The position numbers were made by a program, and so were the translations under genes. A DNA stretch of 46,722 bases, taken from Alphaproteobacteria bacterium. Lineage in GTDB: Bacteria > Pseudomonadota > Alphaproteobacteria > Caulobacterales > Caulobacteraceae. The DNA lies in assembly GCA_018820665.1 (NCBI GenBank), contig JAHJNW010000036.1:1-46722 (forward strand), in the 5' to 3' direction. Position 1 is the first letter of the stretch, and each line of letters opens with the position of its first letter. This document shows, one piece after another, positions 1 through 46,722 of the stretch. The notes under the pieces are model-generated. The model was not told the DNA's origin. It worked only from the letters and a program-made list of their open reading frames with translations, and did no database searches.

Positions 1-1
1 C

Positions 2-763
2 GCCCGCAGCGCCGCGGGCCGGCCGGCGTGGCCGGTCATGGCCGGCGGGCTGGCGACCCTCGCGGCCGCCTTCGTCGCCGCTGTCCTGCTGGGACCGGCG
101 TCGCCGGCCCGGGGACAGCTGTTTCAGAGCCCGCCGACCGAGGTGCTCGACGTCGTTCTGGCCGACGGCTCCACCGTAACCCTGGACGCCGACTCGGCCA
201 TCCGCGTCGCCCTGGCCGACGACGTACGCCGGGTCGAGCTGGAGCGTGGGGCGGCCTATTTCGACGTGGCGCACGCCGAGGACCTGCCATTCCAGGTGAC
301 GGTGGCGGACCAGCGGGTGATCGTCACCGGCACCCGGTTCGTCACCGCGCTGACGGACGTCGGCGGCGAGGTCTCGCTGCTGGAAGGCCGGGTCTCGGTC
401 GGGGCGCGGGACGCCGCGGACAGGGACGCCATGGCCGGCGCCGTCGCCCTGCTGCCGGGCCAGCGACTTAAACTGACCGCGAACGGCCCGGGCCGCCCCG
501 AACAGGCCGATCTCGAGACGACGACGGCGTGGCGCAAACGCCGGCTGGTGTTCCGCGACGTCCCCCTGTCCGAGGTCGTGGCCGCCGCCAGCCGCTACGC
601 CGACCGTCCGCTGGTGGTCGCCGACGCCCGTCTGAGCCGGTCCCGCGTCACCGCGGTCCTGCCTTTGGCGGGGGCGGGGACGCTGGTTCAACGGATGGAC
701 GAGCTGCTGCCGATCTCGGTCGAGGACACGCCGGACGGGCGGACCCTGATCCGCGCCGAATAG
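2..763 (+). CDS. FecR-type anti-sigma regulator (5' end outside window)
   Basis: FecR proteins sit in the inner membrane, hold an ECF sigma factor (FecI type) and pass a signal from an STN-domain outer-membrane receptor. The frame is open to the left edge, so the cytoplasmic sigma-binding part is missing; an internal ATG at 38 is not a likely true start. What remains begins with a hydrophobic segment (GGLATLAAAFVAAVLL) that would be the single membrane helix. A periplasmic FecR domain follows (DGSTVTLDADSAIRV, ERGAAYFDVAH, VTGTRF, SLLEGRVSV), then a C-terminal region (LVFRDVPLSEVV) resembling the receptor-contacting FecR tail. The receptor gene starts 82 bp downstream on the same strand, the usual fecR-fecA order. 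The sigma factor gene should lie to the left of the window. Confidence 0.85.
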   Translation, partial: ARSAAGRPAWPVMAGGLATLAAAFVAAVLLGPASPARGQLFQSPPTEVLDVVLADGSTVTLDADSAIRVALADDVRRVELERGAAYFDVAHAEDLPFQVTVADQRVIVTGTRFVTALTDVGGEVSLLEGRVSVGARDAADRDAMAGAVALLPGQRLKLTANGPGRPEQADLETTTAWRKRRLVFRDVPLSEVVAAASRYADRPLVVADARLSRSRVTAVLPLAGAGTLVQRMDELLPISVEDTPDGRTLIRAE

Positions 764-845
764 AGGCCATCGCAGACCTGTCACGCCCGGACGCTAAGGG
801 CGTGGGGTTCTTCCCTGCCTCTCTCTCTCGACTGGGTATCGTCGC

Positions 846-3812
846 TTGAAACCGCTTGCACCATCGCTGCCGGTCGGCGTGGCGGCGGCGCTCAGCCTCG
901 CGCTGGCCGCTTCGCCGGCGTCGGCGCAGGACGCCCAGGTGCGCGACCTCGACATTCCGGCGCAGGAGGCCTCGGCCGCCCTGGTCGAGCTGTGCCTCGT
1001 CGCCGACTGCGAACTGGTGTTCATCGGCCCCCGACCCGAACAGCGCACGCAGGCGGTTCGGGGACGGATGTCGTGGCGCACGGCGGTGCGGCGGATGCTC
1101 GGGGGCGCGGGCTTGCGGCACAGGTTCGTGGGCGCGCGCGGGGTGCGGGTCTGGGCCGAGACCCGGACGCGGCCCGCCGCCCGCTCGCCCATGCCGGAGA
1201 CGACGCCGACCGAGCTGGAGCCGGTGGTCGTGCTGGGCCGGCTGTCCGACCAGATCGACGAGTCGGTCCGCCGCAAACGCGAGGCCGATGTCATCTCGGA
1301 CGGGGTCTCGGCCGCCCGGATCGGCGAGCTGCCCGCCGCCAACCTGGCCGAGGCCCTGCAGCGCGTGCCCGGCGTCGCCATCGAGCGCGAGGTTGGCGAG
1401 GGCCAGTTCGTCAGCGTCCGCGGTCTGGGACCGCTGTTCCAGTCCGTGACCCTGAACGGCGCCCCGGTGGCGTTCAACGAGAACATCCGCAACTCGACCC
1501 AGAGCGGCCGCCAGTTCCGCTTCCGGGCCCTGTCGGCCGACCTGCTGGCCGGGGCCCGGCTGACCAAGTCGTCGACGCCGGACCTGATCGACGGCGGCAT
1601 CGGCGCCAATATCGACATCGAGACCGTCGGCGGCCTCGACGACGCTCCCTTCCTGACCCTGCGGGCCGGGGCCGGCCTCGAACAACGGACCGGCCGCATC
1701 AGTCCCGATCTGTCGCTCGCCGGCCGGCTCATCTCCGCCGACGGCGATCGCGGCGTGGTCGCCGGCGTGGCCCAGGAAGAGCGGTCGGTGATGTACGACC
1801 GGTTCCAGATCCAGCGCTATCGCGACGTCGTCGTCGACGGCCAGACGGTGGCCGTGCCGAACGACGTACGGACCACGCTCGAGCGCGAGGATCGCCGGCG
1901 GCGCAGCGCCTTCCTTGGCACCGACTGGCGCCTGGCCCCCGGTCTGTCGCTCGATCTCGACGCCCTGGTCTCGACCTTCGACAACGCCATCCGCGAGGAC
2001 CGGTTGGTGTTCGGTCTCGGCGAACAGTTGCCGGCGGCCGGCTCGGCGATGACCGTAAGCGACGGCGTAGCCACAGGCGGACAGGTCACGGACGGCGAGA
2101 TCGACAACAACACCGAGTTTTCCGATCAGTCGCACCTGAATCTGGCCGTCTCGGCCGGCGCCGTGTGGCGTCCGGGCCGGTGGCGGATCACCCCGCGGCT
2201 CAGCGCCTCGCTGGCGCGGTCGGTGCTGGACCGGCCGTTGCAGCGCATTTCGGCCTCGTCGCCGGACGGCGTCGCCTACGCCTTCGACCTCGGCGACGCC
2301 GCCGACAGCCGCCGGGCGGCTTCGTTGTCCACCGCCTTTGACCTGCTGGACCCGTCGTTGCTCGGGCTGCCGCGACTTCATGTTCGGGCGGTCGAGTCCC
2401 GCGACGACGACATCACGGCCAGGGTCGATGCGCGGCGCTTGCTGGACGGAAACCGCGGCCTGTCGGCGGTGCAGTTCGGCGTCCAGTTCAGCGACCGCAG
2501 CCGCGACTATCAGCGGCGTGATCGCGAGGCCTTGCTGCGGCCCGGACGAGCGATGGACGTCGCCGCCTACGCCCTGACCACGCCCGACGACGTGTTCGCC
2601 GATCTGCTGTCCACGCCCCCCGGCCCGTGGATCGCCGCGGACCCCCGCTGGTTCGACGCCGCCTTCGACATTCCCGGCGCCTTCGACGGGATCTCGCCGC
2701 GCCCGCGCGACCTGACCCCGACCGGCGCCGACCTGCAGAACTCGTACGGCGTGGGCGAGCGGGTCGCGGCCGCCTATGTCCGCCTCGACATCGCCCGGGC
2801 TCTCGCCGGCCGGCCGGTGTTCGGCAATTTCGGCGTCCGCCGGGTCGAGACCTGGACCGAGGTCGACGGCTCCATTCTCGGCGTCGACCCGGCGGGGGCC
2901 GTGGAGGTCCGCCCGGAAACCTATTCGGGTTCGCACAGGGTCTGGTTGCCCAGCGCCAATGTGGCGATCGAGCTGGACGAGGACCGGCTGCTGCGCCTGG
3001 CGGTGTCACGCTCGATCACCCGGCCCTCGCTCGCCGACCTGCGCTCGGCCACGGTGCCGGCCAGCACCCTGGTGCGGTCCATCTTCGATCACGGCCAGGC
3101 CGCGATCGACGACCCCGAGCCGGGCACGATCTTCACCGGGGTCGGCGGAAACCCGACGCTCAGGCCCTATCTGTCGACCAACTACGACCTGTCGTGGGAG
3201 TGGAGCTTCCCGCGCGGCGCGCTGAGCGTGGCGCTGTTCCACAAGTCGATCGACGACTTCATCCTGACCGTCGAGGCGCCCGAGCAACTGGTGTTCGAGA
3301 CCCGGGACGGCGGGCCGGTCGCCGCCCGGGTGATGATGTCGCGGCCGCGCAATGTCGGCGAGGCCCGCACCACGGGGCTGGAGCTGGGGTTCAACCATCG
3401 CCTGCCGTCCGGCCTCGGCCTGTGGGCCAGCGCCACCCTGACCGATGCCGGGGCGACCGACCGGACCACCGGCGAGCGGCGCGACCTGGCCGGGGTGTCG
3501 GATGTCGCCTGGTCGCTGAACCCCTATTTCGAACGCGGTCGGCTGGGCCTGAACCTGTCCTGGTCGTGGCGTTCGGCCTTCGTCTCCGAGGCCGACATGC
3601 AGGGGGGTGGGATCGCCTCCTTCGTCGTCGCCCCGGCCGGCTATCTGGACGCCCAGGCGACCTGGGAGGTCGGGCCCTCGGCGCAGCTGGTCCTCGCCGC
3701 GACCAATCTGACCGACACCACCGACCTCGCCTGGGAGGGCGATCGCAGCCGCCTGCTGCAACTGGGCCGCGCCGGCCGCGGCTTCAGCCTCGGTCTGCGC
3801 TGGAGTCTGTAG
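846..3812 (+). CDS. TonB-dependent receptor with N-terminal STN signalling domain (FecA-like)
   Basis: Outer-membrane active-transport receptor of 988 aa driven by TonB-ExbBD. A signal peptide (residues 1-27, ending ASPASAQ) is followed by a secretin/TonB N-terminal (STN) domain (about 30-100), which in FecA-like receptors contacts the FecR tail and triggers the ECF sigma factor. A TonB-box-like stretch (LEPVVVLG, near 120) precedes the plug domain (LAEALQRVPGVAIE, VSVRGLGPLFQSVTLNG) and a long beta-barrel. The start is a TTG with no strong Shine-Dalgarno; it was chosen because it gives a normal signal peptide. The chain ends in Trp-Ser-Leu instead of the usual terminal aromatic residue. Pairing with the upstream FecR gene argues for a self-inducing uptake system. 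The ligand is not evident; siderophores and oligosaccharides are both known for such pairs. Confidence 0.9.
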   Translation: MKPLAPSLPVGVAAALSLALAASPASAQDAQVRDLDIPAQEASAALVELCLVADCELVFIGPRPEQRTQAVRGRMSWRTAVRRMLGGAGLRHRFVGARGVRVWAETRTRPAARSPMPETTPTELEPVVVLGRLSDQIDESVRRKREADVISDGVSAARIGELPAANLAEALQRVPGVAIEREVGEGQFVSVRGLGPLFQSVTLNGAPVAFNENIRNSTQSGRQFRFRALSADLLAGARLTKSSTPDLIDGGIGANIDIETVGGLDDAPFLTLRAGAGLEQRTGRISPDLSLAGRLISADGDRGVVAGVAQEERSVMYDRFQIQRYRDVVVDGQTVAVPNDVRTTLEREDRRRRSAFLGTDWRLAPGLSLDLDALVSTFDNAIREDRLVFGLGEQLPAAGSAMTVSDGVATGGQVTDGEIDNNTEFSDQSHLNLAVSAGAVWRPGRWRITPRLSASLARSVLDRPLQRISASSPDGVAYAFDLGDAADSRRAASLSTAFDLLDPSLLGLPRLHVRAVESRDDDITARVDARRLLDGNRGLSAVQFGVQFSDRSRDYQRRDREALLRPGRAMDVAAYALTTPDDVFADLLSTPPGPWIAADPRWFDAAFDIPGAFDGISPRPRDLTPTGADLQNSYGVGERVAAAYVRLDIARALAGRPVFGNFGVRRVETWTEVDGSILGVDPAGAVEVRPETYSGSHRVWLPSANVAIELDEDRLLRLAVSRSITRPSLADLRSATVPASTLVRSIFDHGQAAIDDPEPGTIFTGVGGNPTLRPYLSTNYDLSWEWSFPRGALSVALFHKSIDDFILTVEAPEQLVFETRDGGPVAARVMMSRPRNVGEARTTGLELGFNHRLPSGLGLWASATLTDAGATDRTTGERRDLAGVSDVAWSLNPYFERGRLGLNLSWSWRSAFVSEADMQGGGIASFVVAPAGYLDAQATWEVGPSAQLVLAATNLTDTTDLAWEGDRSRLLQLGRAGRGFSLGLRWSL

Positions 3813-3828
3813 TCCGACGGCGTCGCGC

Positions 3829-3847
3829 GGCGCCGATCGTCGGCGCC
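3829..3847. terminator. Perfect hairpin after the STN receptor gene
   Basis: An 8-bp perfect inverted repeat (GGCGCCGA, 3-nt loop, TCGGCGCC) lies 17 bp beyond the receptor stop codon. No run of T follows, so it may act as a mRNA 3' stabiliser or a weak terminator and not as a classical intrinsic one. The rest of the 218-bp gap to the next gene holds a good GGAGG ribosome site at 4021-4025; I recognise no other feature there. Confidence 0.4.
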
Positions 3848-4030
3848 GGATACCTGAACAACGATCATCGGACGCAAGCGGCGCATTCACACATAATTTC
3901 GTCATCATTCGCGCATCGCGCTTGACGAAGGCCCGGCAGCAACCTCCAGTACCCCAACGGACCGGTTGTTCACGCGGGGCCGGGCAGAGTTATCGGCTTC
4001 GCGTCGGGAGTAGTTCGTGCGGAGGAGTTC

Positions 4031-4552
4031 ATGGCCAGACTGCGCGCGACATTCATCGCCGCCGCCGCCCTACTTCTGGGCTGCGGGCCGGTGACCGCGT
4101 CGACGCCGACACTCCTCTGGCGTGACGCCAAAAAGGTCGCCGTGCTCTGTCTCGTCGCGCCGACGCGACTTCTGGACTACCGGGACCTTCAGTCCGACCT
4201 CTGCCGCCGGGTGGTCGCCAACGCCGGGCTGAATGCGCCGCTTCCGGTGACCGAAATCGCCCATGGCGACCCGCAGGTGATCGCCTCGGACACGGTCGCC
4301 CTGCTGGTTCACGCCTCCGTCCAGGCCGGTCCGCAGAGCACGCCGCTGGTCGCCTTTTCGATCCGGCCCTTCCGCGCCACCGCGGAACAGACGGCGCAGC
4401 TCTTCAGCGCTCCGCCCCGCGCCGCGACCCTTGGCGCGGACGGCGTTGGGGACGCCGCGCTCGACGCCGCCATCGACGCCGCGCTTTCCGAAACCCTTCC
4501 CTGGCGCGCTGACGAGGCGTCGTCGGGACCCCAGCCCCTCATTGAACGATAG
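4031..4552 (+). CDS. Putative lipoprotein of unknown function upstream of the RTX protease
   Basis: A 173-aa protein that I do not recognise. The N-terminus (MARLRATFIAAAALLLGCGP) is a signal sequence with a lipobox-like LLGC, so Cys18 could be lipidated; a Sec-cleaved periplasmic protein is the alternative. The mature part is alpha/beta-looking without a motif I can name. It is preceded by a strong ribosome site (GGAGGAG at 4021-4027) and ends 18 bp before the RTX metalloprotease, so the two are very likely co-transcribed. Position suggests a role linked to the protease, such as a periplasmic partner or inhibitor, but it does not show the features I associate with Inh/AprI serralysin inhibitors. 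Function is left open. Confidence 0.7.
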   Translation: MARLRATFIAAAALLLGCGPVTASTPTLLWRDAKKVAVLCLVAPTRLLDYRDLQSDLCRRVVANAGLNAPLPVTEIAHGDPQVIASDTVALLVHASVQAGPQSTPLVAFSIRPFRATAEQTAQLFSAPPRAATLGADGVGDAALDAAIDAALSETLPWRADEASSGPQPLIER

Positions 4553-4570
4553 CTTGAACAGGACACGATC

Positions 4571-7366
4571 ATGAAGACGATTCAAAGCGCCGCGGGCCAG
4601 GTCTCGATCGACTCCGGGTCGACGTTCAATCTGGAGACCTTCCAGAACATCCTGCCTCACACCGGCGAAGCGGGTTGCGGCTGCCCGGGCTGCGTCCAGA
4701 ACCCGGATCCGGGCCCGGACATGTCCACCTCCCCCCTCGACGCCAACATCGACGGCACGGGCGGCACGGTCGCCGGCAAGCCCGTCTGGACCCTCGAGCA
4801 GGTCACCGCCAACCTGAACCGGACCGGGATTTCATGGACCCCGGGCCCCAACAACGCCGTGCCCACCAGCGGCAGCGCCGCGGTCATCAATTTCGCCTTC
4901 TTCGAGAACCAGGACGAGCTGTTCGACAACGGATACGTCTATGAGTCCGGCGGTCAGCTCTACGCCTTCAGCGAGTATTTCAACTTCGCCGCCTTCACCG
5001 CCGAGCAGCGCGACGCGACCCGTGAGGCCATCACGGCCTGGGACGACCTGATCGCGACGACCTTCGTCGAGACCTCGGCGGACGAAGGGGACATGAATTT
5101 CGGCAACCTGCTGAATGCGCCGAACACCCAGGCCTATGCCCGGCTCCCGGCGGGAACCCTCACGGCGGACCCGGCTCTGAATGAGCAGGTCGTCAGGATC
5201 GGTGGAGACGTCTGGATCAGCACCGCCCAGGCCAGCAATTTCCAGCTCGACGAAGGCCAGTACGGCATCCACACCCTGGTCCACGAAGCCGGCCACGCCC
5301 TCGGCCTGAGCCACCCGGGCGCCTACAATGCGGCGCCGGGCCTCAGCATCACCTATGCCGCCAACGCGGAATACGCCCAGGACACCCGCGCCTACAGCGT
5401 GATGTCCTATTTCAACGCGTCGTCGCTGGGCGCGCGGCATTTCGACTTCAACATCTCGACCACCGTCTATGCCGCGACCCCGCTGATCCATGACATCGCC
5501 ACCATCCAGGCGATCTACGGCGCCGATCCCACGACGCGGGTCGGAGATACGACCTACGGCTTCAACAGCAACGCCGGGCGCGACTCTTTCGACTTCACCG
5601 TGACGCCGGCCCCGGTCATGGCCATCTATGATGCGGGCGGCATCGATACCCTCGACGCCTCCGGCTATGACACCACCCAGCTGATCGATCTCACCCCCGG
5701 CGCCCTGAGCAGCATCGGCGGGGTCACCGCGGCCTCGGCCCCGACGTTCGAGGAGACCAACGCCAACCGCGCCGCCGTCGGCCTCGCCCCCGTGCCGCTC
5801 GCCACCTACAACGCCAACATCGCGGCGCTGACCGCCAACCCGGTCGTCGGGCGTCTCACGGACAATGTCGGCATCGCCTACGGCACGACCATCGAGAACG
5901 CCGTCGGCGGCTCCGGCGCGGACGCGATCATCGGCAACGCCGTCGACAACATCCTGACCGGCAACGCGGGCGACGACGTCCTGCTTGGGCGCGAGGGCAA
6001 CGACACGCTGAATGGCGGCGACGGCAATGACTCGCTGGATGGCGGGGTCGGCGTCGATCTGATGACCGGCGGGGCCGGCGACGACATCTATGTCGTGGAT
6101 GAGGTCGCGGACCAGGTCGTCGAAGGCGCCGGAGCCGGCACGGATGAGGTCCGCACCTCGCTCGCCTCCTACACGCTCCAGCAAAACTTCGAGAACCTCG
6201 TCGGGACGGCCTCGACCGGCCAACGCCTCACCGGCAACAGCGCCGACAACGTCATCCGGGCCGGGACCGGCGATGACACGCTGGAGGGCGGCGACGGCGA
6301 CGACTATCTGGACGGCGGCGCCGGCGCCGACTTCATGTCCGGCGGCTCGGGCGACGACACCTATGTTGTCGACAACGCCGGGGATCGCGTCAGCGAGACC
6401 GGCGGTGGACACCGCGGGCTCAAGGACGTGCTCTGGTGGCTGTTCGGCTCGCGCAAGAGCGGCAACGACACGGTCCTGGCCTCGATCTCCTATGTGCTCG
6501 GCGCGGAGCTGGAGAACCTGGTCCTGACCGGCGACGCCGACCTGAACGGCACGGGCAACCTTGAGGACAACAGAATCGAGGGCAACGGCGGCGCGAACGT
6601 CCTGTTCGGCTTGCTGGGCGATGACAGCCTGTTCGGCGGCGCCGGCGCCGACCATCTGGACGGGGGCCTCGGCGAGGATCTCCTCGACGGTGGGGCCGGG
6701 GCCGACACCATGGACGGTGGTTGGGGCGGCGACACCTATGTGGTCGACGACGCCGGCGACCTGGTGATCGAAAACGGGCTGTTCGGAACCGACACGGTCC
6801 AGGCGAGCATCTCCTATGAGCTGGGGTCGGGCCTCGAGGATCTGGTGCTGACCGGCGAGGACGCGCTGAACGGAACCGGCAACCGCTATGACAACGTCAT
6901 CACCGGCAATGCGGCCGCCAATGTGCTCAGCGGCGGCTCCGGCGACGACACCCTGATGGGCGGCGGCGGAGCGGACGTGCTGGACGGCGGGTCGGGCGAC
7001 GACTTCCTGCTGGGCGGCGCGGGTGGCGACACCCTGACCGGCGGGTCCGGTCGCGACACCTTCGTCTTCGCCTCGCTGGGTGATTTCGGAACCGGAACCT
7101 CGCTGGACGTCATCACCGACTTCGATCGCCGTGAACGCGACCGGATCGACCTGAGCGATCTGGACGCCGACCTCGGCCGGTCCGGCAACCAGTCGTTCCG
7201 CTTCATCGGCGACCGGGACTTCAGCGGCCGGGCCGGCGAGTTGAGGTTCGAGTTCGGCGAGGACGGCCAGTACGTCTCCGGCGATCTGAACGGCGACGGG
7301 ATCGCGGACTTCCAATTCCTCGTCGAGACCAACGCGGCCCTGCGCTCCAGCGATTTCTACCTGTAG
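4571..7366 (+). CDS. Serralysin-like M10 metalloprotease with RTX repeats, type I secretion substrate
   Basis: A 931-aa secreted zinc protease. There is no Sec signal peptide, as expected for a type I substrate. The catalytic core (about 90-330) carries the metzincin motif HEAGHALGLSHP (His238, Glu239, His242, His248) and the Met-turn SVMSY (Met about 278). From about residue 450 come glycine-aspartate calcium-binding nonapeptides (GGxGxDxLx type), interleaved with three copies of a module reading DxYVVDxxxDxVxE...SYxLxxxLENLVLTG. The C-terminus (VITDFDRRERDRIDLSDLDA ... SSDFYL) matches the M10 C-terminal/secretion region. Unusual features are a CGCPGC cluster at residues 36-41 and an insertion of about 20 residues rich in Trp (about 611-631) inside the second module. 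Exporter genes follow directly, so its secretion route is encoded next door. Confidence 0.92.
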   Translation: MKTIQSAAGQVSIDSGSTFNLETFQNILPHTGEAGCGCPGCVQNPDPGPDMSTSPLDANIDGTGGTVAGKPVWTLEQVTANLNRTGISWTPGPNNAVPTSGSAAVINFAFFENQDELFDNGYVYESGGQLYAFSEYFNFAAFTAEQRDATREAITAWDDLIATTFVETSADEGDMNFGNLLNAPNTQAYARLPAGTLTADPALNEQVVRIGGDVWISTAQASNFQLDEGQYGIHTLVHEAGHALGLSHPGAYNAAPGLSITYAANAEYAQDTRAYSVMSYFNASSLGARHFDFNISTTVYAATPLIHDIATIQAIYGADPTTRVGDTTYGFNSNAGRDSFDFTVTPAPVMAIYDAGGIDTLDASGYDTTQLIDLTPGALSSIGGVTAASAPTFEETNANRAAVGLAPVPLATYNANIAALTANPVVGRLTDNVGIAYGTTIENAVGGSGADAIIGNAVDNILTGNAGDDVLLGREGNDTLNGGDGNDSLDGGVGVDLMTGGAGDDIYVVDEVADQVVEGAGAGTDEVRTSLASYTLQQNFENLVGTASTGQRLTGNSADNVIRAGTGDDTLEGGDGDDYLDGGAGADFMSGGSGDDTYVVDNAGDRVSETGGGHRGLKDVLWWLFGSRKSGNDTVLASISYVLGAELENLVLTGDADLNGTGNLEDNRIEGNGGANVLFGLLGDDSLFGGAGADHLDGGLGEDLLDGGAGADTMDGGWGGDTYVVDDAGDLVIENGLFGTDTVQASISYELGSGLEDLVLTGEDALNGTGNRYDNVITGNAAANVLSGGSGDDTLMGGGGADVLDGGSGDDFLLGGAGGDTLTGGSGRDTFVFASLGDFGTGTSLDVITDFDRRERDRIDLSDLDADLGRSGNQSFRFIGDRDFSGRAGELRFEFGEDGQYVSGDLNGDGIADFQFLVETNAALRSSDFYL

Positions 7367-7435
7367 GGTCGGCCGCGGACCTGTCGTCGCCCGCTCCCGG
7401 GTGACGCACCAAGACCATCTGAGACCGAGGCCCTG

Positions 7436-9226
7436 TTGAAACACCTGCTGCCCGGCAAGCCGGGGACCGAGCCTCTGGCCGAAGCGCTGAGGGCCTGCCG
7501 CCCGCACTTTGTGTGGGCGGCGGTGTTCTCGGCCTTCGTCAACCTGCTGTACCTGACCCCGACCCTGTACATGCTGCAGGTGTATGACCGCGTCGTGCCG
7601 ACCGGCGGCCTGATGACGCTGGTGCTGGTCACGGTGGTCGCCGTCTTCGCCCTGGCGGCGCTGGCGGCGCTGGACTGGCTGCGCGGCCGGTTGATGCTGC
7701 GGGCCGGTCTGCGACTGGACCGGATGCTCTCGGGCAAGGTGCTGGGCCGGGTCGTCGACCTGCAGGCGCGGTTGCCGAACACCCAGGCTCTGCGCGAGTT
7801 CGACCACGTCCGCGGGGCCATCAGCGGTCAGGGCATGCTGGCGCTGTTCGACGCGCCGTGGACGCCGATCTATCTGCTGTGCTGCTTCCTGCTGCACCCG
7901 GCCATCGGCCTGCTGACCCTGGTCGGCGCCGGGGTGCTGTTCGGTCTGGCCTGGCTGAACGAGCGCGACACCCGCCCGCGCCTGAAGCAGGCCATGCAGT
8001 CGCAGAACTCGGCCTATGCCGCGCAGGAGGCCGTGGCCGGCCAGGCCGAGGTCGTCCGCGCCCTGGGCATGCGCCAGTCCTCGATCGCCCGTCAGCTGGA
8101 ACAGCGCGGTCGGGCCACCGCGGCCCAGGCCGACGCCCAGCTGGCCGGGGGGCGCTATAGCGGCGCGATCAAATTCCTGCGCCTGGTGCTTCAGTCGGCC
8201 GCGCTTGGTCTGGCCGCCTGGCTGGCGGTGAACAACGAGATCTCGGTGGGCGCGATCATCGCCTCCTCGGTCCTGCTCAGCCGGGCCGTGGCGCCGATCG
8301 AAATGCTGGTCGGCGTCTGGCCCGGTCTGGTGCAGGGCGTCACCAGCTGGAACACCCTGACCGAGCTGTTCGCCAGCACCGCCGCCGTCGAGCGCGAACG
8401 GACCCGCCTGCCGGACCCGGCCGGCCGGCTTCAGGTCGAGGCCGTCACGGTCCGGTTTCCGGACACCGAACAGCCCCAGCTGCGCGGCGTCAGCTTCTCC
8501 CTGACGCCCGGGCAGACGCTCGGCGTGGTCGGCCCCAGCGGTTCGGGCAAGACCACCCTGGCCCGGGTAATCGCCGGCGCCCTGACCCCCCAGGCTGGGG
8601 CGGTCCGGCTGGACGGGGCCGAGTACAAGGCCCGCGAGGGCGACGAGCTGGCGCGCTGGATCGGCTATCTGCCGCAGGTTCCCAGCCTGTTCGCCGGCTC
8701 GATCAAGGAGAATATCTCGCGCTTCTCGACCGCCGCCGGCGTCGATCAGGAGACGGCCGACCGGACCGCCGTGGCGGCCGCCGTAGCGGCCGGGGCGCAT
8801 GAGATGATCCTGCGGCTGCCGCAGGGCTACGATACGGTGCTGGGGCCGTTTGGCCAGGGCCTGTCGGCGGGTCAGGCCCAGCGCGTCGCCCTGGCGCGGG
8901 CGCTGTACAACGATCCGGTCCTGCTGGTGCTGGACGAGCCGAATTCCCACCTCGATCAGGAAGGCGAGGCCGCCCTGATGCAGGCCATCGTCGGCGCCGC
9001 CGCGCGCGGCGCCGCGGTGGTCGTCATCGCCCACCGGGCCGGGGTGCTGGCCCGGGTCGATCGCCTGCTGATGATGCAGGACGGCGCCATCCGGCTGGAA
9101 GGGCCGCGCGACGCGGTGCTGGAGAAGATGCGCGCGACCTCCGGACGGCCCGGCGCGCCGACGGCGGCGCCGGAGCCGGGTCAGGCTCCTCAGCGGGTCG
9201 CATCGACCACGAGACGGGCCCGATGA
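7436..9226 (+). CDS. prtD: Type I secretion ABC transporter/permease, PrtD/AprD type
   Basis: Inner-membrane ATPase of a type I secretion system, 596 aa, the usual length of the PrtD/AprD class without the peptidase-like domain of HlyB. The N-terminal membrane domain spans about 25-300 (for example FSAFVNLLYLTPTLYMLQVY). The nucleotide-binding domain has Walker A GPSGSGKTT (about 366), signature LSAGQAQRVALARAL (about 475), Walker B LLVLDEP (about 495) and the H-loop histidine in VVIAHR. The TTG start has a GAGG five bases upstream, and no better start is seen. It lies 69 bp after the RTX protease and overlaps the adaptor gene by four bases, so protease, ABC and adaptor form one export operon. 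Confidence 0.92.
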   Translation: MKHLLPGKPGTEPLAEALRACRPHFVWAAVFSAFVNLLYLTPTLYMLQVYDRVVPTGGLMTLVLVTVVAVFALAALAALDWLRGRLMLRAGLRLDRMLSGKVLGRVVDLQARLPNTQALREFDHVRGAISGQGMLALFDAPWTPIYLLCCFLLHPAIGLLTLVGAGVLFGLAWLNERDTRPRLKQAMQSQNSAYAAQEAVAGQAEVVRALGMRQSSIARQLEQRGRATAAQADAQLAGGRYSGAIKFLRLVLQSAALGLAAWLAVNNEISVGAIIASSVLLSRAVAPIEMLVGVWPGLVQGVTSWNTLTELFASTAAVERERTRLPDPAGRLQVEAVTVRFPDTEQPQLRGVSFSLTPGQTLGVVGPSGSGKTTLARVIAGALTPQAGAVRLDGAEYKAREGDELARWIGYLPQVPSLFAGSIKENISRFSTAAGVDQETADRTAVAAAVAAGAHEMILRLPQGYDTVLGPFGQGLSAGQAQRVALARALYNDPVLLVLDEPNSHLDQEGEAALMQAIVGAAARGAAVVVIAHRAGVLARVDRLLMMQDGAIRLEGPRDAVLEKMRATSGRPGAPTAAPEPGQAPQRVASTTRRAR

Positions 9227-10569
9227 CCGACGCCGCTACGCCGCACCGTCCCGCCGCTGAACCGGCGCCGGAGCCGGACAACCCCCGCCGCGAACTGGTG
9301 ATCGGCGGGGCCATCATCGTGCTGTTCTTCGGCATATTCCTGGGCTGGGCGGCTCTGGCGCCGCTGGACGCCGGCGCCTATGCCGAGGGGCAGATCGCGG
9401 TTTCGGGCAACCGCCAGGCCGTGCAGCACCGCGAGGGCGGGGTGGTCAGCGCCCTGCATGTCGCCGAGGGGGACACGGTCCGCCGCGGCCAGATCCTGTT
9501 GCAGCTGTCGTCAGGCGAGTTGCGGGCGACCGAGCGCGGCGTGACCAGCCAGGTCTATGCCCTGATCGCCCAGCGCGCCCGACTGACCGCCGAACGCGAC
9601 CAGCTGCGCGCCATTCCGACCCCGCCCGAATTCGCCGACCTGCCCGCTGACGACCTCGCCCTCGCGCGGGAGTCCCTGCGCATCCAGCAGCTGCAGTTCG
9701 GGGCCCGGCGCAGCGGCCGCTCGACCGAGACGGGCGTGCTGAGCCAGCGGGTGGCCCAGTTGAACGAACAGATCGCCGGCTACCAGCGCCAGATCGACGC
9801 CAATCTGGAACAGCAGCGGCTGATCCAGGAGGAACTGGCCGGGATGCGCAGCCTGGCCGATCAGGGCTACGCCCCCCTGACCCGCGTCCGGGCGCTGGAG
9901 CGCACGGCGGCCCAGCTGGACGGCGAGATGGGTTCGCTGCGGTCGCAGGTCGCCCGGTCGCGCGAGGCCATCGGCGAGACCCGGTTGCAGATGTCCGGCG
10001 TCTCGACCGAGCTGAATGAGGATGTGGCCGACCAGCTGCGCCAGATCGACGTGCAACTGAACGAACTGCGGCCGCGGATGACGGAGCTGAGGGCCCAGAT
10101 CGCCCGCACCGAGGTCCGGGCGCCGGCCTCGGGGGAGGTCGTCGGGCTGACCATCTTCACCCAGGGCGGGGTGATCCAGCCGGGGCAGACGCTAATGGAG
10201 GTCGTCCCCCGCGACGCGTCGCAGGTCATCGTCGCCCAGGTCAAACCCACCGACATCGACAACCTGCGGGTCGGGCTGTCGACAGAGGTGCAGTTCCCCG
10301 GCCTGCGCGAGCGCAATCCGCCGACGATCCACGGACGTGTCACCCGGATCTCGGCGGACAGTTTCACCTCGGACCAGACGGGGGAGACCTACTACCGGGC
10401 GGAGATCGTGGTCCCGGCCTCGGAACTGGAGACCCTGGGACGGGCGGCGACCTCCCTGCGCCCGGGCGCGCCGGTCCAGGTGATCATCCTGCTGAGGAAG
10501 CGGACGGCGCTGGCCTATCTGCTTGAGCCCCTGACCAACAATCTGTGGCGGTCCGGCAGCGAGCAGTAG
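9223..10569 (+). CDS. prtE: Type I secretion membrane-fusion adaptor, PrtE/HlyD family
   Basis: Periplasmic adaptor (448 aa) bridging the PrtD-type ABC transporter to a TolC-like outer-membrane channel. One N-terminal membrane helix (about 25-46, LVIGGAIIVLFFGIFLGWAAL) is followed by a lipoyl/HlyD-like half (VQHREGGVVSALHVAEGDTV), a long coiled-coil hairpin (about 100-290), the second lipoyl half (IARTEVRAPASGEVVGL) and a C-terminal beta-barrel domain. It starts within the stop codon of the ABC gene (ATGA overlap), implying translational coupling. The TolC-like component is not in this window and may be a shared one encoded elsewhere. Confidence 0.92.
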   Translation: MTDAATPHRPAAEPAPEPDNPRRELVIGGAIIVLFFGIFLGWAALAPLDAGAYAEGQIAVSGNRQAVQHREGGVVSALHVAEGDTVRRGQILLQLSSGELRATERGVTSQVYALIAQRARLTAERDQLRAIPTPPEFADLPADDLALARESLRIQQLQFGARRSGRSTETGVLSQRVAQLNEQIAGYQRQIDANLEQQRLIQEELAGMRSLADQGYAPLTRVRALERTAAQLDGEMGSLRSQVARSREAIGETRLQMSGVSTELNEDVADQLRQIDVQLNELRPRMTELRAQIARTEVRAPASGEVVGLTIFTQGGVIQPGQTLMEVVPRDASQVIVAQVKPTDIDNLRVGLSTEVQFPGLRERNPPTIHGRVTRISADSFTSDQTGETYYRAEIVVPASELETLGRAATSLRPGAPVQVIILLRKRTALAYLLEPLTNNLWRSGSEQ

Positions 10570-10615
10570 GCGCTCGCGGTTCGGCTGTGGCGGGCGTGGC
10601 CCGGGGGCTGTGGGC

Positions 10616-10644
10616 GGCTTTCGTTTTGTAGTGAAATTGAAACC
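10616..10644. promoter_or_regulatory. Candidate AgaR operator upstream of the DeoR-type regulator
   Basis: This stretch contains GGCTTTCGTTTTG followed by GTGAAATTGAAAC. It combines TTTCG-type units on the plus strand with GAAA units that read TTTC on the other strand. Similar TTTCG/TTTC clusters occur at about 14654, 17850 and 21451, in front of the other transcription units of this locus. AgaR-type DeoR repressors are known to bind TTTC-rich repeated sites, so this is read as an autoregulatory operator. It is inferred from repetition only. Confidence 0.35.
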
Positions 10645-10673
10645 CGGGACGTTGTAATCTGTCCTCTGACAAT

Positions 10674-10685
10674 GCCTCGCGAGGC
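10674..10685. repeat. 12-bp perfect palindrome in the prtE/agaR gap
   Basis: GCCTCGCGAGGC is a perfect palindrome followed by TTTG. It lies between the end of the adaptor gene and the regulator gene. It could be part of a terminator for the secretion operon or a protein-binding site. A weak promoter-like pair (TTGACG at 10698 and TAACGG at 10722, 18 bp apart) follows it. Confidence 0.3.
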
Positions 10686-10787
10686 TTTGCTCCGTTATTG
10701 ACGGTTGTAAAGATCAGCGGCTAACGGTCGGAACACATACCGAAAGCGCGGCCGCGGAGCCGCGCTTCGGTCAGGGAGATGCGGTCG

Positions 10788-11582
10788 ATGGCGGATGGTT
10801 CCCGTGTGGTGACGCGCGATACGTCCGAGCGGCGGCGTGAAATCACGACCATGATCCGGACGCGCGGCAGCGTCCAGGTCGCCGCCCTGTCCGAACTGTT
10901 CGGCGTGTCGATGCAGACCATCCGCAAGGATCTGCACTACCTCGAGGATCACGGCGTGGCGACGCGCGCCTATGGCGGCGCCATCAGCTCGGAGGTGGTC
11001 AACGCCCAGGTCGAACCGGCGATCGAGACCAAACGCGTCATCCATACCGAAGCAAAGGAGCGGATCGGCAAGCTGGCCGCGGGCATGGTCAATCCCGGCG
11101 AGTCGATCATGCTCGACTCCGGCACCACCACCCTGCAGATCGCCCGCTTCCTGCCCGACGAGGAGGACATCACCGTCGTCACCAATGACTTCGATGTCCT
11201 CGGCGTTCTCAACCAGAAGCGGAAGATCAAGATCGTCATGCTGGGCGGCGAACTGCGCCGCAAGAACATGGCCTTCTACGGCGCGCAGACGGTGGCGGCG
11301 CTGGACGATCTGCTGCTGGACAAGCTGTTTCTCGGTGTGGACGGACTGGACATCGAGCGCGGCATCACCACGCATCACGACGCGGAAGCCCAGCTGAACC
11401 GCCGGATGGTCGAAACCGCGCGCGAGGTCATCGCCGTCACCGACGCCTCCAAATTCGGCAAGGTCTGCCTGCACCGCATCATCGGTGTGGGCGATCTCGA
11501 CGTCCTCGTCACCGATACCGGCGCCCCGTCCTATATCGACGAAGCGGCGGATCGTCTCGGCTTCGGCCTGTACAAGGCCTGA
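10788..11582 (+). CDS. DeoR-family transcriptional repressor, AgaR-like
   Basis: A 264-aa regulator with an N-terminal DeoR helix-turn-helix (about 12-60: ITTMIRTRGSVQVAALSELF, then SMQTIRKDLHYLEDHG, TRAYGGAI) and a C-terminal DeoR sensor domain (NPGESIMLDSGTTTLQIARF, VVTNDFDVL, LGGELRRKNMAFYG, DKLFLGVDGLD, VTDASKFG) that binds a phosphorylated sugar in this family. An upstream in-frame ATG at 10779 directly abuts the AGGGAG ribosome site; the ATG at 10788 is nine bases from it and is preferred. It converges on the GH27 gene, ending five bases from it. Next to AgaZ/AgaS-type genes it is the likely specific regulator of the locus, responding to a galactosamine- or tagatose-phosphate. The exact effector is inferred. 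Confidence 0.85.
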   Translation: MADGSRVVTRDTSERRREITTMIRTRGSVQVAALSELFGVSMQTIRKDLHYLEDHGVATRAYGGAISSEVVNAQVEPAIETKRVIHTEAKERIGKLAAGMVNPGESIMLDSGTTTLQIARFLPDEEDITVVTNDFDVLGVLNQKRKIKIVMLGGELRRKNMAFYGAQTVAALDDLLLDKLFLGVDGLDIERGITTHHDAEAQLNRRMVETAREVIAVTDASKFGKVCLHRIIGVGDLDVLVTDTGAPSYIDEAADRLGFGLYKA

Positions 11583-11587
11583 GTCCG

Positions 11588-13498
11588 TCAGCGGCGCAGG
11601 GCCGCGTCGCCCCAGGCGACGACCAGCGGCAGGTCGCTGCTCAGGTTCTCGGACCGGGCGACGATTTCGACCAGGCGGACGCCGTCGATGTCGGCGGCCA
11701 GAGTTTGCGGCGCCTCGCCAAAGCGCATCGGCCCGGTTTCGGCCAGCAGCGCGCCGTCGCCATAGATGGCGAAGCGCACGGCGTCCCGGGTGTTGCGTGT
11801 GGAATCGTCGACGCCGACCCGGGCTTCGAAACGCGTGTGTTCGCTGTTGCGCACCTCGAGGCGGGAATTCGTCAGCACCCCGATGCCGGTCTCGAAGGTC
11901 TCGCCGCCGATGCGCAGCGCCTGGTCGTAGGGCGTCGCGTCGGACCGGGCGCCGCCCCAGCCGGTATAGGTCGGACGCTCGCCCGAGCCGCGCGTCGGGC
12001 CCCACGCGTTGCGCATGCGGTGAACGACCGGATCCGGCTCGGGCGCGATGACACCGTCGACCGCCACATTCACATCCCCGGGAATCTCGGACAGATAGAC
12101 GCCGTCGTCCAACTGTCGCGCGCCGGACGCCTCGAAGACGAGGGTCTGGCGCGGCTCGAGGGTGAAGCTCGTCTCGCCGGTGAAGGTCGAGGCCGCGCCC
12201 GGCTCCCACAGGTCGCGCAGTTGCACCGGCGCGTCGCCGGCGAACTTCATATGCGCCGCCGTCAGGGTCACCTCGGTCCCGCCGAGGCCGCGGTTGAACA
12301 GGGCCACGGCCTTCTTGCCGGTCGACAGGGTCTTGACGATGATCTGCACGTCATCCGAGGCATAGGTGATGACTCCCTGATGCCCGCCGGGATCCTGGTT
12401 CAGGCCGACGATGTCGGCATTGCCCCAGATGTCCATCAGGCTTTGCGGCGCCTGGCGCAGGTCATAGCTGATCAGCAGCGGGGCGTTGATCATGGCCCAC
12501 AGCGAGAAATGCGACCGGGCCTCGGTCAGGTGGTCCTGATCGAATTCGCCGTGGCCGATGAACAGGATGTCCGGGTCGTTCCAGGCGCCCGGCTTGGCGT
12601 AGAGGGCGCGGGTCGAGGCGCTGTCGAAATTGTGCAGCATCCGCGTCCAGGTCGGGGTGATGTCGCCGCTGGTGCGCCACATATGGCCGACGTCCTTGCC
12701 CCAGGACCGGACGTCGGCCGAGCCCCAGTTGCAGATCGCCAGGATGTAGTCGCCGTCCGGATTGTGCCGGTTCAGGGCTTCGGCCACCTGGCTGTAGAGG
12801 GCTTTGACCGCTTCCACGTCGGTGCGGTTGATCGCCGCCTGGTCGATCAGCGGCGGCACGGGGGTATAGGCGTACTCGCGCACCACTTCGGTGTCCGGGC
12901 CGTAGACATTGATGCCGCAGGCGTCGACCTTGATGTAGTCGAAGCCCCATTCGCGGAAATAGACGCCGATGTCCTGATCGACGTGGCCCTGCAGCCCGAC
13001 CTCGCGCTCGGCCGTCGTGCCCTCGGGCAGATTGGGAGAATGCAGGTCATAGGCCTGGGAACAGGCGTTGCGGCCGATGTCGGTGTAGATGCCGGCCTTC
13101 AGGCCCATGGCGTGCAGGGTGTCGGTATAGGGGCGGAAGCTGGTGTCCCCGCCCTCGACCGCCGCCGACGGGAACAGCCCCGTGCGGATCTCCAGCCGCC
13201 CGTCCGACTGCCGGCGCTTCAGCCACCAGCCGTCGTCGATGTTGACATAGGTGTAGCCGAGGCGGGCCAGACCGCTGTCGACCATCGCCTTGGCCGAGCC
13301 GAGGACCTTGGCCTCATCGACCTCGGTGCGAAACGCGTTCCACGAGTTCCAGCCCATCGGCGGAGTCCGCGCCTGCGACCGCTCCGGGATCGACCATTCG
13401 CCGGTGGCCGCCAGCGGGTCGATTTGCGCCAGTGCGGGCGTCGACAGGGCGAGAACGCAGCACAGCGCCGCGGACGTCAGCAGGGACCGAACGGTCAT
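11588..13498 (-). CDS. GH27 alpha-galactosidase-type glycosidase with C-terminal NPCBM domain
   Basis: An exported 636-aa glycoside hydrolase. A signal peptide (1-25, ending TPALAQ) is followed by the GH27 barrel starting PPMGWNSWN. Its catalytic motifs are visible: YIKVDACG with nucleophile Asp192, and RTSGDI with acid/base Asp279. The C-terminal part (about 480-636: TGIGVLTNSRLEV, ARVGVDDSTRN, VRFAIYGDG, VAWGDAAL) fits an NPCBM carbohydrate-binding module. GH27 enzymes retain configuration and release alpha-linked galactose or, in some members, N-acetylgalactosamine; which applies here cannot be read from the sequence alone. It lies 14 bp downstream of the amidohydrolase lipoprotein gene on the same strand, forming a two-gene unit. 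The start at 13498 gives a clean signal peptide; upstream sequence in this frame is antisense or other-frame read-through. Confidence 0.9.
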   Translation of the reverse strand: MTVRSLLTSAALCCVLALSTPALAQIDPLAATGEWSIPERSQARTPPMGWNSWNAFRTEVDEAKVLGSAKAMVDSGLARLGYTYVNIDDGWWLKRRQSDGRLEIRTGLFPSAAVEGGDTSFRPYTDTLHAMGLKAGIYTDIGRNACSQAYDLHSPNLPEGTTAEREVGLQGHVDQDIGVYFREWGFDYIKVDACGINVYGPDTEVVREYAYTPVPPLIDQAAINRTDVEAVKALYSQVAEALNRHNPDGDYILAICNWGSADVRSWGKDVGHMWRTSGDITPTWTRMLHNFDSASTRALYAKPGAWNDPDILFIGHGEFDQDHLTEARSHFSLWAMINAPLLISYDLRQAPQSLMDIWGNADIVGLNQDPGGHQGVITYASDDVQIIVKTLSTGKKAVALFNRGLGGTEVTLTAAHMKFAGDAPVQLRDLWEPGAASTFTGETSFTLEPRQTLVFEASGARQLDDGVYLSEIPGDVNVAVDGVIAPEPDPVVHRMRNAWGPTRGSGERPTYTGWGGARSDATPYDQALRIGGETFETGIGVLTNSRLEVRNSEHTRFEARVGVDDSTRNTRDAVRFAIYGDGALLAETGPMRFGEAPQTLAADIDGVRLVEIVARSENLSSDLPLVVAWGDAALRR

Positions 13499-13512
13499 GG
13501 AACACCTATCTG

Positions 13513-14619
13513 TCAGGAGTTGCGGCCGGCGAAGAACTGGCGCTTCGCATTGCTGTAGTAGATCTTGTCGATCACCGACCGGGGCAGGGCCAGTCCCATG
13601 GCGTCGGCGTCGATGTCGTCGACACGCTGGCTTTCCGTCGTCGCCAGATAGGTCCAGTCCGCCAGCCAGTAGTCGTGGGCCACCTTGCGGAAGCCCTCGG
13701 CGTCCTCGCCCGGGTTGAGCGTCAGATCGGTGCCGTAGAGGATGCGGTCCTGATAGCGGATGAAGAAGTCGCGGACCTTGGCGTGGTCGCGGACCGACTG
13801 ATACTGGATCTGGGCCATGCGGGCGGCCAGTTCGACGACGGCGTTCGGATGGGCGTCGAGGAATTTGGCCGCCTCGTCGACGCTCCATTCCAGACTGGCC
13901 ATGTGCGCCCCGACGACGCGCAACTCCGGATGGGCGGCGACCATGGCGTCCCGCTTGGCCATCAGGCTCTCGTAGCTCGGCATCTCGGGGTGGAGATACA
14001 TGTGGTATTCGGGGTGGTTGCTGAAATAGAGCCGGTCGTTCTCGGTCGTCATCTGATCCAGCGGCAGCCAGCAGTTGCGCGGCTCGCCCTGGTGCGCGAT
14101 CAGCGGGATGTTCAGCGCCGCCAAGTGGTCGAAGATCGGGTCCAGGCCCGCGTCGTTGATGAAGATCAGCTGCCCCCCGACGTCCCGCTCGACCATGCCG
14201 ATGTTCTTCCACACCTTCACCGCCAGGGCGCCCTGGCGGAATTCGGAGTCGAGATAGGCCTTGGCCGCCGGGACCCAGCCGGCGTCGCCGAACCCCTTCA
14301 TCGAGAAGGTGGCGGCGTAGTGAAAGCGCTGCGGGTCGACCCCGGCGAAATGATGGGCGACGGCGGCCTGATCGCTGACCGAGGGGAAGGCCGGATAGTC
14401 GACGTTGATCGACAGGATTTCGAAATTGTCGGCCGCCGCCTGTTCGAGGAAGGCGCTGTCGGCGACATTGACGTGGACGTGGGAGTCGAATTTCCGCACC
14501 GTGGCGAAGTCGGCCAGGCTGTAGGTCGCCGCGTCCGGTGTGCTGCAAGCCGACAGTGCGCAGGCCAGTAATGCGAAGGGCGCTACAAGAGTGCGTAGCA
14601 AGCGCCGGTTGATCCTCAT
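13513..14619 (-). CDS. Amidohydrolase-2 family (TIM-barrel) lipoprotein
   Basis: A 368-aa putative lipoprotein: the leader MRINRRLLRTLVAPFALLAC is followed by a lipobox (LSAC) and then an amidohydrolase barrel. All expected metal ligands of the family appear in order: HxH in DSHVHVN, His in LIAHQGE, His in VGAHMAS, and Asp in ILYGTDLTL. It should therefore be an active metal hydrolase, decarboxylase or lactonase facing the periplasm. The start at 14619 has GGAGG five bases upstream; a longer in-frame start at 14658 would lack this and delay the leader. It is the first gene of the minus-strand unit with GH27 and diverges from the GH36 gene. The family does not reveal the substrate. A role on a decorated or oxidised galactoside is inference. 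Confidence 0.8.
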   Translation of the reverse strand: MRINRRLLRTLVAPFALLACALSACSTPDAATYSLADFATVRKFDSHVHVNVADSAFLEQAAADNFEILSINVDYPAFPSVSDQAAVAHHFAGVDPQRFHYAATFSMKGFGDAGWVPAAKAYLDSEFRQGALAVKVWKNIGMVERDVGGQLIFINDAGLDPIFDHLAALNIPLIAHQGEPRNCWLPLDQMTTENDRLYFSNHPEYHMYLHPEMPSYESLMAKRDAMVAAHPELRVVGAHMASLEWSVDEAAKFLDAHPNAVVELAARMAQIQYQSVRDHAKVRDFFIRYQDRILYGTDLTLNPGEDAEGFRKVAHDYWLADWTYLATTESQRVDDIDADAMGLALPRSVIDKIYYSNAKRQFFAGRNS

Positions 14620-14653
14620 GGCCGCCTCCATATTCCCCGGGAACATATCTCTA

Positions 14654-14708
14654 CGCAACGAAAACGAAGCTGAACGTTTCGGTGTGCGTCTTTTTGTTTG
14701 CCTTTGGA
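14654..14708. promoter_or_regulatory. Candidate AgaR operator between the amidohydrolase and GH36 units
   Basis: The 141-bp divergent region carries ACGAAAACGAAG (reading CTTCGTTTTCGT on the minus strand) next to ACGTTTCGG and GTCTTTTTGTTTGCCTTTG. TTTCG/TTTG units therefore face both transcription directions. Similar clusters are seen in front of the regulator, agaZ and receptor genes. It would allow one repressor to control both divergent units. Confidence 0.35.
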
Positions 14709-14760
14709 AATCGGCTTATGCAAGATCATTTCCAGACACAGGTAACAAAAGGGTGGGGCG

Positions 14761-16845
14761 ATGATCACGGGACACCTTGTGAGCAGGCGCGGCCTTCTGG
14801 CCCTCGGCGGCGGGAGCGTACTGGCCACGGGCGCGCTCGGCGGCGGCCGGGTCTGGGCCGCCCCGGCCGTGGTGCGGGTGGGTGACGGCGCCCTGACGAT
14901 CGAATTCGATTCCGCCCTGAAGAGCCGGCTGATTTCCGGGCCGGAAGGGCAGGGCGCGCCCCTGACCGATTTCGACGCTTCCGAAACGGTGACGCTCGAG
15001 GGCGGGCGGGTCGTCGACAGCTTCTTCTTCACCGGACACAGCCAGGAGCCGGTCAGCGACCGCCACGGCCCGGGGGTCCGCCACACGGTGCGCGGCGCCT
15101 CCGCCGAGGGACTGGAAAAGACCGTCCACCTGACCTTCTACGACCGCTATCCGGGCTTTCCGCTGCTGAACGTCACCTGGCGTCACACGCGCGGCGAAAC
15201 GCTCGCCATCGAAGGTTATCGCGTCGGGGGGCATACGCTGAAGTCATCGGGCGCAGGCTTCTGGTCCTGGTCCGGTTCGACCCATGCCGATCGCCGCGAC
15301 TGGGTGCAGCCGGTGGGCGAGGGCTTCGAGCAGGCCAATTTCATGGGCATGAACGCCTCGGACTATGGGTCGGGCACGCCGGTCGCCGATGTCTGGCGGC
15401 CGGACATCGGCATAGCCGTCGGCCATGTCGAGCTGACGCCGAAACTGATCTCCCTGCCGATCATCGCCTCGCCGGTCGGCGCCTCGGTGGCGCTGCAGGA
15501 GGCGAGGGCGGTGACCCTGGCCGCCGGCGACAGCCTCAGTTCGCTGGACGCCTTCGTCGCCGTGCACCGGCGCGACTACTATGCGACGCTGGACGCGTAT
15601 CGCCGCGTCATGGCCGACCGCGGTCTGGCGGCGCCCAAGGCGCCGGAAGGCTCGTATGAGGCGGTCTGGTGCGCATGGGGCTATGACCGCAACTTCACCG
15701 TCGCCGAGGTCGAGGGCACCTACGCCAAGGTCAAGGAGTTGGGCTTCAAATGGGCCGTCCTCGACGACGGCTGGCAGACCAATGAGGGCGACTGGGATCT
15801 GGACCCGCGCAAATTCCGCACCGAGGCGGACATCGTCTCCTTCGTCACGGCGATCCGCGCCGCCGGCCTCAAGCCCAAACTCTGGCTGGCGCCGCTGGCG
15901 GTCGATCCGGGTTCGGACCTGCTGCACGATCACACCGACATGCTGCTGCTGGACGAGAACGGCGCGGTGCAGGACGTGACCTGGTGGAACGCCTTCTACC
16001 TGTGCCCGGCCTATCAGCCGACGCGCGACTACACCCAGAAGCTGATCCGCAAGATCATCGGCGAGTGGGGCTATGAGGGGCTGAAGCTGGACGGCCAGCA
16101 CATGAACGGCGTCGCCCCCTGCCACAATCCGGCGCACAACCATGCCCGTCCGGAGGAGTCGGTCGAGAAGCTGCAGGACTTCTGGAAGATGGTCTACGAC
16201 ACGGCGCGGGAGGCCAATCCCGAGGCCGTCGTCGAATTCTGCCCCTGCGGCACCTCCTACGCCTTCCACAACCTGCCCTACACCAACCAGGTCCCGGCGT
16301 CGGACCCGCTGTCGTCGTGGCAGATCCGCCTGAAAGGCAAGTCGCTGAAGGCGCTGATGGGGCGGGACGCCGCCTATGCCGGCGACCATGTCGAACTGAG
16401 CGACGGCGGCGACGATTTCGCCTCGTCGGTCGGCATCGGCGCGGTCATCTCGACCAAATTCACCTGGCCGAACGAGGGGCGGGGCAAGGACGCCGACTTC
16501 CGCCTGACGCCCGAGCGCGAGGCGGTGTGGCGCAAATGGGCCGACCTCTACAATGCGCGGATGCTGCCCAAGGGCCAGTACCTCGGCGAACTGTATGACA
16601 TCGGCTTCGACAAGCCCGAGGCGCATGCGATCGAGAAGGACGGCCGGCTCTACTACGCCTTCTACGCCCCGCAGTGGGACGGGCCGGTCGAGCTGCGCGG
16701 TCTCGGCGCGGGCGGCTATCGCCTGACCGACTACGTCAACGGCGTGGACCTGGGCGCGGTGACAGGGCCGACCGCCCGCATCCCCGCGCGGTTCGAACAA
16801 TCCCTGCTGATCGAAGCCATCCCCGTCCAAGGCGGCCGTGCATGA
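14761..16845 (+). CDS. Tat-exported GH36-like alpha-galactosidase / galactosaminidase
   Basis: A 694-aa glycosidase with a twin-arginine leader (SRRGLLALGGGSVLATG, about 8-24). A beta-sandwich N-terminal domain (about 40-290) precedes a GH36-type barrel (YEAVWCAWGYDRNFT, FKWAVLDDGWQTNEGDW, KPKLWLAPLAVDPGS). GLKLDGQHMN places the nucleophile at Asp444, and ASDPLSSWQIR places the acid/base at Asp515. A C-terminal beta domain follows. The glycine-rich CSGGG loop common in GH36 alpha-galactosidases is replaced here by EFCPCGTS, so the -1 subsite may accept something other than plain galactose. The ribosome site GGGTGGGG lies just upstream. The stop codon overlaps the start of the DMT permease (ATGA), so hydrolysis and import look coupled. 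Confidence 0.82.
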   Translation: MITGHLVSRRGLLALGGGSVLATGALGGGRVWAAPAVVRVGDGALTIEFDSALKSRLISGPEGQGAPLTDFDASETVTLEGGRVVDSFFFTGHSQEPVSDRHGPGVRHTVRGASAEGLEKTVHLTFYDRYPGFPLLNVTWRHTRGETLAIEGYRVGGHTLKSSGAGFWSWSGSTHADRRDWVQPVGEGFEQANFMGMNASDYGSGTPVADVWRPDIGIAVGHVELTPKLISLPIIASPVGASVALQEARAVTLAAGDSLSSLDAFVAVHRRDYYATLDAYRRVMADRGLAAPKAPEGSYEAVWCAWGYDRNFTVAEVEGTYAKVKELGFKWAVLDDGWQTNEGDWDLDPRKFRTEADIVSFVTAIRAAGLKPKLWLAPLAVDPGSDLLHDHTDMLLLDENGAVQDVTWWNAFYLCPAYQPTRDYTQKLIRKIIGEWGYEGLKLDGQHMNGVAPCHNPAHNHARPEESVEKLQDFWKMVYDTAREANPEAVVEFCPCGTSYAFHNLPYTNQVPASDPLSSWQIRLKGKSLKALMGRDAAYAGDHVELSDGGDDFASSVGIGAVISTKFTWPNEGRGKDADFRLTPEREAVWRKWADLYNARMLPKGQYLGELYDIGFDKPEAHAIEKDGRLYYAFYAPQWDGPVELRGLGAGGYRLTDYVNGVDLGAVTGPTARIPARFEQSLLIEAIPVQGGRA

Positions 16846-17759
16846 CCGATACATCCGCGGCCCCCGCAGCCCCGCCGCCCGCGCCCGCCGTCGCGTCCCG
16901 GCGCTGGCTGGTCTTCGCCTTCCTGACCGTCGCCCTGTGGGGGGTATGGGGCGCGTTCGCCGGCATTTCCGCCCAGCGCGGCTTCCCCGAGACGCTGGTC
17001 TACTGCGTCTGGGCGGTGACCATGATCCTGCCGGCGGTCATCGTCATGCAGCGCGAGAAATGGAAGCTCGATCGCGACCCCAAGTCGATCTTCTACGGCC
17101 TGCTGATCGGTCTGACAGGGGCCGGCGGCCAGATGATCCTGTTCTATGCGGTGACGACGGGCCCGGCCTATCTCGTCTTCCCGATCATCTCCCTGTCGCC
17201 GCTGATCACTATCCTGCTGTCGTTCCTCCTGCTGAAGGAGCGCACCTCGCGGCTGGGGGCCGTCGGGGTGGTGCTGGCGCTGGTCGCCCTGCCGCTGTTC
17301 GACTTCTCGCCGCAGGGGTTTTCGTTCGCCCAGGGCTCGACCTGGTTCCCGCTGGCCCTGATCATCATGGCCTGCTGGGGCGTCCAGGCCTATTTCATGA
17401 AACTGGCCAACACCCACATGCGCGCCGAAAGCATCTTCTTCTACATGATGCTGAGCGGCCTGCTGCTGGTGCCCGTGGCCATCGCGATGACGGACTTTTC
17501 GAGGCCGATCAACTGGGGCTGGGACGGGCCGTGGCTGGCCGCGGGGATCCAGATGCTCAACGCCCTCGGCGCCCTCTCGCTCGTCTACGCCTTCCGCTAC
17601 GGCAAGGCGATCGTGGTCGCGCCGCTCACCAACGCCGGCGGGCCGCTGGCCACCGCGGTCATCTCGCTGCTGATCATCGGCGTCGTGCCCGGCGACCTGA
17701 AGATGGTCGGCCTGGCCCTGGCCGTCATCGCCTCGGCGCTTCTGGCCACGGCCCCCTGA
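16842..17759 (+). CDS. DMT-superfamily (EamA/GRP-like) permease, candidate sugar importer
   Basis: A 305-aa inner-membrane protein with about ten predicted helices (for example LVFAFLTVALWGVWGAFAGI, GLLIGLTGAGGQMILFYAV, LVFPIISLSPLITILLSFLLL, VISLLIIGVVPG). The two halves look like the EamA internal repeat typical of drug/metabolite transporters, a superfamily that includes glucose/ribose and rhamnose carriers. The true start is the ATG at 16842, which overlaps the GH36 stop by four bases. An upstream extension in this frame is read-through of the GH36 gene. Its tight coupling to the glycosidase and proximity to sugar-phosphate genes suggest it carries the released monosaccharide across the inner membrane, replacing a PTS. 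Substrate is inferred from context. Confidence 0.75.
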   Translation: MTDTSAAPAAPPPAPAVASRRWLVFAFLTVALWGVWGAFAGISAQRGFPETLVYCVWAVTMILPAVIVMQREKWKLDRDPKSIFYGLLIGLTGAGGQMILFYAVTTGPAYLVFPIISLSPLITILLSFLLLKERTSRLGAVGVVLALVALPLFDFSPQGFSFAQGSTWFPLALIIMACWGVQAYFMKLANTHMRAESIFFYMMLSGLLLVPVAIAMTDFSRPINWGWDGPWLAAGIQMLNALGALSLVYAFRYGKAIVVAPLTNAGGPLATAVISLLIIGVVPGDLKMVGLALAVIASALLATAP

Positions 17760-17761
17760 TC

Positions 17762-17811
17762 CGCCGTTCGGCGTTCTTCGACGGAGGCCGTCGCCCGGTC
17801 GCCATCCGGGC
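17762..17811. terminator. Tandem hairpins after the permease gene
   Basis: CGCCG-TT-CGGCG (17762-17773) followed by TTCTTC, then GCCCGG-N7-CCGGGC (17793-17811), start within a few bases of the permease stop. Together they could end the GH36-permease transcript before the agaZ promoter. Neither has a long T-run, so confidence is modest. Confidence 0.35.
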
Positions 17812-17842
17812 CGCCCGGGGGGTCGCCGACCGATGTATTTTT

Positions 17843-17891
17843 TGAACCGAGGTTTCGGTTTCCTTGTTTTGATTGCGGTTGACCGTATATT
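17843..17891 (+). promoter_or_regulatory. Candidate promoter and AgaR operator of the agaZ-agaS-kinase operon
   Basis: A T-rich island in GC-rich surroundings reads GAGGTTTCGGTTTCCTTG then TTTTGATT, a series of TTTC/TTTG direct repeats close to the kind of site described for AgaR. It overlaps a plausible sigma-70 promoter: TTGTTT at 17864-17869, 16 bp, TATATT at 17886-17891. A further TTGACCG repeat (two copies) covers the -10 area. The agaZ ATG lies 36 bp downstream with an AAGGAA ribosome site. Confidence 0.45.
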
Positions 17892-17927
17892 GACCGAGGG
17901 AGCAGTCCGTCACCGAAGGAAATTCTC

Positions 17928-19226
17928 ATGAAGGCGATGCTCGACCTGGTCGCCCGGCACAAGTCCGGTCAGGCCTGCGGCGTCTATTCGGTCTGCTCGG
18001 CCCATCCGCTGGTGATCGAGGCGGCCTTCGTCCATGCCCTGGACGCCGGCGTCGACGTGGTCCTGATCGAGGCGACCTGCAACCAGGTCAATCAGGACGG
18101 CGGCTACACCGGCATGACGCCGGAGATGTTCCGCGACTTCGTCCACGCCATCGCCCGCAAGGTCGGCCTGTCGGACGAACGCGTCCTGCTGGGCGGCGAC
18201 CATCTGGGCCCCAATCCGTGGACCGGCCTCGCCGCCGAAGACGCCATGGCGAAGGCTGAGGTGCTGATCGAACAGTATGTGGCGGCCGGATTCCGCAAGA
18301 TCCACGCCGACTGTTCCATGTCGTGCGCCGACGATCCGGTCCCGCTGCCGGAGGATGCGATCGCCCGCCGCGCCGCGCGCCTGATCAAGGTCGCCGAGGC
18401 GACGCAACAGAGGGCCGGCGGCGAGCCGTGCGTCTACGTCATCGGCACCGAGGTGCCCGTGCCCGGCGGCGCGGCCGAGGACCTGCCCGAGCTTGAAGTG
18501 ACGACGCCCGACGCGGCGATCGCGACCATCGAGGCCCACCGCGCCATCTTCGCGGAGGAGGGGTTGTCCGAAGCCTGGCCGCGCGTCATCGCCGTCGTCG
18601 TCCAGCCCGGCGTCGAGTTCGACCACCACAAGGTCATCGACTATGATCGCGCCAGGGCGGTTCAACTGAGCGCCGCGCTCGACGACCAGCCGCACATCGT
18701 CTTCGAGGCCCATTCGACCGACTACCAGACCCCCGGGGCGCTGAAGGCGCTGGTCGAGGACCATTTCGCCATCCTCAAGGTCGGGCCGGGCGTCACCTTC
18801 GCCCTGCGCGAGGCCCTGTGGGCGCTGGACGCCATCGAACGCGAATGGGTCGGCGAGGACCGCGCCTCCGGCTTCCGCCGCATCGCCATCGAACGGATGA
18901 AGGCCGATCCGCGCAACTGGGCCAAATATTACCACGCGGCCGGCGCGGAGCTGGAGTTCGACCTCCAGTACAGCTTCTCGGACCGGATCCGCTACTATTG
19001 GCCGGACCCGCAGATCGCCGCCGCCCAGGAGAGGATGTTCGCCAACCTCGCCGACAATCCGCCGCCCCTGCCGCTGGTCAGCCAGTATCTGCCGGGAGCC
19101 AACGCCGCCCTGCGCGACCGCGCCCTGAGCCCCGATCCGGCCGCTCTGGCGATCGCCCATGTCGGCGCGACGCTGGAAGCCTATCGCGCGGCCTGCACCC
19201 CTGAGCCGGAGTATGTCGATGTCTGA
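17928..19226 (+). CDS. agaZ: GatZ/KbaZ/AgaZ-family protein of tagatose-phosphate metabolism
   Basis: A 432-aa protein matching the D-tagatose-1,6-bisphosphate aldolase subunit GatZ/KbaZ family along its length (SGQACGVYSVCSAHPLVIEA, LIEATCNQVNQDGGYTGMTP, LLGGDHLGPNPW, IHADCSMSC, YVIGTEVPVPGG, FEAHSTDYQTP, LKVGPGVTFALREAL). In enterics GatZ/KbaZ supports the catalytic aldolase GatY/KbaY; in some aga clusters AgaZ stands without such a partner and has been proposed to have its own role at the tagatose-6-phosphate step. No KbaY/GatY gene is seen in the window. It opens an operon with agaS (8-bp overlap) and the BadF-type kinase. The reaction is thus uncertain, but membership in galactosamine catabolism is well supported. 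Confidence 0.88.
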   Translation: MKAMLDLVARHKSGQACGVYSVCSAHPLVIEAAFVHALDAGVDVVLIEATCNQVNQDGGYTGMTPEMFRDFVHAIARKVGLSDERVLLGGDHLGPNPWTGLAAEDAMAKAEVLIEQYVAAGFRKIHADCSMSCADDPVPLPEDAIARRAARLIKVAEATQQRAGGEPCVYVIGTEVPVPGGAAEDLPELEVTTPDAAIATIEAHRAIFAEEGLSEAWPRVIAVVVQPGVEFDHHKVIDYDRARAVQLSAALDDQPHIVFEAHSTDYQTPGALKALVEDHFAILKVGPGVTFALREALWALDAIEREWVGEDRASGFRRIAIERMKADPRNWAKYYHAAGAELEFDLQYSFSDRIRYYWPDPQIAAAQERMFANLADNPPPLPLVSQYLPGANAALRDRALSPDPAALAIAHVGATLEAYRAACTPEPEYVDV

Positions 19227-20382
19227 CATCACCCACCTTGGCCTCGACGAGTCCGAACTGGAGCGCCTCGGCGCCCTGTGGACGGCGCGGGAGATCGCCC
19301 AGCAGCCGGCCATGCTGCGCGAGACGCAGAAGCTGCTCATGGCCCGACGCGCCGAGATCGAGGCCTTTCTCGCCCCGCTTCTGGCCGCGCGCGACCTGCG
19401 CATCATCCTGACGGGAGCGGGCACCTCCGCCTTCGCCGGCGAGTGCTTGGCGCCGGTCCTGTCGACGCGTCTGGGCCGCCGTGTCGAGGCCGTCCCGACC
19501 ACGGATATCGTCTCGGCTCCGCACCTGTATCTCGAGGCGGACACCCCGACCCTGCTGGTCTCCTTCGGGCGGTCCGGCAACAGCCCCGAAAGCGTGGCGG
19601 CCATCGAGCTGGCCGACCGACTGGTCAAGACGCTGAGCCATCTCGTCATCACCTGCAACGCCGACGGCGCGCTGGCGGCGTACGGACAGGGCGCGCGCGG
19701 CCTGACCGTACAGCTGCCAGAACCGACGCATGACCGCAGCTTCGCCATGACGTCCAGTTTCACCAGCATGACCTACGCCGCCCTGGCGGTGCTCAGCGGC
19801 ATCGCGGTCATGGACGAGCGCGTCGACGCCATCGCGCGGGCGACCCAGACCGTCATCACCGACTATACGTCCGTCATGCAGGCGGTCGCGGCGGAGGACT
19901 ATGAGCGCGTGGTCTATCTCGGCAGCCACATCTTCAAGGGGCTGGCGCGCGAGTCGGGGCTCAAGCTTCTCGAACTGACCAACGGCGCCCTGGTGACCAT
20001 GTTCGACTCACCGCTCGGCTTCCGCCATGGGCCGAAAACCATCGTCAACGCCCGGACGCTGATCGTCGTCTTCTTCTCCAACAACGCCTATACGCGCAGC
20101 TATGACGTCGATCTTCTCGACGAGCTGCGACGCGACAACGCCGCGGCCCGGGTCATCGCCATAACGGCCCAGGACGGCGTCGGCCTGCCCAAGGGGGACG
20201 AGATCAGCATTCCCGGACTTGAGACAGCGGACGACGCCGACCTGCTGGTGCCCTTCATCGTCGCGCCGCAAATTCTGGCCTTCTTCGAGTCGCTGCGCCT
20301 TGGGCTGACGCCGGACAAGCCCAACACCTCGGGCACGGTCAACCGGGTCGTGCAGGGCGTGCGCATCCACGAGCTGGGTTGA
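19219..20382 (+). CDS. agaS: AgaS-like galactosamine-6-phosphate deaminase/isomerase (SIS domains)
   Basis: A 387-aa protein with two SIS (sugar isomerase) domains: LTGAGTSAFAGE and VSFGRSGNSPESVAA in the first, and YLGSHIFKGLARESGLKLLE with FDSPLGFRHGPKTIV in the second. This is the AgaS architecture; AgaS converts galactosamine-6-phosphate to tagatose-6-phosphate with release of ammonia. The start at 19219 lies seven bases after GGAG and overlaps the end of agaZ by eight bases; an ATG at 19213 is too close to the ribosome site. The kinase start overlaps its stop by one base (TGATG). A GlmS-like or GlcN-6-P deaminase role is less likely given AgaZ next to it. Confidence 0.87.
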   Translation: MSDITHLGLDESELERLGALWTAREIAQQPAMLRETQKLLMARRAEIEAFLAPLLAARDLRIILTGAGTSAFAGECLAPVLSTRLGRRVEAVPTTDIVSAPHLYLEADTPTLLVSFGRSGNSPESVAAIELADRLVKTLSHLVITCNADGALAAYGQGARGLTVQLPEPTHDRSFAMTSSFTSMTYAALAVLSGIAVMDERVDAIARATQTVITDYTSVMQAVAAEDYERVVYLGSHIFKGLARESGLKLLELTNGALVTMFDSPLGFRHGPKTIVNARTLIVVFFSNNAYTRSYDVDLLDELRRDNAAARVIAITAQDGVGLPKGDEISIPGLETADDADLLVPFIVAPQILAFFESLRLGLTPDKPNTSGTVNRVVQGVRIHELG

Positions 20383-21365
20383 TGACGGGGGACGGGAAGA
20401 CGGGCCGGTCCGACGGGTGCTTTCTGGGCGTCGACGGCGGCGGCACCAAGACCGCCTTTATCCTGACCGACCGCGGCGGGCGCGAGCTGGCCCGGTACGA
20501 AGGCGGGTCCAGCTACTACATCCAGATCGGCGTCGAGGCTTTGCACACCCTGCTGCAGGAAGGCGTCGAGGCGGTGCTGGGTCAGGCGGGGGCCTCGCCC
20601 GACGACATCATCTTCGCCTTCTTCGGCCTGCCCGCCCATGGGGAGGATTCGCAGATCCAGCCGTTTCTGGATGTGATCCCCGAGGCCCTGCTGGGCCATC
20701 GACGCTATGCCTGCGGCAATGACATGATCTGCGGCTGGGCCGGATCGCTGGCCGGCGAGGACGGCATCAACATCGTCGCCGGCACCGGCTCGATCGGCTA
20801 TGGCGAGCGACAGGGTCTGTCGGCGCGCGGCGGCGGGTGGGGCGAGGTCTTCTCCGACGAAGGCTCGGCCTATTGGATCGCCGTTCAGGGGCTCAACCTG
20901 TTCTCGCGCATGGCCGACGGTCGTCAGCCGCGCGGACCGTTGTACGACCTGCTGATGCGCGAGCTCGAGCTCAAGACCGAGCTCGACCTGTGCGCCTATG
21001 TCTATTCCCGCACGACGGCCCAGCGGGATCGCATCGCCGCCCTGTCGCGTCTGGTCGCCGTGGCGGCGACGCAGGGCGACGAGGCGGCGCGGCGCATCTT
21101 CGCCGAGGCCGGCGAGGAGCTGGCGGCGGTCGTCGACGCCATCCGGCGGCGGCTGCAATACCCGCCCGGCGAGCCGGTCAAGCTGTCGTATTCCGGCGGG
21201 GTGTTCGCCAGCGGCGACCTGATCCTGGAACCCTTCCGGCGACAGCTCTCAGCCTGGTCGCCCGACTATCGCCTCGTGACGCCGCGCCATAGCCCGGCGA
21301 TCGGCGCGGTCATCCATGCGGCTCGCCTCACCGGGCACAGCCTCAAGCTGACGGTCGACGCCTGA
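20382..21365 (+). CDS. BadF/BadG-type ATPase: amino-sugar kinase (N-acetylgalactosamine/galactosamine kinase candidate)
   Basis: A 327-aa actin-fold ATPase with the phosphate-1 loop FLGVDGGGTKTAFIL (about 14-28) and the adenosine/phosphate-2 region NIVAGTGSIGYGE. GGGWGEVFSDEGSAYWIA and LSYSGGVFASGDLIL are typical of N-acetylglucosamine/glucosamine kinases of this family. In a locus lacking PTS genes, a kinase must phosphorylate the imported sugar; followed by AgaS, the parsimonious substrate is galactosamine or N-acetylgalactosamine. The ATG at 20382 overlaps the agaS stop (TGATG); a TTG one codon earlier is less likely. It ends the agaZ-agaS-kinase operon, 219 bp before the receptor gene. 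Confidence 0.85.
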   Translation: MTGDGKTGRSDGCFLGVDGGGTKTAFILTDRGGRELARYEGGSSYYIQIGVEALHTLLQEGVEAVLGQAGASPDDIIFAFFGLPAHGEDSQIQPFLDVIPEALLGHRRYACGNDMICGWAGSLAGEDGINIVAGTGSIGYGERQGLSARGGGWGEVFSDEGSAYWIAVQGLNLFSRMADGRQPRGPLYDLLMRELELKTELDLCAYVYSRTTAQRDRIAALSRLVAVAATQGDEAARRIFAEAGEELAAVVDAIRRRLQYPPGEPVKLSYSGGVFASGDLILEPFRRQLSAWSPDYRLVTPRHSPAIGAVIHAARLTGHSLKLTVDA

Positions 21366-21450
21366 CGGCCCGTCTTGCCAAAGCGCACCTGCGGCTGGGG
21401 GCGGCCGCGGACCTTTTCGACATTTTCGCAACGAACATCACCCTCGGACG

Positions 21451-21500
21451 AACTTTCGTTAAGTAGCTATTTGACAGTTTCACGAAACAGTAGTTACTTT
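21451..21500 (+). promoter_or_regulatory. Candidate promoter and AgaR operator of the receptor gene
   Basis: AACTTTCGTTAAG and AGTTTCACGAAAC flank a perfect -35 hexamer TTGACA at 21471-21476; a weak -10 (TTACTT, 21494-21499) is 17 bp on. The repeated TTTCG units match those upstream of the regulator, GH36 and agaZ, and would let a bound repressor cover the promoter. An additional TTTTCGCAACGAAC lies just before (21423-21436). The receptor ATG is 85 bp downstream. Confidence 0.45.
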
Positions 21501-21584
21501 TTATATCACATTCCGGCGTCGAACCGAAATGTCGGCTGCGGCCGGGTTACTATCGTCGATCATGCGAGAAACAGGGGGTTCGCT

Positions 21585-24410
21585 ATGTCACGTCGTTCAA
21601 CTTACCGCAGCGCCATTATGGCCGGCGCCGGCATTGCCGCACTACTGTCCGCGGGCGTGGCCCAGGCGCAGACCGTCCCGCCCGTCGCCGATCCCGAGAC
21701 GACCGCCGAGGAGGCCCAGGCCCTCGACGAGATCATCGTCATGGGCGTGCGCGGCAGCGTCGCCCGCGCCGTCCGGCTGAAGCGGGACGCCGCCACGGTC
21801 CAGGATTCGATCAGCGCCCTCGAACTGGGCATGTTCCCCGACGACAACGTCGCCGACTCGCTCAGCCACATCACCGGGGTTTCGATTTCCCGGACCGCGG
21901 GCGGCGAGGGCCAGTCGGTCAGCGTCCGGGGCCTCGGTCCCGAATATACGCTGTCGACCTTCAACGGCCGCATCCTCGCCACCGACGGCGCGGGACGCGA
22001 CTTCGCCTATGACGTTCTGCCGTCCGACGTCATCAGCGGCGCCGATGTGATCAAGGGCGCCGAGGCGGCCAATACCGAAGGCGCCATCGGCGGCCTGATC
22101 AACCTGCGCTCGGCCAGCCCGTTCGACTCCCCCGGCCAGCAGGGCATCATCCGCGTCGAGGGCGACCGCAACGGGATGTCCGAACTGGACGGCCGCAAGC
22201 TGTCGGCTGTGTACAGCAACACCTTCCTCGACGGCACGCTCGGTCTTCTGGTCGGCGTGGTGGTCGAGGAGCGCGACGACCGCACCGACGTCGCTGGCAA
22301 TGACGGCGGCTGGTCGCGCAACGCCGACCCGACCGACGAGAGCTGGCTCTGGGGCAACACCTGGGGCGGCGCGATCGATCCGAACGACAACGGCGTGCTG
22401 GATCCGGAGGAGTACGGCCTGATCGGTCCTGGCCAGTTCCGTGTCGGCTCGATCCTGGAGGAGAAGAAGCGCAACGCCTATACGGCCAAGCTGGAATGGC
22501 GGCCGTCCGACAATTTCCGCGTTGTCGTCGACGGGCTGTCGACCAAGCTCGACTCCCCGCAGGTCGGTTACCAGCAGTCGTTCTACACCCTGTATGCGCC
22601 GGGCCGCTGGTCCAACATGCAGATCAACGACGGCATCGTCACCAGCTTCGACATGACGAATCCCGATCCGGAGCTGCGCCTCAATCCGGAGCTGCTGAAC
22701 CAGACCTCCTATCGCGTCGTCGAGACCCAGCTTTATGGCGTCAACGCCGAATGGAATGTGTCGGACACCCTGACCCTGACCGGCGATATCTACCGCTCGA
22801 CCTCCAGCCGCAGCTCCGGCGGGCAGGACAGCTATGTCGTGCTGCGCATGAACCAGCCCAACACGGCGAGCGTCGAGCTGAGCGGCGCTCGCGTGCCGAA
22901 CGTCACGGTGAATTTCGCCGACGGCCGCGATCTGTCCAGTGGTCTGGCCAATGGCCAGTTCGGCGACGCCGACTTCAACACCCACTATTTCTCGCTCGCG
23001 GGCGACAATATCGACGACGAGATCACGGGCGCCTCGTTCACCGGGCAGTGGGCCGTCGAACGCGGCTGGCTGGCCAATGTCGAGTTCGGCGTGACCTACA
23101 CCGACCGCACCAAGTCGCGCGACCTGGTCAACAACTCGCTGACCGGCGGGGCTGACTACTATTCCGGCGACTATGCGATCAACGTCGGCGACCTCGGCGG
23201 CGGCGTGATCTCGAACAGCTTCAACCTGCCGAACTTCATGAGCGAGGTGGACGCCCAGTTCCCGCGCACCTTCCTCGCCTTCGACATCGCCACCTATCAG
23301 GCGGCGCTGCGGGCGTATGACGGTACGCCGCGCCCGGGCGGCGGGGTCTATGACTATTCCGCCGCGGCCCCGACCTGGAACCCGCTGCAAAGCTACCGGG
23401 TGGGCGAGGAATCCTGGGCCGGCTTCGTCCAGGCCAATCTGGAGGCCGAGCGCTGGAGCGGCAATGTCGGCGTGCGCATCGTGCAGACGACGACCAACGC
23501 CCAGGCCTGGGACGCCAAGATCCTGCAGATCATCGAGAACGGCGCCTTCAACTATACGGCCGTCTACGACGATCCGACGTCGATCACGCAGGAGAACGAA
23601 TACACCTACGTCCTGCCGTCGCTGAACCTCAACTACCGCTTCACCGAAGAGCTGCGCCTGCGACTGGGCGCGGCCAAGACCATGGCCCGGCCGTCGGTCG
23701 AGACCCTGGCGCCGACAAACACCACCGAAAGCGTGTCCTGGGGCGAGTTCACCCAGATCTACAGCGGCAACGCGGCCCTCAAGCCCTATTCCGCCGTCCA
23801 GTACGACGCGTCGCTCGAGTACTATTTCCGCCCCAACTCGATCTTCAACATCGCCGTGTTCAAGAAGGATATCGAGGACCAGATCACCACCAGCTGGGAG
23901 CCGGGCCAGGACATCGGCGTCCCGGGGTATCTGTTCAACGTCAGCCGTCCGATCAACGGCGACACGGCCGAGGTGCATGGCGTCGAGGTCGGCCTGCAGC
24001 ACTTCATGGACAATGGCTTCGGCCTGCGGGCGCAATATACGCGCAACTGGTCGAAGAGCTTCGTCGGCGATGAGGAGCGGCCGCTCGAAGGCATCGCGCC
24101 CTCGGTCTATTCGCTCGGCGCCTTCTACGAGCGCGGCCCGGTGTCGCTCAGCGTCTCGGCCGATCACACCGATGGCTTCACCACGGCGATCAATGTGCTG
24201 GGCGAGGGCTACAACGAAGAGTCCGACCCGATCACCTGGGTCACGGCCCACGCCTCGTACAAGATCAACGACAACATCGACATCTCGCTGGAAGGTCAGA
24301 ACCTGCTGGACGAGGCCAATACCTACAGCATCAACGGCAACCCGCTGCTGCCGCAGGGCTATTACCGCTACGGCGCCTCGTACAAGCTGGGCCTGAGCTA
24401 CCGCTTCTAG
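21585..24410 (+). CDS. TonB-dependent receptor of the galactosaminide locus
   Basis: A 941-aa outer-membrane receptor. A signal peptide (residues 1-29, ending GVAQAQ) is followed by a TonB-box-like DEIIVMGVRGS. The plug (DSISALELGMFPDDNVADSL, VSVRGLGPEYTLSTFNGR, GADVIKGAEAANTEGAIGGL) precedes a long barrel ending SYKLGLSYRF with terminal Phe. Its size and plug style fit the large carbohydrate receptors common in Caulobacterales. The ATG at 21585 has AGGGGG seven bases upstream; the frame is open further left, but that would lack a signal peptide start. No STN domain is present, so regulation is probably by the local DeoR/AgaR-type repressor through the TTTCG sites upstream. It would import oligosaccharides carrying galactose or galactosamine for the Tat/Sec-exported glycosidases. 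Confidence 0.9.
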   Translation: MSRRSTYRSAIMAGAGIAALLSAGVAQAQTVPPVADPETTAEEAQALDEIIVMGVRGSVARAVRLKRDAATVQDSISALELGMFPDDNVADSLSHITGVSISRTAGGEGQSVSVRGLGPEYTLSTFNGRILATDGAGRDFAYDVLPSDVISGADVIKGAEAANTEGAIGGLINLRSASPFDSPGQQGIIRVEGDRNGMSELDGRKLSAVYSNTFLDGTLGLLVGVVVEERDDRTDVAGNDGGWSRNADPTDESWLWGNTWGGAIDPNDNGVLDPEEYGLIGPGQFRVGSILEEKKRNAYTAKLEWRPSDNFRVVVDGLSTKLDSPQVGYQQSFYTLYAPGRWSNMQINDGIVTSFDMTNPDPELRLNPELLNQTSYRVVETQLYGVNAEWNVSDTLTLTGDIYRSTSSRSSGGQDSYVVLRMNQPNTASVELSGARVPNVTVNFADGRDLSSGLANGQFGDADFNTHYFSLAGDNIDDEITGASFTGQWAVERGWLANVEFGVTYTDRTKSRDLVNNSLTGGADYYSGDYAINVGDLGGGVISNSFNLPNFMSEVDAQFPRTFLAFDIATYQAALRAYDGTPRPGGGVYDYSAAAPTWNPLQSYRVGEESWAGFVQANLEAERWSGNVGVRIVQTTTNAQAWDAKILQIIENGAFNYTAVYDDPTSITQENEYTYVLPSLNLNYRFTEELRLRLGAAKTMARPSVETLAPTNTTESVSWGEFTQIYSGNAALKPYSAVQYDASLEYYFRPNSIFNIAVFKKDIEDQITTSWEPGQDIGVPGYLFNVSRPINGDTAEVHGVEVGLQHFMDNGFGLRAQYTRNWSKSFVGDEERPLEGIAPSVYSLGAFYERGPVSLSVSADHTDGFTTAINVLGEGYNEESDPITWVTAHASYKINDNIDISLEGQNLLDEANTYSINGNPLLPQGYYRYGASYKLGLSYRF

Positions 24411-24418
24411 GCGCCAAC

Positions 24419-24453
24419 GCCGCCGGGCTCGCAGTCGATGCGGGCCCGGCGGC
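24419..24453. terminator. GC-rich hairpin between convergent receptor and TetR genes
   Basis: A 10-bp perfect inverted repeat (GCCGCCGGGC, 15-nt loop, GCCCGGCGGC) sits between the two convergent stop codons. It is well placed to terminate transcription from both sides although it has no T-tract. Confidence 0.5.
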
Positions 24454-24464
24454 CGCACGCCCGA

Positions 24465-25133
24465 TCAGGTCGGGCCCAGCCTCGGCACCACCGTATCGCA
24501 CTGGCCCAGGATCGATTGCAGCACCGGCCAGAGGGTGTCGGCGATATCGACCAGCGGCCGGTCCAGCTCGCCGGCCAGCCAGGCGTCGGTGACAGGCCGG
24601 ACGAGACCCATCACGGCCGAGGCGGCGATCCGCGCCCCGACGCTGGGCGGCTCCGCGCGCCGGGCGAAGGCCGCATGGCCGTCGAGGCTCAGGGCCAGCA
24701 GGTCGTCGATCCGGCTCGTGCGGTGACGCGCGAACGCCTGCAGCATTTCAGAGTCCAGGATCACCTGGTGGTTGGCCCGGAAGGTCTCCACATTGCGATC
24801 GTAGCTGGCGCTGATGTCCCGCAGGGCCAGGCGGATGGCTTCGATCGGCGGATGCTCCGCCATTCGCGCGGTCAGAACCTGGTCGAAAAACTCAACCAGA
24901 CTGTCGTCGTCGAACAGGATGGCGTCCTTGGTCCGGAAATGCCGGAACAGGGTCCGCTGGGTCACGCCGACGCGGGCGGCGATCTGCTCCGTCGTCACAT
25001 TGTTGAAGCCGTGATCCCGGAACAGGTCCACGGCCGCGGAGCGGATGCGGAAGCGGGTGTTCATCTTGGCCTCGACCCGTCGCGACGCCGGCGGCGCGGG
25101 GGCGGTCGAGGATGACGTCAAGGTTGTGGCCAT
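24465..25133 (-). CDS. TetR-family transcriptional regulator
   Basis: A 222-aa regulator. The helix-turn-helix is clear (IRSAAVDLFRDHGFNNVTTE, QIAARVGVTQRTLFRHFRTK, DAILF), followed by a helical ligand-binding domain. An N-terminal extension (about 20 residues rich in Ser, Ala and Pro) precedes it if the ATG at 25133 is used. Starts at 25166 or 25064 are possible; none has a strong ribosome site. It lies 44 bp after the gene for a secreted protein and is the last gene of a minus-strand operon that begins with a TonB receptor and a PhoD-like enzyme, so it probably regulates this operon, perhaps through the palindrome at 30394. The ligand is unknown. Confidence 0.85.
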   Translation of the reverse strand: MATTLTSSSTAPAPPASRRVEAKMNTRFRIRSAAVDLFRDHGFNNVTTEQIAARVGVTQRTLFRHFRTKDAILFDDDSLVEFFDQVLTARMAEHPPIEAIRLALRDISASYDRNVETFRANHQVILDSEMLQAFARHRTSRIDDLLALSLDGHAAFARRAEPPSVGARIAASAVMGLVRPVTDAWLAGELDRPLVDIADTLWPVLQSILGQCDTVVPRLGPT

Positions 25134-25177
25134 GACTCTGGATACACCGCCTCGGGCGATCGCCATATGGCGCCCGG

Positions 25178-25978
25178 TCAGGGAATCTCCGGAAGGCGCA
25201 TCTCGATGACCTGCCGGGCGCCCCGGTCGATGCCCCAGATCACGCGGGCGTCGGTCGGGTCTGGAGAAATCGCCTGTCCCGCCGCCGCGACCGGCACGGT
25301 GGCGACATGGATCAGCACGCCGCCGGCCTTCGGCAATTCCAGCACATAGGCCTCGGGCCGGTCGTGGCCGGTGACGATCAGCCGCCCCTCCGCGTCCCAT
25401 GCCCCGCCGGAGCTGCTGTAGGGCGCGAACCGCGCCAGCACGGTCGACGGATACAGCCAGGCCGACACCCGACGCCAGTCGTCATCGAACTTCACCAGCA
25501 CGGTGTGGGTGTGGTCCCGCCCCACATCGCCGCCGCGGCCGTCGTAGTTGGAGAAATTGGCCCACCAGAAGCCGTCGCGACGCTCGACCCAGGTCAGGGA
25601 GCCGGTCCCGGGGCCCAGCGACACCGTGCCGGTGTGCGTCAGGCTGTCCGCGTCGAAGAATTCGACCGAACTGGTCATCGGCGTGGCGGGATAGTTGGAC
25701 GAGGCGCAGACGAGTTGGGCCTCGACCCGCGCGCAGCTGTTGAGATGCGGCACCAGCGCCGGGTCGCCGACCCATTCGTCGACCTTGCCCCCGGTCCGGC
25801 GGTCGTATTTGCCGATCCGGCTGTTGTCGATCGCATAGATGTGGTCGACGTCGACCGTCACGCCCTGGCGCGCCTCCGCCGCCGCCAGCTGCCGCACCGT
25901 CCCGGCCGGAGCCGTGGTCGGCGGCTCCGCGGCTTGCGGCGCGGCCAGCATCAGAGCGACGATGAGGGTGTTGAACAT
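25178..25978 (-). CDS. Secreted protein of unknown function, possibly a beta-propeller
   Basis: A 266-aa protein I cannot assign to a family. A short leader (MFNTLIVALMLAAPQAAEP) suggests export. The mature part has repeating beta-rich segments with small aromatic/Asp-Gly turns (VDHIYAIDNSRIGKYDRR, VSLGPGTGSLTWVERRDGFW, GGAWDAEGRLIVTGHDRPEA, VIWGIDRGARQVIEMRLPEI), which resemble blades of a YncE/SMP-30-like propeller. It lies 13 bp after the PhoD-like gene and 44 bp before tetR on the minus strand, and is thus co-transcribed with them and with the TonB receptor. A role in binding or hydrolysing the ligand handled by PhoD is possible. No catalytic motif was recognised. Confidence 0.7.
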   Translation of the reverse strand: MFNTLIVALMLAAPQAAEPPTTAPAGTVRQLAAAEARQGVTVDVDHIYAIDNSRIGKYDRRTGGKVDEWVGDPALVPHLNSCARVEAQLVCASSNYPATPMTSSVEFFDADSLTHTGTVSLGPGTGSLTWVERRDGFWWANFSNYDGRGGDVGRDHTHTVLVKFDDDWRRVSAWLYPSTVLARFAPYSSSGGAWDAEGRLIVTGHDRPEAYVLELPKAGGVLIHVATVPVAAAGQAISPDPTDARVIWGIDRGARQVIEMRLPEIP

Positions 25979-25991
25979 GGGTGACTCCGGA

Positions 25992-27557
25992 TCAGGCGGG
26001 CAGGGCGCCGGCGCGGCCGTCTTCGACGACCCAGGCCTTCAGGGTCGAGATCGGCGAGGCGAGGTCGCGGGCGTCGTCGAGGGCGCGGAAGGCGATCTCG
26101 GCGCGGGCCGGGGTCAGGTCGATCCGCGTGTATCCGCGTCGGCTGGTGTCGAACAGGTCCATCCGTGGATTGAGCCCCTTGATCCGGTCGGCGACGGCCA
26201 TGTCCATGCCCAGCGAGGTGATGGACCCGCCGACGAACTCGGAGGCGACGACGGGGCCGCCGACGCCATTCTCGACCGAGGCGGCTGCGAAGGCGTGCAC
26301 ATCTCCGCCGAGGACGAGGGGATTGGCCGTGCCGGCCTCGGCCCAGCGGGCGGTGATGCGATCCCGCGTCGCGGGGGCCCCGTCCCAGCCGTCGTTGGAA
26401 TAGCGGACCTGGCTCATGTCGGCCGGATCGCGCAGGTTCATCGGACCGAACAGGGTCTGCTGCGTCAGCAGATTCCAGCGCGCCCGGGACGAGGCCAGGG
26501 TGTCGAGCAGCCAGGCCTCCTGGCGCTGGCCCAGCAACGAGCGTGACGGGTCGCGCCGCGCGTCGCAGTCGGGGATCAGCTTGCTGCTGGCGCCCGGCGC
26601 CGGGCAGGGCGTCGGCTGCCGGTACTGGCGGTTGTCGACCAGCTGGAACTGCGACAGGCCGCCCCAGTCCAGCGTCCGGTACAGCTGCATGTCCGGCCCC
26701 ACCGGCAGGGAGCGTCGACGCAGCGGCATATGCTCGAAATAGGCCTGGTAGGCCGCGGCCCGCCGTCTCAGGAAGGCGACCGGGTCGCCGGATTCGTCGC
26801 TGTCGGCGCCATAGTCGTTGACCACCTCATGGTCGTCCCAGATGACCATCCACGCCGCCGCCGCATGGGCCGCCTGCAGCAGCGGATCGGTCTTGTAGGT
26901 CGCATAGCGGATACGGTAGCCGCCGATGTCCATCGGTTCGGGGTTCTGGTGCAGGCGCACCGACTGGCGGCTGCCGGGATCGCCCTCATAGATGTAGTCG
27001 CCGAGGAACAGGATCAGGTCCGGGTCCTCCTCCACCAGATGGCGATAGCCGGCGTAGAAGCCCGCCTCGTATTTCTGGCACGAGGTGAAACAGACCCGCA
27101 GCCGGTCGACCGGCGCGCCGGCCACGGGCGTGGTGCGCGCGCGACCGACCGGGCTGGCCCCGCCGCCGGCCTCGAACCGGTACCAGTACTCGCGATCGGG
27201 CTTCAGCCCGGCGACCTCGACATGGACCGAATGGCCGGCCTCGGGCGAGGCCATGGCCCGGCCCGAGGCGACGACCCGGCGCATGGCGGCGTCCTCGGCC
27301 ACCGACCAGTTCACGCTGACCGGCGCGTCGGGCATGCCGCCGTCGGCCAGCAGCGGCCGGGGCGCCAGACGGGTCCACAGGACGAAGCCGTCGGCCAGCG
27401 GCTCGCCCGACGCCACGCCGAGGGTGAAGGGGTCTCCACCCAGCGAGGCCCGCGCCGTCAGGCAACCGCCCAGCGACAGGGGCAGCAGCGACAGGCCGGC
27501 GGCGGTGGCGGCGCCGCGAAGCAGGCGCCGCCGGTCCAGATCGAGAGATCCCGCCAT
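25992..27557 (-). CDS. PhoD-like Tat-exported alkaline phosphatase/phosphodiesterase
   Basis: A 521-aa enzyme of the PhoD family. The N-terminus (LDRRRLLRGAATAAGL) is a twin-arginine leader with a possible lipobox (SLGGC). A beta-sandwich PhoD N-terminal domain (FTLGVASGEPLADGFVLWTR) precedes the metallophosphatase domain with its metal-binding motifs: CFTSCQK, LFLGDYIYEGDPGS, WDDHEVVNDYG and LGGDVHAFAAASV. PhoD enzymes hydrolyse phosphate mono- and diesters in the periplasm using Fe and Ca. It begins two bases after the TonB receptor ends and is followed by the secreted unknown protein and tetR. Pairing with a dedicated TBDR suggests import of a phosphoester-containing compound for phosphate or carbon supply. 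No clear Pho box was found. Confidence 0.9.
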   Translation of the reverse strand: MAGSLDLDRRRLLRGAATAAGLSLLPLSLGGCLTARASLGGDPFTLGVASGEPLADGFVLWTRLAPRPLLADGGMPDAPVSVNWSVAEDAAMRRVVASGRAMASPEAGHSVHVEVAGLKPDREYWYRFEAGGGASPVGRARTTPVAGAPVDRLRVCFTSCQKYEAGFYAGYRHLVEEDPDLILFLGDYIYEGDPGSRQSVRLHQNPEPMDIGGYRIRYATYKTDPLLQAAHAAAAWMVIWDDHEVVNDYGADSDESGDPVAFLRRRAAAYQAYFEHMPLRRRSLPVGPDMQLYRTLDWGGLSQFQLVDNRQYRQPTPCPAPGASSKLIPDCDARRDPSRSLLGQRQEAWLLDTLASSRARWNLLTQQTLFGPMNLRDPADMSQVRYSNDGWDGAPATRDRITARWAEAGTANPLVLGGDVHAFAAASVENGVGGPVVASEFVGGSITSLGMDMAVADRIKGLNPRMDLFDTSRRGYTRIDLTPARAEIAFRALDDARDLASPISTLKAWVVEDGRAGALPA

Positions 27558-27559
27558 GG

Positions 27560-30358
27560 TCAGAACCGGGCGTTCAGGCCGACGGCGGCGGACCAGGAAT
27601 AGATCTCCCGGGACGAGACGCGATCCTCGTCGCCGAGGAAGGTCGCCTGGGCCGCGTCGTTGATGTTCAGGATCGAGCCGAACACCTCCAGCCCGTCGCG
27701 GATCTCGTACGAGGCCTTGAAGTCGATCTGGTTGCGCGGCGCGACATACAGATCGATGCCGGGCGAGATCAGCGATTCCAGATACTCGCTGCGATGGGCG
27801 AGGGCGAGGCGGGCCGAGAAGCCGTATTTCTCGTAGAACACGGCGACGTTGCCGATGGTGTCCGACTGGCGGAAGAACGGCAGGGCCTCGTTCCGGCCGA
27901 AGGCGTCGACCGAGCTTTCCACCAGGGTGCCGTTGGCGGAGACGCCGAGGCCGTCGAACGGCGAGGACAGGAAGGTCAGCTGCTGCTGGTAGTTGATCTC
28001 GATCCCCTTGATCTCGCCGCCATCGGCGTTCTCGGGACGGGTGGTGCGCAGCAGGTCGTAGAACAGGCCGTCGACGGTGACGTTGGTCTGGTCGATCGTC
28101 CGGTTGTAGATCGGATTGTCGATGTCCTTGTAGAAGGCGCCGAACGAGATGATCCCGGCCGGGGTCAGATAGTATTCGACCGAGAGGTCGAGGTTCATCG
28201 ACTCGAACGGCTCCAGGTCCGGGTTGCCTTCGCTGAACGACCCCCGATAAACGCCGGCCGTGACCTCGTCGTAGTCGAGCTCGCGACGCGGCACGAGGTC
28301 AGTGTAGTTCGGACGGCCGATCGTGTTGGACCAGGCCGCCCGCACGACGAGATCCTCCATCGGTTCGGCCCGCAGATGGATGCTCGGCAGGACGTTGACG
28401 TACTGCGTTCCGCCCCGGCGAAGCGGCGCGGCGACGAAGACGCCGCCGTCGGCCTGGACGTCGAAGGCCTCGTATTCGGCGTCGGTCTGTTCGACCCGCG
28501 CGCCGGCGATAACCGTGACCCCGCCGATGACGGCGTTGACCATGCCGTAGGCGGACAGCACCTCCTCCGATGCGCTGAAATCGGTCGTCAGTGAGTCCAC
28601 GATCGTGCCCTGGACGTTGGGGATCAGGCGGCCGGGCGTGTCGCGGAAGATCGCTTCGGCGGCGGCGAAGTCGATCACCGGCCCGAAGTCGAACCGGTCG
28701 TCGAAGAAGTCGTCGGGCGCCTGGCCGGCCACCTCGGACAGCAGGAAGGCCCCGTTGGCGCCCTGATAGTTGTCGTTCTCGCGGTCCCACGACTTGTCAC
28801 GGGTGACGTAGCGGGCCCCGGCCTTGAGAAAGGCTTCGGCGCCGGCGAGGTCGTAGCGAACGTCGTAGCCCAGCGAATATGTGTCCTCCTGCACCTCATC
28901 GGTCCTGCGGCGCACGCGGCGGAACGGATACCGGCTCTCATCGCCGAGATTCGGCGAGACGATGTCGATGAACGGGCCGGAGTTGTCGTAGGTGTTGGGG
29001 AAGGCGCTGGTCGCCGACCGGAACTCCCAGTCGATCCGGCGCGGGGTGTCCTCGGTGGCGGTGGCGAAAACCCCGTCGAACGACATCTCCCACGGCCCCT
29101 TGGCGTAGTCGGCCCCGAGGGCGAGGTTGTACAGCGTCTGCACCACCTTGCGGCTGCGCAGCTCCACGGTGCCGCGGCCGCCCGAGTACTGTCCCGTCGT
29201 CGGCGTCGCATTGGTCAGCGTGCCGACGGCGTACTGGACGGTGAAGGTGTCGCGCTCCTCGTCGTCGGCGTAGCGGGTGAAGGTGTTGTTGGCCGACAGC
29301 CGCCAGTCGTCATTGGGCCGCCACTCCAGATTGGCGACCAGGCCCGTCCGGATCCGTTCGACCGAATAGTCCCGGAAGACCTGGGCGGCGGGCAGGATTT
29401 CGCCATTGATGGCGCGGAAGCCCGAGCCCTCGATGGTGTCGGATTCATAGTCGCGGTACGAGTGGCTGCCCGACAGCACCAGACCGAACTGCTCATGGTC
29501 GCCGAACAGCCGGCCGAACGACAGACTGCCGCTGTAGGGGGTCTTGCCGCTCTTTTCGTTATAGCCGACGGTCGCCGACCCGTACTGGAAGCCGCCCGGG
29601 CGATCGAAGGCGCTGGCGGTGACCAGGTTGATCGAGCCGCCGATCGCATTGGGGTCCATGTCCGGCGTCAGCGCCTTGACGATCTCGACCCGCGAAATGA
29701 TGTCGGACGGGAAGGTGTCCAGCGCCACGCGGCGCGCCCCGCCCTCGGGCCCGGGGAAGATCTGGCCGTTGACCGTGACATTGTTCAGATTGCTGTCGAC
29801 GCCGCGCACCACGACATAGCGGCCCTCGCCCTGGTCGATGGTGATCGATACGCCGGGCAGGCGCTGGACCGCGTCGGCGGCGTTGGCGTCCGGCAGTTTG
29901 CCGACGTCGTCGGCGGACAGGGCCTCGATGATGGTCGGGGCCGAGCGTTTGACCTGCAGGGCGCGGGCCTGGGCCGCGCGCGTGCCGGTGATGACGACAT
30001 CGCCGAGCTCGGTATTGGCCAGTTCCGCGCCGAGCGAGAGGTCCAGACGGACCACGCCGTCCGCGCCCACCTCGACCTGCCGCACAACGTCGGCATAGCC
30101 GGTGTAGCGGGCGACGATGGTGTATGTGCCGGCCGCCAGGTCGGACACGACGAACTCGCCGGACCGGTCCGAGACGATCTGGCGACCGGTCTCCTGAATG
30201 GTCAGGGCCGCGCCTTCCAGACGCCCGCCGGTGTTGGCGTCGATGACCCGGCCGCGGATGTCGCCGGCCTGGGCGGCGGCGGCCAGCGCCAGCACGCTGA
30301 CGCTGGAAAGGGCGGCGGCCAAGGCATGGCGCCGCAGGCGAGTGGTGATGAATTTCAT
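27560..30358 (-). CDS. TonB-dependent receptor with N-terminal carboxypeptidase-regulatory-like domain
   Basis: A 932-aa outer-membrane receptor, first gene of a minus-strand operon with the PhoD-like enzyme. A signal peptide (1-31, ending AAAAQA) is followed by a beta-sandwich CarboxypepD_reg-like domain (about 33-110: IRGRVIDANTGGRLEGAALT, GTYTIVARYTGY), a TonB-box-like DVVITGTRA, the plug (ADDVGKLPDANAADAVQRLP, GRYVVVRGVDSNLNNVTVNG, VEIVKALTPDMDPNAIGGSI) and the barrel ending AVGLNARF. The ribosome site AGGGG is seven bases before the ATG, and a 17-bp palindrome lies 36 bp upstream. Receptors of this build take up oligosaccharides, peptides or organophosphorus compounds. Linkage to PhoD favours a phosphoester ligand, which is inference. 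Confidence 0.9.
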   Translation of the reverse strand: MKFITTRLRRHALAAALSSVSVLALAAAAQAGDIRGRVIDANTGGRLEGAALTIQETGRQIVSDRSGEFVVSDLAAGTYTIVARYTGYADVVRQVEVGADGVVRLDLSLGAELANTELGDVVITGTRAAQARALQVKRSAPTIIEALSADDVGKLPDANAADAVQRLPGVSITIDQGEGRYVVVRGVDSNLNNVTVNGQIFPGPEGGARRVALDTFPSDIISRVEIVKALTPDMDPNAIGGSINLVTASAFDRPGGFQYGSATVGYNEKSGKTPYSGSLSFGRLFGDHEQFGLVLSGSHSYRDYESDTIEGSGFRAINGEILPAAQVFRDYSVERIRTGLVANLEWRPNDDWRLSANNTFTRYADDEERDTFTVQYAVGTLTNATPTTGQYSGGRGTVELRSRKVVQTLYNLALGADYAKGPWEMSFDGVFATATEDTPRRIDWEFRSATSAFPNTYDNSGPFIDIVSPNLGDESRYPFRRVRRRTDEVQEDTYSLGYDVRYDLAGAEAFLKAGARYVTRDKSWDRENDNYQGANGAFLLSEVAGQAPDDFFDDRFDFGPVIDFAAAEAIFRDTPGRLIPNVQGTIVDSLTTDFSASEEVLSAYGMVNAVIGGVTVIAGARVEQTDAEYEAFDVQADGGVFVAAPLRRGGTQYVNVLPSIHLRAEPMEDLVVRAAWSNTIGRPNYTDLVPRRELDYDEVTAGVYRGSFSEGNPDLEPFESMNLDLSVEYYLTPAGIISFGAFYKDIDNPIYNRTIDQTNVTVDGLFYDLLRTTRPENADGGEIKGIEINYQQQLTFLSSPFDGLGVSANGTLVESSVDAFGRNEALPFFRQSDTIGNVAVFYEKYGFSARLALAHRSEYLESLISPGIDLYVAPRNQIDFKASYEIRDGLEVFGSILNINDAAQATFLGDEDRVSSREIYSWSAAVGLNARF

Positions 30359-30393
30359 GGTCAGCCCCTGTCTCGATCATCGATGGGAGGTCG

Positions 30394-30410
30394 ATGTCAG
30401 TCGCTGACAT
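30394..30410. promoter_or_regulatory. 17-bp palindrome upstream of the PhoD-linked receptor
   Basis: ATGTCAG-N3-CTGACAT has 7-bp perfect arms. It lies 36 bp before the receptor start on the minus strand, a normal place for a repressor site. The operon ends with a TetR-family gene, and TetR dimers bind palindromes of this size. It was compared with a Pho box, which uses direct and not inverted TGTCA units, and does not fit one. Confidence 0.45.
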
Positions 30411-30795
30411 ATTTTGCTTGCGTGACGCCTTCGCACCGGCCGTCCGACAGGTTTGTGAAACTTGAAGCCGTCGTCCGGCCGGGCGGATCGGTACGCCTCC
30501 GGCCGGCAAACGCCGGTTTCCCGGAAGCCGGTCAGGCCGCCGGCCGAAGCCGTCGCCACGCTCATCGCCCACGCGACGCGAACAATCCCTCGCTGACCCG
30601 GGCGGGCGTCAGCCACGGGACCGGATGACCGGGAACTGGGCGCATCTGGAATGGTGGTGGCGGTGCTGTCAGTCCGGCGACAACTCGTCTCCGCCCGGAG
30701 CGCCGGGCAGCGCGGGGGTGGGGCCCTGGGTGGGTTTCCCTTCCAGTTCCGTGCATCGGTCGCGACTGTTTGCCATCCCCTCGCGCCCCGCAGCT
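30411..30795. other. Intergenic region without a recognised gene
   Basis: About 385 bp between the receptor promoter area and the 3' end of the first XRE-cupin gene. Short open frames on both strands have no ribosome sites or recognisable domains. GGAACTGG at 30632 and CCAGTTCC at 30743 form a long-range inverted repeat. On the minus strand scattered blocks look faintly like a cobalamin riboswitch, but essential boxes are missing. I assign no function. Confidence 0.5.
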
Positions 30796-31344
30796 TCAGA
30801 AGCTTGGCGGCGTGCAGGCGCTGATGAGGCGGCAGGGCTCCGGACCGACGCAGCGAAAGCGGTGCGGCTTGTGGCTTTCGAAATAATAGGCGTCGCCGGG
30901 TCCGAGAATGCGGCGCTGGCCGTCCACCGTGACTTCCAGCCGGCCGCTTATGACGACTGCGCCCTCTTCGCCATCATGAACCAGCGGGACCCGGCCGGTA
31001 TCCGCGCCAGGTGCATAGGTCTCGCTGAGGATCTGCAGGCTGCGGCCGAAACGCCGTTCGCCGACCTGTAAATAGGAAATCGGTCCCTTGCCGATCTCGG
31101 TCAGTTCATTGGCCGAATAGAACACTCGCGACGGCGCATTCGGCTCGATGGCGAAAAATTCCGAGAGGCCGATCGGAATCCCGTCCAGAATTCGCTTCAG
31201 CGCGCCAATCGACGGGTTCATGCGGCCGGCCTCGATCAGGGAAATCGTCGAATTGGTGACGCCCGTCAGTTTGGCGAGATCCCGCTGCGACAATGCCTTC
31301 TGTTCCCGGACGAACCGCAGCCGGCTTCCAACGTCGACAGTCAT
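30796..31344 (-). CDS. XRE-cupin transcriptional regulator (PuuR-like), copy 1
   Basis: A 182-aa regulator with an N-terminal XRE helix-turn-helix (RLRFVREQKALSQRDLAKLT, GVTNSTISLIEAGRMNPSIG) and a C-terminal cupin (about 110-180: RVPLVHDGEEGAVVISGRLE, LGPGDAYYFESHKPHRFRCV). The build matches PuuR-type repressors that sense small amines or acids in the cupin pocket. The ATG at 31344 starts the helix-turn-helix at the usual distance; a longer frame to 31386 is less likely. It diverges from the aldehyde dehydrogenase operon with a 129-bp shared promoter region holding two inverted repeats. It is clearly paralogous to the regulator at 36107-36652: both end ISACTPP(S/T)F or a close variant and share the GRVPL and EEG cupin core. 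The two probably bind related sites or ligands. Confidence 0.87.
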   Translation of the reverse strand: MTVDVGSRLRFVREQKALSQRDLAKLTGVTNSTISLIEAGRMNPSIGALKRILDGIPIGLSEFFAIEPNAPSRVFYSANELTEIGKGPISYLQVGERRFGRSLQILSETYAPGADTGRVPLVHDGEEGAVVISGRLEVTVDGQRRILGPGDAYYFESHKPHRFRCVGPEPCRLISACTPPSF

Positions 31345-31369
31345 GAGGCGGCCCGGTGTTGTGAGTGTT

Positions 31370-31391
31370 GCAGATCGAACAAACAATCTGC
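31370..31391. promoter_or_regulatory. Inverted repeat GCAGAT-N10-ATCTGC in the regulator/ALDH divergent region
   Basis: Six-bp perfect arms separated by one helical turn lie 26 bp upstream of the XRE-cupin copy 1 start and 83 bp upstream of the aldehyde dehydrogenase. Spacing fits a dimeric helix-turn-helix regulator. It is a candidate autoregulatory operator of one of the two XRE-cupin proteins. Confidence 0.4.
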
Positions 31392-31429
31392 TGTTGACCA
31401 GCTAAAATCAAGGAGTTGTCGATCAGCAG
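31388..31429. promoter_or_regulatory. Second, wider inverted repeat in the same divergent region
   Basis: CTGCTGTTGAC at 31388 and GTCGATCAGCAG ending at 31429 are inverted copies with one extra base; they enclose an AT-richer core (CTAAAATCAAGG) that could hold promoter elements. It partly overlaps the first repeat, so two regulator-binding modes, for example by the two paralogues, are possible. Confidence 0.35.
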
Positions 31430-31473
31430 AAAAGGGGTTGTTGTCTATCGCTTGATGGCGCCCAATCCCCGGG

Positions 31474-32922
31474 ATGAGTATCTCGCTGCCTGCCAAAGCC
31501 CTGCTGATCGGCGGCCGCTGGGTTTCCTCCAGCGGCGGAGATGTGCTGCCAGTCGAAGATCCCTCGACCGGCGCGGTGTTGGGTGAATTGGTTTCAGGCA
31601 CGGCCGAGGACGTCGATACAGCGGTCGCAGCGGCCCGGACCGCCCTCGACTCCGAGTGGGGCGGGTTGGCCGCGGCCGACCGCGGCCGGCTGCTGGGCCG
31701 GATCGGCCAGGCTGTGTTGAAGCAAACGGACCGGCTGGCCGAACTGGAGGCCCACGATGTCGGAAAGCCGCTGAGACAGGCGCGCGCAGACGTCCTCGCC
31801 CTGGCCCGCTATCTGGAATTCTATGGCGGCGCCGCCGACAAGATTCACGGCGAGACCATCCCGTTCCAGCCGGGCTACACCGTTTACACCCTGCGCGAGC
31901 CGCACGGCGTGACCGGCCACGTGATCCCCTGGAACTATCCGATGCAGATCATCGGCCGGTCGGTCGTCGCCGCTCTGGTGATGGGTAATGCGGCGGTGCT
32001 CAAGCCGGCCGAGCAGGCCTCGATGACGGCGCTGGCCTTTGCGCGCATCGCCATGGAGGCCGGCCTGCCCGCCGGGGCCCTGAACGTCGTCACCGGACGC
32101 GGCGATGTCGTCGGCGCGGCGTTGGCGGGGCATCCGGACGTCAATCATTTGTCGTTCACGGGCTCAACGCGGGTGGGTTCGACGATCCAGCAGGCCGCGG
32201 CCGCCAATGCCGTGCCGGTGACCCTGGAGTTGGGCGGGAAGTCGCCGCAAATCGTGTTCGACGACGCCGATATCGAGAAGGCGCTGCCGTTCCTCATCTC
32301 AGCCGGCATCCAGAACGCCGGCCAGACCTGCTCGGCCGGCTCGCGCATCCTCGTCCAGCGGGGGGCGTATCAGGCGGTCGTCGCGCGGCTGGTCGAGCGC
32401 TATCGCGGTCTGAGGGTCGGCCCGGCCATGTCTGACCTGGATCTCGGCCCGGTGATTTCGGCGCGGCAGAAGGCGATGGTGTCGGACTATCTGGACCTCG
32501 GCCGGGCCGACGGATTGATCGCCGCCGAAGGTGAACTGACGGCGGGCGCCCCAGAGGGCGGTCATTATGTCCGGCCGACCCTGTTCGTCGACGTACCGCC
32601 CGACCACCGCCTCGCGCAGGAGGAAATCTTCGGTCCCGCCGTAGTCGTCACCCCGTTTGAAACGGAAGACGAGGCCGTGGCGATCGCCAATGGCACGGAC
32701 TATGGCCTCGTCGCCGGGGTCTGGACGGCCGATGGCGCGCGTCAGATGCGTATGGCCCGGCGCCTGCGGGCCGGTCAGGTGTTTCTCAACAACTACGGGG
32801 CCGCGGGGGGCGTCGAGCTGCCGTTCGGCGGCGTCGGCCGCTCGGGTCACGGTCGCGAGAAAGGGTTCGAGGCCCTGTATGGCTTCTCCACCCTGAAGAC
32901 CGTCGCGGCCTGTCATGGATAA
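31474..32922 (+). CDS. NAD(P)-dependent aldehyde dehydrogenase
   Basis: A 482-aa classical aldehyde dehydrogenase. Key residues are visible: Asn153 in IPWNYPMQ (oxyanion), Glu252 in LELGGKSP (general base) and the catalytic Cys286 in NAGQTCSAGS, with the cofactor loop FTGSTRVGS near 228-236. It is not of the CoA-acylating type. It is the first gene of an operon with SDR, LeuB-like and M20 genes, nine bases before the SDR, and is divergent from an XRE-cupin regulator. The family covers betaine, gamma-aminobutyraldehyde and many other aldehydes. In the pathway proposed here it would oxidise 4-dehydropantoate to 3,3-dimethylmalate. A role in polyamine aldehyde oxidation is the main alternative, since PuuR-like regulators are linked to such enzymes. 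Confidence 0.9.
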   Translation: MSISLPAKALLIGGRWVSSSGGDVLPVEDPSTGAVLGELVSGTAEDVDTAVAAARTALDSEWGGLAAADRGRLLGRIGQAVLKQTDRLAELEAHDVGKPLRQARADVLALARYLEFYGGAADKIHGETIPFQPGYTVYTLREPHGVTGHVIPWNYPMQIIGRSVVAALVMGNAAVLKPAEQASMTALAFARIAMEAGLPAGALNVVTGRGDVVGAALAGHPDVNHLSFTGSTRVGSTIQQAAAANAVPVTLELGGKSPQIVFDDADIEKALPFLISAGIQNAGQTCSAGSRILVQRGAYQAVVARLVERYRGLRVGPAMSDLDLGPVISARQKAMVSDYLDLGRADGLIAAEGELTAGAPEGGHYVRPTLFVDVPPDHRLAQEEIFGPAVVVTPFETEDEAVAIANGTDYGLVAGVWTADGARQMRMARRLRAGQVFLNNYGAAGGVELPFGGVGRSGHGREKGFEALYGFSTLKTVAACHG

Positions 32923-32931
32923 GGGGCGCGC

Positions 32932-33678
32932 ATGACGCTGAACGGCAAGGTTGCGATCGTCACGGGCGGCGCGTCCGGTTTTGGCGAGGGCATCGTCCGG
33001 CGCTTCATCTCCGAGGGCGCGCGCGTGGTGACGGCCGACCGCAACGCGGCGGCGGCCCGGGCGCTGGAGGCCGATCTGGGCCCCGCCTGCCGGGCGATCG
33101 AGGGGGACATATCCGATCCCGCTGATGTCGAGCGCCTGTTTGCCGACACCGTAGCGGCGTTCGGGGGCGTGGACATCCTGGTGAACAATGCGGGCATCGG
33201 CCACAAGCCCCAACCGCTGGAGACCCTGCCGCAGGACGACTTCGATCGCCTGTTCGCGGTCAACGCCCGGTCGATCTATCTGACCGCCCGGCACGCCGTG
33301 CCGCTGATGAAGGCCGCGGGCGGCGGGGCCATTCTGAACATCGCCTCGACCGGCGGCGTCAGTCCGCGCCCGAACCTGACCTGGTACAATGCGTCCAAGG
33401 GCTGGGTCATCACCGCCACGCGCGCCATGGCGGTCGAGCTGGCGCCGTCGCAGATCCGCGTCAATGCGCTGAACCCGGTGGCGGGCGAGACGCCGCTGCT
33501 GAAGACCTTCATGGGCGACGACACCCCTGAGGTGCGGGCCAAATTCCTGGCCTCGATTCCCCTGGGCCGGTTCTCGACCCCGGCGGACATGGGGGCCGCC
33601 GCCGCCTTCCTGTGTTCGGATGACGCGTCGATGATCACGGGCGTGGCGCTGGAGGTGGACGGTGGTCGCTGTATCTGA
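32932..33678 (+). CDS. Short-chain dehydrogenase/reductase, NAD-type
   Basis: A 248-aa classical SDR. The cofactor motif TGGASGFGEG (11-20) is followed by Asp36 at the end of the second strand (VVTADRN), which favours NAD over NADP and hence an oxidative role. NNAG is present (86-89), and the catalytic set is Ser139, Tyr152 and Lys156 (WYNASKG). The C-terminus (ITGVALEVDGGRCI) is standard. The LeuB-like gene starts 17 bp inside its 3' end, indicating translational coupling and a shared pathway. In the pantoate scheme it would be the D-pantoate 4-dehydrogenase that makes 4-dehydropantoate, consistent with an NAD-preferring alcohol dehydrogenase. The sequence alone does not give the substrate. 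Confidence 0.9.
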   Translation: MTLNGKVAIVTGGASGFGEGIVRRFISEGARVVTADRNAAAARALEADLGPACRAIEGDISDPADVERLFADTVAAFGGVDILVNNAGIGHKPQPLETLPQDDFDRLFAVNARSIYLTARHAVPLMKAAGGGAILNIASTGGVSPRPNLTWYNASKGWVITATRAMAVELAPSQIRVNALNPVAGETPLLKTFMGDDTPEVRAKFLASIPLGRFSTPADMGAAAAFLCSDDASMITGVALEVDGGRCI

Positions 33679-34798
33679 ACGGACGTTCCGCCTGCTGGTC
33701 CTGCCGGGCGACGGCATCGGGCCCGAGATCATCGCCCAGACCCTGAGGGTCGTCGAACATTTCGGAGCCGATCTGGGAATCGACTTCCAGATCACCCAGT
33801 CCCTGGTCGGCGGCGCCTCGATCGATGCCCACGATACGCCGATCACCGAGGCCGTCGTGGAACAGGCGCTGGCCAGCGACGCCATCCTGTTCGGGGCCGT
33901 GGGCGGACCGCGCTGGGACCAGCGCCCACGCGCCACGCGGCCGGAGGTCGGCATCCTGCGGCTGCGCCAGAGCCTCGACCTGTTCGCCAATCTCCGCCCG
34001 GCCGTCTGTTATCCCGGCTTGCTGGACGCCTCAGCCCTGCGGCCCGAGCTGATCGAGGGACTGGATATCCTGATCGTGCGGGAGGCGACCGCCGGGGTCT
34101 ATTTCGGCCTGCCGCGCGGACAGGCGGTCGACGCCGATGGCGGCCGCCGCGCCTATGACAGCCAGACCTATACCGAGGCCGAGATCGCGCGCGCCTGTCA
34201 TGTCGCGTTCCAGATCGCCCGCACGCGCCAGTCGCGCGTCTGTTCGGTCGACAAGGCCAATGTGATGGAGACCGGAGCCCTGTGGCGCGCGGTGGCGACC
34301 GGGGTTTCGGCGGCCTATCCCGACGTCGAACTCAGCCATATGTACGCCGACAACTGCGCCATGCAACTGGTGCGTCAGCCGCGCCAGTTCGATGTCATCG
34401 TCACCGACAACCTGTTCGGCGACATCCTGTCGGACGCCGCCGCGGCGCTGACGGGGTCGCTGGGACTGCTGCCCTCGGCGTCGCTTTCGGCGCCGACCGC
34501 CAGCGGTCGGCCGCGCGCCCTGTACGAGCCGATTCACGGCTCGGCCCCGGACATCGCCGGTCAGGGGGTGGCCAATCCGATCGGCGCGATCCTGTCGTTC
34601 GGTCTATGCCTTCGCCACTCGCTGGACCTTCCCGAGGCTGCCGACCGGCTGGAGCGTGCGGTGCGCGCAATCCTGGCCGACGGGATTCGAACCCGGGACA
34701 TCGCCGCAGGGGCGCCGTCCGTGTCGTGCGCCGCCATGACCGACGCGCTGCTGGCGGCGCTTCAAGCTTCTTCCTCCCCTGAACCGGCGAGCGCCTGA
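33662..34798 (+). CDS. LeuB-like beta-decarboxylating dehydrogenase (3,3-dimethylmalate dehydrogenase candidate)
   Basis: A 378-aa member of the isopropylmalate/isocitrate/tartrate dehydrogenase family, which oxidises a 2-hydroxyacid and decarboxylates it. All catalytic residues of LeuB have counterparts: Arg102, Arg112, Arg140, Tyr147, Lys198, Asp230, Asp254 and Asp258. The substrate-pocket helix reads RPEVGILRLRQSLDLFANLR, keeping the Glu-x-Gly-hydrophobic-Leu pattern that holds the alkyl group in isopropylmalate dehydrogenases, so a branched malate is expected. The GTG start lies inside the SDR gene. No leuC, leuD or leuA is nearby, so leucine synthesis is unlikely. A branched malate made by the neighbouring SDR and ALDH, namely 3,3-dimethylmalate, would give 2-oxoisovalerate. 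Tartrate or D-malate dehydrogenase are alternatives. Confidence 0.88.
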   Translation: MVAVSERTFRLLVLPGDGIGPEIIAQTLRVVEHFGADLGIDFQITQSLVGGASIDAHDTPITEAVVEQALASDAILFGAVGGPRWDQRPRATRPEVGILRLRQSLDLFANLRPAVCYPGLLDASALRPELIEGLDILIVREATAGVYFGLPRGQAVDADGGRRAYDSQTYTEAEIARACHVAFQIARTRQSRVCSVDKANVMETGALWRAVATGVSAAYPDVELSHMYADNCAMQLVRQPRQFDVIVTDNLFGDILSDAAAALTGSLGLLPSASLSAPTASGRPRALYEPIHGSAPDIAGQGVANPIGAILSFGLCLRHSLDLPEAADRLERAVRAILADGIRTRDIAAGAPSVSCAAMTDALLAALQASSSPEPASA

Positions 34799-34799
34799 C

Positions 34800-36080
34800 A
34801 TGACCGACATCCTTGCCCCCGTCATGGACCGGATCGAAGCGCGGACGGACGACCTCGTCGCCCTGACACGCGACCTGATCCGCTTTCCCACCATCAATCC
34901 GCCGGGCGACGCTTACCGGCCCTGCGCCGAATATATCGGCGACCGGTTGAAGGCGCGCGGGTTCAAGGTCGAATATATCCGCGCCCTGGGCGCGCCGGGC
35001 GATACGGACCAGTATCCGCGCATCAATGTCGTGGCCCGTTGGGAAGGCTCCCGGCCGGGGCCCTGCGTCCATTTCAACAGCCATATCGATGTCGTCGAGA
35101 CCGGCTCCGGCTGGACCGTCGATCCGTTTGAGGGGCTGGTGAAGGACGGGCGGGTCTACGGCCGCGGGGCGTGCGACATGAAGGGGGGGCTGGCGTCCTC
35201 TATCATCGCCGTCGAGGCCCTGATCGATTCCGGCCTCGACCTGCCCGGCGCCCTGGAAATTTCCGGCACCGTCGACGAGGAGTCGGGCGGCTATGGCGGC
35301 GTCGCCTATCTGGCCGAGCGCGGCTGGTTTTCGAAACCCCGGGTCGATCACGTCATCATTCCGGAACCGCTCAACGTCGACCGGGTCTGTATCGGCCACC
35401 GCGGCGTGTGGTGGGCCGAGATCGAGACCAGGGGCCGGATCGCCCACGGCTCGATGCCGTTCCTCGGCGACTCGGCCATCCGGCACATGAATGCGGTGAT
35501 GCAGACCTTCGAGGACAAGCTGTATCCGGCGATGGCCGCGCGCCATTCAGACATGCCGGTGGTGCCCGAGGGCGCGCGGCAATCGACGCTGAACATCAAC
35601 TCGATCCATGGGGGCCAGAGCGAGGAGTTCGAGGGGCTGCCGGCCCCCTGCGTCGCGGACTCGTCGCGCATGATCATCGACCGCCGTTTTCTGATCGAGG
35701 AGCAGCTGGACGACGTGAAGGGCGAGGTCGTGGCCCTGCTGGACGGCCTGGTCACCAGCCGTCCGGAGTTCGCCTACGAGATCCGTGACCTGTTCCAGGT
35801 GGCGCCCAGCATGGCGGACCGCGACGGTCCGGTGGCCAGCGCGACGGCCCAGGCCGTCGAGCGCGTGCTGGGTCGCAAGGCCCAGTTCGTCTGTTCGCCC
35901 GGCACCTATGACCAGAAACACATCGACCGGATCGGCAAGCTGAAGGACTGCATCGCCTACGGGCCGGGCATTCTGGATCTGGCGCATCAGCCCGACGAAT
36001 GGGTGGGGGTGGACGACATGGTCTCGGCCGCCAAGGTCATGGCCCGCGCGGCGTGGTCGTTGCTGCACGGCGTCCGCTGA
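34800..36080 (+). CDS. M20-family amidohydrolase/deacylase (ArgE/DapE-like)
   Basis: A 426-aa cytoplasmic di-zinc hydrolase of the M20/ArgE/DapE family. Metal and catalytic positions are intact: His95 and Asp97 (FNSHIDVV), bridging Asp126 (GRGACDMKGG), catalytic Glu160 with Glu161 (VDEESGG), the EPLN region, and the last ligand His in DLAHQPDEW. The dimerisation/lid domain lies between about 185 and 320. It has no signal peptide. It starts one base after the LeuB-like stop codon and is the fourth gene of the operon. Family members cleave N-acyl amino acids or dipeptides. In this context it could split pantothenate into pantoate and beta-alanine, or cleave a beta-alanyl dipeptide. Known pantothenase was described with an acyl-enzyme mechanism, which a metallo-enzyme would not give, so the assignment is open. 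Confidence 0.88.
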   Translation: MTDILAPVMDRIEARTDDLVALTRDLIRFPTINPPGDAYRPCAEYIGDRLKARGFKVEYIRALGAPGDTDQYPRINVVARWEGSRPGPCVHFNSHIDVVETGSGWTVDPFEGLVKDGRVYGRGACDMKGGLASSIIAVEALIDSGLDLPGALEISGTVDEESGGYGGVAYLAERGWFSKPRVDHVIIPEPLNVDRVCIGHRGVWWAEIETRGRIAHGSMPFLGDSAIRHMNAVMQTFEDKLYPAMAARHSDMPVVPEGARQSTLNINSIHGGQSEEFEGLPAPCVADSSRMIIDRRFLIEEQLDDVKGEVVALLDGLVTSRPEFAYEIRDLFQVAPSMADRDGPVASATAQAVERVLGRKAQFVCSPGTYDQKHIDRIGKLKDCIAYGPGILDLAHQPDEWVGVDDMVSAAKVMARAAWSLLHGVR

Positions 36081-36106
36081 CGAAGGCGATAAAAAGGGGA
36101 TAGCGG

Positions 36107-36652
36107 ATGGACAACATCGTCGGCCCCAAACTGCGGGTGCTTCGCGCCAAGCTCGGCCTCAGCCAGCGCGCCCTGGCGAGGAAGGCGGGGGTGCCGTCCA
36201 GCACCGTCTCGCTGATTGAAAGCGGCCGGACCAGCCCGTCGGTGGGCTCCCTGAAGCGTCTGCTGGATGCGGCGGGATTGTCGCTGGGCGAGTTCTTCAG
36301 CCATGATTTCGAACAGCCCGGCCAGGTGTTCTTCCGCAGCGATGAACTGACCGCCATCTCCCAGGGTGACGTCGCCTACCGGCAGTTGGGCGGCGGCCAG
36401 ACCTCCAGCCTGCAGATCCTGCACGAGACCTATCAGCCGGGCGCCGACAGCGGTCGCGTGCCGCTTTCCCACGAGGGAGAGGAGGGCGGACTGGTGGTCG
36501 AGGGGCGGCTGGAGGTCACGGTCGGCGACCAGACCCGCGTCCTCAAGGCCGGTGACGGCTATCTGTTTTCCAGCGTTCTGCCGCACCGTTTTCGCAATAC
36601 CGGGACATCACCGTGCGTGATTATCAGCGCCTGCACGCCGCCCACTTTCTGA
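36107..36652 (+). CDS. XRE-cupin transcriptional regulator (PuuR-like), copy 2
   Basis: A 181-aa paralogue of the regulator at 30796-31344, with helix-turn-helix (RVLRAKLGLSQRALARKAGV, PSSTVSLIESGRTSPSVGSL) and C-terminal cupin (GRVPLSHEGEEGGLVVEGRL, KAGDGYLFSSVLPHRFRN). It follows the M20 gene by 26 bp with an AAGGGGA ribosome site and so is probably transcribed with the catabolic operon, while copy 1 is divergent from it. A 172-bp gap separates it from the aminotransferase, leaving room for a second promoter. Having two related regulators in one locus suggests that two pathway intermediates are sensed, or that the two halves of the pathway are controlled separately. Confidence 0.87.
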   Translation: MDNIVGPKLRVLRAKLGLSQRALARKAGVPSSTVSLIESGRTSPSVGSLKRLLDAAGLSLGEFFSHDFEQPGQVFFRSDELTAISQGDVAYRQLGGGQTSSLQILHETYQPGADSGRVPLSHEGEEGGLVVEGRLEVTVGDQTRVLKAGDGYLFSSVLPHRFRNTGTSPCVIISACTPPTF

Positions 36653-36824
36653 AACGGACGAACCTGCGCTACGCCGTCCGCACCCGGAATGATGCAAATG
36701 ATCGATATTCTGCGCACTGCCCGATAATCCTGCACCTTTACAATCTCTTGTGCGCCGAAAGAAACAGGCTTGTCGGCGTCTTCAGACGAGCGGCCTAATC
36801 CATCAACGACGATGAAGAGAACCC
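36653..36824 (+). promoter_or_regulatory. Probable promoter region of the aminotransferase-receptor unit
   Basis: This 172-bp gap is AT-richer than its surroundings. It contains a near-palindrome AATGATCGATATT around 36700-36712, flanked by TGCA and CTGC, a possible site for an XRE-cupin protein. GATCGA also appears in the divergent region at 31373. No convincing -35/-10 pair could be fixed by eye. The region ends in an AAGAGA ribosome site before the ATG at 36825. Confidence 0.3.
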
Positions 36825-38141
<1,317 letters not shown>

Positions 38142-38161
38142 GCCAAGCTACGGGGGATAAC

Positions 38162-40381
38162 ATGCGTAAGACCTATCTGGGGGCATCCATCGCAGTTCTG
38201 GCGTTGGCGACGACGGCGGCGGGGGCGGCCGTGGCGCAGACAGCGCCCGGAGGGCAGGATCCCGAGCGCGCCGCGGTGCTGGAGGAAGTGATCGTCACGG
38301 CGCAGCGCCGCGAACAGGCGGCCCAGGACGTGGGCATCGCGCTGAGCGTGCTGTCAGGCGAGGAGCTGACCAAACTGGGCATCACCAACGTCAACCAGTT
38401 GCAGAACGCCACGCCCAACCTCGAGATCGAGCCGGCGTTCGGCGGCGGCGCGGCCCAGTTCCGCCTGCGGGGGGTCGGCTTCCAGGACTATGCCTCGAAC
38501 AACTCGCCGACGGTGGGCGTCTATGTGAACGAGGTCGCCTATCCGGTGCCCGTCATGACCCAGGGGCTGATCTTCGATATCGCCCGGGTCGAGGTCCTCA
38601 GAGGGCCGCAGGGCACCCTCTACGGCCGCAACACCACGGGCGGGGCGATCAGCTTCGTAACCAACCGGCCCTCGGAAGCGCCCAGCGTGGGCATTATGGC
38701 GGAGTACGCCAGCTTCGACGCCGTGAAGGTCGAAGGCTTTGTCTCCGGACCGCTGACGGACACTCTGAGCGGCCGCCTGGCGGCCTCGACACAGCAGGGC
38801 GGCGGGTTTCAATACAATCGCGATACGGGCGAGTCCCTCGGCGACGCGGACCGGACCGGCATTCGCGGCCTCCTGACGCTTGACCCCTCTGACGACCTGT
38901 CGTTCACGCTCGATGTCCACGGCGGGATCGACAAGTCCGAGAACGAGGGCCTGTACCTGCTCAGCCCGCTGACCACCCGCGGCGGGGCCGCCGGCAGCGT
39001 GGTGATCCCGGCTGACGTCGATCGCCGCGCGACCGGCTGGGGCCTGTCGCCCCGCTTCGCTGCGGAGACGGGGCGCGATCTGGACGACAAGCCCGGCCGG
39101 GACAACTCGTCCTGGGGCACGTCCCTCAATGCGAGCCGCTATTTCGGCGACCTCAGCCTGACCAGCATCACCAGCTATGAAACGCTGGATCGCAGCGAAT
39201 ACGGGGACTGGGACGCCAGTTCGTCGGTCGAGGCGGACACCTTCTTCGAAAGCGACGTGAAGGTCGTCTCGCAGGAAGTCCGCCTGGCGTCGGACAATGA
39301 TGGTGCGCTCAGCTGGGTCGCTGGCGTCTATTATTCCAAGCAGGAGCTTGATGAGCGCTACTCGTCAGACTTCATCGATATCTACGGGACCTATGGCCAG
39401 GTCGCCTACGCCCAGGAAGTGGAGTCGGTCAGCGTGTTCGGCCAGGCCGAGTACCAGCTCAGCGACGCATTCAAGGTCCTCGGCGGTCTTCGGTACGAGG
39501 AGGAGACGCGGGACCTGAACGGGTTCGGCACCGCCTTCGGCGGCGCCACCGCCCTGCCGCCGACCTCGGTCACCACGGAAATGACTCCGCTGACCGGAAA
39601 ACTGGCCCTCGAATACAAGCCCGACGATAACCTGCTGATCTATGGCTCGTTCAGCCGGGGAGCCAAGTCCGGGGGCTTCACCACCTACAACACCGGCAAC
39701 AGCAGCGGCATCCAGCCATTCAATCCCGAAATCCTGCTCGCCTACGAGGTCGGCTTCAAGGCGGATCCGTCGCCGACGGTTCAGATCAACGGCGCGGTCT
39801 ATTTCTACGACTACACCGACCAGCAGGTGCTGTCGGCGGTCTATGGCGTCAACGGGCCGGTCGGACGCTTCACCAATGTGCCGTCGTCGGAAATCTACGG
39901 CGCCGAGCTGGAGGGGACCTTCCGCCCCGTCGACGGGCTGAGAATCAGCCAGTCCATCAGCTACAAGCACGGCGAATACGTCGAGTTCTTCGATCTCGAT
40001 GTCCCCGCCTCCCGCGCCGCCGGCCTGGCCATCTATGTGGACAAGTCGGGCGACGAAATTCCCTTCCCCGCGGTCAGCTACGGCGGATCGATCGCCTACG
40101 ACTGGGCGGTCCAGAACTATGCCCTGACTGCCGACTTCAACTACAGCTACCGTGATGACTATCCGTCATGGCTGGGCGAAAAATACGATGTTCCCGCCTA
40201 TTGGCTGGCCCACGCCAGCGTCACCCTCTCTCCCTCGACCGGCCCATGGACAGCCACCGCCTTTGTGCGAAACCTGTTCGATGAAGAGTATGACCTGACG
40301 CGCAACTTCTTCACCAGCGCCGACATCGCCCAGCCCGGCCGACCCCGCACCTACGGCGTTCGCCTGAGCTACCAGTACTGA
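38162..40381 (+). CDS. TonB-dependent receptor of the beta-alanine/amide locus
   Basis: A 739-aa receptor, clearly shorter than the other three here. It has a signal peptide (1-25, ending GAAVAQ), a TonB-box-like EEVIVTAQRRE, the plug (LTKLGITNVNQLQNATPNLE, RLRGVGFQDYASNNSPTVGV, RVEVLRGPQGTLYGRNTTGG) and a 22-strand-type barrel ending YGVRLSYQY with terminal Tyr. The ribosome site GGGGG lies nine bases before the ATG. It follows the aminotransferase by 20 bp and ends just before an intrinsic terminator. Co-transcription with a beta-alanine aminotransferase suggests that its ligand is the amide or peptide whose beta-alanine is later released. Confidence 0.9.
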   Translation: MRKTYLGASIAVLALATTAAGAAVAQTAPGGQDPERAAVLEEVIVTAQRREQAAQDVGIALSVLSGEELTKLGITNVNQLQNATPNLEIEPAFGGGAAQFRLRGVGFQDYASNNSPTVGVYVNEVAYPVPVMTQGLIFDIARVEVLRGPQGTLYGRNTTGGAISFVTNRPSEAPSVGIMAEYASFDAVKVEGFVSGPLTDTLSGRLAASTQQGGGFQYNRDTGESLGDADRTGIRGLLTLDPSDDLSFTLDVHGGIDKSENEGLYLLSPLTTRGGAAGSVVIPADVDRRATGWGLSPRFAAETGRDLDDKPGRDNSSWGTSLNASRYFGDLSLTSITSYETLDRSEYGDWDASSSVEADTFFESDVKVVSQEVRLASDNDGALSWVAGVYYSKQELDERYSSDFIDIYGTYGQVAYAQEVESVSVFGQAEYQLSDAFKVLGGLRYEEETRDLNGFGTAFGGATALPPTSVTTEMTPLTGKLALEYKPDDNLLIYGSFSRGAKSGGFTTYNTGNSSGIQPFNPEILLAYEVGFKADPSPTVQINGAVYFYDYTDQQVLSAVYGVNGPVGRFTNVPSSEIYGAELEGTFRPVDGLRISQSISYKHGEYVEFFDLDVPASRAAGLAIYVDKSGDEIPFPAVSYGGSIAYDWAVQNYALTADFNYSYRDDYPSWLGEKYDVPAYWLAHASVTLSPSTGPWTATAFVRNLFDEEYDLTRNFFTSADIAQPGRPRTYGVRLSYQY

Positions 40382-40385
40382 GGAC

Positions 40386-40412
40386 ATGCGGGCCGGGTCG
40401 CCCGCATCTTTT
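40386..40412 (+). terminator. Intrinsic terminator after the receptor gene
   Basis: ATGCGGGC, a 6-nt loop and GCCCGCAT form a perfect 8-bp stem, followed at once by CTTTTCC. It begins four bases after the receptor stop. It would end the aminotransferase-receptor transcript or attenuate read-through into the importer operon, whose first ATG lies 24 bp beyond. Confidence 0.7.
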
Positions 40413-40435
40413 CCGCCGGATTATGAAAGTCAGGG

Positions 40436-43024
40436 ATGATCCCGACCGCCCTATCGTCCCGCCAGCGTCCGTTCAGGGGAGCGATCGTCGTCATGATGAT
40501 CGCTCTTCTGGCGGCCGTGGTGGGCGTCGTCGGCGGGCCGTCGCCGGCGACGGCCCAGGATCGGCTGGTTCTGGGCCTGCCGCTGGAGCCGCCCAACCTT
40601 GACCCCGCCAGCGGCGCCGCCGCCGCCGTGGACGAGGTCGTCTATGGCAATGTGTTCGAGGGGCTGACGCGGATCACCCAGACCGGCGCCGTGGTTCCGG
40701 GCCTGGCCGACTCCTGGGACGTCTCGGCCGACGGCCTGATCTATGTCTTTCACCTGCGCCCGGACGTGACTTTCCACGACGGCGCGACGTTCGATGCGGC
40801 CGACGTCAAATTCTCGCTGGACCGCATCACCGCCGACGGCTCGACCAACGCCCAGAAGGCGCTGTTCGAGCCGATCCGCCGGGTGGACGTCATCGACCCG
40901 CTGACGGTGCGGATCACGCTGGACCGCCCCGTCAGCGCCCTGACCACCCTGCTGGGTTGGGGCGACGCGGTCATCGTGGCCCCCGAAAGCGCCGCCACCA
41001 ACGCCTCCCGACCGGTCGGCACGGGGCCGTTCCGGTTCGCCGGCTGGCGGCGCGGCGAATCCCTGACGCTGGTCCGTTACGCCGGCTATTGGGGACCGCC
41101 GGCGCGGCTGCAGACGGTGGTGTTCCGCTTCATCAGCGACCCGACCGCCGCCTTCGCCGCCATGAGCGCCGGCGACATCGACGCCTTCCCCAACTATCCC
41201 TCGCCCGAGAACGTCGCCCAGTTCCAGCGGGACCCGCGGTTCCGCGTCATGATCGGGGCCTCGGAGGGCAAGGTCGTCCTGGGCATCAACAACCGCAGCC
41301 CGCCGCTGAACGACGTGCGGGTGCGCCGGGCGATCTCCCATGCGATCGACCGGCCGGCGATCATCCAGGGCGCCATGTTCGGCTATGGCCAGCCAATCGG
41401 CAGCCACTTTTCGCGCCTGGCCCCCGGCTATGTCGATCTGACCGGCCTGTATCCCCACGACGTCGTCCGCGCCCGCCAGTTGCTGGCCGAGGCCGGCTAC
41501 CCCGACGGGATCGACCTGACGCTGCGCCTGCCGCCCCGCCCTTATGCGCGCAGGGGCGGGGAGGTGCTCGCGGCCCAGCTGGCCGAGGCGGGAATCCGGG
41601 TCCGGATCGAGAATCTGGAATGGGCCCAATGGCTCGATCAGGTGTTCAAACGCCACCAGTTCGACCTGACCATCGTCGAACACGTCGAGCCGATGGACTA
41701 CGACATCTACGCCCGCGACGACTACTATTTCGGCTATCGAAGCGACGCCTTTGAATCCCGCCTGGCGCTGCTCAACACCGCCACCGACGAGCCGACGCGG
41801 CTGCGACTTCTGGGCGAGCTGCAACGCCGGATCGCCGACGACGCCGTCAACGGGTTCCTGTTCCAGTCCTCGCGCATCGGCATCTGGAAGGCCGGTCTGA
41901 ACGGCCTGTGGATCAATGCGCCAATCCCCGCCAACGTCGTCAGCGGCGCCTGGTTCACCGGCTCGACCCCCGGCGGCCCGGCCGAGGCCACGGCGGCGGA
42001 CAGCCGCCTTCCCTGGGGCTGGATCTTCGCCCTGCTGGGTCTGGCGACGGCGGTCTATGTCGTGCGCCAGTTCGGGGCGGCCTGGCTGCTGCGGCGGCTG
42101 GGGGGCCACGCCCTGACCCTGCTGGCGGCGACGGCCGTGATCTTCCTGTTGCTGCAGGTCGTGCCCGGCGATCCCGCCAGCTATATGATGGGCCTGAACG
42201 CCAGCCCGGACTCCGTGGCCGCCCTTCGCGAGCAGATGGGCCTGGGCGGGTCAGCTCCGGAACGCTATTTCGGCTGGCTGGGCGACCTCTTCCGCGGCCA
42301 GTTCGGCGTCAGCTACACCTATCAGGTGCCCGTCGGAGGCCTGATCGCCGACCGGTTCGCGGTCTCCGGACCGCTGGCGCTGATGGCCACGGTGCTGTCG
42401 CTGATCGTCGCCTTCCCGATCGGCGTCATCGCCGCCAGTCACCGCAATTCGGTGCTCGACTCCGGCCTGGTCGGCGTGACCCAGATCGGCATCGCCCTGC
42501 CGAACTTCTGGCTGGCCATGCTGCTGATCCTGTTCTTCTCGATCAATCTCGGCTGGTTCTCCGCCGGCGGCTTTCCCGGATGGGAGAACGGCTTCTGGCC
42601 TGCCTTCCAGTCGCTTGTCTTGCCGGCGGTGGCGCTGGCCGCGCCCCAGGCCGCCATCCTCGCGCGGGTGCTGCGCAGCGCCCTGCTGGACACGCTGAAC
42701 CAGGACTATATCCGTACGGCGCGCGCCAAGGGCCTGAGCGTGAACCAGGCTGTGTGGCGGCACGCGCTGCGCAATGCGCTGATACCGGTGCTGACGATTC
42801 TGGGTCTGCAGTTCCCCTTCCTGCTGGCCGGCGGCATCATCATCGAGAATGTGTTCGCCCTGCCCGGGCTGGGGCGGCTGGTGTTCCAGGCCATCACCCA
42901 GCGTGACCTGATCGTCGTCCAGGGCGTGGTCGTGGTGCTGGTCTTCGCCGTCGTCCTCGTCAGCTTCCTCATCGACCTCGCCTATGTCCTGGTCGACCCC
43001 CGTCTCCGGGAGCGTCGCGGATGA
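40436..43024 (+). CDS. Dpp/Opp-type importer: substrate-binding protein fused to DppB permease
   Basis: An 862-aa fusion of two normally separate ABC-importer parts. Residues 1-41 are a leader (RRs before IVVMMIALLAAVVG, then PATAQ). Residues 42-510 form a family-5 (DppA/OppA) binding protein (LGLPLEPPNLDPASGAAAAV, GLADSWDVSADGLIYVFHLR, VRVRRAISHAIDRPAI). A Gly/Ala/Pro linker (510-525) leads to one extra membrane helix (about 527-545, WGWIFALLGLATAVYVVRQF), then a complete DppB permease (548-862) with the GDPAS start and the EAA loop (DYIRTARAKGLS...RHALRNALIP). The extra helix returns the chain to the cytoplasm so that the permease keeps normal topology. The start at 40436 is preferred over 40493, which would lack positive leader residues. 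The reading frame is uninterrupted, so this is a real fusion. Confidence 0.9.
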   Translation: MIPTALSSRQRPFRGAIVVMMIALLAAVVGVVGGPSPATAQDRLVLGLPLEPPNLDPASGAAAAVDEVVYGNVFEGLTRITQTGAVVPGLADSWDVSADGLIYVFHLRPDVTFHDGATFDAADVKFSLDRITADGSTNAQKALFEPIRRVDVIDPLTVRITLDRPVSALTTLLGWGDAVIVAPESAATNASRPVGTGPFRFAGWRRGESLTLVRYAGYWGPPARLQTVVFRFISDPTAAFAAMSAGDIDAFPNYPSPENVAQFQRDPRFRVMIGASEGKVVLGINNRSPPLNDVRVRRAISHAIDRPAIIQGAMFGYGQPIGSHFSRLAPGYVDLTGLYPHDVVRARQLLAEAGYPDGIDLTLRLPPRPYARRGGEVLAAQLAEAGIRVRIENLEWAQWLDQVFKRHQFDLTIVEHVEPMDYDIYARDDYYFGYRSDAFESRLALLNTATDEPTRLRLLGELQRRIADDAVNGFLFQSSRIGIWKAGLNGLWINAPIPANVVSGAWFTGSTPGGPAEATAADSRLPWGWIFALLGLATAVYVVRQFGAAWLLRRLGGHALTLLAATAVIFLLLQVVPGDPASYMMGLNASPDSVAALREQMGLGGSAPERYFGWLGDLFRGQFGVSYTYQVPVGGLIADRFAVSGPLALMATVLSLIVAFPIGVIAASHRNSVLDSGLVGVTQIGIALPNFWLAMLLILFFSINLGWFSAGGFPGWENGFWPAFQSLVLPAVALAAPQAAILARVLRSALLDTLNQDYIRTARAKGLSVNQAVWRHALRNALIPVLTILGLQFPFLLAGGIIIENVFALPGLGRLVFQAITQRDLIVVQGVVVVLVFAVVLVSFLIDLAYVLVDPRLRERRG

Positions 43025-43872
43025 CGGAGGCGACGTCGCAAAGGATCGCCCCGCGCGCCCGCATCCCCGTGGCGCTGGTGATCGGCGGGCTGCTGACGGC
43101 CGGGGTGATCGCCATGGCGCTGGTGTCCTTCGTCTGGACGCCCTTCGACGTCACCGCCATCGACATCGCCCGACGGCTGAGGCCGCCGTCCGCGGTCCAT
43201 CCGTTCGGGACCGATCCGTTCGGACGCGACGTCCTGTCCATGATCATGGTCGGCGCCCGGAACTCGCTGGCCGTCGCCCTGGTCGCGGTCGGCATCGGCC
43301 TGGGCGTCGGCGCGCCGCTGGGCCTGCTGGCCGCTGCGCGAGGCGGCTGGATCGACGAGACGGTGATGCGGACCAACGACCTGATCTTCGCCTTTCCGGC
43401 CCTGCTGGTCGCCGTGATGATCACGGCGGTGGCGGGACCCGGCGCGCTGAACGCGATCATCGCCATCGGCGTCTTCAACATCCCCGTCTTCGCCCGGGTC
43501 ACGCGAGGGGCCGCCCTGTCGCTGTGGACGCGCGAGTTCATCCTCGCCGCGCGAACCGCGGGCAAGTCGAAGACCGAAATCTCGCTCCAGCACATCCTGC
43601 CCAATCTGCTCAACCTGCTGATCGTCCAGGCGGCCATCCAGTTCGCCATGGGAATCGTGGCCGAGGCGGGCCTGTCCTATGTCGGTCTCGGCGCCCAGCC
43701 GCCGATGCCGAGCTGGGGCCGGATGCTGGCCGAGGCCCAGACCCTGATCGGCTTCGCCCCGTGGCTGGCCATCATGCCGGGTCTGGCCATTGTGACGATC
43801 GTCCTGGGGCTCAGCCTCATGGGCGACGGCCTGCGCGATCTGCTCGATCCGCGTCTGCGGCGGGAGCGCTGA
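43021..43872 (+). CDS. DppC-type permease of the peptide-type ABC importer
   Basis: A 283-aa inner-membrane permease of the DppC/OppC family: an N-terminal helix (VALVIGGLLTAGVIAMALVS), the conserved periplasmic PFGTDPFGRDVLSMIMVGAR, and the EAA loop (ILAARTAGKSKTEISLQHIL). The C-terminus (GLSLMGDGLRDLLDPRLRR) is typical. It overlaps the end of the fusion gene by four bases (ATGA) and is one base from the ATPase gene, so the three proteins are made together. It would pair with the DppB part of the fusion to form the channel. Confidence 0.93.
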   Translation: MTEATSQRIAPRARIPVALVIGGLLTAGVIAMALVSFVWTPFDVTAIDIARRLRPPSAVHPFGTDPFGRDVLSMIMVGARNSLAVALVAVGIGLGVGAPLGLLAAARGGWIDETVMRTNDLIFAFPALLVAVMITAVAGPGALNAIIAIGVFNIPVFARVTRGAALSLWTREFILAARTAGKSKTEISLQHILPNLLNLLIVQAAIQFAMGIVAEAGLSYVGLGAQPPMPSWGRMLAEAQTLIGFAPWLAIMPGLAIVTIVLGLSLMGDGLRDLLDPRLRRER

Positions 43873-43873
43873 G

Positions 43874-45520
43874 ATGCCGGGTCTCGAAATCCATGACCTC
43901 AGCGTCGCCATCGGCGAAACCCGGCTTCTGAAGTCGGTGTCGCTGACCGTCGCGCCGGGCGAGATTCTCGGCCTGGTCGGCGAATCCGGCTCGGGCAAGT
44001 CGATGACGGCCCTCGCCGTGCTGGGTCTTCTGCCGCCGCAGGCGCGCATGACCGGCACAATCACCCTCGACGGCGCCGAGCTCTCGAACGCCTCTGACGC
44101 CGTCCTGCGCCGCGTGCGCGGCAGCCAGATCGGCATCGTCTTCCAGGAGCCGATGACGGCGCTGAACCCGCTGATGACCATCGGCGACCAGGTTGCTGAG
44201 ACGATCCGCATCCATGGCCGGGGAGGGAGGGCCGAGGCCCGGGCGGCGGCGCGGTCGCTGCTGGACCGGGTCGGTCTTCCGGCCGATCGCTTCCCGCTGG
44301 ATCGCTATCCCCACGAGCTGTCGGGCGGGCAGCGCCAGCGCGTCGCCATCGCCATCGCCATCGCCCTGACGCCCCGCCTGCTGATCGCCGATGAGGCGAC
44401 CACGGCGCTGGACGTGACGACCCAGGCGCAGATCCTCGTCCTGCTGAAGCGGCTGGTGCAGGAAGACGGCATCGGCCTCATCCTGATCACCCACGATCTC
44501 GCCGTCGTCGCCGAAACCGCGGACCGCGTCGCGGTGATGAAGGACGGCGAGGTCGTAGAGGTCGCCGCGGCGTCGCGGATCGCCGGCGGGATGCAGCATG
44601 ACTACAGCCGGCGCCTTCTGGCGGCCGCCACCCATACGCCCGACCGGCGCCCCCGGGTGCAGACAGATGCGCCGGCGGTTCTCAGCGTCGAGGGCGTGGT
44701 GCGCGAATACCCCGGCCCTCCGCGACTGTTCGGCAAACGCCCGGTCTTGCGGGCCGTTGACGATGTCAGTTTCTCGATCCAGCCTGGCGAAAGCGTGGGG
44801 CTGGTCGGCGAGTCCGGCTGCGGCAAGTCCACCCTGCTGCGCACCATCCTGGCCCTCGATGCGCCCCAGGCCGGGCGGGTGCTGGTCGGCGGCGAGGACA
44901 TCGGCCGGGCGCGGGGCGCCGATCTGCTGGCCCTGCGTCGCCGCATCCAGATGGTGTTCCAGGACCCCTCCGGCAGTTTCGACCCGCGCTGGCGCGTGCA
45001 TCAGGTGATCGGAGAGAATTTCAACCTGTCCCCGGACCGGCCCGACCCCGTTGCGGCCCGCCGCCGGATTGACGCCATGCTGGAACAGGTCGGACTGACC
45101 CCGGCGGATGGCGACAAGTTCGCGCATGAGTTCTCGGGCGGACAGCGTCAGCGCATCGCCATCGCCCGCGCCCTGATCACCGAGCCGTCCATCATCGTTC
45201 TGGACGAGGCGGTGTCAGCGCTGGATGTCTCCATCCGGACGCAGATCCTCGACCTGCTGGCCGATCTGTCGGCGCGCCTGTCGCTGGCCTATCTGTTCGT
45301 CACCCACGACCTCGCCGTCGTCCGCGCGGTGACCGACCGGCTGCTGGTGATGCAGGCCGGCGTCATCGTCGAGTCCGGTCCGACCGCCGCGGTCTTCGCC
45401 GCCCCGACCCATGAGTATACCCGCCGGCTGCTCGCCGCGACGCCGGACCTGCATCGCAATATCGCGGCGCTGGGCCGGCCAGCCCCCCTGTCGAACATTA
45501 CTGAGGAGACGACGCCATGA
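43874..45520 (+). CDS. Fused DppD-DppF twin ATPase of the importer
   Basis: A 548-aa protein carrying two complete nucleotide-binding domains. The first (1-255) has Walker A GESGSGKS (about 36), signature [17 protein letters not shown] and Walker [13 protein letters not shown]. The second (about 268-548) has GESGCGKST (about 311), [15 protein letters not shown] and [12 protein letters not shown]. Both have the LITHDLAVV or FVTHDLAVV switch histidine. DppD and DppF are usually separate; DppD-DppF fusions such as GsiA and YejF are known. With the binding-protein/permease fusion, the whole importer needs only three polypeptides. The next gene, the S58 hydrolase, starts in its stop codon. Confidence 0.93.
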
Positions 45521-46638
45521 ACCGCAGAACCATCCTGGGATCGCTCGGTCTGATCGGCGGCCTCGCCGCTGTCACCCCCGCCCTGGCCCGCGCGGCCCGC
45601 TATCAGGACAGCGGCGGCGGTCGCCCCGGCCCGCTGAACCTGATCACCGACGTCGCCGGCCTGAAGGTGGGCCAGGCGCAGGACGTCGAGGCGCGATCCG
45701 GCGTGACCGTCATCCTCGCCGATACGCCGGCCACGGCGGCGGTCGACGTGCGCGGCGGCGGACCGGCCAGCCGCGAGACCGACGTGCTGCGGCCCGAAAA
45801 CCTGGTGCAGCAGGTCGACGCCATCATCCTGTCCGGCGGCTCAGTCTATGGTCTGGGATCGGGCGATGCGGTTACGGCCTGGCTCGGCGCCCAGGGCCGC
45901 GGCTTCGGCTTCGGCCCGAAGATCGAGGGCATCCCCTTCTCGCCGATCGTGCCCACCGCCAGCCTCTATGACCTCGCCAACGGCGGCGACAAGAACTGGG
46001 GCATCGACCCGCCCTACCGGACCATGGCCATACAGGCGGCCGAGAGCGTCTCGACCCGGTTCGCGCTCGGCACGGCGGGCGCCGGCTACGGCGCCAAGGC
46101 CGGGTCGCTGAAGGGCGGCCTCGGTTCGGCCTCGGCGGTTATGAGCAATGGCGCCACGGTCGGGGCCATCGTCGCCGTCAACAGCGCCGGCTCGGTGGTG
46201 GCGCCGGGCGGCAAGACCTTCTGGGCCGCGCCCTATGAGATCGATGGCGAGTTCGGCGGCCTCGGCAGCAGCGGCCTGAGCGCGTCCGGCGACGAATGGG
46301 GCGCCGCCCGACCCAATCCGCGCGCCGGGGAAAACACCACCATCGCCCTCGTCGCCACCGACGCGGCCCTGACGCGGGTCGAGTGCCAGCGCGTCGCCAT
46401 CATGGCCCAGGACGGCATGGCGCGGGCGATCCGCCCCTCCCACGCGCCCTTCGACGGCGACATCGTCTTCTGCATGTCGACGGAAAAGCGGCCGCTGCCC
46501 GAGGGCGCTCCGCGCGCCTTCCTGGTCGCCCAGATCGGCGCCATGGCGGCCGATGTCCTGGCCCGCGCCATCGCCCGGGGCGTCCATGACGCGACCAACT
46601 GGCCGGGCGTGACCGGCCAGGCCTGGAGCGATCTCTGA
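45517..46638 (+). CDS. S58 (DmpA/ThnT/NylC-type) N-terminal-nucleophile hydrolase, Tat-exported
   Basis: A 373-aa member of the S58/DmpA superfamily, which self-cleaves to create an N-terminal Ser or Thr nucleophile. A leader ([20 protein letters not shown]) has a twin-arginine pattern, so a periplasmic location is likely. The family hallmarks are seen: ITDVAGLKVGQAQD, DVRGGGPASRETDVL, ILSGGSVYGL, and the cleavage region GENTTIALVATDA, which predicts scission at Asn273-Thr274. A Thr nucleophile resembles the pantetheine hydrolase ThnT and nylon hydrolase NylC, while DmpA and BapA use Ser. Relatives cleave beta-alanyl and other beta-peptide bonds, or pantetheine. The start overlaps the twin-ATPase stop (ATGA) and has a GAGGAG ribosome site. 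Linked to beta-alanine catabolism, it probably hydrolyses an amide bond next to beta-alanine. Confidence 0.85.
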   Translation: MNRRTILGSLGLIGGLAAVTPALARAARYQDSGGGRPGPLNLITDVAGLKVGQAQDVEARSGVTVILADTPATAAVDVRGGGPASRETDVLRPENLVQQVDAIILSGGSVYGLGSGDAVTAWLGAQGRGFGFGPKIEGIPFSPIVPTASLYDLANGGDKNWGIDPPYRTMAIQAAESVSTRFALGTAGAGYGAKAGSLKGGLGSASAVMSNGATVGAIVAVNSAGSVVAPGGKTFWAAPYEIDGEFGGLGSSGLSASGDEWGAARPNPRAGENTTIALVATDAALTRVECQRVAIMAQDGMARAIRPSHAPFDGDIVFCMSTEKRPLPEGAPRAFLVAQIGAMAADVLARAIARGVHDATNWPGVTGQAWSDL

Positions 46639-46690
46639 TCGCTCCCTCGCGCCGTCCCCTCCCTTAACGACCGAGAGAAAACGCACAGTC

Positions 46691-46722
46691 ATGCGCGACA
46701 TCAACCACTTCATCGACGGCGC
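46691..46722 (+). CDS. mmsA: Probable (methyl)malonate-semialdehyde dehydrogenase, first codons only
   Basis: Ten codons before the window edge read MRDINHFIDG. CoA-acylating methylmalonate-semialdehyde dehydrogenases typically begin with a similar stretch (xxxIxHFIDG). Beta-alanine:pyruvate aminotransferases often occur with such a gene, because MmsA converts malonate semialdehyde to acetyl-CoA and CO2. The identification rests on a very short stretch plus context. Confidence 0.5.
   Translation, partial: MRDINHFIDG

Follow-up and report, generated by a model that had tools for sequence, protein, structure and literature searches.

Pantothenate catabolism has been known as an enzyme pathway since the 1960s. 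In Pseudomonas it reportedly proceeds via pantothenase, pantoate 4-dehydrogenase, dehydropantoate dehydrogenase, and dimethylmalate dehydrogenase, activities that are said to have been described by Goodhue, Magee, Snell, and Airas without assignment to genes. A locus of a Brevundimonas-like bacterium encodes enzyme types that match these steps one to one, together with systems for outer- and inner-membrane uptake and a predicted exported hydrolase. Does this alphaproteobacterial cluster take up and degrade vitamin B5 amides? No gene cluster of this kind was found in the literature searched. A passage of a 2023 paper states that the protein of pantothenase (EC 3.5.1.22) is unknown (PMC10393543), so the genes named here would be candidates for a pathway whose first enzyme had no known protein. 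We consider it probable that the cluster serves to scavenge and degrade pantetheine, and probably phosphopantetheine and pantothenate as well, three substrates that our analysis does not tell apart.

Gene content of the locus

The window, i.e., the whole stretch of DNA analyzed, is an entire contig of 46,722 nucleotides (G000:C16, contig end at 46722). The following genes were identified:

25992..27557, minus strand: PhoD-like phosphatase, a possible associated part (PF09423)
27560..30358, minus strand: TonB-dependent receptor adjoining PhoD, a possible associated part (TIGR01782, 593 bits, cut-off 310)
30796..31386, minus strand: XRE-cupin regulator 1, PuuR-like, divergent from the ALDH operon (PF01381, PF07883)
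31474..32922, plus strand: aldehyde dehydrogenase, ALDH (PF00171)
32932..33678, plus strand: short-chain dehydrogenase, SDR (NF005559, 331 bits, cut-off 215)
33662..34798, plus strand: LeuB-like beta-decarboxylating dehydrogenase (PF00180; TIGR00169, 451 bits, cut-off 353.2)
34800..36080, plus strand: M20 amidohydrolase (NF009558, 750 bits, cut-off 428)
36107..36652, plus strand: XRE-cupin regulator 2, PuuR-like (PF01381, PF07883)
36825..38141, plus strand: class-III omega-aminotransferase AptA (NF052567, 694 bits, equivalog cut-off 500)
38162..40381, plus strand: TonB-dependent receptor (PF00593, PF07715)
40436..45520, plus strand: Dpp/Opp/Gsi-type importer, all three genes
40436..43024, plus strand: Dpp/Opp-type substrate-binding protein fused to the first permease (PF00496 at residues 86-416; PF19300 and PF00528 within 550-858)
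43021..43872, plus strand: second permease, DppC-like (PF00528)
43874..45520, plus strand: fused double ATPase, DppD-DppF-like (NF008453, 464 bits, cut-off 408)
45517..46638, plus strand: S58 hydrolase, ThnT-like, predicted exported (PF03576, 188 bits)
46691..46722, plus strand: first codons of an mmsA-like gene, truncated where the contig stops

All genes named in the preliminary description of this DNA are present; both XRE-cupin regulators had been omitted from it. These regulators score below the cut-off of the model for PuuR, which regulates putrescine catabolism (NF007408, 127.5 and 133.8 bits, respectively, cut-off 211). The contig end falls ten codons into the mmsA-like gene (MRDINHFIDG). 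At the same position genome G015 encodes a full MmsA-type protein starting with MRDIDHFIDG (TIGR01722, 666 bits, cut-off 448.5). The best PDB match of AptA is a beta-alanine-pyruvate transaminase (4b98, E 3e-126). ALDH matched 44 NCBIfam families, and for each of the 25 listed its score was below the cut-off. The fused binding protein-permease is a single open reading frame of 869-918 amino acids in G001, G002, G015, and G031. The fused ATPase, which has two domains, also scores above the cut-offs for NikD and NikE; the YejF and GsiA models remained below cut-off.

The S58 hydrolase is ThnT-like by sequence: it passes PF03576, and its nearest solved relative is ThnT (3tm1, E 3e-59), aligned over residues 29-360 of 373 with the NTT stretch kept. 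Its N-terminus, read by eye, is Tat-like. ThnT cuts pantetheinyl groups to cysteamine and, according to part of one report, trims the pantetheinyl group on a carbapenem (PMC6097109). It acts in thienamycin biosynthesis, whereas the S58 protein of the cluster is a predicted exported protein in a proposed catabolic system.

Proposed pathway

We infer the following reactions, reaction order, and transported substrate. TonB-dependent receptors would bring the B5 compound through the outer membrane, and exported phosphatases, where present (PhoD, PAP2), would remove phosphate, in the case of PhoD possibly from phosphopantetheine. The exported ThnT-like S58 hydrolase would then convert pantetheine to pantothenate and cysteamine, and the Dpp-type importer would carry inward either this product or a pantetheine disulfide. 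M20 would act as the pantothenase, releasing pantoate and beta-alanine. SDR is the candidate pantoate 4-dehydrogenase (EC 1.1.1.106), oxidizing pantoate at C4 to 4-dehydropantoate; ALDH would form 3,3-dimethylmalate (EC 1.2.1.33); and the LeuB-like enzyme would convert the latter to 2-oxoisovalerate and CO2 (EC 1.1.1.84). AptA may convert beta-alanine to malonate semialdehyde, and MmsA may convert this to acetyl-CoA. The XRE-cupin regulators probably control both halves of the cluster. A dyad common to both promoters, chosen after inspection, was found in relatives; in the window itself the half-1 dyad was not seen (4 mismatches of 12).

One mechanistic point counts against M20 as the pantothenase: catalysis by the P. 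fluorescens enzyme involves an acyl-enzyme, an intermediate not expected for a metalloenzyme of the M20 type. The reverse, biosynthetic reading of the cluster was rejected because reduction of a free acid by ALDH and amide synthesis by M20 are both unfavorable.

Uptake of pantetheine-type compounds is called unresolved in part of a 2025 paper (PMC12406275). The same source describes uptake of pantetheine mixed disulfides by yeast Opt1, and uptake of such disulfides by TcyJKLMN of B. subtilis is described in another (PMC11487621). Since peptide and cystine transporters can import pantetheine derivatives, a Dpp/Gsi-type importer for this purpose is plausible. Opt1 and TcyJKLMN serve CoA salvage, whereas the present locus encodes hydrolases and oxidative enzymes alongside the importer. 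If the proposal is correct, the cluster would suggest how pantetheine-type compounds are taken up across both the outer and the inner membrane.

Conservation of the cluster

In each of the 14 other genomes of the genus that were mapped, the two halves of the locus adjoin with gene order kept over the length of the retrieved stretches, which argues that they belong together. The same gene set, with both halves together, was found in two genomes of the family outside the genus (G904 and G861); S58 was not found in either within the stretches retrieved. The co-occurrence of both halves in relatives, a check proposed in the preliminary description, was thus borne out. ALDH copies are 71-80% identical in the 14 other same-genus clusters. 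A copy of the TonB-dependent receptor at 38162..40381 (71-81% identity) is present in 11 of these 14, and the clusters of G246, G839, and G876 have a homologue at 44-45% only. A PhoD homologue (46-49%) lies within the cluster in nine of 13 assessable same-genus relatives, and a regulator 1 gene at the window position was detected only in G015 and G789 among mapped relatives. In G236, the SDR match is divided between two reading frames.

Across the Alphaproteobacteria, a recurring core comprises the M20 hydrolase, the Dpp-type importer, and S58; in some cases SDR and ALDH accompany it. SDR, ALDH, S58, and importer genes are enriched around M20 relative to 74 control loci, by thresholds set after the maps were viewed; outside the genus, 16 of 41 loci have a copy of SDR near M20, compared with 0 of 74 controls. 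The 14 family loci in this test include the three carrying a LeuB-like gene. Controls came from a contig scan with the LeuB-like alignment A1, in which all of the matches listed were LeuB at 54-60% identity and so did not serve as cluster relatives. The minimum length of a control locus was 15 kb, or 9 kb in the case of L196-L206. Of 20 plasmid matches, eight were retrieved. M20 proteins of the same family also stand alone, in Azospirillum, Ideonella, and Paracoccus. Inspection of the additional genes around M20 across the sample of the class revealed no consistent substitute for the LeuB-like gene.

Linkage to and loss of panB and panC

The genes of pantothenate synthesis are connected to the cluster in two ways. 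Firstly, panB-panC adjoins M20 in three genomes (L243, L182, and Roseobacter litoralis, L236), that is 3 of 41 loci against 0 of 74 controls (p 0.043, two of the three being relatives). L182 and L236 share their layout (PanB 82%, PanC 70%, and M20 79% identical), so we count two independent arrangements; in the other, L243, the order is AptA-panB-panC-M20-importer, all on one strand. Secondly, of the 15 genomes of the genus that carry the cluster, 14 have neither panB nor panC and the remaining one has a fragmented panB, whereas both genes are present in 17 of 19 tested genomes of the genus without the cluster. Loss or breakage in 15/15 versus 2/19 gives a Fisher p of 1.5e-7, with relatedness ignored. 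The 19 were taken from 30 same-genus genomes without a LeuB-like match; those left out were mostly less complete ones, but also G027 (99% complete), and G023, with a cluster fragment, was left out as well. The two exceptions, G024 and G026, have neither pan gene and no cluster. Among all genomes with the LeuB-type cluster, panB/panC are lost or broken in 17 of 18; in G789, full-length matches to both accompany the LeuB-type operon. Pantothenate kinase is retained in 30 of 30 genomes.

In an rpoB tree, cluster and panB/panC state switch together in separate parts. Automatic parsimony gave four branches with both changes, three with a cluster change only, and two with a pan change only; it was run without G034 (two rpoB copies). 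G003 had no rpoB match, and only 144 rpoB residues are available from the window's genome. Some changes were placed as panBC gain with cluster loss, which we do not take as the direction of change.

The association with pan-gene loss is confined to clusters that carry the LeuB-like gene; M20 modules as a whole do not share it. Partial M20 modules showed no class-wide association with panC loss: clear panC was present in nine of 19 M20-bearing versus 32 of 53 M20-lacking genomes, one weak fragment match being scored absent. Eight further M20 genomes of the family include five with panC.

A single B5 pathway had previously been deduced from enzyme types; it now draws support from co-occurrence, panB-panC beside M20, pan loss or breakage in 17/18, the S58-ThnT relationship, and the location of leuCDB elsewhere. 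In its full form the proposal goes further, and we advance it tentatively, its chances being close to balanced: M20 would be the alphaproteobacterial pantothenase; SDR, ALDH, and the LeuB-like gene would be the first genes for pantoate 4-, dehydropantoate, and dimethylmalate dehydrogenases; the full set would go with repeated panB-panC loss; and partial panB-panC/M20 modules would serve cleave-and-rebuild salvage. Published isotope labeling indicates that pantothenate is split into its two halves by Alphaproteobacteria (PMC10393543), and this cleave-and-rebuild handling would be explained. Among closely related species, degradation of the vitamin would also be tied to loss of the ability to synthesize it; these bacteria would burn a vitamin they can no longer make.

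Alternative functions

An unlikely alternative is catabolism of beta-alanyl amides such as carnosine-type peptides: M20 and S58 would free beta-alanine, which AptA and MmsA burn and which feeds PanC where panB-panC is present, and SDR, ALDH, and the LeuB-like enzyme would act on something else. DmpA-type S58 enzymes act on N-terminal beta-alanyl peptides, M20 is related to dipeptidases (beta-Ala-His dipeptidase 3dlj, E 3.6e-8), and the one-strand arrangement of L243 fits as well. An external supply of beta-alanine would also suit the scarcity of PanD, of which 37 putative ones were counted in 204 alphaproteobacterial genomes, most of those surveyed being without it, according to part of one survey (PMC7142369). 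However, such a supply is useless to PanC in the 14 cluster-bearing same-genus genomes without panC, and among solved S58 proteins ThnT is by far the closest match, a nylon hydrolase (E 2e-40) being the next kind. SDR, ALDH, and the LeuB-like enzyme in the M20 operon, and SDR near M20 outside the genus, are left unexplained.

Slightly less probable still is pure salvage, in which a B5 auxotroph obtains pantothenate for CoA from pantetheine or phosphopantetheine and the other enzymes handle side products such as cysteamine, not pantoate. The receptors, importer, and phosphatases suit acquisition, and the carriers with lost or broken panB/panC keep pantothenate kinase. However, salvage needs only one amidase, and two different ones are present in the window and in all six same-genus stretches reaching S58. 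SDR, ALDH, and the LeuB-like enzyme fit stepwise oxidation and decarboxylation of pantoate and have no clear cysteamine role, and AptA scores as a beta-alanine type.

The LeuB-like dehydrogenase

The cluster copies of the LeuB-like protein form a clade of 33 rows (the window protein twice) with support of 0.976, apart from other LeuB. The residues that we take to be catalytic and substrate-binding in LeuB are kept, and are invariant in alignment A1; those presumably lining the pocket are unchanged or conservative. By profile the protein classes as LeuB, in a distinct clade rather than a separate family. Since it passes the LeuB profile and keeps these residues, its substrate cannot be read from the sequence. 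In the tree it does not group with leucine-biosynthetic enzymes, and it scores below the cut-off for tartrate/D-malate dehydrogenase (TtuC/DmlA; TIGR02089, 215 bits, cut-off 470.4); TIGR00169 is passed. The operon differs from the leucine pathway in having no leuC or leuD within it, and the window's genome has a leuC-leuD-leuB set at another site (the names leuD and leuB rest on visual reading and on matches). A role as a spare enzyme of leucine biosynthesis, in operons that adjoin by accident, is very improbable for the LeuB-like protein: profile and active site would allow it, but the genome has its separate leuCDB set, the halves stay joined in the mapped same-genus relatives, G904, and G861, and the cluster of G015 retains its LeuB-like gene with no other LeuB match in the genome, its leuC-leuD-like pair sitting with HMG-CoA lyase-like and CoA-transferase-like genes (names by eye).

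Conservation of the cluster

The window is one complete contig, 46722 bases long, from a draft genome of 2.96 Mb and 88% completeness, and the closest named relatives of proteins from this genome belong to Brevundimonas. All genes named in the preliminary description are present, and two XRE-cupin regulators lie in the same stretch. The final ten codons correspond to the beginning of an MmsA-type gene; in the same-genus genome G015 that gene comes after S58, the ThnT-like hydrolase. The first protein of the Dpp-type importer is a fusion:

40436-43024, substrate-binding protein fused to Dpp-type permease, single open reading frame

Four same-genus genomes (G001, G002, G015, G031) and three same-family loci (L243, L247, L248) likewise have the fusion as one reading frame; most class loci having them show binding protein and permease as separate gene calls.

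A LeuB-like match of at least 73% was found in 6 of 37 sampled same-genus genomes (own included), with a fragment in a seventh; further searches brought the cluster-bearing same-genus genomes to 15. The order ALDH-SDR-LeuB-like-M20-XRE-cupin was constant in all 14 others, and in all 14 AptA comes next, on either side of a receptor. The importer is present in 12 of the 14, the G007 contig and the G953 stretch stopping short of it. S58 is the last gene of the cluster in all six stretches extending beyond DppDF (G001, G002, G015, G031, G236, G246). In G236 the SDR match is divided between two frames; in G007 AptA is split where the contig ends. In the same family, G904 and G861 carry ALDH, SDR, LeuB-like (66-67%), AptA, M20 and importer genes inside 20 kb, with S58 absent from the fetched stretches, and the gene order of G789 is that of the window to the extent its contig reaches. 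The two halves, assigned to one pathway in the preliminary description, are kept together in 14 other same-genus genomes within the limits of the stretches; they belong together.

Predicted functions of the encoded proteins

The LeuB-like protein passed the LeuB profile and did not pass the tartrate dehydrogenase profile. Cluster copies form a single clade of 33 rows (support 0.976; the window's protein counted twice, and 14 rows being database proteins of unknown context), separate from other LeuB. A leuC-leuD-leuB set is found at another place in the window's genome. No LeuB match besides the cluster copy was found in G015, which has a leuC-leuD-like pair in a setting that looks catabolic:

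L310:8507-12720 (G015), leuC-leuD-like pair grouped with genes resembling HMG-CoA lyase and CoA-transferase, a TonB-dependent receptor on either side, names assigned by eye

What we take to be the catalytic and substrate-binding residues of LeuB are invariant in alignment A1 of the LeuB-like proteins, which makes a 3-alkylmalate the likely substrate, with isopropyl and gem-dimethyl forms indistinguishable on this basis.

Among solved structures, S58 matches ThnT best (E 3e-59, against 2e-40 for the next kind), and AptA matches beta-alanine-pyruvate transaminase best. Of 13 same-genus relatives that could be assessed, nine have a PhoD-like phosphatase and an additional receptor within the cluster. 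A gene for a PAP2-type phosphatase was recognised in seven of the nine (four by search, G001 by Pfam, G015 and G031 by likeness; G187 and G246 were outside the PAP2 search). In the window, PhoD and a receptor are located across the first regulator from the ALDH operon. Such a set would suit a phosphorylated substrate, e.g., phosphopantetheine. For the 266-residue protein adjoining PhoD (25178-25978), searches of Pfam and NCBIfam at E 0.001 gave no match.

M20 and its neighbours

Among 385 class genomes searched, 19 in addition to the window's own had a match to M20, the proposed pantothenase, with 63-70% identity and an E-value of 1e-150 or better. Neighbours were counted at 41 M20 loci (19 class, 14 same-family non-Brevundimonas, 8 plasmid) and at 74 control loci around LeuB genes. 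The importer (21/41 versus 0/74, p 5e-12), SDR (16/41 versus 0/74, p 7e-9) and panB plus panC (3/41 versus 0/74, p 0.04) were enriched near M20, these p-values serving as guides only because some loci are related to one another and the thresholds were chosen after the maps. Corresponding counts were 13/41 versus 1/74 for S58, 9/41 versus 0/74 for ALDH and 5/41 versus 1/74 for AptA. A Qingshengfaniella plasmid carries M20-SBP-permease-permease-ATPase-ALDH-SDR-S58 on a single strand. Within the samples searched, the LeuB-like gene is confined to this genus and three genomes of the same family, and M20 is also found without these neighbours in Azospirillum, Ideonella and Paracoccus. Four same-family loci have a TTC38-like protein (TPR-type, read by eye; 454-479 residues) directly adjoining M20, for which Pfam yields only a weak ANAPC3 match in the one copy examined:

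L241:4906-6345, TTC38-like
L245:11819-13213, TTC38-like
L249:8132-9496, TTC38-like
L253:10723-12096, TTC38-like

The pantothenate synthesis genes panB and panC are themselves neighbours of M20 in three genomes. One strand of G745 (locus L243) reads AptA-panB-panC-M20-SBP::permease-DppC-DppDF, the pan genes supported by PF02548 and PF02569. In G577 (L182) panB-panC is oriented toward M20, and a Roseobacter litoralis plasmid has panC-panB after M20 in the same orientation. Two Roseobacter plasmids (L236, L260) have a common layout around M20, SDR, cupin and S58, one with panC-panB and the other with a binding protein; in R. ponti the importer's binding protein occupies the place of the R. litoralis genes:

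L236:13350-15040 and L260, Roseobacter plasmid pair differing at panC-panB

G577 and R. litoralis are related (82% identity for PanB, 70% for PanC, 79% for M20), and therefore the arrangements count as two independent ones, not three.

Loss of pantothenate synthesis

No PanB or PanC match was found in 14 of the 15 cluster-bearing same-genus genomes. The fifteenth, the window's own, has an intact panC. Its panB homology consists of fragments in three frames across a shortened region, with flanking reading frames intact; this panB is either broken by gene decay or misassembled:

G000:C72, L270 about 8981-9612, panB fragments of the window's genome

Both pan genes are present in 17 of 19 cluster-free same-genus genomes tested and absent from the other two, G024 and G026. 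Ignoring relatedness, Fisher p is 1.5e-7 for cluster versus pan loss, or 1.6e-6 with the window's panB scored as present. On an rpoB tree the two traits change together: G002 and G236, which have the cluster and no pan genes, sit among G008 and G011, which have pan genes and no cluster; G015 is next to G004/G016, and the window's genome, placed by partial rpoB, is next to G032/G014/G012. One clade holds eleven carriers, all without pan genes, with G024 and G026 inside it. Among same-family carriers, G904 and G861 are without both genes and G789 has both. Type III pantothenate kinase is retained in all 30 genomes tested.

Pantothenate is required for growth of B. diminuta, and a LeuB-like protein named for this species matches the window's at 73%. 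Strain ATCC 11568 is tabulated without PanB, PanC, PanD and PanE, and three other Brevundimonas with PanB and PanC, in PMC7142369. M20 modules without the LeuB-like gene showed no link with pan loss, panC being present in 9/19 M20 versus 32/53 M20-free class genomes, and in five of eight other M20-bearing genomes of the same family.

Function of the cluster

The one-pathway vitamin B5 idea stands, strengthened by co-occurrence, panB-panC neighbours, pan loss and enzyme relatives, and on this genomic evidence uptake and degradation of vitamin B5 is probably what the cluster encodes. Use of beta-alanyl peptides is an unlikely alternative, weakened because most carriers are without PanC and three oxidative enzymes would be left idle. 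Pure salvage may account for the cluster instead, at a low probability.

PMC10393543 states that Alphaproteobacteria and Actinobacteria make CoA with beta-alanine cleaved from supplied pantothenate, and gives the pantothenase protein as unknown. PMC12406275 and PMC11487621 describe mixed disulfides formed from extracellular pantetheine and their import through transporters for peptides or cystine. Among the titles listed from the open-licence literature, none concerned a gene cluster for pantothenate catabolism.

Regulation and other genes of the window

The dyad TGMTCA-N6-TGAKCA, picked post hoc by inspection and counted in related genomes with G904 and G861 left out, is found upstream of the ALDH half in 9/16 and of the AptA half in 9/16 genomes when up to one mismatch is allowed, compared with 2% of random stretches. 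Allowing two mismatches raises the counts to 11/16 and 16/16, compared with 8% of random stretches. A good match was not seen in the upstream regions of G904 and G861. The window has the dyad only at the AptA half, with two mismatches.

Elsewhere in the window, 4571-10569 carries a gene for an M10 peptidase of serralysin type with RTX repeats; genes for an ABC exporter and an HlyD-family protein come after it, and together they are probably a type I secretion set.
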